From: an uncultured Woeseiaceae bacterium | GTDB taxonomy: Bacteria; Pseudomonadota; Gammaproteobacteria; Steroidobacterales; Woeseiaceae | Direction of reading: 5' to 3' | Assembly: GCA_947259285.1 (NCBI GenBank) | Contig: CAMYMR010000044.1 | Coordinates: 1-42,868, forward strand | DNA: 42,868 nt | In this document: positions 1-42,868 of the stretch, in pieces | How the letters are laid out: the number at the start of each line of letters is the position of its first letter | How positions within the stretch are numbered: position 1 is the first letter of the stretch | Notes under the pieces: generated by a model | Seen by the model: the letters and a program-made list of their open reading frames with translations, nothing else | Database searches by the model: none | Told to the model about the DNA's origin: nothing | Made by a program: the position numbers and the translations under genes

Positions 1-40
1 ATGAGATCGAGCGACTGGTCAACGATCGCCTCGAGACGCT

Positions 41-646
41 TCAGGATTGATCTTTTGGTGGCCTGAGGCCTCTCGTAAGTATCTCTGGAAACTCGGCAGC
101 GATCGTCTCGCCCGTGTCCGCGTCCCCGTGATGCCACTTCGGGATCCAGTTGATCGAACCCATTATTGCGTTGCCTGTCATCCTGACATCGCACGGTGCG
201 ACGCTACCGTCACTGATTCCCGCTTTCAGCAGTTCCTCGAAGCGAGCGCTGTGTTGGCGTGATAAATCCAGGATCTCGGCCCGGTGGGCCGGTTGCAACG
301 AAGGAATCTCGCTCATGATCGCGATGGGGCCGCGTTCGCCGACCATCATATCGATGTGGTAGCGCAGGTAACTCAGGATCGTGTTCATGCCGTCGTGCCG
401 CTCATCCAGCGCTCGCTGCATGGCCTCGCGGCCGAGTTCGGCCGCGCGCAGATAGCAGAGGTAGACCAGCTCTTCCTTGTTGCGGACATAGTAATAGAGC
501 GCGGCGTCGGTCAGCCCGAGGATTGCGGCGACGTCCTTTAGGGAAGAGCCGCTGTAGCCCTTCTCATTAAAGCACCTTGCTGCGGCGCGAAGCATGCGGT
601 CCTTCTGCAATTGGAAACGGGTCTCTTCTTCCTTAACCGCCATCAT
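41..646 (-). CDS. TetR/AcrR-family transcriptional regulator
   Basis: One-component repressor: an N-terminal TetR DNA-binding domain followed by a ligand-binding region. The HTH is seen as SLKDVAAILGLTDAALYYYV followed by RNKEEL. The frame is open back to an ATG at 706, but that codon lies inside or upstream of the predicted transcription start. The tandem ATGs at 646 and 643 follow GGGG at Shine-Dalgarno distance, so I start at 646 (about 201 residues; 643 is equally possible). The gene is divergent from icmF and its promoter contains a perfect palindrome, so autoregulation and control of icmF are likely. The ligand is unknown; an acyl-CoA would fit the neighbour but is inference. Confidence 0.9.
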   Translation of the reverse strand: MMAVKEEETRFQLQKDRMLRAAARCFNEKGYSGSSLKDVAAILGLTDAALYYYVRNKEELVYLCYLRAAELGREAMQRALDERHDGMNTILSYLRYHIDMMVGERGPIAIMSEIPSLQPAHRAEILDLSRQHSARFEELLKAGISDGSVAPCDVRMTGNAIMGSINWIPKWHHGDADTGETIAAEFPEILTRGLRPPKDQS

Positions 647-707
647 TTTCCCCGAGGATCGCTGGGATCTGCCGTCCTGTGACTTGAGTTCTGCCGCATT
701 CTGCATT

Positions 708-735
708 ATTTTAATCTAGATTAAAATTTTTTCAA
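708..735 (-). promoter_or_regulatory. tetR promoter with 20-bp palindromic operator
   Basis: On the minus strand TTGAAA (735-730), a 16-bp spacer and TAAAAT (713-708) form a good sigma-70 promoter. The perfect palindrome ATTTTAATCTAGATTAAAAT at 708-727 fills the spacer and the -10 box, where a bound repressor would block polymerase. Transcription would start near 701, downstream of the ATG at 706. That is why the later start codons are preferred for the regulator. Confidence 0.7.
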
Positions 736-758
736 GACCAAAACTTGTTGTTTATCAT
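730..758 (+). promoter_or_regulatory. possible icmF promoter
   Basis: TATCAT at 753-758 is a plausible -10 box. The only -35 candidate at the right distance, around 730-736 (TTTCAA/TTCAAG), is weak. It sits just beside the TetR palindrome (708-727), so repressor bound there could affect this promoter too. This is a weak prediction. Confidence 0.35.
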
Positions 759-815
759 GAACTTTCTGACCTTCGTACAGATCGTTCCTCTATGTTTCCG
801 CGCGGGAGTGACTGC

Positions 816-3800
816 ATGGGTACCGTAGCCTCTGATTTGCCGGGCGTATCCGGAAAGCGCGAGTCGGCGCCATTACGATTCGTGACCGCCGCATCCCTGT
901 TTGACGGTCACGATGCCGCGATCAACATCATGCGCCGGCTGATTCAGGCGCAGGGTGCTGAAGTCATTCACCTCGGGCACAACCGCAGTGTCGACGACAT
1001 CGTTCGCGCCGCTATTCAGGAAGATGCCGACGGCATAGCGATTAGCTCCTACCAGGGCGGCCACATAGAGTTTTTCACCTACATGATCGACCGTCTGAAG
1101 GAGCTGGGTGCTGGCCACATCAAGGTCTTTGGCGGCGGCGGCGGCACGATTACGCCGGAGGAGATCAGGTCCCTCATGGACTATGGTGTAGAGCGCATCT
1201 ACCACCCTCATGACGGTATGGAGCTCGGGCTCGAGGCGATGATCGCTGATCTGATCGAGCGCACCGCAGCGGCTCGTCGAACGACAGATGCCCGAGGGAA
1301 GAATCGCTCGTCAGTCGATATAGCCGCCACCATATCGTCGATCGAAGAACGCGTCTTCGATGACGCCGAGCTGAGCCGACTCCGAAAGGAATGGCGCATG
1401 CAGGCAGGTCAGGTGCCCGTGATCGGTATCACCGGAACCGGGGGCGCAGGCAAGAGCAGCGTTACGGATGAAATACTGAATCGCTTCCTGTCGTGTTTTC
1501 CCGAAATGAACATCGCGGTGCTTGCCGTCGATCCGACGCGCCGTCGCACGGGCGGAGCGCTGCTCGGTGATCGGATTCGAATGAACTCATTGCGATCCGA
1601 CCGCGTTTACATGCGCTCGATTGCGACGCGACGGCAGCACCTGGCGACAAGTGAAATGCTCGGTGACCAGATCCTGTTTCTCAAATCTCGCGGCTTTGAT
1701 CTGGTGATCGTCGAAACTGCCGGCATCGGCCAGAGCGACAGTGAGATTGTCGACATGGTCGATTTCTCCGTTTACATCATGACCAGTGAATACGGCGCCG
1801 CAAGCCAGCTCGAAAAAATCGACATGATCGACTTTGCGGACCTGATTGTTCTTAACAAGTACGACAAGCGCGGCGCCGAGGACGCGCTGCGCGACGTCCG
1901 CAAGCAATGGAAGCGCAATCACGCCGCTTTCACCGTGGCTGACGACGATGTGCCGGTTTACCCGACCATCGCCAGTCAGTTCAACGATCCTGGCGTGAGC
2001 TGGATGTTCGCCGAGCTGTGCCGCCGTCTCGTCGAAAAAGCCCAGCTCGATGTCAAGCGATGGACGCCGGATATTGAGACCTCCAACCGCGAACCACGCT
2101 CGACGGCAATGATTCCGGGCGCGAGGATCCGGTATCTTGCCGAGATAGCCGAGCAGGGACGTGCGATCAACGACCGCGCCGACAGTCAGGCCGAGACGGC
2201 AAGTCGAGCGCAACACCTCTACGAATCGCTGCGCCTCCTGGATGATGAGGAATTGCCTCGCCGACTCGAACCGTTTAGGGCCGACGCGTTAACCGCCGAC
2301 GTTGATCGTAGCCTGCTGACCCTTCGCCAGCGCTACCAGGAAACGATCGGCGATCTCACAGCCGAGTCGCTGGAACTCTTGCGAGACTGGCCTAAACGGC
2401 GAGACGGCGTGCGATCCGAGGAGCACAGCTACACGGTTCGTGGCCGCGAGATTACCGGCAGCAACTATCGGGAGAGTCTGAGCCACCAGAAGATCCCCAA
2501 GATCGCGGCGCCGGATTTTTCCGACTGGGGCGAGCAGCTCAGGTTTCTTGCCAAAGAGAATCTGCCGGGCGCTTATCCGTACACGGGTGGGGTGTATCCC
2601 TACCGTCGCCTCGGAGAGGATCCAACCCGCATGTTTGCCGGGGAGGGCACGCCCGAGCGCACCAATCGCCGCTTCCATTATCTCTCGCTGGGCCAGGAGG
2701 CGGCACGGCTGTCAACGGCCTTCGACTCGGTAACGTTATACGGCGAGGACCCGCACGAGCGCCCGGATATTTACGGCAAGGTCGGCAACTCAGGCGTATC
2801 GATTGCCACGGTCGATGACATGAAGAAGCTGTATTCGGGTTTCGATCTGTGCGCGCCGACGACCTCCGTTTCGATGACGATAAATGGGCCGGCCCCGATG
2901 ATCCTGGCGTTCTTTATGAACACCGCGATCGACCAGCAGGTCGAGAAGCACCTGCGTGAGACAGGCGGCTGGGGCGCCGTGCAGAAGAAGATTGACGCCT
3001 ACTTCGCCGATAAAGAGCGGCCGCGCTACCAGGGACAGCTCCCCGAAGGCAACGATGGCCTCGGCCTCGGACTACTCGGCGTATCGGGCGAGCTTGTCAT
3101 TGACCAGGAAACGTATGCACGTATTCGAAAAGAGACGATGGCTTTGGTGCGTGGCACCGTGCAGGCGGACATTCTGAAGGAAGATCAGGCGCAGAATACC
3201 TGTATCTTCTCAACCGAATTCGCGATGAAGATGATGGGCGACGTGCAGCAGTTCTTCATCGACAACAATGTCCGTAACTACTACAGCATCTCGATCAGCG
3301 GATATCACATTGCCGAGGCCGGAGCGAACCCGATCAGTCAGCTGGCGTTCACGCTGTCCAACGGCTTCACGATCGTCGAGTATTACCTGGCGCGAGGTAT
3401 GGACATCGATAAGTTCGCGCCTAACTTAAGTTTCTTTTTCTCCAACGGCATGGATCCCGAGTACTCCGTCATCGGCCGGGTCGCCCGACGGATCTGGGCC
3501 CGCGCGATGAAGGAACGTTATGGCGCCAGCGCTCGTTCGCAAATGCTCAAGTACCATGTGCAGACGTCGGGCCGAAGCCTGCATGCTCAGGAGATCAGCT
3601 TCAACGACATCCGCACGACGCTGCAGGCGCTGTACGCGTTGTTCGACAACTGCAACAGCCTGCACACAAATGCCTTCGACGAAGCGATAACAACGCCGAC
3701 CGAACACTCGGTGCGGCGTGCCGTAGCGATACAGCTGATCATCTCTCGAGAGCTGGGGCTTAACTTCTGCGAAAATCCCTGGCAGGGCTCGTTTATCGTC

Positions 3801-4253
3801 AATGAGTTGACCGATCTCGTCGAAGAGGCCGTCTACCGGGAGTTCGAGCGTATTTCGGAGCGCGGCGGCGTGTTGGGTGCCATGGATACGATGTACCAGC
3901 GCGGCAAGATTCAGGAAGAAAGCCTCTACTATGAGAGCAAAAAACACGATGGTTCGCTGCCGCTGATCGGCGTAAACACCTTTCTGCCCAAAGAAGGTCA
4001 GGAAGATGAGGTACACGGACAGGAGTTGATCCGCTCATCCGAAGGTGAGAAGAACCACCAGATCGAACAGCTGCGCGCATTCCAGAAAAATCATGCGGAC
4101 GAGACCGGCGACGCGCTCGCTCGCCTGCAGGCGGTGGCGCGAGAGCGCGGCAACATCTTCGCGGAACTCATGAATACCGTGAAATCAAGTTCCCTGGGGC
4201 AGATTTCACGCGCACTTTATGACGTTGGCGGCGAGTATCGCCGCAATATGTAG
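816..4253 (+). CDS. icmF: fused isobutyryl-CoA mutase (B12 domain, GTPase chaperone and mutase in one chain)
   Basis: Adenosylcobalamin enzyme interconverting isobutyryl-CoA and n-butyryl-CoA. Three parts are visible in order. The B12-binding domain has DGHDAAINI near residue 32 and the glycine run VFGGGGG. A MeaB-type G-protein domain follows, with P-loop GTGGAGKSS near residue 206 and NKYD. The C-terminal half is a methylmalonyl-CoA-mutase-like barrel. At the position where methylmalonyl-CoA mutase has the carboxylate-binding Arg (VRNTYIYP) this protein has Gln (AQNTCIFS), which points to the IcmF type. About 1145 residues is normal for IcmF. ATG 816 is preferred over ATG 792 because GGGAG precedes it at good distance. 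The divergent TetR gene is the likely regulator. It could feed branched-chain acyl-CoAs into the beta-oxidation operon downstream. Confidence 0.95.
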
Positions 4254-4374
4254 CGAGCTGCTTGTTTAACCAGGAACGCGCGACAGCCAGAAAATGGCCG
4301 GCTGGCGCCGAAATCCTGGTATTTGTCGGCGGACGCGGCGTGACTACGCCATCATCATTTCACGAGAATTGATA

Positions 4375-4400
4375 GGGCGGTGAACTATCGTTCACCGCCC
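4375..4400. terminator. hairpin between convergent genes
   Basis: An 11-bp perfect stem (4375-4385 with 4390-4400, arm GGGCGGTGAAC) closes a TATC loop between icmF and the convergent small gene. There is only a poor T-run on either side, so it may terminate weakly in both directions or protect the mRNA 3' ends. Confidence 0.6.
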
Positions 4401-4423
4401 TGTCTGATCGTACGCCAGCAAGT

Positions 4424-4792
4424 CTAGTAGAGGTCGTAGCCCCATCGGCCGACATTCACGCTGCAGGCCTGAAAACGTGCCCACAGTTTTGCCGGTGTCG
4501 AGTCCGGATCGCTCTGTGCGTCACGCCATGTGTCCCACGCTTTGCCAAAAGTCGCAGCATCCTTCGTGGTCCCGATCCAGTACAACGAAACCAGGTCATC
4601 GCTTTGCAGCGGCATCGCCACCTTCGAGGTGTAGTTATTCGCTTTACCCCATTCGTTATTAAAATCGTTGGTAATCTGCATGTAGGTTTCAAACGAGCAC
4701 CCGTCGAGCAGCTTGACCTCGATGACATCCATGTATTCGGCAGATGCCGCCATCGGCAAGAACAGCAACAGTGACAGAATCATTTTTTTCAT
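4424..4792 (-). CDS. small exported protein of unknown function
   Basis: A 122-residue protein starting with a clear signal peptide (MKKMILSLLLFLPMAASA, probable cleavage before EYMD). The mature part has two cysteines, in LDGCSF and FQACSV, which could form a periplasmic disulfide, and it is rich in Trp and Tyr. ATG 4792 is chosen over the longer open frame because the signal peptide begins there and GGGGAT lies eight bases upstream. I do not recognise the family. It stands alone, divergent from the second TetR gene. Confidence 0.75.
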   Translation of the reverse strand: MKKMILSLLLFLPMAASAEYMDVIEVKLLDGCSFETYMQITNDFNNEWGKANNYTSKVAMPLQSDDLVSLYWIGTTKDAATFGKAWDTWRDAQSDPDSTPAKLWARFQACSVNVGRWGYDLY

Positions 4793-5004
4793 TGTTTTAT
4801 CCCCAATCCAGTTAGACCCAACCGCGTCGGTCTCGACACAGCATCGCACCAGTATAGTTGAGATCCCGAAGCCAGACAGGGTTGGCGGTGTTCAGGTATC
4901 GGCGGGACCGACTGCAGCGCCGACTCTCGCTGCTACCGGCTTCGGGGCCTCCGCGTCAGCCGATTCGACGACGGATGCCGGCGTCGGAATTACGGAGGCG
5001 ATGC

Positions 5005-5054
5005 TTGAAAGCAAGCCGGCCCAGCGTATAATCACTTGCTTGTTGACAGCAAGT
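5005..5054 (+). promoter_or_regulatory. promoter with inverted-repeat operator for the second TetR gene
   Basis: TTGAAA (5005-5010), a 16-bp spacer and a perfect TATAAT (5027-5032) make a strong sigma-70 promoter. Immediately downstream, ACTTGCT (5034-5040) and AGCAAGT (5048-5054) form an exact inverted repeat with a 7-bp spacer, covering the expected transcription start near 5039. This is the layout expected for autorepression. Confidence 0.7.
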
Positions 5055-5066
5055 AAATGGTGGAAC

Positions 5067-5684
5067 TTGCAGCAGACGAACAATCTCACCCAGGCCGAGC
5101 GATCGGCGCTGTCCGATAAGGCCATGCTGGAAGCGGCGATGGCTCTGGTGCTGGAGCACGGCACGGAGAAAACCACGTTAGCCATGATCGGCGAAAGGGC
5201 CGGCTACAGCCGCGGGTTGGCGACCTACCGTTTCGGCTCCAAAGGCGGGCTGTACGATGCCCTGTGCAAGTCGATATCCCGTCACTGGCTCGAATATCTG
5301 AAGCAAGGCGTCGGCGACAAAGTCGGTATTGACGCAATGTGTGCCGCGCTGGACACCATTTACAGATTTGCAGAGGACTCTCCGGAGGAGGCGCGCGCGC
5401 TGGAGATTCTCTATAGCGGTGCCGCGAGTCCGAGCTCCGAATATCAGCAGACGGCCATCGATATTCGTCAACGACAAAAATCGGATGTCGCCGAATGGGT
5501 GCGCCGCGGGCAGGAAACCGGGCAGATTCGCCGTGACGTCGACGCCGAGGAAGTCGCGACACAGTATGTGGCCTACATAACCGGCATGACCTATCTGTGG
5601 CTGATGAGCCCGGATAACTTTGACTTCTCGATTTCGAACGAGGTCATGAAAAGACATTTGAGAGATTCTCTTGCGGCCGCTTAG
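5067..5684 (+). CDS. TetR/AcrR-family transcriptional regulator
   Basis: Probable repressor of the adjoining fatty/branched-chain acyl-CoA operon. The TetR helix-turn-helix reads [20 protein letters not shown] followed by [10 protein letters not shown], then a helical ligand-binding region to the C-terminus DSLAAA. The frame is open from 4713, but the promoter at 5005-5032 and the repeat at 5034-5054 leave TTG 5067 as the first usable start (205 residues, typical of the family), with GGTGGA close upstream. ATG 5124 would cut into the first helix. The gene ends 31 bp before the thiolase start, so it may be the first gene of that operon. The ligand is unknown. Confidence 0.85.
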
Positions 5685-5715
5685 CGAGCCGCAGTGCACA
5701 CAGAGGAAACCAGCA

Positions 5716-6924
5716 ATGACAGACGCTTATATTTTCGATCATGTTCGTAGTCCGCGTGGCAAGGGTCGCCCGACAGGGGCCCTGCACGAAGTAAGGCCGA
5801 TTGACCTGGCCTCCCAGGTGTTGGCTGCTGTTCGCGAGCGCAATGCGCTCGATACGAGCAAAGTCGATGATGTGATTTTCGGCTGCACGGCACCGGTCGG
5901 TGAGCAAGGTTCCGTCATTCCGCGACTGGCCGTACTCAATGCCGATTACGATCAGGGTGTGCCCGGCAAGCAGTTGAACCGGTTCTGTGCATCGGGGCTC
6001 GAAGCCGTGAACAGCGCGGCCGCGCAGGTCATGTCGGGCCAATCCGACCTTGCGATCGGCGGTGGCATCGAGTGCATGTCACGCGTGCCAATGGGCTCCG
6101 ACTCGGGCGCAATGCACGCGGATCCCGGTTTTGCCTACAAATCTTATTTCGTGCCGCAAGGCATTGGCGCGGACCTGATTGCGACACTCGAAGGTTTCAC
6201 GCGTGAAGACGTCGACGCTTACGCGGTGGAAAGCCAGGCGCGCGCGGCGAACGCCTGGGAGAACGGCTATTTTTCGAGTTCCGTCGTGCCGATTACCGAT
6301 CAGCTCGGCAACGTCTTGCTCGATTGCGATGAGCACATGCGGCCCGGCACCACGGCCGAAGACCTGGCGGGATTGAAAGCCGCGTTCGAGCTGCCGGGAC
6401 AACAAGCGGGATTCGATGCAGTCGCCATTCAGAAATACCCGCAGGTCGAAGCGATCAATCACGTCCACACAGGCGGTAATTCGAGTGGCATTGTCGATGG
6501 CTGCGCGGCCGTGCTGGTGGGCACCAGGGAAATCGGCAAAGCCCTCGGCCTGAAGCCGCGCGCACGTATCAAGGGCTTTTCGTCGATTGGCACGGACCCG
6601 ACGATCATGCTCACGGGCCCGGCGCCGTCGGCGGAGAAAGTGCTGAAGCGCTGCGGCATGGCCGTCGAAGACATCGACCTCTTCGAACTCAACGAAGCGT
6701 TTGCGTCGGTCGTATTGTTATTCATGCGCAAGCTTGGAATCGCGCACGAGCAAATCAACGTCAATGGCGGAGCGATCGCAATGGGACACCCGCTTGGCGC
6801 GACAGGCGCCATGATCCTGGGCACGGTACTCGATGAACTCGAGCGCCGGGACCAGACTACGGCGCTGGTCAATTTATGCGTCGGTGGCGGAATGGGTACA
6901 GCAACGATTATTGAACGCGTTTGA
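5716..6924 (+). CDS. acetyl-CoA C-acyltransferase (thiolase)
   Basis: Thiolase of 402 residues for the last beta-oxidation step, cleaving 3-ketoacyl-CoA to acetyl-CoA and a shortened acyl-CoA. The nucleophilic cysteine lies in NRFCASG (Cys91), the catalytic histidine in GHPLGATGA, and the second cysteine in CVGGGMG near the C-terminus. The start at ATG 5716 is supported by AGAGGA upstream. It is followed 29 bp later by a FadB/FadJ-like gene, an arrangement known for fadA/fadI operons. The sequence alone does not separate a biosynthetic acetoacetyl-CoA thiolase from a broad 3-ketoacyl-CoA thiolase, but the context favours degradation. Confidence 0.93.
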
Positions 6925-6953
6925 GTCGCGACAGAATTAACTGGAAAAGCCAA

Positions 6954-9128
6954 ATGAACACACTTCAAATCAAAACAGATAACGATGGTATTGCGACGAT
7001 CACGATAGACCTCGAGGATCGCTCAATGAACGTCGTATCGCCGGAATTCATTGCCGAGCTCGATCAGGCGGTTGACCAGATCGCAGGCGATGACAGCGTC
7101 AGGGGTGCTGTCGTTACGTCGGGTAAGACGTCGTTTATTGCCGGCGCGGACCTGTTGCAGCTCGTCGACGAAATCGTGCCCGGTAGCGACGCGAAGGAGG
7201 GCTACGCCAGGTTTAGCGACCTTCAGCAGGTGTACCGGAAGCTCGAAACCTGCGGTAAACCTTTCGCGGCGGCGATCAACGGCACGGCGCTTGGTGGTGG
7301 GCTCGAACTTTGCCTTGCCTGTCACTATCGAGTGGCCGCGAACAACCCCAAGGCCAAGATCGGTTTGCCGGAGGTCCAGGTCGGGTTGCTGCCGGGTGCC
7401 GGGGGCACGCAACGGCTGCCGCGCCTGATCGGACTGGAAGCAGCACTGCCTCTGATCGTGCAAGGGACGCACCTGTCACCGGAAAAAGCAGCCGAACTGG
7501 GCATCGTGGATCAGCTCGTAGAGTCTGGCCAGGAGCTTGCTGCCGCCAGGCAGTGGATCCAGGAGGGCGGTGAAGCAGAGCAGCCCTGGGACAAGAAAGG
7601 TTTCAAAGTGCCGGGTGGTGCCGGCCTGATGCATCCCAAAGCGATCCAGACGCAGATGTTCGGCGTTGCCTTGTTGCAGAAGACGACCAATCACAATTTT
7701 CCGGCGCCGATCGCGATCATGTCCGCCGTGTACGAAGGTTCCGTGTTACCGATCGACAAGGCGCTCCAGATCGAGTCGAAGTACTTTGCCGAGCTTTTGA
7801 CCAGTGTCGAAGCGCGCAACATGATTCGCACGCTGTTCGTCAACAAAGGCGCGGCGGACAAACTCGTGCGTCGTCCGAAGGACATCGACAAGAGCAAGGT
7901 CTCGAAGCTCGGGGTACTGGGCGCCGGCATGATGGGCGCGGGGATTGCATTCGTTTCCGCGCGCGCCGGCATGCAGGTGGTATTGCTCGACCGCAGCAAG
8001 GAAGATGCCGAGAAAGGCAAGGACTACTCACGGCAACTGCTGCAAAAGCGCATTGACCGTGGACGAATGGACGCCGACAAGGCGAACAGTATGCTCGAAC
8101 TCATTCACACGACCGACGACTACGCGGTTCTGGAGGGCTGTCAGTATGTTATCGAAGCCGTTTTTGAAGATCGTGGTATCAAGGCGGATGTAACGGCCAG
8201 GGCAGAAGCGGTCATCGCCAGGGATGCGATTTTCGGTTCCAATACGTCGACTTTACCGATATCAGGGCTTGCCGAGGCTTCGCAAAGACCCGAGAGCTTT
8301 ATTGGAATTCACTTCTTCTCGCCCGTCGACAAAATGCCGCTGGTAGAAGTCATCGTTGGTGAGGAAACAAGTGATGAAGCGATTGCGCGTACGCTTGACT
8401 ACATACAGCAATTGAGAAAGACGCCGATCGTCGTCAATGACAGCCGTGGCTTCTACACCAGCCGCGTATTCGGTACCTTCACGCTGGAAGGCATCGCGAT
8501 GCTCGCGGAAGGCGTGAATCCCGCGCTCATCGAAAACGTTGCGAAACATGCCGGCATGCCCGTCGGTCCTCTGGCGGTCACGGATGAAGTCTCGCTGGAG
8601 CTGGCCTACAAGATCGGTCAACAGGCGCGTGAGGACCTCGGCGATCGTTACGGCGAGACGCCGGCCGATGCGGTGCTGGAGAAAATGGTTGTCGATCTGA
8701 ACCGTCGCGGCAAGCGATTCGGCGCCGGCTTTTACGACTATCCGGAGGGTAGTAACAAGCAGTTGTGGCCCGGCCTGGCCGAACATTTCCCACTGGCCGA
8801 TGTGCAGCCGTCGCCTGACGAAGTCCGGACCAGGCTCCTGTATGTTCAGGCCATAGACACGGCGCGCTGCCTGGAGGAAGGTGTGTTGACGCACCCGGCC
8901 GACGCGGACGTCGGGTCGATATTCGGCTGGGGTTTCCCGGCGCACCTGGGGGGCACGCTGTCCTTTATCGAGACCGTCGGATTGACAGAATTTGTCGCAG
9001 AAGCTGATCGCCTTGCAGAACTGCATGGGGCGAGATTCGAGGTGCCGAAAGGTCTTCGTGCCATGGCTGAAAACGGGGAAACCTATTACGGTCTGGTCGG
9101 CAAGGGTGACGCACGTTCCGCGGCCTGA
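6954..9128 (+). CDS. bifunctional enoyl-CoA hydratase / 3-hydroxyacyl-CoA dehydrogenase (FadB/FadJ type)
   Basis: Multifunctional beta-oxidation subunit of 724 residues. Residues 1 to about 190 are a crotonase domain with both catalytic glutamates in place (GGGLELCLA and [14 protein letters not shown]). A Rossmann NAD-binding motif follows ([14 protein letters not shown]), then [15 protein letters not shown] with the catalytic His, and two C-terminal hydroxyacyl-CoA dehydrogenase modules. It hydrates 2-enoyl-CoA and oxidises the resulting 3-hydroxyacyl-CoA, handing ketoacyl-CoA to the thiolase just upstream. ATG 6954 is chosen because the conserved N-terminus begins there. The length lies between E. 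coli FadJ and FadB; I do not choose a symbol. Confidence 0.93.
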
Positions 9129-9138
9129 GGAGAACGCG

Positions 9139-9912
9139 ATGAGCAGCATCGTCAATTACGAAAACAAAGGACCGGTCGCGGTCATTACGCTGAATCGTCC
9201 GGATTCAATGAACGCATTCACGACAGCGTTGTCGAACGATCTGCAGCTGGCTCTGGAACGCGCCGCCGGCGACGAGTCCGTGCGGGTCATTATCGTGACC
9301 GGCGAGGGGCGTTGTTTCAGTGCCGGTGCCGACCTCAAATCGGGGTTCGAAGGCCGCCCTGTTTTCGGCAAGCTGCAGTATGAATACCGGCCGGTCTTGT
9401 CCGCAATTGCGACGACGCCGAAGCCCGTCATCGCGGCGGTGCCGGGCTCAGCTGCCGGAATAGGGATGTCGATGGCATTGCACTGCGACCTGATGATCAT
9501 GGCGGATAATGCGTTTTTGCTGTCGCCCTTTACGACGATTTCGCTGGTGCCCGATGGCGGACTCAACTGGCTGCTGGTGCGGCAACTCGGGTATCGCCGT
9601 GCATTTCAACTCAGCATCGAATCGGAACGAATTCCGGCCGCGCGTTGTGTCGAGCTTGGCCTGGCCAACAAGGCCGTGCCGGCCGAAGACCTGCAGAGTA
9701 CCGCGCTCGAGTGGGCCGAGACGCTGGCCAAACGTGCGCCGCGTTCGATCGCTGCGACCAAGAAGGTGATGCGGCACGCGATGGACAATGACTGGGCCAG
9801 CACGTTTGACATGGAAGCCGATTGGCAGCAAGCGCTGGCGGGATCCGATGACAACGTAGAGGGCGTCGCGGCATTCTTCGAGAAACGTGAACCGAAATTT
9901 CAAGGCAAGTAA
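9139..9912 (+). CDS. enoyl-CoA hydratase/isomerase family protein, PaaG-like
   Basis: Crotonase-fold protein of 257 residues. The oxyanion-hole segments are present (FSAGADLKSGF and GSAAGIGMSMALHCD). However, the two glutamates of true hydratases are missing: the GGGxEL position reads GIGMSM, and the PE of QPEI reads PFTT. It keeps the LVPDGG motif seen in PaaG-type isomerases, where an aspartate is catalytic. An isomerase or another acyl-CoA reaction is therefore likelier than simple hydration. The start is set by AGGAG overlapping the stop of the preceding gene, so the two genes are probably translationally coupled. Confidence 0.9.
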   Translation: MSSIVNYENKGPVAVITLNRPDSMNAFTTALSNDLQLALERAAGDESVRVIIVTGEGRCFSAGADLKSGFEGRPVFGKLQYEYRPVLSAIATTPKPVIAAVPGSAAGIGMSMALHCDLMIMADNAFLLSPFTTISLVPDGGLNWLLVRQLGYRRAFQLSIESERIPAARCVELGLANKAVPAEDLQSTALEWAETLAKRAPRSIAATKKVMRHAMDNDWASTFDMEADWQQALAGSDDNVEGVAAFFEKREPKFQGK

Positions 9913-9942
9913 CAGCACCGAGAATTAAAGCGAGTACCGACT

Positions 9943-11124
9943 ATGGACAGGCATATTTTCGACGAAGAACACGAGATGTTTCGCGACTCCGTGCGCAGCT
10001 TCATGAAAAACGAGATCGAGCCGCACAGCGACCGTTGGCATGAGCAGGGCATCGTGGACCGTGAGGCGTACCTGAAAGCCGGAGAGATGGGCTTCCTTTT
10101 GATGTGGGCTGACGAAGAATACGGTGGCATCGGCGTAAGGGATTTTCGTTACGAGCAGATTCTTATCGAGGAGAATGCTCATTACGGTGATGCGGGTTTC
10201 TTCATGACCCTGCACAGCCGCCTGGTGGCCCCGTACTTCGACGCATTTGCAACGCAAGAACAGAAGGCCCGCTGGCTTCCCAAGTGCATTACCGGCGAGC
10301 ACATTCTGGCCATTGGCATCACCGAGCCGGGTGCTGGCAGCGACGTGGCGGGCCTGCGTACCAAGGCAGAAGATAAGGGTGACCACTTCCTGCTCAACGG
10401 CTCGAAGACGTACATATCAAACGGCATCAATGCGGATCTCGTCATCGTGGTGGCCCGTACCGACCCGAACAGCAGTCACGCATTGTCACTGTTTGTCGTC
10501 GAACGCGGCATGGAAGGCTTCGAGCGGGGCAGGAACCTCAAGAAGATGGGTTTGAAGAGCCAGGATACGGCGGAGCTGTTCTTCAACAATGTGAAGGTGC
10601 CTAAAGAAAATCTGCTCGGGGAACTCAATCGTGGCTTCTACCACTTGATGCATGGCCTCGCCGAGGAGCGTCTGCTGGGCGCCTGCGGCTATATCGCGAG
10701 CGCCGAGGCCGCGTACAATCTGACGCTGGAGTACGTCAACGAACGCAAGGCATTCGGTCGGCCCATTGCCGACTTCCAGAACACCCGTTTCAAGCTGGCC
10801 GATATGCGCACGGAAATCGATGTGGGTTACGCGTTTGTTGATCGCTGCGTGGAAGTGCACAACCGGGGAGAGCTGACCGCCGAAGATGCGGCCAAAGCCA
10901 AGCTCTGGACAAGCGAGCTTGAAGGTCGCGTCACCGACGAGTGCGTGCAGCTGCACGGCGGTGCCGGCTACATGGACGAATACAAGGTTTCACGTTTGTT
11001 TACGAATGCACGTATCTCGCGCATCTACGCTGGCAGCTCGGAGATTATGCGCGAGATTATCGCGCGATCGATCGGACTGGATCCACGGAAGCGGCAGAAA
11101 GCCAGAAAAGCTGACGCGGCGTGA
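9943..11124 (+). CDS. acyl-CoA dehydrogenase, long-chain/isovaleryl-like
   Basis: FAD-dependent acyl-CoA dehydrogenase of 393 residues, forming the 2,3 double bond and passing electrons to ETF. Signature 1 reads GITEPGAGSDVAGLRT and the C-terminal signature LHGGAGYMDEY. The usual C-terminal base (Glu in YEGT) is replaced: the segment reads IYAGSSEIM, with Ala363. A glutamate instead lies in EERLL (Glu242), the position used by long-chain and isovaleryl-CoA dehydrogenases. That favours branched or long acyl chains over medium ones. It lies 30 bp after the crotonase gene and 10 bp before the 3-hydroxyisobutyrate dehydrogenase-like gene. Confidence 0.94.
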   Translation: MDRHIFDEEHEMFRDSVRSFMKNEIEPHSDRWHEQGIVDREAYLKAGEMGFLLMWADEEYGGIGVRDFRYEQILIEENAHYGDAGFFMTLHSRLVAPYFDAFATQEQKARWLPKCITGEHILAIGITEPGAGSDVAGLRTKAEDKGDHFLLNGSKTYISNGINADLVIVVARTDPNSSHALSLFVVERGMEGFERGRNLKKMGLKSQDTAELFFNNVKVPKENLLGELNRGFYHLMHGLAEERLLGACGYIASAEAAYNLTLEYVNERKAFGRPIADFQNTRFKLADMRTEIDVGYAFVDRCVEVHNRGELTAEDAAKAKLWTSELEGRVTDECVQLHGGAGYMDEYKVSRLFTNARISRIYAGSSEIMREIIARSIGLDPRKRQKARKADAA

Positions 11125-11134
11125 GTGACCGACG

Positions 11135-12001
11135 ATGCGTATAGCATTCATAGGATTGGGCGTCATGGGTTATCCCATGGCCGGCTACCTGAAGAAAGCC
11201 GGCCATGATGTCGTCGTTTATAACCGCACGGAATCGAAGGCGGAGCGCTGGACGCAACAATTTGGCGGCCGCAGTGCCCGAACGCCATTGGCCGCCGCTG
11301 AGGAAGCCGCGATCGTCTTCTGCTGCGTTGGCAACGACGACGATGTGCGCGAGGTCATACTTGGGCGAGACGGGGCCATGAACGGTGTGTCGCCCGGCGC
11401 TATTGTCGTTGACCATACGACGGCATCGGCCGATGTTGCCCGTCAGATTCACAGTATCGCTGCGGAAAAGACAGTCGGTTTTCTGGACGCGCCGGTATCG
11501 GGCGGGCAGGCTGGCGCCGAGAACGGACAGCTGACCGTCATGGTTGGCGGCGATGCCGAAGTCTTCGCGCGGGCAGCGCCCTTCATAGACAGTTACGCGA
11601 AGGCCGTTACCCACATCGGCCCTACGGGATCGGGTCAGCTTGCCAAGATGGTTAACCAGATCTGTATCGCCGGGCTCGTCCAGGGTCTCGCGGAAGGCCT
11701 CGATTTCGCACAACGCGCGGGCCTTGACCCCGCCGTCGTCATCGAATCCATTTCGCAAGGAGCGGCACAGTCCTGGCAAATGGAAAATCGCTGGCAGACG
11801 ATGGTAAACGGCGAGTTCGACTTTGGCTTTGCCGTCGACTGGATGCGAAAGGACTTGAGAATTGCACTTGGGGAAGCGGAAGAAAACGGCGCCAGGCTGG
11901 AGATAACCGAGCTCGTCGACCAGTTCTACAAAGAGGTGCAGGCAATGGGCGGCGGCCGTTGGGATACGTCGAGCCTCATCGCGCGCCTGACGAAGTCCTG
12001 A
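11135..12001 (+). CDS. 3-hydroxyisobutyrate dehydrogenase family protein
   Basis: NAD(P)-dependent beta-hydroxyacid dehydrogenase of 288 residues. The Rossmann motif GLGVMGYPMAGYL is near the N-terminus, the substrate-binding loop reads DAPVSGGQAGAENG, and the catalytic lysine is Lys171 in GSGQLAKMVNQ. With an isovaleryl/isobutyryl-type dehydrogenase next to it, the likely substrate is 3-hydroxyisobutyrate from valine. The sequence does not exclude tartronate semialdehyde or other beta-hydroxyacids. The valine pathway's 3-hydroxyisobutyryl-CoA hydrolase and methylmalonate semialdehyde dehydrogenase are not in the window. It is the last gene of the operon. Confidence 0.9.
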   Translation: MRIAFIGLGVMGYPMAGYLKKAGHDVVVYNRTESKAERWTQQFGGRSARTPLAAAEEAAIVFCCVGNDDDVREVILGRDGAMNGVSPGAIVVDHTTASADVARQIHSIAAEKTVGFLDAPVSGGQAGAENGQLTVMVGGDAEVFARAAPFIDSYAKAVTHIGPTGSGQLAKMVNQICIAGLVQGLAEGLDFAQRAGLDPAVVIESISQGAAQSWQMENRWQTMVNGEFDFGFAVDWMRKDLRIALGEAEENGARLEITELVDQFYKEVQAMGGGRWDTSSLIARLTKS

Positions 12002-12079
12002 TCCACTATCTTACGGCTTCATTGCGTGCCCAGCTACGAAGTAAATAATCTTAAGATCTCTGAAAAGTAGTACTATCTG

Positions 12080-12188
12080 TTCCTCACAGGGGTGGTCTTT
12101 CGACCTGAGATCCTTGCTCCGGCCGGTGCCGGGCACAAAGGGAACCCTTAGAACCTGATCCGGCTAATACCGGCGTAGGAAGGGAAGC
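12080..12188 (+). promoter_or_regulatory. TPP (thiamine pyrophosphate) riboswitch
   Basis: The conserved thi-box core is plainly visible: CAGGGGTGG, then ACCTGAGATCC, then CCCTTAGAACCTGATCCGG and the 3' part TAATACCGGCGTAGGAAGGG. TTCCT (12080-12084) can pair with GGGAA (12182-12186) as the closing P1 helix. The purine-rich stretch 12177-12186 is also the ribosome binding site of the gene starting at 12189, so TPP binding should hide it. Translational control is inferred because I see no terminator between the aptamer and the start codon. Confidence 0.97.
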
Positions 12189-14309
12189 ATGCATCCAACC
12201 CCAGACTTGCGGTTTCTCGCTGCAACCGCATTGATCGTATTCGCGGCGCTCTCGCATTCGTCCGAAACTGATAATGACGTGCTCGATGAAATCATCGTCA
12301 AGGCGGATTTTCGCGAACGCTCCATTCAGGAGCTTCCGGCAAGTGTCAGTGTCCTCGGTGCCGAATTCATCGAAGCGCATGCGACGCAGCATTTCGAAGA
12401 ACTCATCGACGTTATCCCGAACCTGAACTGGTCGGGCGACGGACATCGCGCCCGTTATTTTCAAATACGCGGCATCGGAGAACTTGAGCAATACCAGGGC
12501 GCTCCGAATCCGTCCGTTGGGTTCCTGATCGATGACATCGACTTCAGCGGCATTGGGTCCGTCGCGACATTGTTCGACGTGGAGTCAATCGAAGTGCTGC
12601 GCGGGTCACAGGGCAGCCGCTACGGGGCGAATGCACTGGGCGGCCTGATCTACGTCAGGAGCATTACACCGACTGCGGAGAGAGAGGGCCGACTGCAGCT
12701 TAGCGCCGGCGACGACGATACCTTCGCGCTGGGTCTGGCGCTGGGCGGCGCGATCGACAGCGACGAGAAGCTCATGTTTCGGATTAGCGCGCAAAAACAC
12801 GAGAGTGATGGTTTTCGTCGTAACAGCTATCTCGGCCGGGACGACACCAATGGCCGCGACGAGTCAACGCTGCGGCTACGGCTGCGCTACCTGCCATCGT
12901 CGGTACTCGAGGCTGATCTGACCCTGTTCTACAGCGACATCGACAATGGCTACGATGCATTTTCGCTCGACAACGGTTACACGATGCTGTCCGACAGGCC
13001 GGGGCGTGACGCACAGGAGAGCATGGGCGCGTCGCTGCGGCTGGCATGGTCGGCGTCGGATAAAGCCAGCTTAACGGCTATAACGACATTGGCTCGGTCC
13101 GATATCGATTTCAGTTTTGACGCGGATTGGGGAAACGACAATAGCTGGGCCCCGGTCAGCTACGACTACGTATCCTTGAGTGCCCGGCAACGAACAACGG
13201 CGAGCCAGGAGTTCCGGCTGGCATCGAGCGACGCCGGCAGGATATTTGCCGATACAACGGATTGGCTCGTTGGCATTTATCTTCAGAACCTTGATGAAGA
13301 GCTGCTCACCGTCAACCAGGGTGAGTACTACGATCCGTTCTACGATTTTGCGGACAGCCTGGATGAGCGCTTTGGCAGCGATTACGAAGCGACCAGCGCG
13401 GCGTTGTTTGGTCAGCTGCAGCGTGACATGAATGCGGCGACGAGACTCGGCTTGGGTCTGCGCATAGAGCATCGGTCCACCGACTATTCCGATACGACAG
13501 CACTTGCGGCGGGACCGTCCGAGACCATGTGGGGAGCTGAGCTGAGCCTCAGCCACGACCATTCCGAATCGTTTACCAGCTTCGTCAGCCTGACCAAAGG
13601 CTACAAGGCTGGCGGCTTCAATCTCGGGCCGGTGCCGGCAGGGCGACGGGATTTCGACGAAGAGCACCTGTGGAGCGCGGAAGCAGGCGTCAAGTTCTTT
13701 CTGGCCGACGACACGCTTGGCCTGAACGCGTCGGTCTTTTACAGCCGGCGTGACGATCAACAGGTGCGTACCTCATTTCAAATCGATCCGGGCGATCCTG
13801 CCTCATTCGTGTTCTTTACCGACAACGCGGCGACGGGCACTACCGTTGGCGCCGAAGCGGATCTTCGGTGGTCCGTTACGGATGCATTCGAGATTTACGC
13901 CAATATCGGGCTCCTCGACGCGAGCTTTGACGAATTCAGGGCGCCACAGGGCGACCTTGGCGGGCGGACACAGGCGCATGCACCGCGCTACACGGTAGCG
14001 GTCGGCGCCGCATATCGTCATACGAGTGGCCTTTTTGTTCGCCTCGACGCATCGGCACGTGATGACTTCTACTTCGACGTCAGTCACAACCAGAAATCGA
14101 GCGCTTATGAGCTGCTGAATGCGCGCATCGGCTACGAGGGCGAGAGCTGGTCGCTGCAGCTTTGGGGGCGTAACTTATTTGACAGGCGCTATGCGGTACG
14201 CGGATTCTACTTCGGCAATGAACCGCCAGATTTTCCCGACACGCTATACACTCGCCCTGGCGACCCACGTCACGTCGGTATCACGATTTCGAAGAGGTTT
14301 AAGCAATGA
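12189..14309 (+). CDS. TonB-dependent outer-membrane receptor, probably for thiamine
   Basis: Outer-membrane active transporter of 706 residues. A signal peptide-like N-terminus is followed by a TonB-box-like segment (DEIIVKAD), a plug domain (residues about 45-170, with FQIRGIGELEQY and VLRGSQGSRYGANALGG) and a 22-strand-type barrel ending in ITISKRF near the C-terminus. The TPP riboswitch directly upstream and the three thiamine-salvage genes fused to its reading frame end indicate uptake of thiamine or a phosphorylated or pyrimidine precursor. Receptors of this kind linked to PnuT are known from comparative genomics of thi-boxes. Uptake would need a TonB-ExbBD complex. The ATG follows the riboswitch by two bases. 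Confidence 0.92.
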   Translation: MHPTPDLRFLAATALIVFAALSHSSETDNDVLDEIIVKADFRERSIQELPASVSVLGAEFIEAHATQHFEELIDVIPNLNWSGDGHRARYFQIRGIGELEQYQGAPNPSVGFLIDDIDFSGIGSVATLFDVESIEVLRGSQGSRYGANALGGLIYVRSITPTAEREGRLQLSAGDDDTFALGLALGGAIDSDEKLMFRISAQKHESDGFRRNSYLGRDDTNGRDESTLRLRLRYLPSSVLEADLTLFYSDIDNGYDAFSLDNGYTMLSDRPGRDAQESMGASLRLAWSASDKASLTAITTLARSDIDFSFDADWGNDNSWAPVSYDYVSLSARQRTTASQEFRLASSDAGRIFADTTDWLVGIYLQNLDEELLTVNQGEYYDPFYDFADSLDERFGSDYEATSAALFGQLQRDMNAATRLGLGLRIEHRSTDYSDTTALAAGPSETMWGAELSLSHDHSESFTSFVSLTKGYKAGGFNLGPVPAGRRDFDEEHLWSAEAGVKFFLADDTLGLNASVFYSRRDDQQVRTSFQIDPGDPASFVFFTDNAATGTTVGAEADLRWSVTDAFEIYANIGLLDASFDEFRAPQGDLGGRTQAHAPRYTVAVGAAYRHTSGLFVRLDASARDDFYFDVSHNQKSSAYELLNARIGYEGESWSLQLWGRNLFDRRYAVRGFYFGNEPPDFPDTLYTRPGDPRHVGITISKRFKQ

Positions 14310-14560
14310 GAGTAGCTGTCGATATCAGCCTGTACCCGCTCGACGCGGATTTTGTGCCACCCATCAAAGATGTCATAGCGCGGCTCAACGAGCATGATCG
14401 ACTTGAGCTCTGGACGAATGCGATGAGTACGCAGGTCGTCGGCGATTTCGATGACATCATGGATGCGCTGCGTACGGAAATCGGTGCAACATTCGAGCAG
14501 TTACCGAAAGCGGTCTTCGTGATCAAACTGCTGAACAATCCCGCGTTCGGGCAGCAATGA
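14306..14560 (+). CDS. YkoF/MTH1187-like thiamine-binding protein
   Basis: An 84-residue protein of the Thiamine_BP (PF01910) type, recognised by the opening VAVDISLYPL, the TNAMSTQVVGDFDDIMDAL segment and the AVFVIKLLN end. Members are small cytosolic ferredoxin-fold proteins. The Bacillus relative YkoF binds thiamine and belongs to a hydroxymethylpyrimidine transport operon. Its start overlaps the receptor stop as ATGA, and its own stop overlaps the next start in the same way. A soluble thiamine carrier or sensor between permease and kinase is the likely role, but this is inference. Confidence 0.85.
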   Translation: MRVAVDISLYPLDADFVPPIKDVIARLNEHDRLELWTNAMSTQVVGDFDDIMDALRTEIGATFEQLPKAVFVIKLLNNPAFGQQ

Positions 14561-15165
14561 ACGCGCTGCTCGTACAGCTCACTGAACAGGCGCGTGCATT
14601 TTCAGGGCTCGAGGTGACTGCGGTCGTGTTCGCGATCGCCTACCTGTTGCTGGCGATACGTCAGAATATCTGGTGCTGGTTCTGCGCTGGCATCAGCACT
14701 GCGATTTACGTCTGGCTGTTTTTCAGCGCGAGGCTGTACATGGAGTCGGCACTCAACGGTTTCTATTTCGCCATGGCAATCTACGGCTGGTTCGTTTGGA
14801 CCAGCGGACGCAGCAACGGTCACGAGCGTCCAGTCGCACTCTGGTCCTGGAGAATACATGCAACGGCGTTGACAGCTATAGTCGTACTGAGCAGCGTCAA
14901 CGGCTATCTACTGAGAAGATACACGGATGCCGCATTTCCCTATGTCGATTCGTTGACGACATGGTCGGCTATCTGGGCGACTTTCCTGGTGGCCAGAAAA
15001 GTCCTGGAAAACTGGTGGTACTGGCTCGTGATCGACAGCGCGTCAGTTATCATCTACTGGGTGCGTGATCTGCAGTTGACGTCGTTGTTATTCGTTGCCT
15101 ATGTGATCATGATTCCATTCGGGATCGTCAGCTGGACACGATCATTTCGGGAGCAACATCCATGA
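14557..15165 (+). CDS. pnuT: PnuC-family inner-membrane transporter (PnuT-like, thiamine)
   Basis: Polytopic membrane protein of 202 residues with about seven hydrophobic segments. It carries the PnuC-type motifs ESALNGFYFAMAIYGWFVW and ENWWYWLVID. PnuC carriers move vitamins by facilitated diffusion, with trapping by phosphorylation inside. A PnuC homologue behind a thi-box and beside a kinase corresponds to PnuT, the thiamine carrier. The start and stop overlap the neighbours by four bases each. The symbol rests on this context; the sequence alone would only say PnuC family. Confidence 0.88.
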   Translation: MNALLVQLTEQARAFSGLEVTAVVFAIAYLLLAIRQNIWCWFCAGISTAIYVWLFFSARLYMESALNGFYFAMAIYGWFVWTSGRSNGHERPVALWSWRIHATALTAIVVLSSVNGYLLRRYTDAAFPYVDSLTTWSAIWATFLVARKVLENWWYWLVIDSASVIIYWVRDLQLTSLLFVAYVIMIPFGIVSWTRSFREQHP

Positions 15166-15974
15166 ATACTCTATCGTCGCCGGCCGACGCAATCAGCGAT
15201 CTGCCGGAGTGGCAGGGCGCAGCCTGGACCGAGCTTGCCGGCGGTCTGACGAATCGCGCCTGGCTGCTCGAAAAAAACGGTCGCAAAGCCGTGCTGAAGA
15301 TCGACGATGCGCCGCGCACGGAGCCATACAACACCCGGCAAGCAGAAGCGGCGGTACAGTCGGCAGCGGCAAAGGCCGGGGTCGCCAACGCCGTGCTGTT
15401 TGCCAACGAGCGCGTCTACCTCACCGACTATGTCGATGGCGTCGCGTGGGACCCGGCTTGCCTCGATCAGGCAGGCAAGATAGAGCAGCTTGCGTCGGCG
15501 CTGCGGCGACTGCACTCGATGCCGCGCACGGGTCGAACGTTCGACGCCCATGGGGCCGCAAAACTTTACGCCCGGTCTATCGAATACCCGGACAAGGAAG
15601 TCCTCTCCGTTTGCATCGACGTCACCCGAAAAGCGCGGCTGCCGAACTATCTCTGTTGCTGCCATAACGATCTCGTTGCCGAAAACATAATCACAACGCC
15701 GGCGCTCAAGTTCCTCGACTGGGAATACGCCTGCGACAACGATCCCATGTTCGATCTCGCGACGCTCGCGGAACACCATTCGTTAAGCGACGCGATTGCG
15801 AACAATCTTCTGGATGCCTATTTCGACGGTGCGGGAGAAAGCTGGCGCGCGAAACTCACCGAGCAGCGGCGGCTGTACCTCGCGCTCCACTGGCTCTGGC
15901 TTGCGTCAAGGCCAGACAGTCCGGACAGGCTGCTAAGACGACTGGCGGATCGCCTGACTACCAGCTGTTCCTGA
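15162..15974 (+). CDS. thiamine kinase-like phosphotransferase
   Basis: APH/choline-kinase-fold enzyme of 270 residues. The ATP lysine is in KAVLKIDD, the catalytic loop reads CHNDLVAENII and the metal site LDWEYA. In this operon the likely reaction is phosphorylation of imported thiamine to thiamine monophosphate, as E. coli ThiK does, trapping it in the cell. The monophosphate would still need ThiL, which is not in the window. The start overlaps the permease stop as ATGA, and the 3' end overlaps the convergent glyoxalase-like gene by 17 bp. Choline or another alcohol is the main alternative substrate. Confidence 0.82.
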   Translation: MNTLSSPADAISDLPEWQGAAWTELAGGLTNRAWLLEKNGRKAVLKIDDAPRTEPYNTRQAEAAVQSAAAKAGVANAVLFANERVYLTDYVDGVAWDPACLDQAGKIEQLASALRRLHSMPRTGRTFDAHGAAKLYARSIEYPDKEVLSVCIDVTRKARLPNYLCCCHNDLVAENIITTPALKFLDWEYACDNDPMFDLATLAEHHSLSDAIANNLLDAYFDGAGESWRAKLTEQRRLYLALHWLWLASRPDSPDRLLRRLADRLTTSCS

Positions 15975-16749
15975 GCTCACGCAGCTTCAGGAATACGGCG
16001 CGGGCGTCCGGATTATCGCCCAGCTCCGGGAATTCCTCGACGAGCTTTGCAACAACCGTCGGGCTTTGCAGGCGAAAGAAGGTATTGATCTCACGTTCGT
16101 CTGCCATCGACGTCACGAGCGCATTCGCCGGATCCTGGTTCTCGTAGTTACTGAGCATTTGCCGGGCTACTTCGTTATCGGGTTCACGATCCAGCGTAAA
16201 GCCGAGGTTATTTAGCAAGTAGTCGTGCCCCGGGTAGATCGATGTATCGTCCGGCAGCGAGTTCAGCTGTGTCTCGAAGGTCTCGAACAGCTCGGCCGGG
16301 TGCCCGCCATTGTGACAGTTGCCGGCGCCCGCGTTGAACAAGGTGTCACCGCTAAACAAACCGGGCCGATCGGTATGCGACAGCAGGCAAATGTGGCACA
16401 TGGTATGGCCCGGCGTGTCCAGGCACTCGAGTTCGACAGTTTTTCCGACCTTGATCACGTCACCGGCGCTGACACCGCGATCCACATTGGGTATCCGGTT
16501 CTTTGCGTTCCTGTGCGCGATTATTTTCGCACCGGTAGCTTTGACGACGCCCCTGTTGCCGCCAATGTGATCGCCGTGCTCATGGGTGTTCAGGATCTGC
16601 GTGATATTCCAGCCGCGCTCTCCGGCGACGGTCAGGCATTTCTTGAAGTCCAGTGGATCGATCGCCAGCGCGTCGCCCGTTTCCGCACACGCAATCAGGT
16701 AATTGAAGTTTCGATAGGCGTTACCGGTCCAAATCTGTTCAACGATCAT
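15958..16749 (-). CDS. gloB: hydroxyacylglutathione hydrolase (glyoxalase II)-like metallo-beta-lactamase protein
   Basis: Di-metal hydrolase of 263 residues. The zinc motifs are intact: THEHGDHIGG, DTPGHTMCH, SGDTLFNAGAGNC and YPGHDYLL. These and the C-terminal helical segment match glyoxalase II, which cleaves S-lactoylglutathione to lactate and glutathione. The start codon overlaps the stop of the upstream amidohydrolase as ATGA, so both are on one transcript. That pairing is not an obvious pathway link, and related thioesterases of this fold are an alternative. Confidence 0.87.
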   Translation of the reverse strand: MIVEQIWTGNAYRNFNYLIACAETGDALAIDPLDFKKCLTVAGERGWNITQILNTHEHGDHIGGNRGVVKATGAKIIAHRNAKNRIPNVDRGVSAGDVIKVGKTVELECLDTPGHTMCHICLLSHTDRPGLFSGDTLFNAGAGNCHNGGHPAELFETFETQLNSLPDDTSIYPGHDYLLNNLGFTLDREPDNEVARQMLSNYENQDPANALVTSMADEREINTFFRLQSPTVVAKLVEEFPELGDNPDARAVFLKLRELRNSW

Positions 16750-18396
16750 TGCTCTTCCGCCGTGTTGAGATCGTAAATCTTATCGCCACCGACCCACGTC
16801 TGCACGACCCGGATCTCGTCGATCTCGGACGCAGGAATCGTGAAATAGTCACGATCAATCAGGATGAAGTCCGCCCATTTGCCGGGCTCGAGGCTGCCCA
16901 GCCTGTCTTCCTGATGGGCAGCGTATGCCGCAGCCAGGGTAAAGGAGTGCAGTGCTTCGGCCCGCGTCAAGGCCTGGTCGGAATACCAGCCGCCGTCGGG
17001 TTCGCCATCGCGACTCTGCCGGGTGACCGCGGCATACAGCCCGTGGAAAGGGTTGGACAGTTCGACCGGAAAATCGGAACCGCTCGCAATCACGGCACCG
17101 CTTTCAAGCAGCCGACGCCAGGCGTAGCCACCGCGTATGCGCTCAGGTCCGATGCGATCCTCTGCCATGTTCATATCGCTCGTCGCATGGGTCGGCTGCA
17201 TCGATGCGATCACTCCGAGTTTGGCGAATCGCGATTTGCGCGTGCTCGACGCGGTTTCGGAGCGGTGACGGTCCTCCCTGCTGCGCTTTTTCGAAGGCAT
17301 CGAGGGCCATGCGATTGCCAAGGTCACCTATCGCATGAATGCCGACCTGAAACCCGAGCGCGTTCGCTTTTTCGACGAAGCCGTCAAGCTCATCCTGTGT
17401 CCAGAAAGGCAGGCCCCGGTTTTCGGCATCGTCGGAGTAGGGCTCGATCATGGCCGCTCCACGGCTGCCGAGCGCGCCGTCCGAATAGATCTTGACCGAC
17501 GCGATCTCCAGGTGATCGTTGCCGTAGGCACGAATCGGCTCGCCGATGGCATCCAGAACTTCGCCAGCGTCGCTAATCATCGCGTAGACACGTATGGCGA
17601 GCTCATCATTGTCGGCTAGCGACAGGTACGCCTCGGCATTCATCAGGTTGATGCCCGCATCATGAACGCTCGTAATACCCTCTGCCGCGATCGTATCGAC
17701 GGCACTCAGTAGCGCTGTCCGATAATCGTCATTATCTGCGGCCGGCAAGTGTTTGGCGATCAAAGCCATCGCCTTATCGATGAAGATCCCGGTCGCCTGC
17801 CCGTTGTCGTCACGAACAATCTTGCCGCCGACAGGATCGGGGGTGTCATTGTCGATACCCGCGACTTGCATGGCCGCAGTGTTGGCCCAGCCCGCGTGTC
17901 CGTCGATGCGGTTCAACCACACCGGCCGGTCCTTCACGACGGCGTCGATCTGGCTTGCTGTCGGGAACGCCTTGACGGGCCAGAGAACCTGATTCCAGCC
18001 GCGCCCGAGGATCCAGCCCGCGTGCGGATGCTCGTCCGCATAGTCTCTTATTCGAGTCAGCGCTGCGTCGACACTGGCTACGCCGGCCAGGTCCACGCGT
18101 GTCTGCAACAGGCCGAAGCTATACATATGCGCATGCGCGTCGATCAGGCCGGGAAGGACGGTTAATCCGCCGCCGTCGACCCGATTCTCCTCGCGGCTAC
18201 CGCTCAGCAGGCCGCTATCTCCGATCGCACGCACTTTGCCGGCCTCATCAAATACGAGTACGGAGAACTCGCGAATGCCATTGGTGGTCGACGTGTAACC
18301 GTTAACGTTGTGCAGCCAGGTATCGGCCGTGGCCGAGCCGACGGCAAGTACCATACAAATGCCGGCTATCAGCGATTTACAGGTTGCTTCAAACAA
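16746..18396 (-). pseudogene. frameshifted YtcJ-like amidohydrolase (exported)
   Basis: Amidohydrolase family 3 sequence in two frames. Frame one (18396 down to about 17233) has a signal peptide ending near GSATADTW, the metal motif DAHAHMYSFG, IYSDGALGSRG, GIHAIGDLGNRMALDAF and RVEHAQIA. Frame two (from about 17232 down to 16746) resumes with RFAKLGVIASMQPTHATSDM, ASGSDFPVE and SLEPGKWADF. In this family HAQI and RFAKLG are normally separated by about seven residues, but here only one base lies between them. A deletion of about 20 bp is therefore likelier than a single-base slip. All other motifs are intact, so the loss is recent or a sequence error. It is coupled to the glyoxalase II-like gene downstream. 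Confidence 0.8.
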
Positions 18397-18409
18397 GATT
18401 GATTCTCCC

Positions 18410-18438
18410 GGCGCCGGCTGGCGGCGCCCGTTTTTTTT
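18410..18438 (+). terminator. plus-strand terminator-like hairpin in a divergent gap
   Basis: GGCGCC (18410-18415) and GGCGCC (18423-18428) form a 6-bp GC stem closely followed by eight T's (18431-18438). It points along the plus strand although the gene on its left is on the minus strand. It could stop antisense readthrough into the gene at 18515, or be part of the amidohydrolase leader. Function uncertain. Confidence 0.4.
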
Positions 18439-18514
18439 GCCGGCCTGCCAGAATGCTTAATTGCGTCTGACACGATAACATGGACCTCCTTTTTGGGAAG
18501 AGCGGCGCAGCGAA

Positions 18515-19375
18515 TTGAAACTCGTCAGCATCCAACGAGCAGGCAGCCCGAGTTTTGGGCTCTTATCCGGAAATCGGGTTCGAGAGGCCAGTAGCAAATT
18601 GAAGGGGCGCTTTGCGGATCTTCGAAGCCTTATCGCGGCGGGAGCCTGCGAAGAGTTATTGATGGATGACGGCGGAGTCGAGCTGGATGCGGCCGCGGTC
18701 GAATTCGCCCCGGTTATTCCAAATCCGGACAAGATTCTTTGCGTCGGCGTGAACTACAGGCCGCACATACGGGAAATGGGGCGGGAAATCCCGTCGCACC
18801 CCGTGGTCTTCGTTCGGTTTCCCGGCAGTCTGGTTGGCCACGGAAGGCCGATACGTCGGCCCAGCGTCTCGGAACAGTTCGACTTCGAGGGCGAGCTAGC
18901 CGTTATTATCGGCGAGCGCGCGCGGCATGTGCCAAGAGATTCGGCGTTGCAGGTGATAGCAGGCTACTGCTGCTTTATGGATGGCTCTGTTCGCGACTGG
19001 CAAGGCCACACGCCGCAATTCACGCCCGGCAAGAACTTCCAACAGAGCGGCGCAATGGGTCCATGTCTCGTGACCGCCGACGAGATTCCGGACCCGTCCG
19101 GGCTGAAACTTACGACCTACGTCAACGGCGAGGTCATGCAAAGCGGTCGGGTTTCGGACCTGGTGTTCGATATCCCATCGCTAATCGAATATTGCTCGAC
19201 GTTTACGGAACTGGTCCCGGGTGACGTCATCGCCACCGGTACGCCCGGCGGCGTAGGGGCGGCTCGAACGCCGCCGGTCTGGCTGCAGGACGGCGACACG
19301 GTGGAGGTCGATATTCCCGGTGTGGGCCGCTTGCGGAGCCCGGTCCTCGATGAACGCGACGTGACGACGCCTTAA
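18515..19375 (+). CDS. fumarylacetoacetate hydrolase-family protein
   Basis: FAH-fold metalloenzyme of 286 residues. The catalytic core is intact: VGVNYRPHIREMG, the metal ligands in FDFEGELAVIIG, FMDGSVRDWQ, the lysine in PGKNFQ and the C-terminal IATGTPGGVG. The family hydrolyses or decarboxylates beta-dicarbonyl and oxo-dioate compounds in aromatic or sugar-acid breakdown; the substrate here cannot be told. The start is TTG 18515, because MKLVSIQ matches the usual N-terminus and no in-frame ATG fits; a GGGAAGAG lies upstream. It is monocistronic and divergent from the amidohydrolase. Confidence 0.85.
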   Translation: MKLVSIQRAGSPSFGLLSGNRVREASSKLKGRFADLRSLIAAGACEELLMDDGGVELDAAAVEFAPVIPNPDKILCVGVNYRPHIREMGREIPSHPVVFVRFPGSLVGHGRPIRRPSVSEQFDFEGELAVIIGERARHVPRDSALQVIAGYCCFMDGSVRDWQGHTPQFTPGKNFQQSGAMGPCLVTADEIPDPSGLKLTTYVNGEVMQSGRVSDLVFDIPSLIEYCSTFTELVPGDVIATGTPGGVGAARTPPVWLQDGDTVEVDIPGVGRLRSPVLDERDVTTP

Positions 19376-19380
19376 GCATT

Positions 19381-19627
19381 GATTTCACAGGCAATCACTG
19401 CGCCGAAATGCTGTTGCGTTTGTGCAACAAAAAACAACGCAAATGCCACTCTTGTACAGCGAAGTTGTCTAAAGGATTGACAAATCGCGGTATTTCTGCG
19501 ACCTTTATTGCTATCTAACGTAGCCTTTCCACAACACCTTGGCTGCGCGGCGATAGAAAGACACCTTCAGGCAAGACTTGGTGGGGGACTCCGGGGGGCT
19601 AGGAACCACGTTTAACGTCGGTTTGAG
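19381..19627 (+). other. non-coding stretch before a strong terminator, possible small RNA or long 3' UTR
   Basis: About 250 bases without a convincing gene. The segment 19390-19530 is visibly more AT-rich than its surroundings. It holds an inverted repeat TTGCGTT (19414-19420) / AACGCAA (19436-19442) and a perfect TTGACA (19477-19482), but I find no -10 box at the right distance. The stretch runs into the intrinsic terminator at 19628. It is either the 3' UTR of the FAH-family gene or a separate small RNA. Confidence 0.35.
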
Positions 19628-19660
19628 AAAGCGGTTTCGAGAGAAGCCGCTTTTTTTTGT
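19628..19660 (+). terminator. strong intrinsic terminator
   Basis: AAAGCGGTTTC (19628-19638) pairs with GAAGCCGCTTT (19643-19653) around a GAGA tetraloop, with one G-T wobble, and runs into eight T's (19651-19658). It ends plus-strand transcription 23 bp before the convergent dehalogenase stop. Confidence 0.88.
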
Positions 19661-19682
19661 GCGCGATTCACGAGCGGCCGGG

Positions 19683-20561
19683 TCAGCCTGTTGCGATCAG
19701 CCACTCGCGAATCCCTGCGGCTATCTCGGCAGGAGAGTCTTCCTGGATGAAGTGGCTGCCGGCCACGGTGATCTCGGTCTGGTTTGGAAAGCGGCGGCAG
19801 AATTCGCGCTGCGCGCCCGTCAGAATCGCACCCGGTTCCGCGTTAATAAACAGCTTCGGCACGGACGTTTGCTGCAGCCAGTCCGAATACGCGGACACGA
19901 TTTTGCATACATCAGCCGGTTCGCCGTCCAGCGGAATTTGTCGGGGCCAGGTGAGCGTCGGACGTCGTGACTCGCCCTTCGATTCGAACGGACGCCGATA
20001 AACAGCCATCTCGTTTTCGGTCAAGCCTCTCAGCACCGAGCCCGGCAGCACGCGCTCGACGAAAATATTCTTCTCGAGCACCATCGATTCGCCTGCCTCG
20101 GAGCGAAAGCCCTGGAACAAGGGGCGGATAACTTCGGGCCAGTCCTCCCATCCCATCGGTTTCACGATGCCCTCCATGTAGGCTATGCCGCGCACCCTGT
20201 CCGGGTGCTGGCGCGCCCAATCAAAGCCCAGTGCCGAGCCCCAGTCATGGATAACTAAAGTGACATTGTCGCCTACACCCAGCTGATCCCAGGCCGCAAA
20301 CAAATAATCCCGGTGCTCGACGTATCGATACCGATCGGGGCCGGAGTCATCAAGCTTCTCCGAGTCGCCCATACCGATCAGATCGACGGCGATGCAGCGC
20401 CCGTAGTCTGCCAATTCCGGCATGATGTTGCGCCACAGGTACGAGGAGGTTGGGTTACCGTGCTGAAATATAATCGGGTCGCCCGCGCCCATCTCGACGT
20501 AAGCCATGCGCTTGCCGTTGACGACAACATGCTCTTTTGGATGTTCGATATCGGAGATCAT
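19683..20561 (-). CDS. haloalkane dehalogenase (LinB/DhaA-like alpha/beta hydrolase)
   Basis: Hydrolytic dehalogenase of 292 residues turning haloalkanes into alcohols and halide. All five catalytic positions known from LinB are present: nucleophile Asp106 and halide-binding Trp107 (IHDWGSA), halide-binding Asn36 ([11 protein letters not shown]), acid Glu130 (YMEGI) and His270 ([10 protein letters not shown]). The segments [12 protein letters not shown] and [10 protein letters not shown] are also LinB-like. The frame is open to 20636, but ATG 20561 with GGAG upstream gives the family length. No halo-acid or alcohol dehydrogenase accompanies it, so the natural substrate is unknown. Confidence 0.9.
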
Positions 20562-20659
20562 GGCTGGCTCCACTGGCTGATTAAATCGGGTCGCTTTGTT
20601 ACATTCTGCAGCAACGTCAGGCAATGTGCATGTCAATCCTATGCAACGGGAAACTAGCA

Positions 20660-20740
20660 GTGAATAAGATGATCGTCGCCGAGCTAATCACGCTCCTTGC
20701 GGCGCCGGCCGTCGGGCAGATCGGCCCTGACCGCGAGTAG
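20660..20740 (+). CDS. possible 26-residue leader peptide before the cation exporter
   Basis: A GTG-started frame ending eight bases before the transporter start encodes [20 protein letters not shown] plus six residues. GGGAAAC lies upstream of the GTG. It resembles the beginning of an exported protein and could be a leader peptide, a broken gene remnant or chance. Evidence is slight. Confidence 0.2.
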
Positions 20741-20748
20741 GTAAAGCG

Positions 20749-21633
20749 ATGGCGCACCCGCATACCGAGAGTACGAATAACAGAAACCTGACGCGAGTAA
20801 TGATCGCGCTCGTTCTCACGGGCACATTCATGGTGGTTGAAGTTATCGGCGGCATCATCTCCGGCTCGCTGGCGCTGCTCGCGGATGCGGGCCATATGCT
20901 GACGGATACCATGGCGCTCGCGCTCGCTGCAATGGCATTTCACGTCAGCAAGCGCCCCCCCGACGGCAAGCTGACTTACGGTTATCAGCGCTTCCAGATT
21001 CTGGCGGCGTTTGTTAATGGAATCAGCCTGCTCGCTATCGTCGGCTGGATCCTGTTCGAAGCCGTTCGTCGTTTCATTAATCCCAGGGACATCCTGGGAG
21101 AGACGATGCTCATCATCGCCGCCGCCGGGCTGCTGATCAACCTGGTGTCATTCACGGTGCTGCATACCGGCGACAAGGAGAATCTCAATATCCGCGGCGC
21201 CGCGCTGCACGTGGCGGGCGATTTGCTCGGTTCCATCGCGGCGATCGTTGCAGCGATAGTGATCATCTACACAGATTGGACCCCGATCGATCCGATATTG
21301 TCAGTCGCCGTGGCATTCCTGATACTCAAGAGCGCCTGGGCATTGGTGAAGCGCAGCGGACACGTTTTGCTGGAGGGCGCGCCGGATTGGTTGAATGTCG
21401 AAACGATGCAGGACCAGATCGTCGCGGCCGTGCCTGGCGTTGCGGAAATTCATCACGTGCACGTCTGGGGCCTGACCCCGCAGCAGCTAATGCTGACGAT
21501 GCACGTAACGCTAAATGAATCGGTCGAAAGTCAGTCCCACGTTGTTCGCAGCGTGAAGTCGCTTCTTAAGTCCGAGTACGGTATTGGCCATTCGACAATC
21601 GAGGTCGAAGTGGACGGTTGCGCTGATCACTGA
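20749..21633 (+). CDS. cation diffusion facilitator (CzcD/ZitB-like)
   Basis: Inner-membrane proton/metal antiporter of 294 residues exporting zinc or similar divalent cations. Six hydrophobic segments are visible. The transport-site motif reads ALLADAGHMLTD, its partner in the fifth helix AGDLLGSIAA, and the cytoplasmic C-terminal domain contains IHHVHVWGL. A His-containing N-terminus (MAHPHTES) fits the ZitB/CzcD branch. The start has AGGTAAAG upstream. The metal specificity is not fixed by sequence alone. Confidence 0.92.
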   Translation: MAHPHTESTNNRNLTRVMIALVLTGTFMVVEVIGGIISGSLALLADAGHMLTDTMALALAAMAFHVSKRPPDGKLTYGYQRFQILAAFVNGISLLAIVGWILFEAVRRFINPRDILGETMLIIAAAGLLINLVSFTVLHTGDKENLNIRGAALHVAGDLLGSIAAIVAAIVIIYTDWTPIDPILSVAVAFLILKSAWALVKRSGHVLLEGAPDWLNVETMQDQIVAAVPGVAEIHHVHVWGLTPQQLMLTMHVTLNESVESQSHVVRSVKSLLKSEYGIGHSTIEVEVDGCADH

Positions 21634-21737
21634 TCGTTGCCAAGCGACGCGCGAAGGGATGGCCGCACGGGTGAACTTCTCGAATACGCTCAGACCGGCA
21701 CGGTACCTGCAGGCAGATCTGCCCCCATCGGGCGAAG

Positions 21738-22304
21738 CTAGTCAGCCGGCGTGACGATTCCAATATAGGGCAGGGTACGATTATGTTCCGCATAATCGAG
21801 TCCATACCCGACCACCCACTTGTCGGGTATATCGAATCCCAGGTAATCGACTTCGACGTCAACTTCCGCGCGCTCTGCCTTGCGAACGAGTGCGCAGGTC
21901 TTGACCGACGCGGGGCGGTGCGACTTGATCAGGCCGATCAGGTATTTGAGCGTATGGCCGGTATCCACGATATCTTCGACGATCACGATGTGCCTGCCTT
22001 CGATGCTGCCGCGAACGTCCATGACGAGGCGCACCGCGCCGCTGGATCGGCTGCCGCTGCCGTAGCTGGAAACAGCGATAAACTCAATCGCGCGCGGGAT
22101 CGTGAGCCTGCGTGACAGGTCGGCAAGGAAGATAAAGGCTCCTTTGAGGACGCCAACCAGCACGATCTCGCCGCAATCCTCGTAATCCTCGGAAATTTGC
22201 TTTGCGAGCTCGCGGACACGCGCATCGATTTCGTCTTCTTTGATCAGCGCTTCGGGGTTCGCCTGCGACACGTTTTTCCCTGATACAGAACCGGACGTCA
22301 GCAT
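21738..22304 (-). CDS. hpt: hypoxanthine phosphoribosyltransferase
   Basis: Purine salvage enzyme of 188 residues making IMP or GMP from hypoxanthine or guanine and PRPP. The PRPP-binding motif is VIVEDIVDTGHTLKYL, the flexible-loop part reads SSYGSGSRSSGAVRL, and the purine-binding end is DYLGFDIPDKWVVGYGLDY. The length and the YAEHNRTLPYIG C-terminus are typical. The N-terminal 15 or so residues are not conserved, so the start may lie slightly downstream. It is divergent from a nucleoside kinase with a gap of about 50 bp, joining two salvage functions. Confidence 0.92.
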   Translation of the reverse strand: MLTSGSVSGKNVSQANPEALIKEDEIDARVRELAKQISEDYEDCGEIVLVGVLKGAFIFLADLSRRLTIPRAIEFIAVSSYGSGSRSSGAVRLVMDVRGSIEGRHIVIVEDIVDTGHTLKYLIGLIKSHRPASVKTCALVRKAERAEVDVEVDYLGFDIPDKWVVGYGLDYAEHNRTLPYIGIVTPAD

Positions 22305-22355
22305 AGGTGATCTTCTGTATGGATGCCAGACGCGATTGCGGTATGGTTGCAGCTA

Positions 22356-22991
22356 ATGAAACGATCCATCGCGATAGCCGGCAACATGGGTACAGGCAAG
22401 TCGACGCTCGTGGAGTTTCTCCACAGAACTTACGACGTCGCGCCGTTTTACGAGCCTAACGATGAGAACCCCTACCTGGGGGATTTCTACAAGGATATGA
22501 AGCGCTGGGCATTTCAGTCGCAGCTGTATTTCCTGAGCAACAAGTTTCGATTGCACCAGGAACTGGATCGTCAGCCCGGCGTGGTCGCCCTGGATCGGAC
22601 GATCTTCGAAGATGCCGAGGTATTTGCAACGGCCCTGCACCAGATGCGAAAAATCTCGAAGCGTGACTGGGCAACGTACCGCGGCTTCTACGAGGCCATT
22701 CTGGACGCTATCCGGCCGCCCGACCTGATGATCTATTTGCGCTGCTCGATGTCCACGTTGCGGCACCGCATTCGTCTACGCGGCCGGAAGATGGAGCAGG
22801 ATGTGCCGCTGTCCTACCTGAAGCGACTCGATCGCCTGTACGAGGGCTGGATAGACTCGTACGATATGAGCGAGGTATTGGTGCTGGAAACCGATCGACT
22901 GGACTATATTCACGACCTCATTCATCGGCTCGACGTCATGGAGCGCATCGAGTCAGTACTTCCCGAGGAAATCGGTCGGCCCAACTGCTAG
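22356..22991 (+). CDS. deoxynucleoside kinase (dGK/dCK family)
   Basis: Nucleoside kinase of 211 residues. The P-loop is GNMGTGKST, the substrate-binding glutamate lies in YEPNDENPYL, and the DR-type motif reads ALDRTIFED. The LID arginines are in RHRIRLRGRKMEQD. The family phosphorylates deoxyadenosine, deoxyguanosine or deoxycytidine. The open frame begins at 22323, but the first beta strand starts with MKRSIAIAG, so ATG 22356 is preferred. With hpt next to it, a role in purine (deoxy)nucleoside salvage is likely. Confidence 0.87.
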   Translation: MKRSIAIAGNMGTGKSTLVEFLHRTYDVAPFYEPNDENPYLGDFYKDMKRWAFQSQLYFLSNKFRLHQELDRQPGVVALDRTIFEDAEVFATALHQMRKISKRDWATYRGFYEAILDAIRPPDLMIYLRCSMSTLRHRIRLRGRKMEQDVPLSYLKRLDRLYEGWIDSYDMSEVLVLETDRLDYIHDLIHRLDVMERIESVLPEEIGRPNC

Positions 22992-23015
22992 CCTGGTTAT
23001 TGCACCAACCGACGC

Positions 23016-23816
23016 CTAATCCAGCCTGAATCCTGCCCGGGAAAGACGCCGCGCGCTCTTTTCGAATTCATCGCGATCCTGGTAGGTCAGCACGACCTCG
23101 AATTCGCCGGTGCCGCGGCGAAACCAGTCCAGGCTCAATTCCGGCGCTTGTGCTTCGAGGTGCTCAATAAAAGCCTCGGCACGATACGGTTCGCCGAAGG
23201 TCAGGAGCGTTGACTGGCCGATCGACGAGTAAAGGGTGTCGGGCACGGGCTTTCGGGTCTTACTGTTGCCGAGGACATAATTCAGATGACGATAAATGTA
23301 ACCGGAGTACCAGGTCGCGCCGGTTGGAATGTTGTAACCGTCCGTCGCAATGCGCCCGGGGCCGTAATTGTAGGCGGCCAGCGCCAGGTGGACGTTGCCG
23401 TTATAGCGTGCCAGCAGTTCCTTCAGGTAGCGCGCGCCTGCGTCGATGTTCGTACAGGGCTCGTAGAGATCGCTCAGCCGGTGAATGCCGAGATGCTTCG
23501 CGGTATCGGGCCACAGGATCTGCATCACCCCGTGTGCGTTAGCGTGCGACCGGGCGGTGGCGTTGAAATCACTCTCTCCACGTGCAACGGCGAGCAGTAA
23601 AGATTCGGGCAAGTCGTACTGAAGCGCGGCGGCGCGGAAGCAGGTTGAATGGGGGAAGGTGTAGGCGGGCTCGAGAGTCGCCTGGTTCGCGCTGTAGTCC
23701 TGCCACGCCACGTCGAGGTCAGGTCGGGTAGCCCAGGCACCGATAGCTACAATCGAGAGGAATATTCCCGCGGCCCACGACGCATTGTTTCTTGTGCTTC
23801 GCCGCATCTTAGCCAT
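23016..23816 (-). CDS. lytic transglycosylase, Slt family
   Basis: Peptidoglycan-cleaving enzyme of about 266 residues, last gene of the envelope operon. An N-terminal hydrophobic segment (ASWAAGIFLSIVAIGAWA) exports or anchors it. The SLT domain has the catalytic glutamate in ARGESDFN (about residue 81), HGVMQILWPDTAKHLGI and AAYNYGPGRIA. A further 80 residues after the domain, with WFRRGTGEFEVVLTYQDRDE, resemble a small SPOR-like fold. Start codons at 23816 and 23807 both overlap or abut the stop of the upstream gene, indicating coupling. Its presence suggests that the complex must open or remodel the cell wall. Confidence 0.87.
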   Translation of the reverse strand: MAKMRRSTRNNASWAAGIFLSIVAIGAWATRPDLDVAWQDYSANQATLEPAYTFPHSTCFRAAALQYDLPESLLLAVARGESDFNATARSHANAHGVMQILWPDTAKHLGIHRLSDLYEPCTNIDAGARYLKELLARYNGNVHLALAAYNYGPGRIATDGYNIPTGATWYSGYIYRHLNYVLGNSKTRKPVPDTLYSSIGQSTLLTFGEPYRAEAFIEHLEAQAPELSLDWFRRGTGEFEVVLTYQDRDEFEKSARRLSRAGFRLD

Positions 23817-24345
23817 CCGACAAATCGAGGCCGGTAGCCGTCGAGATCTGCGAGAGCTTATTCTGGATATCGCTATCGTCGGAATACGCAAACGCCACCT
23901 CAAAGACGCCGGGTTTCAGCTTGATGACCCGGTAGTCCAGCCCGGTAGTGCGCTGCAGCTGAGCGACGAACCCGTCAGCGGCGATCTGACTTCGGAAAGG
24001 GCTCCAGAAGGCGTACCACTGTTGCTCTGCCGGAGGTGCGGGTTCCGGATCGTTGGCCAAAGGCTTCGGCGCGACATCGGGCATCGGATCCGGCGTGGCC
24101 AAAGGGCTAAGGTCGGGCGGCGAAGCTTCGGCAATGTCGACATCGTGTGTCGCTTGCTCGACAACGGGCTCGATTTGGGAAATCGCATCCGCTTCCTTGT
24201 TCTGCATCGTTGCTTCAGGAATGACCAGATCTGCCTGCATATTATCGCCGTCGTGCGATGCATTGAATTCGGGAACCCCGACCGCGAGTATGAGCAGGCC
24301 CACCGCCATTGCGGCGCCCGTCAATATGCCCATCAGACGAATCAT
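23809..24345 (-). CDS. membrane-anchored SPOR-like protein
   Basis: A 178-residue protein with one N-terminal membrane helix (MGILTGAAMAVGLLILAVGV), a long acidic and proline-rich linker and a C-terminal domain of about 70 residues. That domain (WYAFWSPFRSQIAADGFVAQ, then DYRVIKLKPG and FEVAFAYSD) resembles SPOR, which binds denuded peptidoglycan strands. AAGGAG precedes the start. It lies nine bases after the exported 508-residue protein and overlaps the transglycosylase. A bridge between inner membrane and cell wall is a reasonable inference. Confidence 0.72.
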   Translation of the reverse strand: MIRLMGILTGAAMAVGLLILAVGVPEFNASHDGDNMQADLVIPEATMQNKEADAISQIEPVVEQATHDVDIAEASPPDLSPLATPDPMPDVAPKPLANDPEPAPPAEQQWYAFWSPFRSQIAADGFVAQLQRTTGLDYRVIKLKPGVFEVAFAYSDDSDIQNKLSQISTATGLDLSDG

Positions 24346-24354
24346 GGCGACTCC

Positions 24355-25881
24355 TTACAATACATTCTTGACGCTTAGTGCTCGCCAGTCGACGTGTTTC
24401 GATGAGCGTGCCGTCAGCATTGCAAAATCACTCAGCCATTCCCGCAGCGCGTCGTCTTCGAGCCCGGGACGAATCGATGCCGAGCATCGCAGCGGTAGTT
24501 CGTCCATGTGGTTTGCGACGCGTCTGGCGACCTGCGCATCTGTGATGACGACCGCGTAGAAGGTGTCGAATTGCGGGTCGAGCTGCCAATCGAAAGTCTC
24601 GCTCCAGTTCTGCCTTGCCGTGCTGGTCTTCGCGACCGGGAAGCGAACAAGTTCGCCCTTGCGCGCGATACGCGCGGTTGTCCGACTGCGGCACTCGGGG
24701 CCAGCCAACCTGACCAGGCCGTGATTGGCCTGGTGCTCGAGGAAGAATACGATCGAGTCGGCCTGTGCTTTCGTTGTCAACAGCGAGCACGGTCGCACGC
24801 CGCTCATGTAGCTGGCATCGCGAATGGCGACACTGCCATCCTTGCAGTCGCTGAATGAGGCGGGCGAGGCGAGTTGCAGCGGACTGATCAACGCATCTTT
24901 GCCGGCATTGGGTACCGATATTGACGCAGGCGTGGGCGTTACCGGCGTCGTAGCCGGCGGCGTATCGGGACCCGGCTCCGGTGCTGCGACAGTTGGCGTG
25001 TCGGGCAAAATAACATAGGCGCTGGCGCCGAGCGCCGCGACGTCGTCCTCTGCATCCTGCGGCGTGATGGTTAACCAGTACTGAAACAATACGCCGTCGA
25101 TCTGGTGCGCTTTGCCGCTGAGGACAGCGTTGGTTCTTTTCTCATCATTGCTCAGGGTCAGCGCCTGGCGACCGGCCAGATTGTTGCTGATCAACTCTAC
25201 CGTGCCCTGGAGACCCTCCGCCGTCGGCTCGCGCAGGTCGGCGGCAACGACGTATTCGTCCGATACGCGCTTTTGCATCGCGCAGCTCAGTTCGTGAGCA
25301 AGGTGCGCGGCCAGCAGGTCCGTCTGTGACAGTGTAAATGGCACGTCTCGCGCACCGAGAAACGTCTCGTCGATGCGCGATTGGCGCATCGCCTGTCGCT
25401 GAGTCGTGCTGAGCTTTCCATGCCAGCGCTTGCCGAAACCGGTTACCCAGTTGCGGTCTTCAAGGTCGAGCGCACGGACATTGACGGCGTAGCTGCTGTC
25501 CAGTTTTTGTGTGAGTTCGACGCCGATGTAGTAATGCACGTCGTCAAGCTTGCAGTCCTGGGGCTGCGCGTCCATTAAGCTGCCGCTGCGACCTTGCTGC
25601 CAGCCGACGGCAACGCCAGGCGTTGCGACCGCCGCGGCAAGGATGCGATCGCGAAGCGAAATCGCCAGCGCGTTGCTGACGGAGGCCGGCGTATTGTCGC
25701 GCAGGACGACAAACATGACGGTCTCGTTCTTGAACCGTGGATGCACGATCAGCTGTTGCCGAACATACGGTATGAGATCTCGGTCCAGCCAACGATCGAG
25801 GTCCTTTTCGCGGGACTGGGCGACGGCCGGAATGGACTGTGCCACAAGGATGGTCAGTAGTATCAGGATGCGTTTTGTCAT
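24355..25881 (-). CDS. exported protein of unknown function, envelope operon
   Basis: A 508-residue exported protein with a signal peptide (MTKRILILLTILVAQSIPAVAQ). Two domains are separated by a Pro/Thr-rich linker near the middle (PGPDTPPATTPVTPTPA). The N-terminal one contains HPRFKNETVMFVVLRDN and a segment DVHYYIGVELTQKLDSSYAV. The C-terminal one is rich in beta-strand-like stretches and has SFSDCKDGSVAIRDASY and three further cysteines. I do not recognise the family. It starts with GGGAGG upstream and overlaps the ExbD-like gene by four bases, so it is probably the periplasmic partner of the channel. Confidence 0.75.
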   Translation of the reverse strand: MTKRILILLTILVAQSIPAVAQSREKDLDRWLDRDLIPYVRQQLIVHPRFKNETVMFVVLRDNTPASVSNALAISLRDRILAAAVATPGVAVGWQQGRSGSLMDAQPQDCKLDDVHYYIGVELTQKLDSSYAVNVRALDLEDRNWVTGFGKRWHGKLSTTQRQAMRQSRIDETFLGARDVPFTLSQTDLLAAHLAHELSCAMQKRVSDEYVVAADLREPTAEGLQGTVELISNNLAGRQALTLSNDEKRTNAVLSGKAHQIDGVLFQYWLTITPQDAEDDVAALGASAYVILPDTPTVAAPEPGPDTPPATTPVTPTPASISVPNAGKDALISPLQLASPASFSDCKDGSVAIRDASYMSGVRPCSLLTTKAQADSIVFFLEHQANHGLVRLAGPECRSRTTARIARKGELVRFPVAKTSTARQNWSETFDWQLDPQFDTFYAVVITDAQVARRVANHMDELPLRCSASIRPGLEDDALREWLSDFAMLTARSSKHVDWRALSVKNVL

Positions 25882-26672
25882 GAGGCCTCCCATCGAATCT
25901 CGCCGTTGGCGACGATGATCAGGCTGCCGCCACGGTGTTCAAGCATCAGCTTGTCGAGTTCGTTTCTAAGCTTGCCAGGTAGCGTCACGCCCCAGCTTAC
26001 CGCCTCGGGCACAGCGCCGGTGCGCTGCAGCGCCGCAATGACCGCCGCGGGTACGGTGTTTCTCTCCATCTCATGAAAGGTGTTTGGCGTGGACGCGTCC
26101 CAGAAACTGATGCGACTCTCACTGACAGTCATGCGCTGCGCGCGGTCATTGTCTATTGCGTAAAGGCCGACATGACCGGCGGCGACGAGCCTGGTCAGCG
26201 CAGCGTCCGACTCGAATCGGAGCGTGAATCCCTCTGTTTCACTTTCGGGGGCTACTGGTTCATCGCGGGGTTCGACAGGCAGGGAAGGGGCCGGCGTCTG
26301 CGCAACAACAGGCGCTCGTAGCGGCTCTTCGACCGCCGTTTTCGGGACGAATTTGGAGATCCATTTGGGCCGTGTCAGCGTTACGGTTGCTTCGGGCAGG
26401 GGCTGCGGCGTCGACTTAGCCACCGTTTCCGGCGCTTCGGTCATTGTGACCGTCTCATCGGCGATAACGTTCGTAACGGGCTGCTCTCTTGCCTCCGGTT
26501 CGAGTGGCGGTGTCGGCGTCATCGGTATGCTTTGCACGAGCGCGAATATTGCAACGAGACAAAGCGACAGAATCGCCATGAAGCGCATAATGTCGGTCTG
26601 CAGGTCGGCCGCTCCGCCCGAATCGCTATCAGCGGAACGGTTCAGCGGATAAGCCAGCGGCGAGCGCGTCAC
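25878..26672 (-). CDS. ExbD/TolR/MotB-like membrane protein with extended periplasmic domain
   Basis: A 264-residue protein with one membrane helix near the N-terminus. The segment LQTDIMRFMAILSLCLVAIF aligns with ExbD/TolR, including the membrane aspartate (Asp27) that carries protons in that family. A proline-rich linker (about residues 50-140) leads to a C-terminal domain of about 115 residues with SWGVTLPGKLRNELDKLM and GGSLIIVANGEI. The domain is much longer than in ExbD and I cannot name it. The start is GTG 26672, overlapping the stop of the channel gene as GTGA, with GGAGG eight bases upstream. Confidence 0.8.
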   Translation of the reverse strand: MTRSPLAYPLNRSADSDSGGAADLQTDIMRFMAILSLCLVAIFALVQSIPMTPTPPLEPEAREQPVTNVIADETVTMTEAPETVAKSTPQPLPEATVTLTRPKWISKFVPKTAVEEPLRAPVVAQTPAPSLPVEPRDEPVAPESETEGFTLRFESDAALTRLVAAGHVGLYAIDNDRAQRMTVSESRISFWDASTPNTFHEMERNTVPAAVIAALQRTGAVPEAVSWGVTLPGKLRNELDKLMLEHRGGSLIIVANGEIRWEAS

Positions 26673-27325
26673 GGCTGCGCCTCCAGTCCGTCAGCGCCAC
26701 GGCGGTCTCCTCGCAGGTGCTCTTCAATTCGCTTGAGGCTTAAGCGCATCTCGGAGGTGTCGGCACGCGCCGCGTTATCGTACTGCTGCTGCAGCCGGGT
26801 ACCCAGGACGATCGTCTTGTAGACGCGCATTACGTAGCCGCCGACGCCGCCGAATATCGTCGTCGAGAGTGCGAGCAGAATGCCGCCGTCAACGAGACGT
26901 TCGAGCATGGCGAATGCGCCTTGTTGAAGGGCCGCGTGGCGGTCGCCCAGCGCAAATATCAGTGCGCTGCGCATGCCAATCGCGGTCCAGATTACGCCAG
27001 TGCCGAAGAACAGCGTCGTCCAGATGTCGGTCAGATGATCGAGCTGTACGATCTGATTAATGGGCCGCGCGTTATCCAGCGCGTTTCGCAGTCGCCCGAG
27101 CGTAAGGAAATAGGCCAGCAACAGAAGCGCGAATACCGGAATCGACGAACCGAGGTTCGTGTACGCCCACTGCAGCCACTCGCCCGGGCTGCTAACCGTC
27201 GTGTCACTGAAACGAATGACGCCGGTACGCGCCAGGACGTAAAGCGAAGCGGCGCCACCGATGAGGGTGCCCAGTGCCCCGGCGATGACACCTTTCAAAA
27301 ATACGAGGCTGGGTTTCGTCGTCAT
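26669..27325 (-). CDS. ExbB/TolQ/MotA-like proton channel subunit
   Basis: A 218-residue inner-membrane protein with four hydrophobic segments (about 8-31, 58-78, 103-126 and 144-173) and a short helical cytoplasmic tail. The last two segments, TLFFGTGVIWTAIGMRSALI and GGILLALSTTIFGGVGGYVM, match the ExbB/TolQ/MotA channel helices, including the conserved threonines. The cytoplasmic loop between helices two and three is only about 25 residues, far shorter than in ExbB or MotA. With the ExbD-like protein it should form a proton-driven stator. Confidence 0.82.
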   Translation of the reverse strand: MTTKPSLVFLKGVIAGALGTLIGGAASLYVLARTGVIRFSDTTVSSPGEWLQWAYTNLGSSIPVFALLLLAYFLTLGRLRNALDNARPINQIVQLDHLTDIWTTLFFGTGVIWTAIGMRSALIFALGDRHAALQQGAFAMLERLVDGGILLALSTTIFGGVGGYVMRVYKTIVLGTRLQQQYDNAARADTSEMRLSLKRIEEHLRGDRRGADGLEAQP

Positions 27326-27334
27326 CAGGTCAAT

Positions 27335-27886
27335 TTAGCGGCCAGCCGCGCATGCAGTGCAGGTCGCTTCGAGCACCAGCTCGACTTCCTGGAATAACTG
27401 ATCGGCACGGTAATAGCCTTCGTTATCCAGGCTAACCTTCAAGAGGCCACGTTCCTTTTCTTCCAGCTCGCGCTCCATGTTGAGCAGCACCTTTTGCCTG
27501 TTGGGGCAGGTGTGCGAGCAGTTGTTGTAGTCGCCCTTCAAGGACATGAATTTCACATTGAAGAAGCGATTGTAGTAGTCCTCCGCCTGTCGATTACTCA
27601 AAAGGCCCTTATCGCTCGCCCAGACGAGAAACTCGCTGAACGCTCGCTTGTTTTCCGGTTTGGGATCGCCCTCGGCAATTGCAAGGAGGTCGTCGTAGTA
27701 GCGGTCGAAGTGCGCATGACAGCCCTCCATCAACGAGGACTGAGCGGTAGCTATTGCCGCATTCAGGTTTTTGGACTGTGGCCCTGCACAGGTGGGCGCG
27801 GTCGACGCGCACGATGCAAGAATAAAGAGCGCCGTCGCCAGGCCCAAGATGCCCGGCAGCGCTTTTCTGTTGGTTTTCAAGTTCAC
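27335..27886 (-). CDS. lipoprotein of unknown function, envelope operon
   Basis: A 183-residue lipoprotein starting at GTG 27886 (GAGGAG seven bases upstream). The signal sequence ends in the lipobox ILASCAS. The mature part has paired cysteines (MEGCHAHF, NNCSHTCPNRQ and ATCTACAAGR), probably disulfides, and a charged helical stretch ERELEEKERGLLKV. No known family is recognised. Its start lies 25 bp after the first gene of the operon and its stop nine bases before the channel gene. Confidence 0.72.
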   Translation of the reverse strand: MNLKTNRKALPGILGLATALFILASCASTAPTCAGPQSKNLNAAIATAQSSLMEGCHAHFDRYYDDLLAIAEGDPKPENKRAFSEFLVWASDKGLLSNRQAEDYYNRFFNVKFMSLKGDYNNCSHTCPNRQKVLLNMERELEEKERGLLKVSLDNEGYYRADQLFQEVELVLEATCTACAAGR

Positions 27887-27911
27887 GGGCAATCTCCTCA
27901 CTGTGTCGTAC

Positions 27912-28727
27912 TCATTGTTCCAGCGGACTGCGGTAGGCCTGCTCCACGCTGCCCGGCGGCGGCCCGGCAACCAGCGCCTGGCTTTCCTCATCACCGAACA
28001 AGATCGTCTTGACGCCGCCGACTACCTCGATCATCTCGGGTGTAATAATCCCGAAGGACTGATTTAGCTGTTCCATCAGCGTCGCGCGCGCGATTTCCTG
28101 GCGCGTGCGTTGGATGAGCAGGCTGGTTTCTTCCATGTCGAGATAGATGTCCGACGCCAGCACCGCAAGCGACTGGTCGCCCTTGGCGCCGGACGTAGCG
28201 ACCAGTTGATAATATTGCTTGAATCGTTCGCTCAGTCGCATCCCGGAACGACCGCGCAGCGTGGGTGAAGCCTTCGCCGTCGCGTTGTTGGCATTGCCAC
28301 CGATCAGCGTCTCCTGCAGCAGCCACGGCGTCATCTTCTTGCCAAGCTCAATGCGCAGCCCTTTTTCCAGGCTTTGCCGCGTGTTGTTGACCGTGTGCTC
28401 CATGTCAGGCAAGCGTTCTTCCATGATCGTCAGCATGTCGAGGTAGCTCGCGCCAATCTGGCGTGCCAGTCGCTGGCAGCCCGCATCTTCTTCAGCACCG
28501 TCACATTTGCTTTCCTCGTAAAGCTGCTGCTGCTGGTCCAGCTTTCCGATGACTTCCTGCAATCCGGTTTCCATGTCGCGCGCGACATTTCCGGTCTGAC
28601 GCAGGTCTTCGACAACGGTCGTTGGAAACAGCCGGATTGTCGGTGTGTTAGCTTCCGACACGGTTGTTGCAAACATTGCGATGGCGATTAGCAGGACGGG
28701 AATCCGTAGTCTGGCGGCGGTTATCAT
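27912..28727 (-). CDS. exported helical protein, first gene of the envelope operon
   Basis: A 271-residue protein with a signal peptide (IPVLLIAIAMFATTVSEA). The mature protein is mostly helical, with a glutamine-rich coiled-coil-like stretch (GKLDQQQQLYEESK), two cysteines (KCDGAEEDAGCQ) and a helical C-terminal half (EETSLLIQRTRQEIA). No family is recognised. GAGGATC precedes the ATG. A promoter with a palindrome in its spacer lies about 45 bp upstream, making this the first gene of the seven-gene unit. Confidence 0.75.
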   Translation of the reverse strand: MITAARLRIPVLLIAIAMFATTVSEANTPTIRLFPTTVVEDLRQTGNVARDMETGLQEVIGKLDQQQQLYEESKCDGAEEDAGCQRLARQIGASYLDMLTIMEERLPDMEHTVNNTRQSLEKGLRIELGKKMTPWLLQETLIGGNANNATAKASPTLRGRSGMRLSERFKQYYQLVATSGAKGDQSLAVLASDIYLDMEETSLLIQRTRQEIARATLMEQLNQSFGIITPEMIEVVGGVKTILFGDEESQALVAGPPPGSVEQAYRSPLEQ

Positions 28728-28770
28728 GTCGCGATCCTCGAGGTTGTTGACGCGTTTATGCGGTGAGGGC

Positions 28771-28799
28771 GTTATTCGGTTACGCTAACCGCCTGTCAA
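28771..28799 (-). promoter_or_regulatory. promoter of the envelope operon with spacer palindrome
   Basis: On the minus strand a perfect TTGACA (28799-28794), a 17-bp spacer and AATAAC (28776-28771) form a plausible sigma-70 promoter. The spacer contains the exact inverted repeat CGGTTA / TAACCG (28777-28791, centre 3 bp), a likely operator for an unidentified regulator. Confidence 0.6.
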
Positions 28800-28891
28800 T
28801 GAATGCAACCTGAACGCGCGCTTCTGGCGCCATCTGAGAACCGCATCCGAAGTCGAACTGCGAGGTAGGACACTATCCGTACAATTCCCTA

Positions 28892-28920
28892 TTGCACATA
28901 GTAATGCGAATCATTATCAT
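28892..28920 (+). promoter_or_regulatory. feoAB promoter with Fur box
   Basis: TTGCAC (28892-28897), 17 bp and TATCAT (28915-28920) form a good promoter. The 19 bp at 28900-28918 match the Fur consensus GATAATGATAATCATTATC at 15 positions and lie between and over the -35 and -10 boxes, so Fur-Fe(II) should repress feoAB when iron is plentiful. Confidence 0.85.
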
Positions 28921-28970
28921 TTGACCCATAGTCAATGGACCGACTGAAAAACGAGCATTATTAGGAAGTT

Positions 28971-29222
28971 ATGGCAATCAACGGCAACACACTCGCTACC
29001 CTGAAACGCGGCCAGAAAGGCATTATCAAGTCTGTCGATGCGGCCGATCCACAGGTGCAACGCCTGATGGTTCTCGGCCTTGTCGAGGGTGCCGAAGTTG
29101 AGCACGCGAGCTCCGCGATCGGGGGAGACCCGATCGAGTTTCGTCTGTTTGGTTGCGGTATTTCTTTGCGCCAGGAACACGCGAAGTATTTCCAGGTTGC
29201 TCCTGTAGTGGCTGGTGACTAA
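28971..29222 (+). CDS. feoA: ferrous iron transport protein A
   Basis: An SH3-like cytosolic protein of 83 residues that assists FeoB. It carries the family pattern LKRGQKGIIKSVD, RLMVLGLVEGAEVE and FGCGISLRQEHAKYFQV. AGGAAG precedes the ATG. The stop overlaps the feoB start by eight bases. No FeoC follows. Confidence 0.93.
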   Translation: MAINGNTLATLKRGQKGIIKSVDAADPQVQRLMVLGLVEGAEVEHASSAIGGDPIEFRLFGCGISLRQEHAKYFQVAPVVAGD

Positions 29223-31404
29223 ACGCTCAGAAATACGAATCCCCACTACTGAAATTCACGTTGCCGGGCGCTTAGCCGCCAGCATCGCGGTTGTGGGCAA
29301 TCCTAACTCCGGCAAGAGTACGCTGTTCAATCGCCTGACCGGTCTCAAGCAAAAGATCGGCAACTATCCGGGCGTTACCGTCGAGAAGCATGTCGGCATC
29401 CTGAAAGTTGACGACCAGGCAATAGAGCTGGTCGATTTGCCCGGCACACACTCGCTGAGCGCACACTCGCTCGAAGAACACATCGCGGTCGATGTCATTT
29501 TCGGGCGCATGCAGGGCACGAAGAAGCCGGACGGAATTCTCGCGGTGCTCGATGCGACGAATCTCTACCAGGGACTGTTCCTGGTGCAGCAGCTGCTTGA
29601 GCTTCGCCTGCCCACGGTCATCGCGCTCACCATGACGGACGCGGCGGATCAGAGTGGCATCGGCATCGACATAGAGGAGCTCCGGAAGCAGCTGGGCGGG
29701 GTTCCGATCTGCCCGGTCGTCGCGACGTCGGGGACCGGTCTGGAAAGTCTGCGAAAGGCCATCGCTGGTATTCCGGATTTGCCACCGCCGGAAAGAATCA
29801 TCGTCTGGCCCGAGCTATCGGAGGCGGCTCGCCGATTGGCTGAAGGCGCCCGCGAGCCGATTCGATTTGCCGAACTCGAGCGTTTGCTGCTCGATGGCGC
29901 GATCGATGCGAATCGCCCGTTTCTCGAAAAGCTAAGCCAGGACGCCAGGGACAGGCTGGAGGCCGAGCGCGATTCGCTGTTCGGCATCGAACCGCCTGTC
30001 GCTCGGGATGCCCGGATTCGCTACGCATGGGTGCGCGAGGTCCTTGCCAAGGTCCAGCATTCGGCACCGCCGTTTTACTCGTGGCGGACACGTGTCACCG
30101 CGTTTCTGAATCGACCGATCCCGGGCACCATCGGTCTTTTTGTGGTGATGGCGATTGTTTTTCAGGCCGTGTTTGCGTGGGCAACGCCGCTGATGGACCT
30201 CATTGACTCGGCCGCTTTAGCGCTCGGCGCGAGCGTGACCCGGACCTTTGGCGACGGCGCGCTAGCGAGCTTGATCGCCGACGGCGTTATTGCCGGTGTG
30301 GGCAGCGTCGTCATATTCTTGCCGCAGATCCTGATCCTGTTCCTGTTCATTATCCTGCTCGAAGATTCGGGCTACCTGGCCCGAGCAGCGTACCTGATGG
30401 ACCGGGCGATGCGCTCGGTCGGCCTTTCCGGCCAGTCGATCATTCCGATGATTTCGAGCTTCGCCTGCGCCGTGCCGGGCATCATGGCAACGCGCGTGAT
30501 TCCGAACCGGCGCGACCGAATTGCAACCATCCTCGCGGCGCCGTTTATGACCTGTTCCGCGAGGCTCCCCGTGTACGCCTTGTTGATTGCCGCGTTCGTG
30601 CCGGCCACAAAAGTCGGTTTCATGAATCTGCAGGGCCTGGTTCTGTTCGGACTTTACCTTTTCGGGATCGTCGCCGGCATTCTGACGGCGTTGCTGATTC
30701 GAAAGACCGCTCTGCGCGGGCCGAAGCCGCCTTTCGCACTGATGTTGCCGGAGTTTCGTCGACCGAATCTCCAAACGGTGTTGATTCAGCTGCTCGGGCG
30801 CGCGAAGGTTTTTCTTTATCGCGCCGGCACCGTAATTTTCGCTGTCGCCGTGATTGTCTGGTCGCTGGCCTACTATCCGCGGGCGGATCTGCTTGCACCG
30901 CAGGTCGGGCAGCAGCGCAGCATTGCGGCATATACATTGTCTGGCGAGGAACTGGCTGCCGAATACCAACGCATCGACAACGTTGCGGCAGCTGCGCAGA
31001 TGGAGCAAAGCTGGCTGGGAAGGGCCGGACGATTCGTCGAACCGGCGTTTGCGCCGCTCGGATGGGACTGGCGCGTCTCCGCCGCGGTCATCGCCGGCTT
31101 TCCGGCACGCGAGGTCGTTATCGCCGTACTCGGGACCGTCTACGCCGTCGGCGACGAGGCTGACGAAGTCACCTTGTCGAGTCGATTGAAAACGTCGACC
31201 TGGCCGGACGGCAGGCCGGTGTTTACCTTGCCAATGGTAATCGGCCTGCTGATTTTCTATGCCTGCTGTCTGCAGTGCGCGGCAACGCTGGCTGTTATTC
31301 GTCGGGAGACCAATTCTTGGCGATGGCCGATCTTCGCGTGGACGTACATGACCGCGATCGGCTATATCGGCGCGCTGCTCGCGTTCCAGTTGGGTAGTAA
31401 TTAG
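29215..31404 (+). CDS. feoB: ferrous iron transport protein B
   Basis: Inner-membrane Fe(II) transporter of 729 residues with an N-terminal G domain. G1 is GNPNSGKS (28-35), the switch region YPGVTVEK, and G3 DLPGTHSLS (74-81). The membrane part has the paired gate motifs SFACAVPGIMATR and CSARLPVYALLIAAF. The G4 guanine-specificity motif, normally NxxD, reads TMTD at 139-142. The start is GTG 29215 inside the feoA end, implying coupled translation. Control is by the Fur box upstream of feoA. The 3' end overlaps the convergent aminotransferase gene by four bases. Confidence 0.95.
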   Translation: MTKRSEIRIPTTEIHVAGRLAASIAVVGNPNSGKSTLFNRLTGLKQKIGNYPGVTVEKHVGILKVDDQAIELVDLPGTHSLSAHSLEEHIAVDVIFGRMQGTKKPDGILAVLDATNLYQGLFLVQQLLELRLPTVIALTMTDAADQSGIGIDIEELRKQLGGVPICPVVATSGTGLESLRKAIAGIPDLPPPERIIVWPELSEAARRLAEGAREPIRFAELERLLLDGAIDANRPFLEKLSQDARDRLEAERDSLFGIEPPVARDARIRYAWVREVLAKVQHSAPPFYSWRTRVTAFLNRPIPGTIGLFVVMAIVFQAVFAWATPLMDLIDSAALALGASVTRTFGDGALASLIADGVIAGVGSVVIFLPQILILFLFIILLEDSGYLARAAYLMDRAMRSVGLSGQSIIPMISSFACAVPGIMATRVIPNRRDRIATILAAPFMTCSARLPVYALLIAAFVPATKVGFMNLQGLVLFGLYLFGIVAGILTALLIRKTALRGPKPPFALMLPEFRRPNLQTVLIQLLGRAKVFLYRAGTVIFAVAVIVWSLAYYPRADLLAPQVGQQRSIAAYTLSGEELAAEYQRIDNVAAAAQMEQSWLGRAGRFVEPAFAPLGWDWRVSAAVIAGFPAREVVIAVLGTVYAVGDEADEVTLSSRLKTSTWPDGRPVFTLPMVIGLLIFYACCLQCAATLAVIRRETNSWRWPIFAWTYMTAIGYIGALLAFQLGSN

Positions 31405-32564
31405 AGGACGCAGAGTCGGCGCGCGGCCTCTTCCAGTGTGGCATCGTCCTTGGCGAAGCAGAACCTGAGGCGCTTGCCGGTAAACGGCGTTTCGCAAAAT
31501 ACCGATAAAGGAATCGAGGCAACGCCTATCTCGCGCGTCCACTGCTTTGCGAGCGCCAGGTCTTTATCATCGCTGATCTCGCCGTAGTCAAGGATCTGAA
31601 AAAATGTGCTTGGCGTAGGTTTGAATCGAAAACGGGAGCCCTCGAGCAGGCCGCAAAAGTGATCGCGTTTTTGCTGGTAGAACGCCGGTAAATCGGCATA
31701 GAAGTCCGGGTCGCTGACAAGAAAATCGGCGACACCGTGCTGCATCGGCGTGCTGACCGCGAAAGTTGTGAATTGATGGACCTTTCGAAATTCAACGGTC
31801 AAGGGCGCGGGCGTTATGCAATAGCCGAGCTTCCAGCCCGTCGCGTGGAACGTCTTGCCAAACGACGCGACGACGAGCGTTCGCTCCCAGAGCTCGTCGT
31901 GGCTCAACAGGCTCCGGTGCGGTTCGCCATCGAAAACGATGTGTTCGTAGACTTCATCGGACAACAACAGACAGTTCGTATCGCGGACGATCTCGGCGAG
32001 TTGCTCGAGATCAGCCGCAGACATAATCGCGCCGGTCGGGTTATGCGGAAAATTTACGATGATCAGTCGCGTGTTCGCATTGATCGTGTCTTTGAGACAT
32101 TGCCAGTCGATGCCGAAGTCATGGCCGTTGGCGGCGATCTGCAATGGTACGTGGCGGGTGATACCACCGGCCAGCGTAATGGCGGGTTCGTACGAATCGT
32201 AAGCCGGATCGAGGACAATGACCTCGTCACCCGCATGAACGACCGCCTGGATGGCGCTAAACAGGCCTTCGGTTGCGCCGGTACAGACGGTAATTTCTGT
32301 GTCGACATCCACGCTGCGGCCATGCGAGCGCTGTGTCTTTTCCGCAATTGCTTCCCGTAATGCGGGAATGCCCGGCATTGGCGCGTACTGATTCGCGCCG
32401 TGTGTCAGGTGATAGGTAATTCGGTCTGTCAAGCCTTCCGGTGGTTCGAAACTCGGAAACCCCTGCGACAGATTGATGGCGCCGGTGTCATGAGCAAGCT
32501 GGCTCATGACCGTGAAGATCGTGGTGCCGACGTCGGGAAGTTTGCTGGAGATAGAACGACTCAT
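31401..32564 (-). CDS. methionine/kynurenine-type aminotransferase (YbdL-like)
   Basis: PLP-dependent class I aminotransferase of 387 residues. The N-terminal INLSQGFPSF, the PLP-phosphate segment TGATEGLF, NFPHNPTG, LSDEVYEHI and the Schiff-base lysine in SFGKTFHATGWKLGY are typical of YbdL and kynurenine aminotransferases. These transaminate methionine, glutamine or aromatic amino acids with 2-oxo acids. No Shine-Dalgarno sequence is seen: the ATG lies at the edge of a perfect 20-bp inverted repeat. Leaderless or structure-dependent initiation is possible. Confidence 0.92.
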   Translation of the reverse strand: MSRSISSKLPDVGTTIFTVMSQLAHDTGAINLSQGFPSFEPPEGLTDRITYHLTHGANQYAPMPGIPALREAIAEKTQRSHGRSVDVDTEITVCTGATEGLFSAIQAVVHAGDEVIVLDPAYDSYEPAITLAGGITRHVPLQIAANGHDFGIDWQCLKDTINANTRLIIVNFPHNPTGAIMSAADLEQLAEIVRDTNCLLLSDEVYEHIVFDGEPHRSLLSHDELWERTLVVASFGKTFHATGWKLGYCITPAPLTVEFRKVHQFTTFAVSTPMQHGVADFLVSDPDFYADLPAFYQQKRDHFCGLLEGSRFRFKPTPSTFFQILDYGEISDDKDLALAKQWTREIGVASIPLSVFCETPFTGKRLRFCFAKDDATLEEAARRLCVL

Positions 32565-32614
32565 GGGGACATTCTGCTTTAATGCAGCGACGCGTTAAAG
32601 CAGAATGTCCCCAT
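32563..32614. repeat. perfect 20-bp inverted repeat (REP/MITE-like hairpin)
   Basis: ATGGGGACATTCTGCTTTAA (32563-32582) is repeated exactly, inverted, at 32595-32614, with a 12-bp spacer. It fills the whole gap between the aminotransferase start and the stop of the DUF4440-like gene, and the arms touch both genes. Perfect arms of this length suggest a mobile or REP-type element rather than an ordinary terminator, because no T-run follows. Confidence 0.85.
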
Positions 32615-33099
32615 TAGCAGTCGTTTTCACTGTCCAATAGCGACTGAGTTTCTTCGTCAGGAGCGGCTGACGCACTATTGCCTGCGTCAAATACGACGCG
32701 CCAGTCGCCGTCTGCATTCTTCCGCCAGACCGAGTTAAAGGTTCCCCAGTTTTCGACGCGGTTACCTTCCGAGTCTTCGGCGATCATCCGGTACGGGCCG
32801 CGCGTCAGTGCGAGCGTGCCTTCTTCCAGAACCTCGACGAATTTAGGGCGCCATTTTATCACGGGACCATCATCGGCAAAGAAAGGCTGCCAGGCGGCAA
32901 CAATTTCTTCGGGTCCTCTCGTCACCGTGCTTCCGACAAATCGTGCATCCGTATCCAGAAAGGATTTGAATTCCTCGGTGTCTCTGCTTTCGACCGACTG
33001 ACTGAACGCTATTTCCTGACACCGAACGTCGTCGATTATGTCGGCAAATGCAACGACGCTGAATACCAGAATGACGGCTATGTACGCGATCTTATGCAT
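32614..33099 (-). CDS. exported SnoaL/DUF4440-like protein
   Basis: A 161-residue exported protein. A signal peptide (IAYIAVILVFSVVAFA) precedes an NTF2-like fold seen as FSQSVESRDTEEFKSFLDTD, ARFVGSTVTRGPEEIVAAW and TFNSVWRKNADGDWRVVFDAG, the usual DUF4440 pattern. GAGAG is upstream of the ATG. Proteins of this fold have varied binding or catalytic roles, so no function is assigned. The stop codon is adjacent to the inverted repeat. Confidence 0.82.
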   Translation of the reverse strand: MHKIAYIAVILVFSVVAFADIIDDVRCQEIAFSQSVESRDTEEFKSFLDTDARFVGSTVTRGPEEIVAAWQPFFADDGPVIKWRPKFVEVLEEGTLALTRGPYRMIAEDSEGNRVENWGTFNSVWRKNADGDWRVVFDAGNSASAAPDEETQSLLDSENDC

Positions 33100-33182
33100 G
33101 CTCTCAAGTGTAGCTCACGGTCAGCGTAGTCAGCCGATATTGATCGTATTAAGACCAGCGGGCGAATCGATATCGGAGAAAG

Positions 33183-33401
33183 GTGAGTTCTATTAAGGAA
33201 ACGGAGGAGTTTCGCGGCGATCTCGCCAATTACCGGGAGAATTGGCTGCCGCCGCCATCCGCGTGGATGGTTTTCACAGATAGTGTCAGTCACACGGTTC
33301 CGTCGGGGCAGCACTGCCTGGTTACGTCGCCTCTAGTGCCACTTCAGATCTGCCAGGCCAAGCAGCTGTCACCGTATTACGTATTCAAGAAGGGAATTTA
33401 A
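33183..33401 (+). pseudogene. remnant resembling the C-terminal end of a Kdo hydroxylase
   Basis: A 72-residue frame from GTG 33183. The segment YRENWLPPPSAWMVFTDSVS and the following HTVPSGQHCLV resemble the end of the Kdo 3-hydroxylase (KdoO) family, Fe(II)/2-oxoglutarate enzymes that modify lipopolysaccharide, where FTD, then SH or PH, and SGQ are conserved. The family is about 290 residues long, so most of the gene is missing. I find no continuation upstream in another frame. A hairpin terminator lies 12 bp after the stop. It could also be a short real gene, but that is less likely. Confidence 0.5.
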
Positions 33402-33413
33402 ACGTCGCCAACG

Positions 33414-33437
33414 CGAGTCACGGACTCGTTTATTATT
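33414..33437 (+). terminator. probable intrinsic terminator
   Basis: CGAGTC (33414-33419) pairs with GACTCG (33423-33428) across an ACG loop and is followed by TTTATTATT. It lies just after the Kdo-hydroxylase-like remnant and could end its transcript. Confidence 0.45.
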
Positions 33438-33598
33438 CGACGTCCCGAGCTGCCGATATTGCACGGCGATATGTGTGCGCAAGCTTGCCGGCCTATAAGG
33501 ATCGTTGGTAGCCCGATACGAGATTCTACGTAGCGTCCAGGCGATCGACAGGTGCCATCATATGGCTCCGGAGGGCTTATCAGTCAGGGAGGCTAGCC

Positions 33599-34924
33599 AT
33601 GCTAAAGAGAGCCGAATCTGCGGAAAACCTTGACCTCTTCGTTAACGCCAGGCAGCAATTTGAAAGGGCGTTGACCTGGATCGATGGCATCAAGGTCGGG
33701 ATCATCGACTATCTCATTAATCCGAAGCGCACCATGCACGTGCGTTTTCCCGTGCACATGGATGACGGGTCGATACGGACATTCCATGGTTTCAGGGTCT
33801 TGCACAACCGGGTTCGCGGACCTGGCAAGGGCGGTATCCGGTATCACCCGGACGTAACCTCAGCCGAGGTCGCCGCGCTCGCCGCATTCATGACGTGGAA
33901 GACCGCCGTGGTCGATATTCCCTTCGGCGGCGGTAAAGGCGGCGTCGTCTGCAATCCAAAAGAACTGAGTCGCGACGAGCTACGACGAATTACCCGTCGA
34001 TTCGTGGCAGAGCTCGGCGATGCGATCGGGCCGCATACCGACGTTCCCGCCCCGGACATGTATACCGACCAGCAGACGATGGCCTGGATCTATGACACGT
34101 TTGACCTGATGCACCCGGGCAAGAACAACCTTGCCGTCGTCACGGGCAAACCGCTGGATATCGGCGGCTCCGTGGGGCGCGACGAAGCGACTGCGAGAGG
34201 CGGTCTGTTCGCGACAGAGCAACTCCTGAAGCTCGGAGTCATTCCTGACATGCAAGAACTCGCCGGGGCGCGCGTAGCGATACAGGGATACGGCAATGCA
34301 GGCTCTACGGCGGCGCGGTTATTTCACGCGGAAGGTGCCCGCATCGTGGCGGTCAGCGACTCTCGCGGAGGAATCAGCAACGACGACGGATTGGATCCGG
34401 AACAGATTCTGGCGCACAAGAACGAATCCGGTAGCGTTGTCGGCTTCTCGGAGGCGACAAACATCAGTAATGACGAATTGCTTGCATATGATTGCGACAT
34501 CCTGATTCCGGCGGCGCTGGAATGCCAGATCCGGGCAGACAATGCGAATGACGTAAGAGCCAAGCTTATCGTAGAGCTCGCCAACGGCCCATTGACGACG
34601 ATGGCAGACGATATCCTGCAAGAGAGAGGCGTCGTGGTATTGCCAGATATCGTCGCCAACGCCGGCGGCGTAGTCGTCAGCTATTTCGAGTGGGTGCAGA
34701 ATCTCGAGAACCAGCGATGGGACCTCGATAAAGTCGACAATCGTCTCAAGAAGAAGATGAATCATGCCGTCGACAACACTGTCGAACGGTGGAACGCCCT
34801 GAAGGAACGTTCAGAGGAGGGCGCCGACGGGGGTGGTTCTCATCCGACCCTGCGTGACGCGGCACTCGTCATGGCGATTGAGAGAATTGCAACCGTCGTT
34901 CTGCAGCGCGATATCTGGCCCTGA
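33599..34924 (+). CDS. gdhA: glutamate dehydrogenase
   Basis: Glu/Leu/Phe/Val dehydrogenase of 441 residues, catabolic type. The substrate and catalytic lysines are in GPGKGGIRYHP (Lys77), MTWKTAVV (Lys101) and PFGGGKGGV (Lys113). The nucleotide-binding motif is GYGNAGSTAARL, and DIVANAGGVVVSYFEW closes the domain. The length and sequence fit NAD(P)-linked glutamate dehydrogenase interconverting glutamate and 2-oxoglutarate plus ammonia; leucine dehydrogenases are shorter. GGGAGG precedes the ATG. It is monocistronic and ends at a strong terminator. Cofactor choice is not decided here. Confidence 0.92.
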   Translation: MLKRAESAENLDLFVNARQQFERALTWIDGIKVGIIDYLINPKRTMHVRFPVHMDDGSIRTFHGFRVLHNRVRGPGKGGIRYHPDVTSAEVAALAAFMTWKTAVVDIPFGGGKGGVVCNPKELSRDELRRITRRFVAELGDAIGPHTDVPAPDMYTDQQTMAWIYDTFDLMHPGKNNLAVVTGKPLDIGGSVGRDEATARGGLFATEQLLKLGVIPDMQELAGARVAIQGYGNAGSTAARLFHAEGARIVAVSDSRGGISNDDGLDPEQILAHKNESGSVVGFSEATNISNDELLAYDCDILIPAALECQIRADNANDVRAKLIVELANGPLTTMADDILQERGVVVLPDIVANAGGVVVSYFEWVQNLENQRWDLDKVDNRLKKKMNHAVDNTVERWNALKERSEEGADGGGSHPTLRDAALVMAIERIATVVLQRDIWP

Positions 34925-35034
34925 GAGGGGATGTCACACTGTCATCGAGATTACGACTCTGTACGGTGCTGGCAGCGATGATCGCGGATAGACGATTCAG
35001 TCTGCCTTAGAGAAACTGACGAATTCGGGAAAAG

Positions 35035-35060
35035 AAAAAGCGGCCCGAGGGCCGCTTTTT
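35035..35060. terminator. bidirectional intrinsic terminator
   Basis: AAAAAGCGGCC (35035-35045) pairs perfectly with GGCCGCTTTTT (35050-35060) over a CGAG loop. A/T runs on both sides make it work in either direction: it can end gdhA on the plus strand and the GGA-rich candidate RNA on the minus strand. Confidence 0.9.
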
Positions 35061-35345
35061 CAATTTGTGGATGCTGCGGGTAGTACTGCTTTGTTGTTCT
35101 TTCGGCTCCTTCGCAAGTCCACCTCCCTTTCGGTTGGTATTCCCGCTCCTGACCCGAAATAACTCTTAGTATCGGGCTACCCGGGGCATCACGAACCAGT
35201 GACGTTCCGAGGTCAACCAGCTCGTTCCTTCAGTTCAAGACCCGGGCTTACGCCTGTTTCTCGTCCTTCCGGTTCTGCCGTTCGCATCCTCCGCCCCCGA
35301 CACTCGTCGAGGCTCGGACCTCTTCAGCAGGGCGGTTGTCAACAA
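35035..35345 (-). ncRNA. candidate CsrB/Rsm-type small RNA
   Basis: A gene-free stretch between gdhA and the L,D-transpeptidase gene. Read on the minus strand, positions 35292-35107 contain 12 GGA triplets in 186 bases, while the plus strand of the same stretch contains none. Several have the AAGGA or AGGGA form favoured by CsrA/RsmA, and at least one lies in a hairpin loop (TGAC, CTCGGAAC, GTCA). The segment ends at the intrinsic terminator 35060-35035. The 5' end is unknown: a TTGACA at 35342-35337 has no matching -10 box. CsrA-sequestering RNA is the best explanation, but other structured RNAs are possible. Confidence 0.5.
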
Positions 35346-35560
35346 GCGAACTTGTTGGCGCGTGGGCCGTAGGCCCACGTTGAATTTAGCGAATCAAAAA
35401 ATAAATGCAAACGAAGACCGGCAAGGCAGTAAAGCAGTATTTCGCAGCGCTTTTCTATCCGACAGCTTGGCGGCTCTTCTTAAAGTATCTTCCGAAGTGT
35501 CGACGTCTTATTGCACCGCAAGTCTGCGCAAACTTTGCCAAACAGACGCCGGAACGGGTC
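35346..35560. other. non-coding gap with one perfect hairpin
   Basis: No convincing gene. CGTGGGCC (35361-35368) and GGCCCACG (35372-35379) form a perfect 8-bp stem with a three-base loop. It has no T-run and may be a processing or pausing structure. CAACAAG / CTTGTTG (35340-35357) is a second small hairpin straddling the left edge. Plus-strand frames here run antisense into the transpeptidase gene and are not supported. Confidence 0.5.
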
Positions 35561-37147
35561 CTATGTCTTGTCCGGATTGGCGAGTTTTGTTGGGTCTGCC
35601 GCGCTGCCGCTTACCGTAGCTGCCTGCAGATATCGTTCCAGGTGCGTGAAATCACGATCATAAATGTCGTCAAAGAATGCGACATCCCCACTGTCCAGCA
35701 CCCTGACGGTGAAGTAGGCGAGATGTATCGGAATGGTTTCGTCCAGATTGACCTGGCGTCTTTCACCACCTGAGATGGTCGAGTTGATCTGGGTCTCAGT
35801 CCACCCGGCATCCTTCTCCAGCAGGGCCCGGGCGAGCACGTCGGGCTCTTCTAAACGAATGCAGCCATGACTAAAGGCTCGTCTGGGCCGCGAATACAGG
35901 TTCTTCGCCGGACTGTCGTGTAGATAGATGTTTCGTGGATTGGGAAACAGAAACTTAACAACGCCGAGTGCGTTATGCGATCCCGGTGTTTGTCGAACGC
36001 GGTAAGGGAACTGACTGAAGTCGACATTGCTGAAGTCAACTTCTTCGGGCGCTATTGCTTGTCCGTCGGCCAACAGCTCGTAGCGATTTGTGCTCAGGTA
36101 GCTACCGTTCTTTTGAAGCGCGGGCAGCAGCTCTTTTCGCACGATGCTACGTGGGACGTACCAGAACGGATTGAATACGAGATATTCGATTTCGTCGCTG
36201 AATTCCGGGGTCGGGTTCGATCTCGAACCCACGACGACACGCATGGACAGGCTCTGCTCACGCTCACGAACATACCGTAAGCGGTACTCGGGGATGTTGA
36301 CGAGAATATGATCTCGGCCGAGATCCACGGGCAAATGCCGCCAGCGATCAAGATTCAGCTTGATGAGCGCGATTCGCTCATCGTTGCTCATATCAAGCTG
36401 CCGCACCGTGCTGGGCCCCACGATGCCGTCACTCGCCAGGCCATTGCTACTTTGATACGCCTTGACCGCCTGCTCCAAAACCTCGTCGAACGTCGTTCGC
36501 TTATCTTCTCCTTCGGCAGGATCGTCGGGGCCCAGGAGGCGTTCTCTGAGCCGGCCGACGCGCGGCCCAACGTCGCCTCGCGAAAGAGCAGGGCCTTCGC
36601 CGACCAGAATCCGGGACCTCGACCGCGGCAGCGACTCATAGGCGCGCAATGCCTTGCGCAACGCATCATACTGTGGGTCGCCAGGGGCAAGTCGATCGAA
36701 GAACTGTTCGAGTTCACCCGCTTTAGCGGCGTCGAGGATCGCAGTCGCTAGCGAATTCGTCCGTTCCTGATCCGTCAGTTCAGCGAATTCCGCAGGCCGC
36801 ATATCGTGCGCGAGGCGCACCAGGCTGTTCGTCAAGCCCAGCTCGAAATCCTGCCATCGCCCGCCGTTACCCTGAGCCAGTGCCGCATATTGCCTGTGGA
36901 AAGCATTTACTCGATAGAGCTGATCGTCGAGTCCATGCGAATACGCAGTCGCAAGAATGCGCAGCGCGGTCTTCGCTTGCGGTGTTGGTTTACCGGCGCG
37001 GACCCAGACATGCTGTTCTTGATTGGCTTTGTCGGCAGAGTCAGCAATGGCTGCACTGGGCGCGCGCTGCGGGATTCCGGAGCGGGCCTCGGTAGCCTCC
37101 GCAAAGAAAAAAAGCAACACCACGAATAGGAGCGCATGGCTGGGCAT
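35561..37147 (-). CDS. L,D-transpeptidase, YcbB/LdtD-like
   Basis: Periplasmic peptidoglycan cross-linking enzyme of 528 residues. A hydrophobic export signal (HALLFVVLLFFFAEATEA) is followed by a YcbB-type scaffold domain (HGLDDQLY, RLAHDM), a peptidoglycan-binding domain (LSRGDVGPRVGRLRERLLG ... YQSSNGLASDGIVGPST) and the YkuD catalytic domain. The active site reads HDSPAKNLYSRP and SHGCIRLEEP with nucleophile Cys429. It forms 3-3 cross-links between stem peptides. ATG 37147 is preferred over an upstream TTG because AAGGTG precedes it and the signal starts there. The 266-bp gap upstream holds no recognised gene. Confidence 0.93.
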   Translation of the reverse strand: MPSHALLFVVLLFFFAEATEARSGIPQRAPSAAIADSADKANQEQHVWVRAGKPTPQAKTALRILATAYSHGLDDQLYRVNAFHRQYAALAQGNGGRWQDFELGLTNSLVRLAHDMRPAEFAELTDQERTNSLATAILDAAKAGELEQFFDRLAPGDPQYDALRKALRAYESLPRSRSRILVGEGPALSRGDVGPRVGRLRERLLGPDDPAEGEDKRTTFDEVLEQAVKAYQSSNGLASDGIVGPSTVRQLDMSNDERIALIKLNLDRWRHLPVDLGRDHILVNIPEYRLRYVREREQSLSMRVVVGSRSNPTPEFSDEIEYLVFNPFWYVPRSIVRKELLPALQKNGSYLSTNRYELLADGQAIAPEEVDFSNVDFSQFPYRVRQTPGSHNALGVVKFLFPNPRNIYLHDSPAKNLYSRPRRAFSHGCIRLEEPDVLARALLEKDAGWTETQINSTISGGERRQVNLDETIPIHLAYFTVRVLDSGDVAFFDDIYDRDFTHLERYLQAATVSGSAADPTKLANPDKT

Positions 37148-37413
37148 TATGTCTTGCACCTTCTTGTTCTTCTTTAATAACAAGATGCAAGTTGCACACC
37201 ATTTGACATACCGTTTTGTGGCGTCGGCGGCAGGCTTGACGGGCAGATTTTTGTGACGCAGGTCTCATTCGCGACGTCGAGCTTGCGGCGTCCGGCCCAT
37301 TGCCGGCGGCGAAAGTAACCCTTTCTGCGTTGGAATTTTTTACAGTTTTCGTAGTGCTCGAGTGAGTAAGTGCAGCCGAGTCAACTGCAAGTTGCGCTGG
37401 CCGATGCTTGCTG

Positions 37414-38415
37414 CTAACCCGGATCCGACTCCGCGCCGGCAGCCGTCTTCAACAATCCCCTGAACGCCTGGCGCGCCGTACTCTTGTCCTGGACGACCTG
37501 CAGTACTTCCCGCGCGATCGGCATGTCCACGCCATATTGCTCGGCAAGCGCCACGACGGCTGGCGCGCTCTTTACGCCTTCGGCAACCATGAACATCTCG
37601 TCGACGATTTCCTTGATCGTCCGGCCTTTGCCGAGCTCATATCCAACCGTTCGATTTCGGCTTTGCGCACTTGTGCAGGTCGCGATCAGGTCTCCGGTGC
37701 CGGCCAGTCCTGCAAAGGTCTGCGGTTCGCCGCCCATCGCCACACCAAGGCGCGTGATCTCGGCCAACCCGCGGGTAATGACGGCCGAGCGCGTGTTTTC
37801 GCCGGCACCCTGTCCGTCACCCATGCCGGTGGCGATCGCAATGATGTTCTTGAGCACGCCGCCGAGTTCGCAACCGATGACGTCATGATTGGTGTAAACA
37901 CGAAACAAGCCGCTGTGAAACAGCTTCTGCAGTTCCCTGACGATGACCTCGTCATCCATAGCGATGACGCTGGCGGCGGCATAGCCCGACATGATCTCTC
38001 GTGCCAGGTTCGGTCCGGTCAATACGCCGGCCGGATGCCCGGGGAGAACCTCGTTGATCAGCTCGGTCATGCGTTTGCCGGTGCTGAGTTCGAGTCCCTT
38101 GCTCAGACTGATGACGGGCACCCAGGGCCGAATGTGCGGCTTGATCTGTTCCAGCACGCCGCGGAACGACTGCGACGGAATACCCATGATGATCACGTCC
38201 ATCCCGGTTACGGCATCCTCGATGTTGTTCGTTGCGCGGACATTTTCTGGTAGCACCGCATCGGGCAGGAATTTGGTGTTGCTGTGATGCGTATTGATCT
38301 CGTCCACGGTGTCTCGATTCCTGGCCCACAACGTGATTGGCGCATTCCTGGCGATCAACGCCGCCACGGTCGTTCCCCAGGATCCTCCCCCGAGCAGTCC
38401 TGCGTTAAGATTCAT
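37414..38415 (-). CDS. gpsA: glycerol-3-phosphate dehydrogenase [NAD(P)+]
   Basis: Biosynthetic enzyme of 333 residues reducing dihydroxyacetone phosphate to sn-glycerol 3-phosphate for phospholipid synthesis. The Rossmann motif GLLGGGSWGTTVAALI opens the protein. VLTGPNLAREI, the catalytic lysine in ELGGVLKNIIAIATGM and GLAGTGDLIATC are all canonical. GGGG lies six bases before the ATG, inside the end of the radical SAM gene, with which it overlaps by 11 bp, so the two are co-transcribed. Confidence 0.95.
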   Translation of the reverse strand: MNLNAGLLGGGSWGTTVAALIARNAPITLWARNRDTVDEINTHHSNTKFLPDAVLPENVRATNNIEDAVTGMDVIIMGIPSQSFRGVLEQIKPHIRPWVPVISLSKGLELSTGKRMTELINEVLPGHPAGVLTGPNLAREIMSGYAAASVIAMDDEVIVRELQKLFHSGLFRVYTNHDVIGCELGGVLKNIIAIATGMGDGQGAGENTRSAVITRGLAEITRLGVAMGGEPQTFAGLAGTGDLIATCTSAQSRNRTVGYELGKGRTIKEIVDEMFMVAEGVKSAPAVVALAEQYGVDMPIAREVLQVVQDKSTARQAFRGLLKTAAGAESDPG

Positions 38416-39358
38416 AGTGATCCCCTGATTCTTCTTGTGTCGTCTTCGTGCCGTACATCTGATCCGGCGTCAGCACTTCCGGAAAGCGCTCTCTCAATGC
38501 GCAACGCATCGTGTAGCAAAGGTGGCAATGATCGGCATAGCCGTCTTCGTGATCAAGTTTGTATCGGCGAGCAATCTCTGCCGGGCCGCCGGCAAGCAGC
38601 GGACCGACGATCGGGTGCGCGTCCGGATCATAGCCCGCCATAATTTCTGCCAGCGGGTGCTCGAGCATATTGCCAATAGAAATGCCCTGGCAAATGTGCA
38701 GGTTACCGAAAGGGTCGACATGTACCCGGTCCGGGCTGCGCAAATCCTCCCACGGGCATTCGGTGAATTCTTCCCAGGGTTTCGTACCAACCCGCGATGC
38801 CAGTAATTCTGCAGCACGACCCCTGTAAAGCACCGCGGATTCGCCCGCCGGCAACGTGCCGGCGGCGCCGGCCACCTCAGCGTCTCCGGGCTGGGCGACG
38901 CTGATGAAATCCACCGGAATCCCCAGCTGTTTTGCCGCGCCGCGTGCGATATCCGGATACTTTGAGCCTTCACTGCCGCCGTGGTACACGTCGCTGCTGA
39001 TAGACAAATCGTCGATAAGGCCGGCGAACGGTTTCAACCATTCCATCGCGTCGGTGTGCGTAGTAGCCCAATAGGCATTGGTGACGATGCCCACGCTAAA
39101 GCCACGCTCTTTGGCCTTACGAGCACCGCTGCACAAAAGCGGGTAGTAAAGAAAAGCTTCGCCACCTTCGAAATAGATCCATTTGATGGTCCCCGTCGCC
39201 GTGGCTTCAGCGAGAATGTGCTCGATCGATTCAGCTGTCATCGTGCCGCTTTGAGACGGTCCTCCCCATACAAAGCAGTGGTCGCATTCGTAGTTGCACT
39301 CATAGGTCAGCAACAGGTGCAATCCGGATAGCGGCGTTAATGGACTCTCGGGAGTCAT
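38405..39358 (-). CDS. radical SAM protein with C-terminal SPASM-like cysteines
   Basis: A 317-residue iron-sulfur enzyme. The SAM cluster motif is CNYECDHC near residue 26 (CxxxCxxC), followed by YFEGGEAFLY (the GGE motif) and SISSDVYHGG. The C-terminal part has further cysteines (ECPWEDL, NLHICQGISIGN, DHCHLCYTMRCAL) in the pattern of SPASM or auxiliary-cluster domains, typical of enzymes that modify peptides or small molecules. The substrate is unknown and no peptide precursor gene is seen nearby. It is translationally coupled to gpsA. The start is ATG 39358; an in-frame TTG two codons upstream is ignored. Confidence 0.85.
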   Translation of the reverse strand: MTPESPLTPLSGLHLLLTYECNYECDHCFVWGGPSQSGTMTAESIEHILAEATATGTIKWIYFEGGEAFLYYPLLCSGARKAKERGFSVGIVTNAYWATTHTDAMEWLKPFAGLIDDLSISSDVYHGGSEGSKYPDIARGAAKQLGIPVDFISVAQPGDAEVAGAAGTLPAGESAVLYRGRAAELLASRVGTKPWEEFTECPWEDLRSPDRVHVDPFGNLHICQGISIGNMLEHPLAEIMAGYDPDAHPIVGPLLAGGPAEIARRYKLDHEDGYADHCHLCYTMRCALRERFPEVLTPDQMYGTKTTQEESGDHYES

Positions 39359-39550
39359 ACACAAGACTATAGCGCAATCGCTGAAGCCGTAGTCTCAATT
39401 GACGCTTTAATACGGATCGGACCTCATACTGTCGACGCGGCAAGCAACAGGAGGAGGGCCGACCATCGGTTGGCCCCACCGGAGTCGGGCCGCATTGTGT
39501 ATTAAACTCCGTCATCCCCTGATTCGTAGAACCGTACCGAGGCCCTGGTA

Positions 39551-40606
39551 ATGTCTTTTAGCAAGATTGTCGTTGTATCGGCGTCGCTTTTCCTGAGTGG
39601 CTGCGGTATCACGGCTAATGACAATGTCCTGATCGGCAAGAACAGGGTTGCGAATTGGCAAAGCAAGCTGGTTATCGCCCACCGCGGCGCGAGCGGTTAC
39701 CTGCCCGAGCATACGATTGCGGCGAAGGCGATGGCGTATGCGCAGGGCGCGGATTACATCGAGCAGGACCTCGTTATGACGCGCGACGGCGAGGTCGTCG
39801 TATTGCATGACCACCATCTCGACACGGTTTCCAATGTCCGTGACGTGTTTCCGGACAGGGCTCGCGCGGACGGCCGGTTTTATGTGATCGACTTTACGCT
39901 GTCCGAACTACGGCAACTCGCAGTTTCCGAGCGCTTTCAGATGGACAGCGATCATCAATCGGCGGTATTCGAAGACCGCTTTCCACTCGGACAGTCGTCT
40001 TTCGGAATCAGCACGTTTGCCGAGGAAATTGAGCTTGTTCACGGACTGAACAAGTCGACGGGCCGTTCGGTCGGTATCTACCCGGAGATAAAGAGCCCGG
40101 CGTTTCATCGCGAGGAAGAAAAGGACATTTCCATGGCCGTGCTCGAGGTCCTGCGCGAATACGGCTACTCAACAATGCAGGATAAGGTGTTCCTGCAATG
40201 TTTCGATCCATTCGAGCTTCAGCGAATTCATGATGAGTTGCTACCCGCAATGAATATGGCCGTACCGCTCGTTCAGCTGCTCGGAACGGGGCCTGAGTTT
40301 GAGCCACTACTGACGGAACAGGGGCTGCAGCGGGTTGCCGCTTACGCCGACGGCATCGGTCCATCGATGTTCCTGATTATAAAGCCGGACTCGGTCGCGA
40401 CCGGCCTGCAGGGAACGGACCTGGTTGAACGCGCACACGGGCTGGGACTCATCGTGCATCCGTACACGTTTCGCCGCGATCAGCTTCCGGCCTTCGTTGA
40501 AGACTTCGACGAACTTCTTCAAATCTATCTCGACGACATGGACGTCGATGGCGTGTTCACCGATTTCCCGGATCTTACCGTTACATTCCTTGAGTCCAAC
40601 TTGTGA
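39551..40606 (+). CDS. glpQ: glycerophosphodiester phosphodiesterase, predicted lipoprotein
   Basis: GDPD-family enzyme of 351 residues releasing glycerol 3-phosphate from glycerophosphodiesters. The N-terminus is a lipoprotein signal with lipobox LSGC (VVVSASLFLSGCGI), so it is probably membrane-anchored, unlike soluble periplasmic E. coli GlpQ. Catalytic and metal residues are in AHRGASGYLPEHT, YIEQDLVMTRDGEVVVLHD and GIYPEIKSP. The last codons overlap the glpT start (GTGA), so product release and uptake are co-produced. Confidence 0.92.
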   Translation: MSFSKIVVVSASLFLSGCGITANDNVLIGKNRVANWQSKLVIAHRGASGYLPEHTIAAKAMAYAQGADYIEQDLVMTRDGEVVVLHDHHLDTVSNVRDVFPDRARADGRFYVIDFTLSELRQLAVSERFQMDSDHQSAVFEDRFPLGQSSFGISTFAEEIELVHGLNKSTGRSVGIYPEIKSPAFHREEEKDISMAVLEVLREYGYSTMQDKVFLQCFDPFELQRIHDELLPAMNMAVPLVQLLGTGPEFEPLLTEQGLQRVAAYADGIGPSMFLIIKPDSVATGLQGTDLVERAHGLGLIVHPYTFRRDQLPAFVEDFDELLQIYLDDMDVDGVFTDFPDLTVTFLESNL

Positions 40607-41943
40607 TCGGCTTTCTAAAGCCAGCGCCTCACCGCCAGCCGTTACCCGACAATAAGATCGATTCAACCTATAGACGCCTGCGCCTGCAGGTATTTGTCGG
40701 CATCTTCATCGGCTATGCGGGCTACTACCTGGTACGCAAGAACTTTTCACTCGCGATGCCGTACCTCATTGATGAAGGTTATTCGAAAACGGATCTGGGT
40801 CTCGCGCTCTCGGGTGTATCGATCGCCTACGGATTGTCGAAATTCATCATGGGCAACGTATCCGATCGCAGTAACCCGCGCGTGTTCATGGCGATGGGCC
40901 TGTTTTGCTCGTCATTGATCATGATCTTCATGGGCATCGTGCCGTTCGCGACCAGCTCGGTGACGGTCATGTTCACGTTGCTGTTGATGAATGGCTGGTT
41001 TCAAGGGATGGGCTGGCCGCCGTCGGGCAGAGTCATGGTGCACTGGTTCTCGCTTGGAGAGCGTGGCACCAAAATGGCGATCTGGAATGTCGCCCACAAC
41101 ATTGGCGGTGGCATGGTAGGTCCAATCGCAATTCTGGCGATGGCAGTATTCGCGGACTGGCACGCAATCTTGTACATGCACGGTTTCTTTGCGATGGCGA
41201 TTGCGGCGTTTATCTTGCTGACGGTTCGGGATACGCCCCAATCGATGGGTTTATGCTCAATTGAGAAGCATCACAATGACTACCCGAAAGCGTACGAATA
41301 CAGCGAGGTCCAGGAGAAAGAGCTGTCGGCGAGAGCCATTTTCCTCGAGCATGTACTGAACAACCGGTTGCTGTGGACCATCGCGCTCGCCAATGCGTTC
41401 GTCTATTTTGTGCGCTACGGCGTACTGGATTGGGCGCCAACCTACCTGGCCGAGGCGAAAGCGTTTTCCTTCGCAGACTCGGGCTGGGCGTATGCGTACT
41501 ACGAGTTCGCCGGTATTCCCGGCACGCTCGTGTGTGGCTGGCTGTCTGACAAAGTTTTCAAGGGTCGGCGTGAGCCGGCCTCGATTCTCTACTTGCTACT
41601 GACGCTGGCGTGCGTACTGGTTTACTGGAAGAACCCGGTCGGCAATCCCAATATCGACGTCGCCATGCTTATCGGCATCGGCTTTTTTGTCTACGGGCCG
41701 ATTATGCTCATCGGCGTCCACGCGCTGGATCTGGCACCCAAGAAGGCCGCCGGCACGGCGGCGGGCTTCACCGGATTGTTCGGCTATGTCGGAGGCGCAG
41801 TTGCCGCAAACATCGTCATCGGTATCGTCGTGGACGCGGCAGGCTGGAATGCCGGTTTCACCTTGATTGCAGCCGCTTGTGGGCTAGCGATCGGTCTGAT
41901 CGCTCTTGCATGGTGGGCTGAGCAGCAGGCGCTCGAGCATTGA
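40603..41943 (+). CDS. glpT: glycerol-3-phosphate transporter (MFS)
   Basis: Inner-membrane antiporter of 446 residues importing glycerol 3-phosphate in exchange for phosphate. It is close to E. coli GlpT along its whole length: FKPAPH-like start, YLVRKNF (substrate Arg), WNVAHNIGGG (His), YFVRYGVLDWAPTY (second substrate Arg), MGWPPSGRVMVHWFS and LAPKKAAGTAAGFTGLFGY. Twelve membrane segments are expected. The start is GTG 40603, set by the conserved N-terminus and the GTGA overlap with glpQ. Fosfomycin is a known foreign substrate of this family. Confidence 0.96.
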   Translation: MIGFLKPAPHRQPLPDNKIDSTYRRLRLQVFVGIFIGYAGYYLVRKNFSLAMPYLIDEGYSKTDLGLALSGVSIAYGLSKFIMGNVSDRSNPRVFMAMGLFCSSLIMIFMGIVPFATSSVTVMFTLLLMNGWFQGMGWPPSGRVMVHWFSLGERGTKMAIWNVAHNIGGGMVGPIAILAMAVFADWHAILYMHGFFAMAIAAFILLTVRDTPQSMGLCSIEKHHNDYPKAYEYSEVQEKELSARAIFLEHVLNNRLLWTIALANAFVYFVRYGVLDWAPTYLAEAKAFSFADSGWAYAYYEFAGIPGTLVCGWLSDKVFKGRREPASILYLLLTLACVLVYWKNPVGNPNIDVAMLIGIGFFVYGPIMLIGVHALDLAPKKAAGTAAGFTGLFGYVGGAVAANIVIGIVVDAAGWNAGFTLIAAACGLAIGLIALAWWAEQQALEH

Positions 41944-42048
41944 AGCGTGCATGCCTGCCGAACTTGCTGCGAAAATGACTGAACTACGGCTTGCGCTTCG
42001 GATCGTTGCCGGAAAAAGGTGGCACTGAGACTGGATCCGGTGCTGCAC

Positions 42049-42699
42049 TCACCATGATCTGAATATGCCTATCGCGGCAAGCCGTGCATCGGCGGTCCCA
42101 GCCGCGTCCGCGGCCCCCCAAATCGGGTCCGGATTTGAAGACAGATTCATTTGACCCAGAAAGATCACTATCTGACTGATGTTTTCCCGCAATCCCGGGC
42201 CGGCAAGCGTTGCCGACACCTGTTCATCGAGAATGCTGGCAAAAGGCTCTCCGATCAGCCTTCTTACGAATGCGTTGTCTTCGTGCGCTTCCAGAGGCAA
42301 CAGTGATTCGCCCGACTGCGACTTGTAATCGTCAGAGATCGCTTGCAGCAGGCTGTGTATCAAATACGCGTCGTCCATCAAACCGATCAGGCCGAGCTGG
42401 TCGGGAATGGTATCGTCTGGAGCCAGAAAATAGTTTTCGGCAGCATCAAGAACGGGCTGTACCTCCTGCAGCGCACCGATTTTCGCTGCAGCAGCCTCGA
42501 TCATCATCATAAGCGCCAGTGCATGTTCAACATAGTCGCTAACGAAGTTGATGATTTTCCGCACTTCCAACTCGGTAAGAACCTGTCGATTGACATTTGC
42601 CAGATGGATCAAGGCTCGGCGCAACATGCCCGATTGTCGCTCTACGGCCTTACCTTCTTCTATAAGTGCTCGAATTTCTTCGCTTTGCATTCCCTTCAC
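42049..42699 (-). CDS. YkvA-like (DUF1232) protein
   Basis: A 216-residue protein with a segment YFLAPDDTIPDQLGLIGLMD followed by DAYLI. This matches the DUF1232/YkvA core, where a PDxxP/xxGxxDD motif sits in or near a membrane helix. The N-terminal half is helical (ALALMMMIEAAAAKIG). The function of this family is not established. The start is uncertain: GTG 42699 or ATG 42690, both near AAGGGA. The 169 bases after it, to the window end, show nothing I can identify. Confidence 0.65.
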   Translation of the reverse strand: MKGMQSEEIRALIEEGKAVERQSGMLRRALIHLANVNRQVLTELEVRKIINFVSDYVEHALALMMMIEAAAAKIGALQEVQPVLDAAENYFLAPDDTIPDQLGLIGLMDDAYLIHSLLQAISDDYKSQSGESLLPLEAHEDNAFVRRLIGEPFASILDEQVSATLAGPGLRENISQIVIFLGQMNLSSNPDPIWGAADAAGTADARLAAIGIFRSW

Positions 42700-42868
42700 C
42701 GGTGAGACGGCTTTCCGACCAAACGTTTAAGAGAGTCTACCGCTTTATTTGCTTGCAGACCGCTGACGCCGTCAAGTGGCGGAGTGTGAGGTGAGCCCGC
42801 TCAGTCTGTGTGCGGGTTGAGTGGGGTCGAGCTGCGGGCCGAGAACACGGCCATGGCCTGCATTGGAT

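Follow-up and report, generated by a model that had tools for sequence, protein, structure and literature searches.

TolQR, ExbBD and MotAB share a 5:2 plan; few proton-driven periplasmic machines are known, and one missed by sequence profiles would widen this set. The GldKLMN/PorKLMN motor of the type IX system is known from Bacteroidota. Its gene order, GldK-L-M-N, can be deduced from the available part of PMC9127263, where the locus numbers run consecutively (Fjoh_1853 to 1856). The available part of a survey of MotAB proteins (PMC12505986) covers generic ion transporters, some without a known function, whose cytoplasmic domains are condensed to two or three helices; the seven-gene set reported here is not described in that part, and a literature search found no description of it. 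The set lies in the window, i.e., the whole stretch of 42,868 nucleotides analysed here, and probably encodes an undescribed proton-driven, envelope-spanning machine. This reading is based on the co-inheritance of the genes, a TolQ-like model of the channel protein C, a partner D with a membrane Asp and a long stalk, a lipoprotein, export signals and a transglycosylase.

Operon layout and flanking genes

Seven minus-strand open reading frames, A to G, span positions 28727 to 23016 of the window, with the starts placed by reading the DNA. The sequence-only reading had described seven tightly packed genes with gaps or overlaps of at most 25 bp, with which the junctions agree; the first gene starts at 28727, not at 28799 as it had stated. 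A (27912-28727, ATG at 28727, 271 aa) is an exported protein of no family with an N-terminal hydrophobic segment and a mostly hydrophilic remainder, and is separated by 25 bp from B (27335-27886, GTG at 27886, 183 aa), a lipoprotein of no family. After a gap of 9 bp follows C (26669-27325, ATG at 27325, 218 aa), a putative four-TM channel subunit with a modelled TolQ/ExbB-like core, which overlaps by 4 bp (GTGA) with D (25878-26672, GTG at 26672, 264 aa), an ExbD/TolR/MotB-like bitopic protein. D overlaps by 4 bp (ATGA) with E (24355-25881, ATG at 25881, 508 aa), an exported protein, and 9 bp separate E from F (23809-24345, ATG at 24345, 178 aa), which has an N-terminal membrane segment and overlaps by 8 bp with G (23016-23816, ATG at 23816, 266 aa), an SLT lytic transglycosylase. 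Hydropathy analysis revealed a single N-terminal hydrophobic segment in each of A, B, E, F and G, one segment in D and four in C. Of the seven proteins, scans with Pfam, NCBIfam and PADLOC (E of 1 or less) identified G alone; the matches of A to F were weak or far under any cut-off. No TonB, TolA, TolB, Pal or flagellar-motor family was found among the seven proteins by Pfam and NCBIfam, and PADLOC matched neither a defence system nor a Zorya model in them at E 1. Together with a gene order kept in other genomes, this supports the earlier view of a dedicated set.

The one promoter claimed for the operon was not recovered, as a sigma-70 scan of 22600-29300 found no minus-strand site upstream of A. 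A Fur-box-like site at 28900-28918, between A and the divergent upstream gene feoA, scores 14/19 against the Fur-box consensus. Fur-like sites of at least 13/19 were found, among the loci scanned, in exactly the 25 loci that bear feoA (the window and 24 of L037-L082); the site is therefore assigned to feoA. The flanks are conserved only within the Woeseiaceae-like group, including a downstream gene read as deoxynucleoside-kinase-like in 23 loci.

In 11 of the 58 loci with room for it, namely L084, L086, L088, L090, L093, L094, L095, L111, L112, L114 and L072 (10/21 in L083-L116 and 1/37 in the remaining loci), a short exported eighth gene lies after G at -4 to +111 bp; the two overlap by 4 bp in five of these loci. 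Its product is related to glycine-zipper-2TM proteins but lacks the zipper, and proteins of that type themselves occur in some of these loci (PF05433 for one in L111); the short eighth gene of L090 has no Pfam match. Elsewhere in the window, a plus-strand TPP riboswitch over the gathering score (12078-12198) is followed 3′ by a TonB-dependent receptor, a small membrane transporter and a kinase-like gene (12168-15971, plus strand, by reading). Judged from these features, the stretch 12078-15971 looks like a thiamine uptake operon.

Features of the seven proteins

C shows four hydrophobic peaks, and its TM2-TM3 connection in the predicted model is very short (residues 85-88), in line with the ExbB/TolQ-like channel with a short cytoplasmic loop proposed earlier. 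TolQ was the first structural match of this single-chain prediction, and chains of the ZorAB complex were among the matches; C thus appears, from the model, to resemble TolQ remotely. T114 and T156 are invariant in 71 of 71 rows, and a weak profile match aligns them to Thr columns of MotA/TolQ/ExbB (PF01618). That family gave no match for the C of the window and matched only one of the 71 C sequences, at E 0.43; C is absent from the six PF01618 matches of its own genome. In D, the ExbD aspartate noticed earlier, Asp27, is invariant (64/64) and sits in a single helix (22-47), followed by a linker without predicted secondary structure (48-147) and a folded domain (148-264). For this end domain, modelled only within the whole chain, no confident fold match was found. 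The D of the window matches no Pfam family, ExbD/TolR (PF02472) included, and ExbD is not among the 25 families listed of the 113 matched by the 64 D members. These searches agree with the proposal that C and D are no ordinary Tol, Ton or Mot paralogues. Further ExbB and ExbD genes lie in the same genome outside the set, and TolB_N was found in 29 of 31 family genomes, including the C-bearing G026, G052 and G267, so that the seven-gene system is an additional one; TolB_N had no match in the window's own genome, which is 84.8% complete.

Among the exported proteins, A has the highest mean column identity of four aligned families (66% over 62 rows). The lipobox LASC and several conserved cysteines corroborate B as a cysteine-rich lipoprotein, and Ala at +2 of the lipobox suggests the outer-membrane type. 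The C-terminal region of E corresponds to the DUF4384 of its Desulfobacterales orthologues, and its N-terminal region is weakly CsgG-like. DUF4384 exceeds the Pfam cut-off in E of the Desulfobacterales loci L091, L107 and L108 and was matched by 5 of 65 scanned E sequences at E up to 10; the E of the window is therefore tied to DUF4384 only via orthology.

The Slt enzyme named in the sequence-only reading is present: the SLT domain (PF01464) of G scores 97.2 bits against a cut-off of 21.3, and the catalytic-type RGES motif is conserved. F and G share a homologous C-terminal domain (probability 95, E 2.6e-8, against 0.4 for reversed F). The SPOR-like character ascribed to F stands in part: its topology and a weak profile match favour it, with 52 columns of a joint F and G profile aligned to SPOR in the expected order, but the probability is only 11%, and neither C-terminal domain has a Pfam match to SPOR (PF05036). 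According to the available part of PMC6895207, SPOR domains bind peptide-free (denuded) glycan, enriched at the septum; septal targeting via the domain of F and G may therefore be hypothesized.

Distribution and inheritance of the set

C is present in 33 of 98 other genomes searched (28/60 of the same genus and 5/38 of the same order) and in 4 of 369 other genomes drawn from the class, one of the four being of the same genus. As C occurs in 10 of 17 same-genus genomes of at least 95% completeness, the set is accessory. For comparison of loci, 80 relatives were kept of 113 confirmed by genome-contig search; they belong to Woeseiaceae, other Gammaproteobacteria including tubeworm symbionts, and Desulfobacterales. 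Gene counts cover the window and these 80 loci, all selected for carrying C. HMM detection found A in 77, B in 80, D in 78, E in 73, F in 62 and G in 64 of the 81 loci, and the complete set in 58. The 23 incomplete loci comprise 16 cut by contig ends, four in which F alone was not found (L091, L107 and L108, of Desulfobacterales or a Delta symbiont, and L112), two with scaffold gaps inside D, and L113. The last, from Marinobacterium, is the sole locus of the 81 out of order, with C then B (5109-9309) behind an 892-aa protein with 21 Sel1 repeats; no A lies in the available stretch, and the contig stops after B. The two gapped loci, L096 and L100, are from chromosome-level MAGs (CP070738 and CP070821) in which runs of N break D and the second half of the operon is found elsewhere in the same record. 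In L104, a Desulfobacterales-labelled MAG contig, C and D form one 544-aa frame (1119-2753), reflecting either fusion of the two genes or an indel introduced by sequencing where they normally overlap.

The gene-order comparison proposed in the earlier note has thus been run, and the genes co-occur elsewhere with their order kept; neither outcome that the note had named as refuting, a lack of co-occurrence or ordinary Tol, Ton or Mot paralogues, was seen. The seven genes co-evolve, with Spearman coefficients of 0.72-0.93 across the 21 pairs (47 loci, or 35 where F is concerned). Between L037 and L039, dN/dS was 0.039 for A, 0.086 for B, 0.091 for C, 0.226 for D, 0.095 for E, 0.224 for F and 0.127 for G; between the window and L037 it was 0.06-0.13, near saturation, with a pN/pS of 0.32 for F. 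The dN/dS values of 0.04-0.23 and the order kept in both Gammaproteobacteria and Desulfobacterales indicate conservation beyond chance. In a concatenated tree of 47 rows built by a quick method, L091, L107 and the Olavius Delta 1 symbiont L108 group with full SH-aLRT support; the root is arbitrary, and the tree neither shows nor excludes horizontal transfer.

The Desulfobacterales loci have neighbours of their own, on which Pfam was run in L091, L107 and L109. Before A lie a gene read as sigma-factor-like, without a Pfam match in L091, and, on the same strand as the operon, a gene that is zf-HC2-like, although its 16.4 bits in L091 and 19.9 bits in L109 are below the cut-off of 22.2. After G, again on the same strand, follow caspase-domain proteins, over the Pfam cut-off in L091 (12511-14841) and L107 (8752-12423) and by reading in L108. 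Their His/Cys motifs are intact (SGHG and DACHSG or DTCFSG), and the first caspase protein of L091 and of L107 carries DUF4384 over the cut-off, as E does. L091 also has a TPR-OmpA protein downstream of the operon.

Proposed mechanism and comparison with known systems

In the proposed machine, an oligomer of C would ring a dimer of D in a 5:2 plan, and protons passing Asp27 and the threonines of C would turn or pull D. The stalk and end domain of D would traverse the wall where it had been opened by G, itself positioned by the domain common to F and G, and D would act on an assembly of E, A and B at the outer membrane. With low confidence, the output may be mechanical work at the outer membrane/peptidoglycan interface; force transduction by the set, as the sequence-only reading had it, is what we infer from these parts. 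The peptidoglycan anchoring it also claimed is of the same kind, and an OmpA-domain neighbour occurs in the one Desulfobacterales locus scanned for that gene.

Other readings of the same parts have to be considered. It is somewhat unlikely that the set is a divergent accessory Ton or Tol system, energising an outer-membrane receptor or helping Tol-Pal at the septum. The nearest match of the C model is TolQ, the SPOR-like domain and the transglycosylase point to septum-enriched denuded glycan, and feoA adjoins the set in 25 loci; however, the seven proteins include no TonB, TolA, TolB or Pal family, the Fur-like site tracks feoA, the set is patchy even among near-complete genomes of the genus, and G026, G052 and G267 hold both C and TolB_N, so that there is no replacement in them. 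A type-IX-like machine also seems unlikely; in it, B and E would be outer-membrane/periplasmic ring proteins, and the motor would drive protein export to the cell surface or the movement of adhesins along it. B, D and E have no Pfam match over the cut-off, and no conserved secreted substrate, translocon or adhesin was seen beside the set, against which stand the repetition of the GldK, GldL, GldM and GldN roles in B-C-D-E and the suitability of a dedicated lytic transglycosylase for a large trans-envelope apparatus.

The failure of every sequence profile on C would fit an unrelated four-helix membrane protein that conducts no protons and forms, with its bitopic partner, a passive scaffold for the transglycosylase. 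The first rank of TolQ among the structural matches, membrane Asp and Thr residues that are invariant and lie in register, and the order of channel then stalk make this improbable. A stress or cell-death module, whose envelope motor would sense or activate exported caspase-like peptidases, is very unlikely. It would account for the Desulfobacterales neighbours, i.e., the sub-cut-off zf-HC2-like protein upstream, the caspase-domain proteins downstream, one with DUF4384 as in E, and the TPR-OmpA protein of L091, but the caspases were seen in three loci with downstream room, inspection by eye of the gammaproteobacterial sets of L083-L116 revealed none beside them, and the seven proteins gave no PADLOC system. 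The proton-driven machine is thus the preferred reading. It is possible, as a tentative extension, that it represents a separate class of trans-envelope motor, alongside Ton, Tol, Mot, Agl, Gld and Zorya, with its own wall-cutting enzyme, joined in Desulfobacterales to exported caspases that have DUF4384 in common with a periplasmic component of the motor; if so, proteases beyond the inner membrane could be under the control of envelope force. The motor reading would account for a group of genes that are conserved but lack annotation in Woeseiaceae, in symbionts of tubeworms and in Desulfobacterales of sediments.

Compared with known systems, the set has in common with Zorya that ZorAB chains are among the structural matches of C, but it has no Zorya match in PADLOC, is rich in exported proteins and has no evident cytoplasmic effector. 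As in RlpA-type SPOR lytic transglycosylases, a lytic transglycosylase is joined to a small glycan-binding-like domain, whereas the catalytic domain of G is of the SLT type and its small domain is undetected as SPOR by Pfam. TolQ-TolR and ExbB-ExbD likewise have a channel gene directly before that of a bitopic partner; the conserved membrane Asp and the aligned Thr residues are common features, and the modelled core of C appears to resemble that of TolQ. C differs from TolQ and ExbB in having one more TM helix at the N terminus, a TM2-TM3 cytoplasmic loop reduced to almost nothing and a sequence that Pfam does not detect; the stalk of D is longer than in TolR and ExbD, no fold match was found for its end domain, and the set contains no TolA or TonB. 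The type IX motor GldKLMN/PorKLMN has the same order of roles as B-C-D-E, i.e., outer-membrane lipoprotein, channel, stalked subunit and periplasmic protein. No shared sequence family was found, B, D and E having no Pfam or NCBIfam match at E 1 that names type IX motor components, and A, F and the SLT enzyme are additional here. The correspondence with GldK-L-M-N suggests a common plan without detectable homology. This parallel in order and the minimal channel, which nearly lacks a cytoplasmic loop, would recommend the set as a system for finding the essential parts of such motors.
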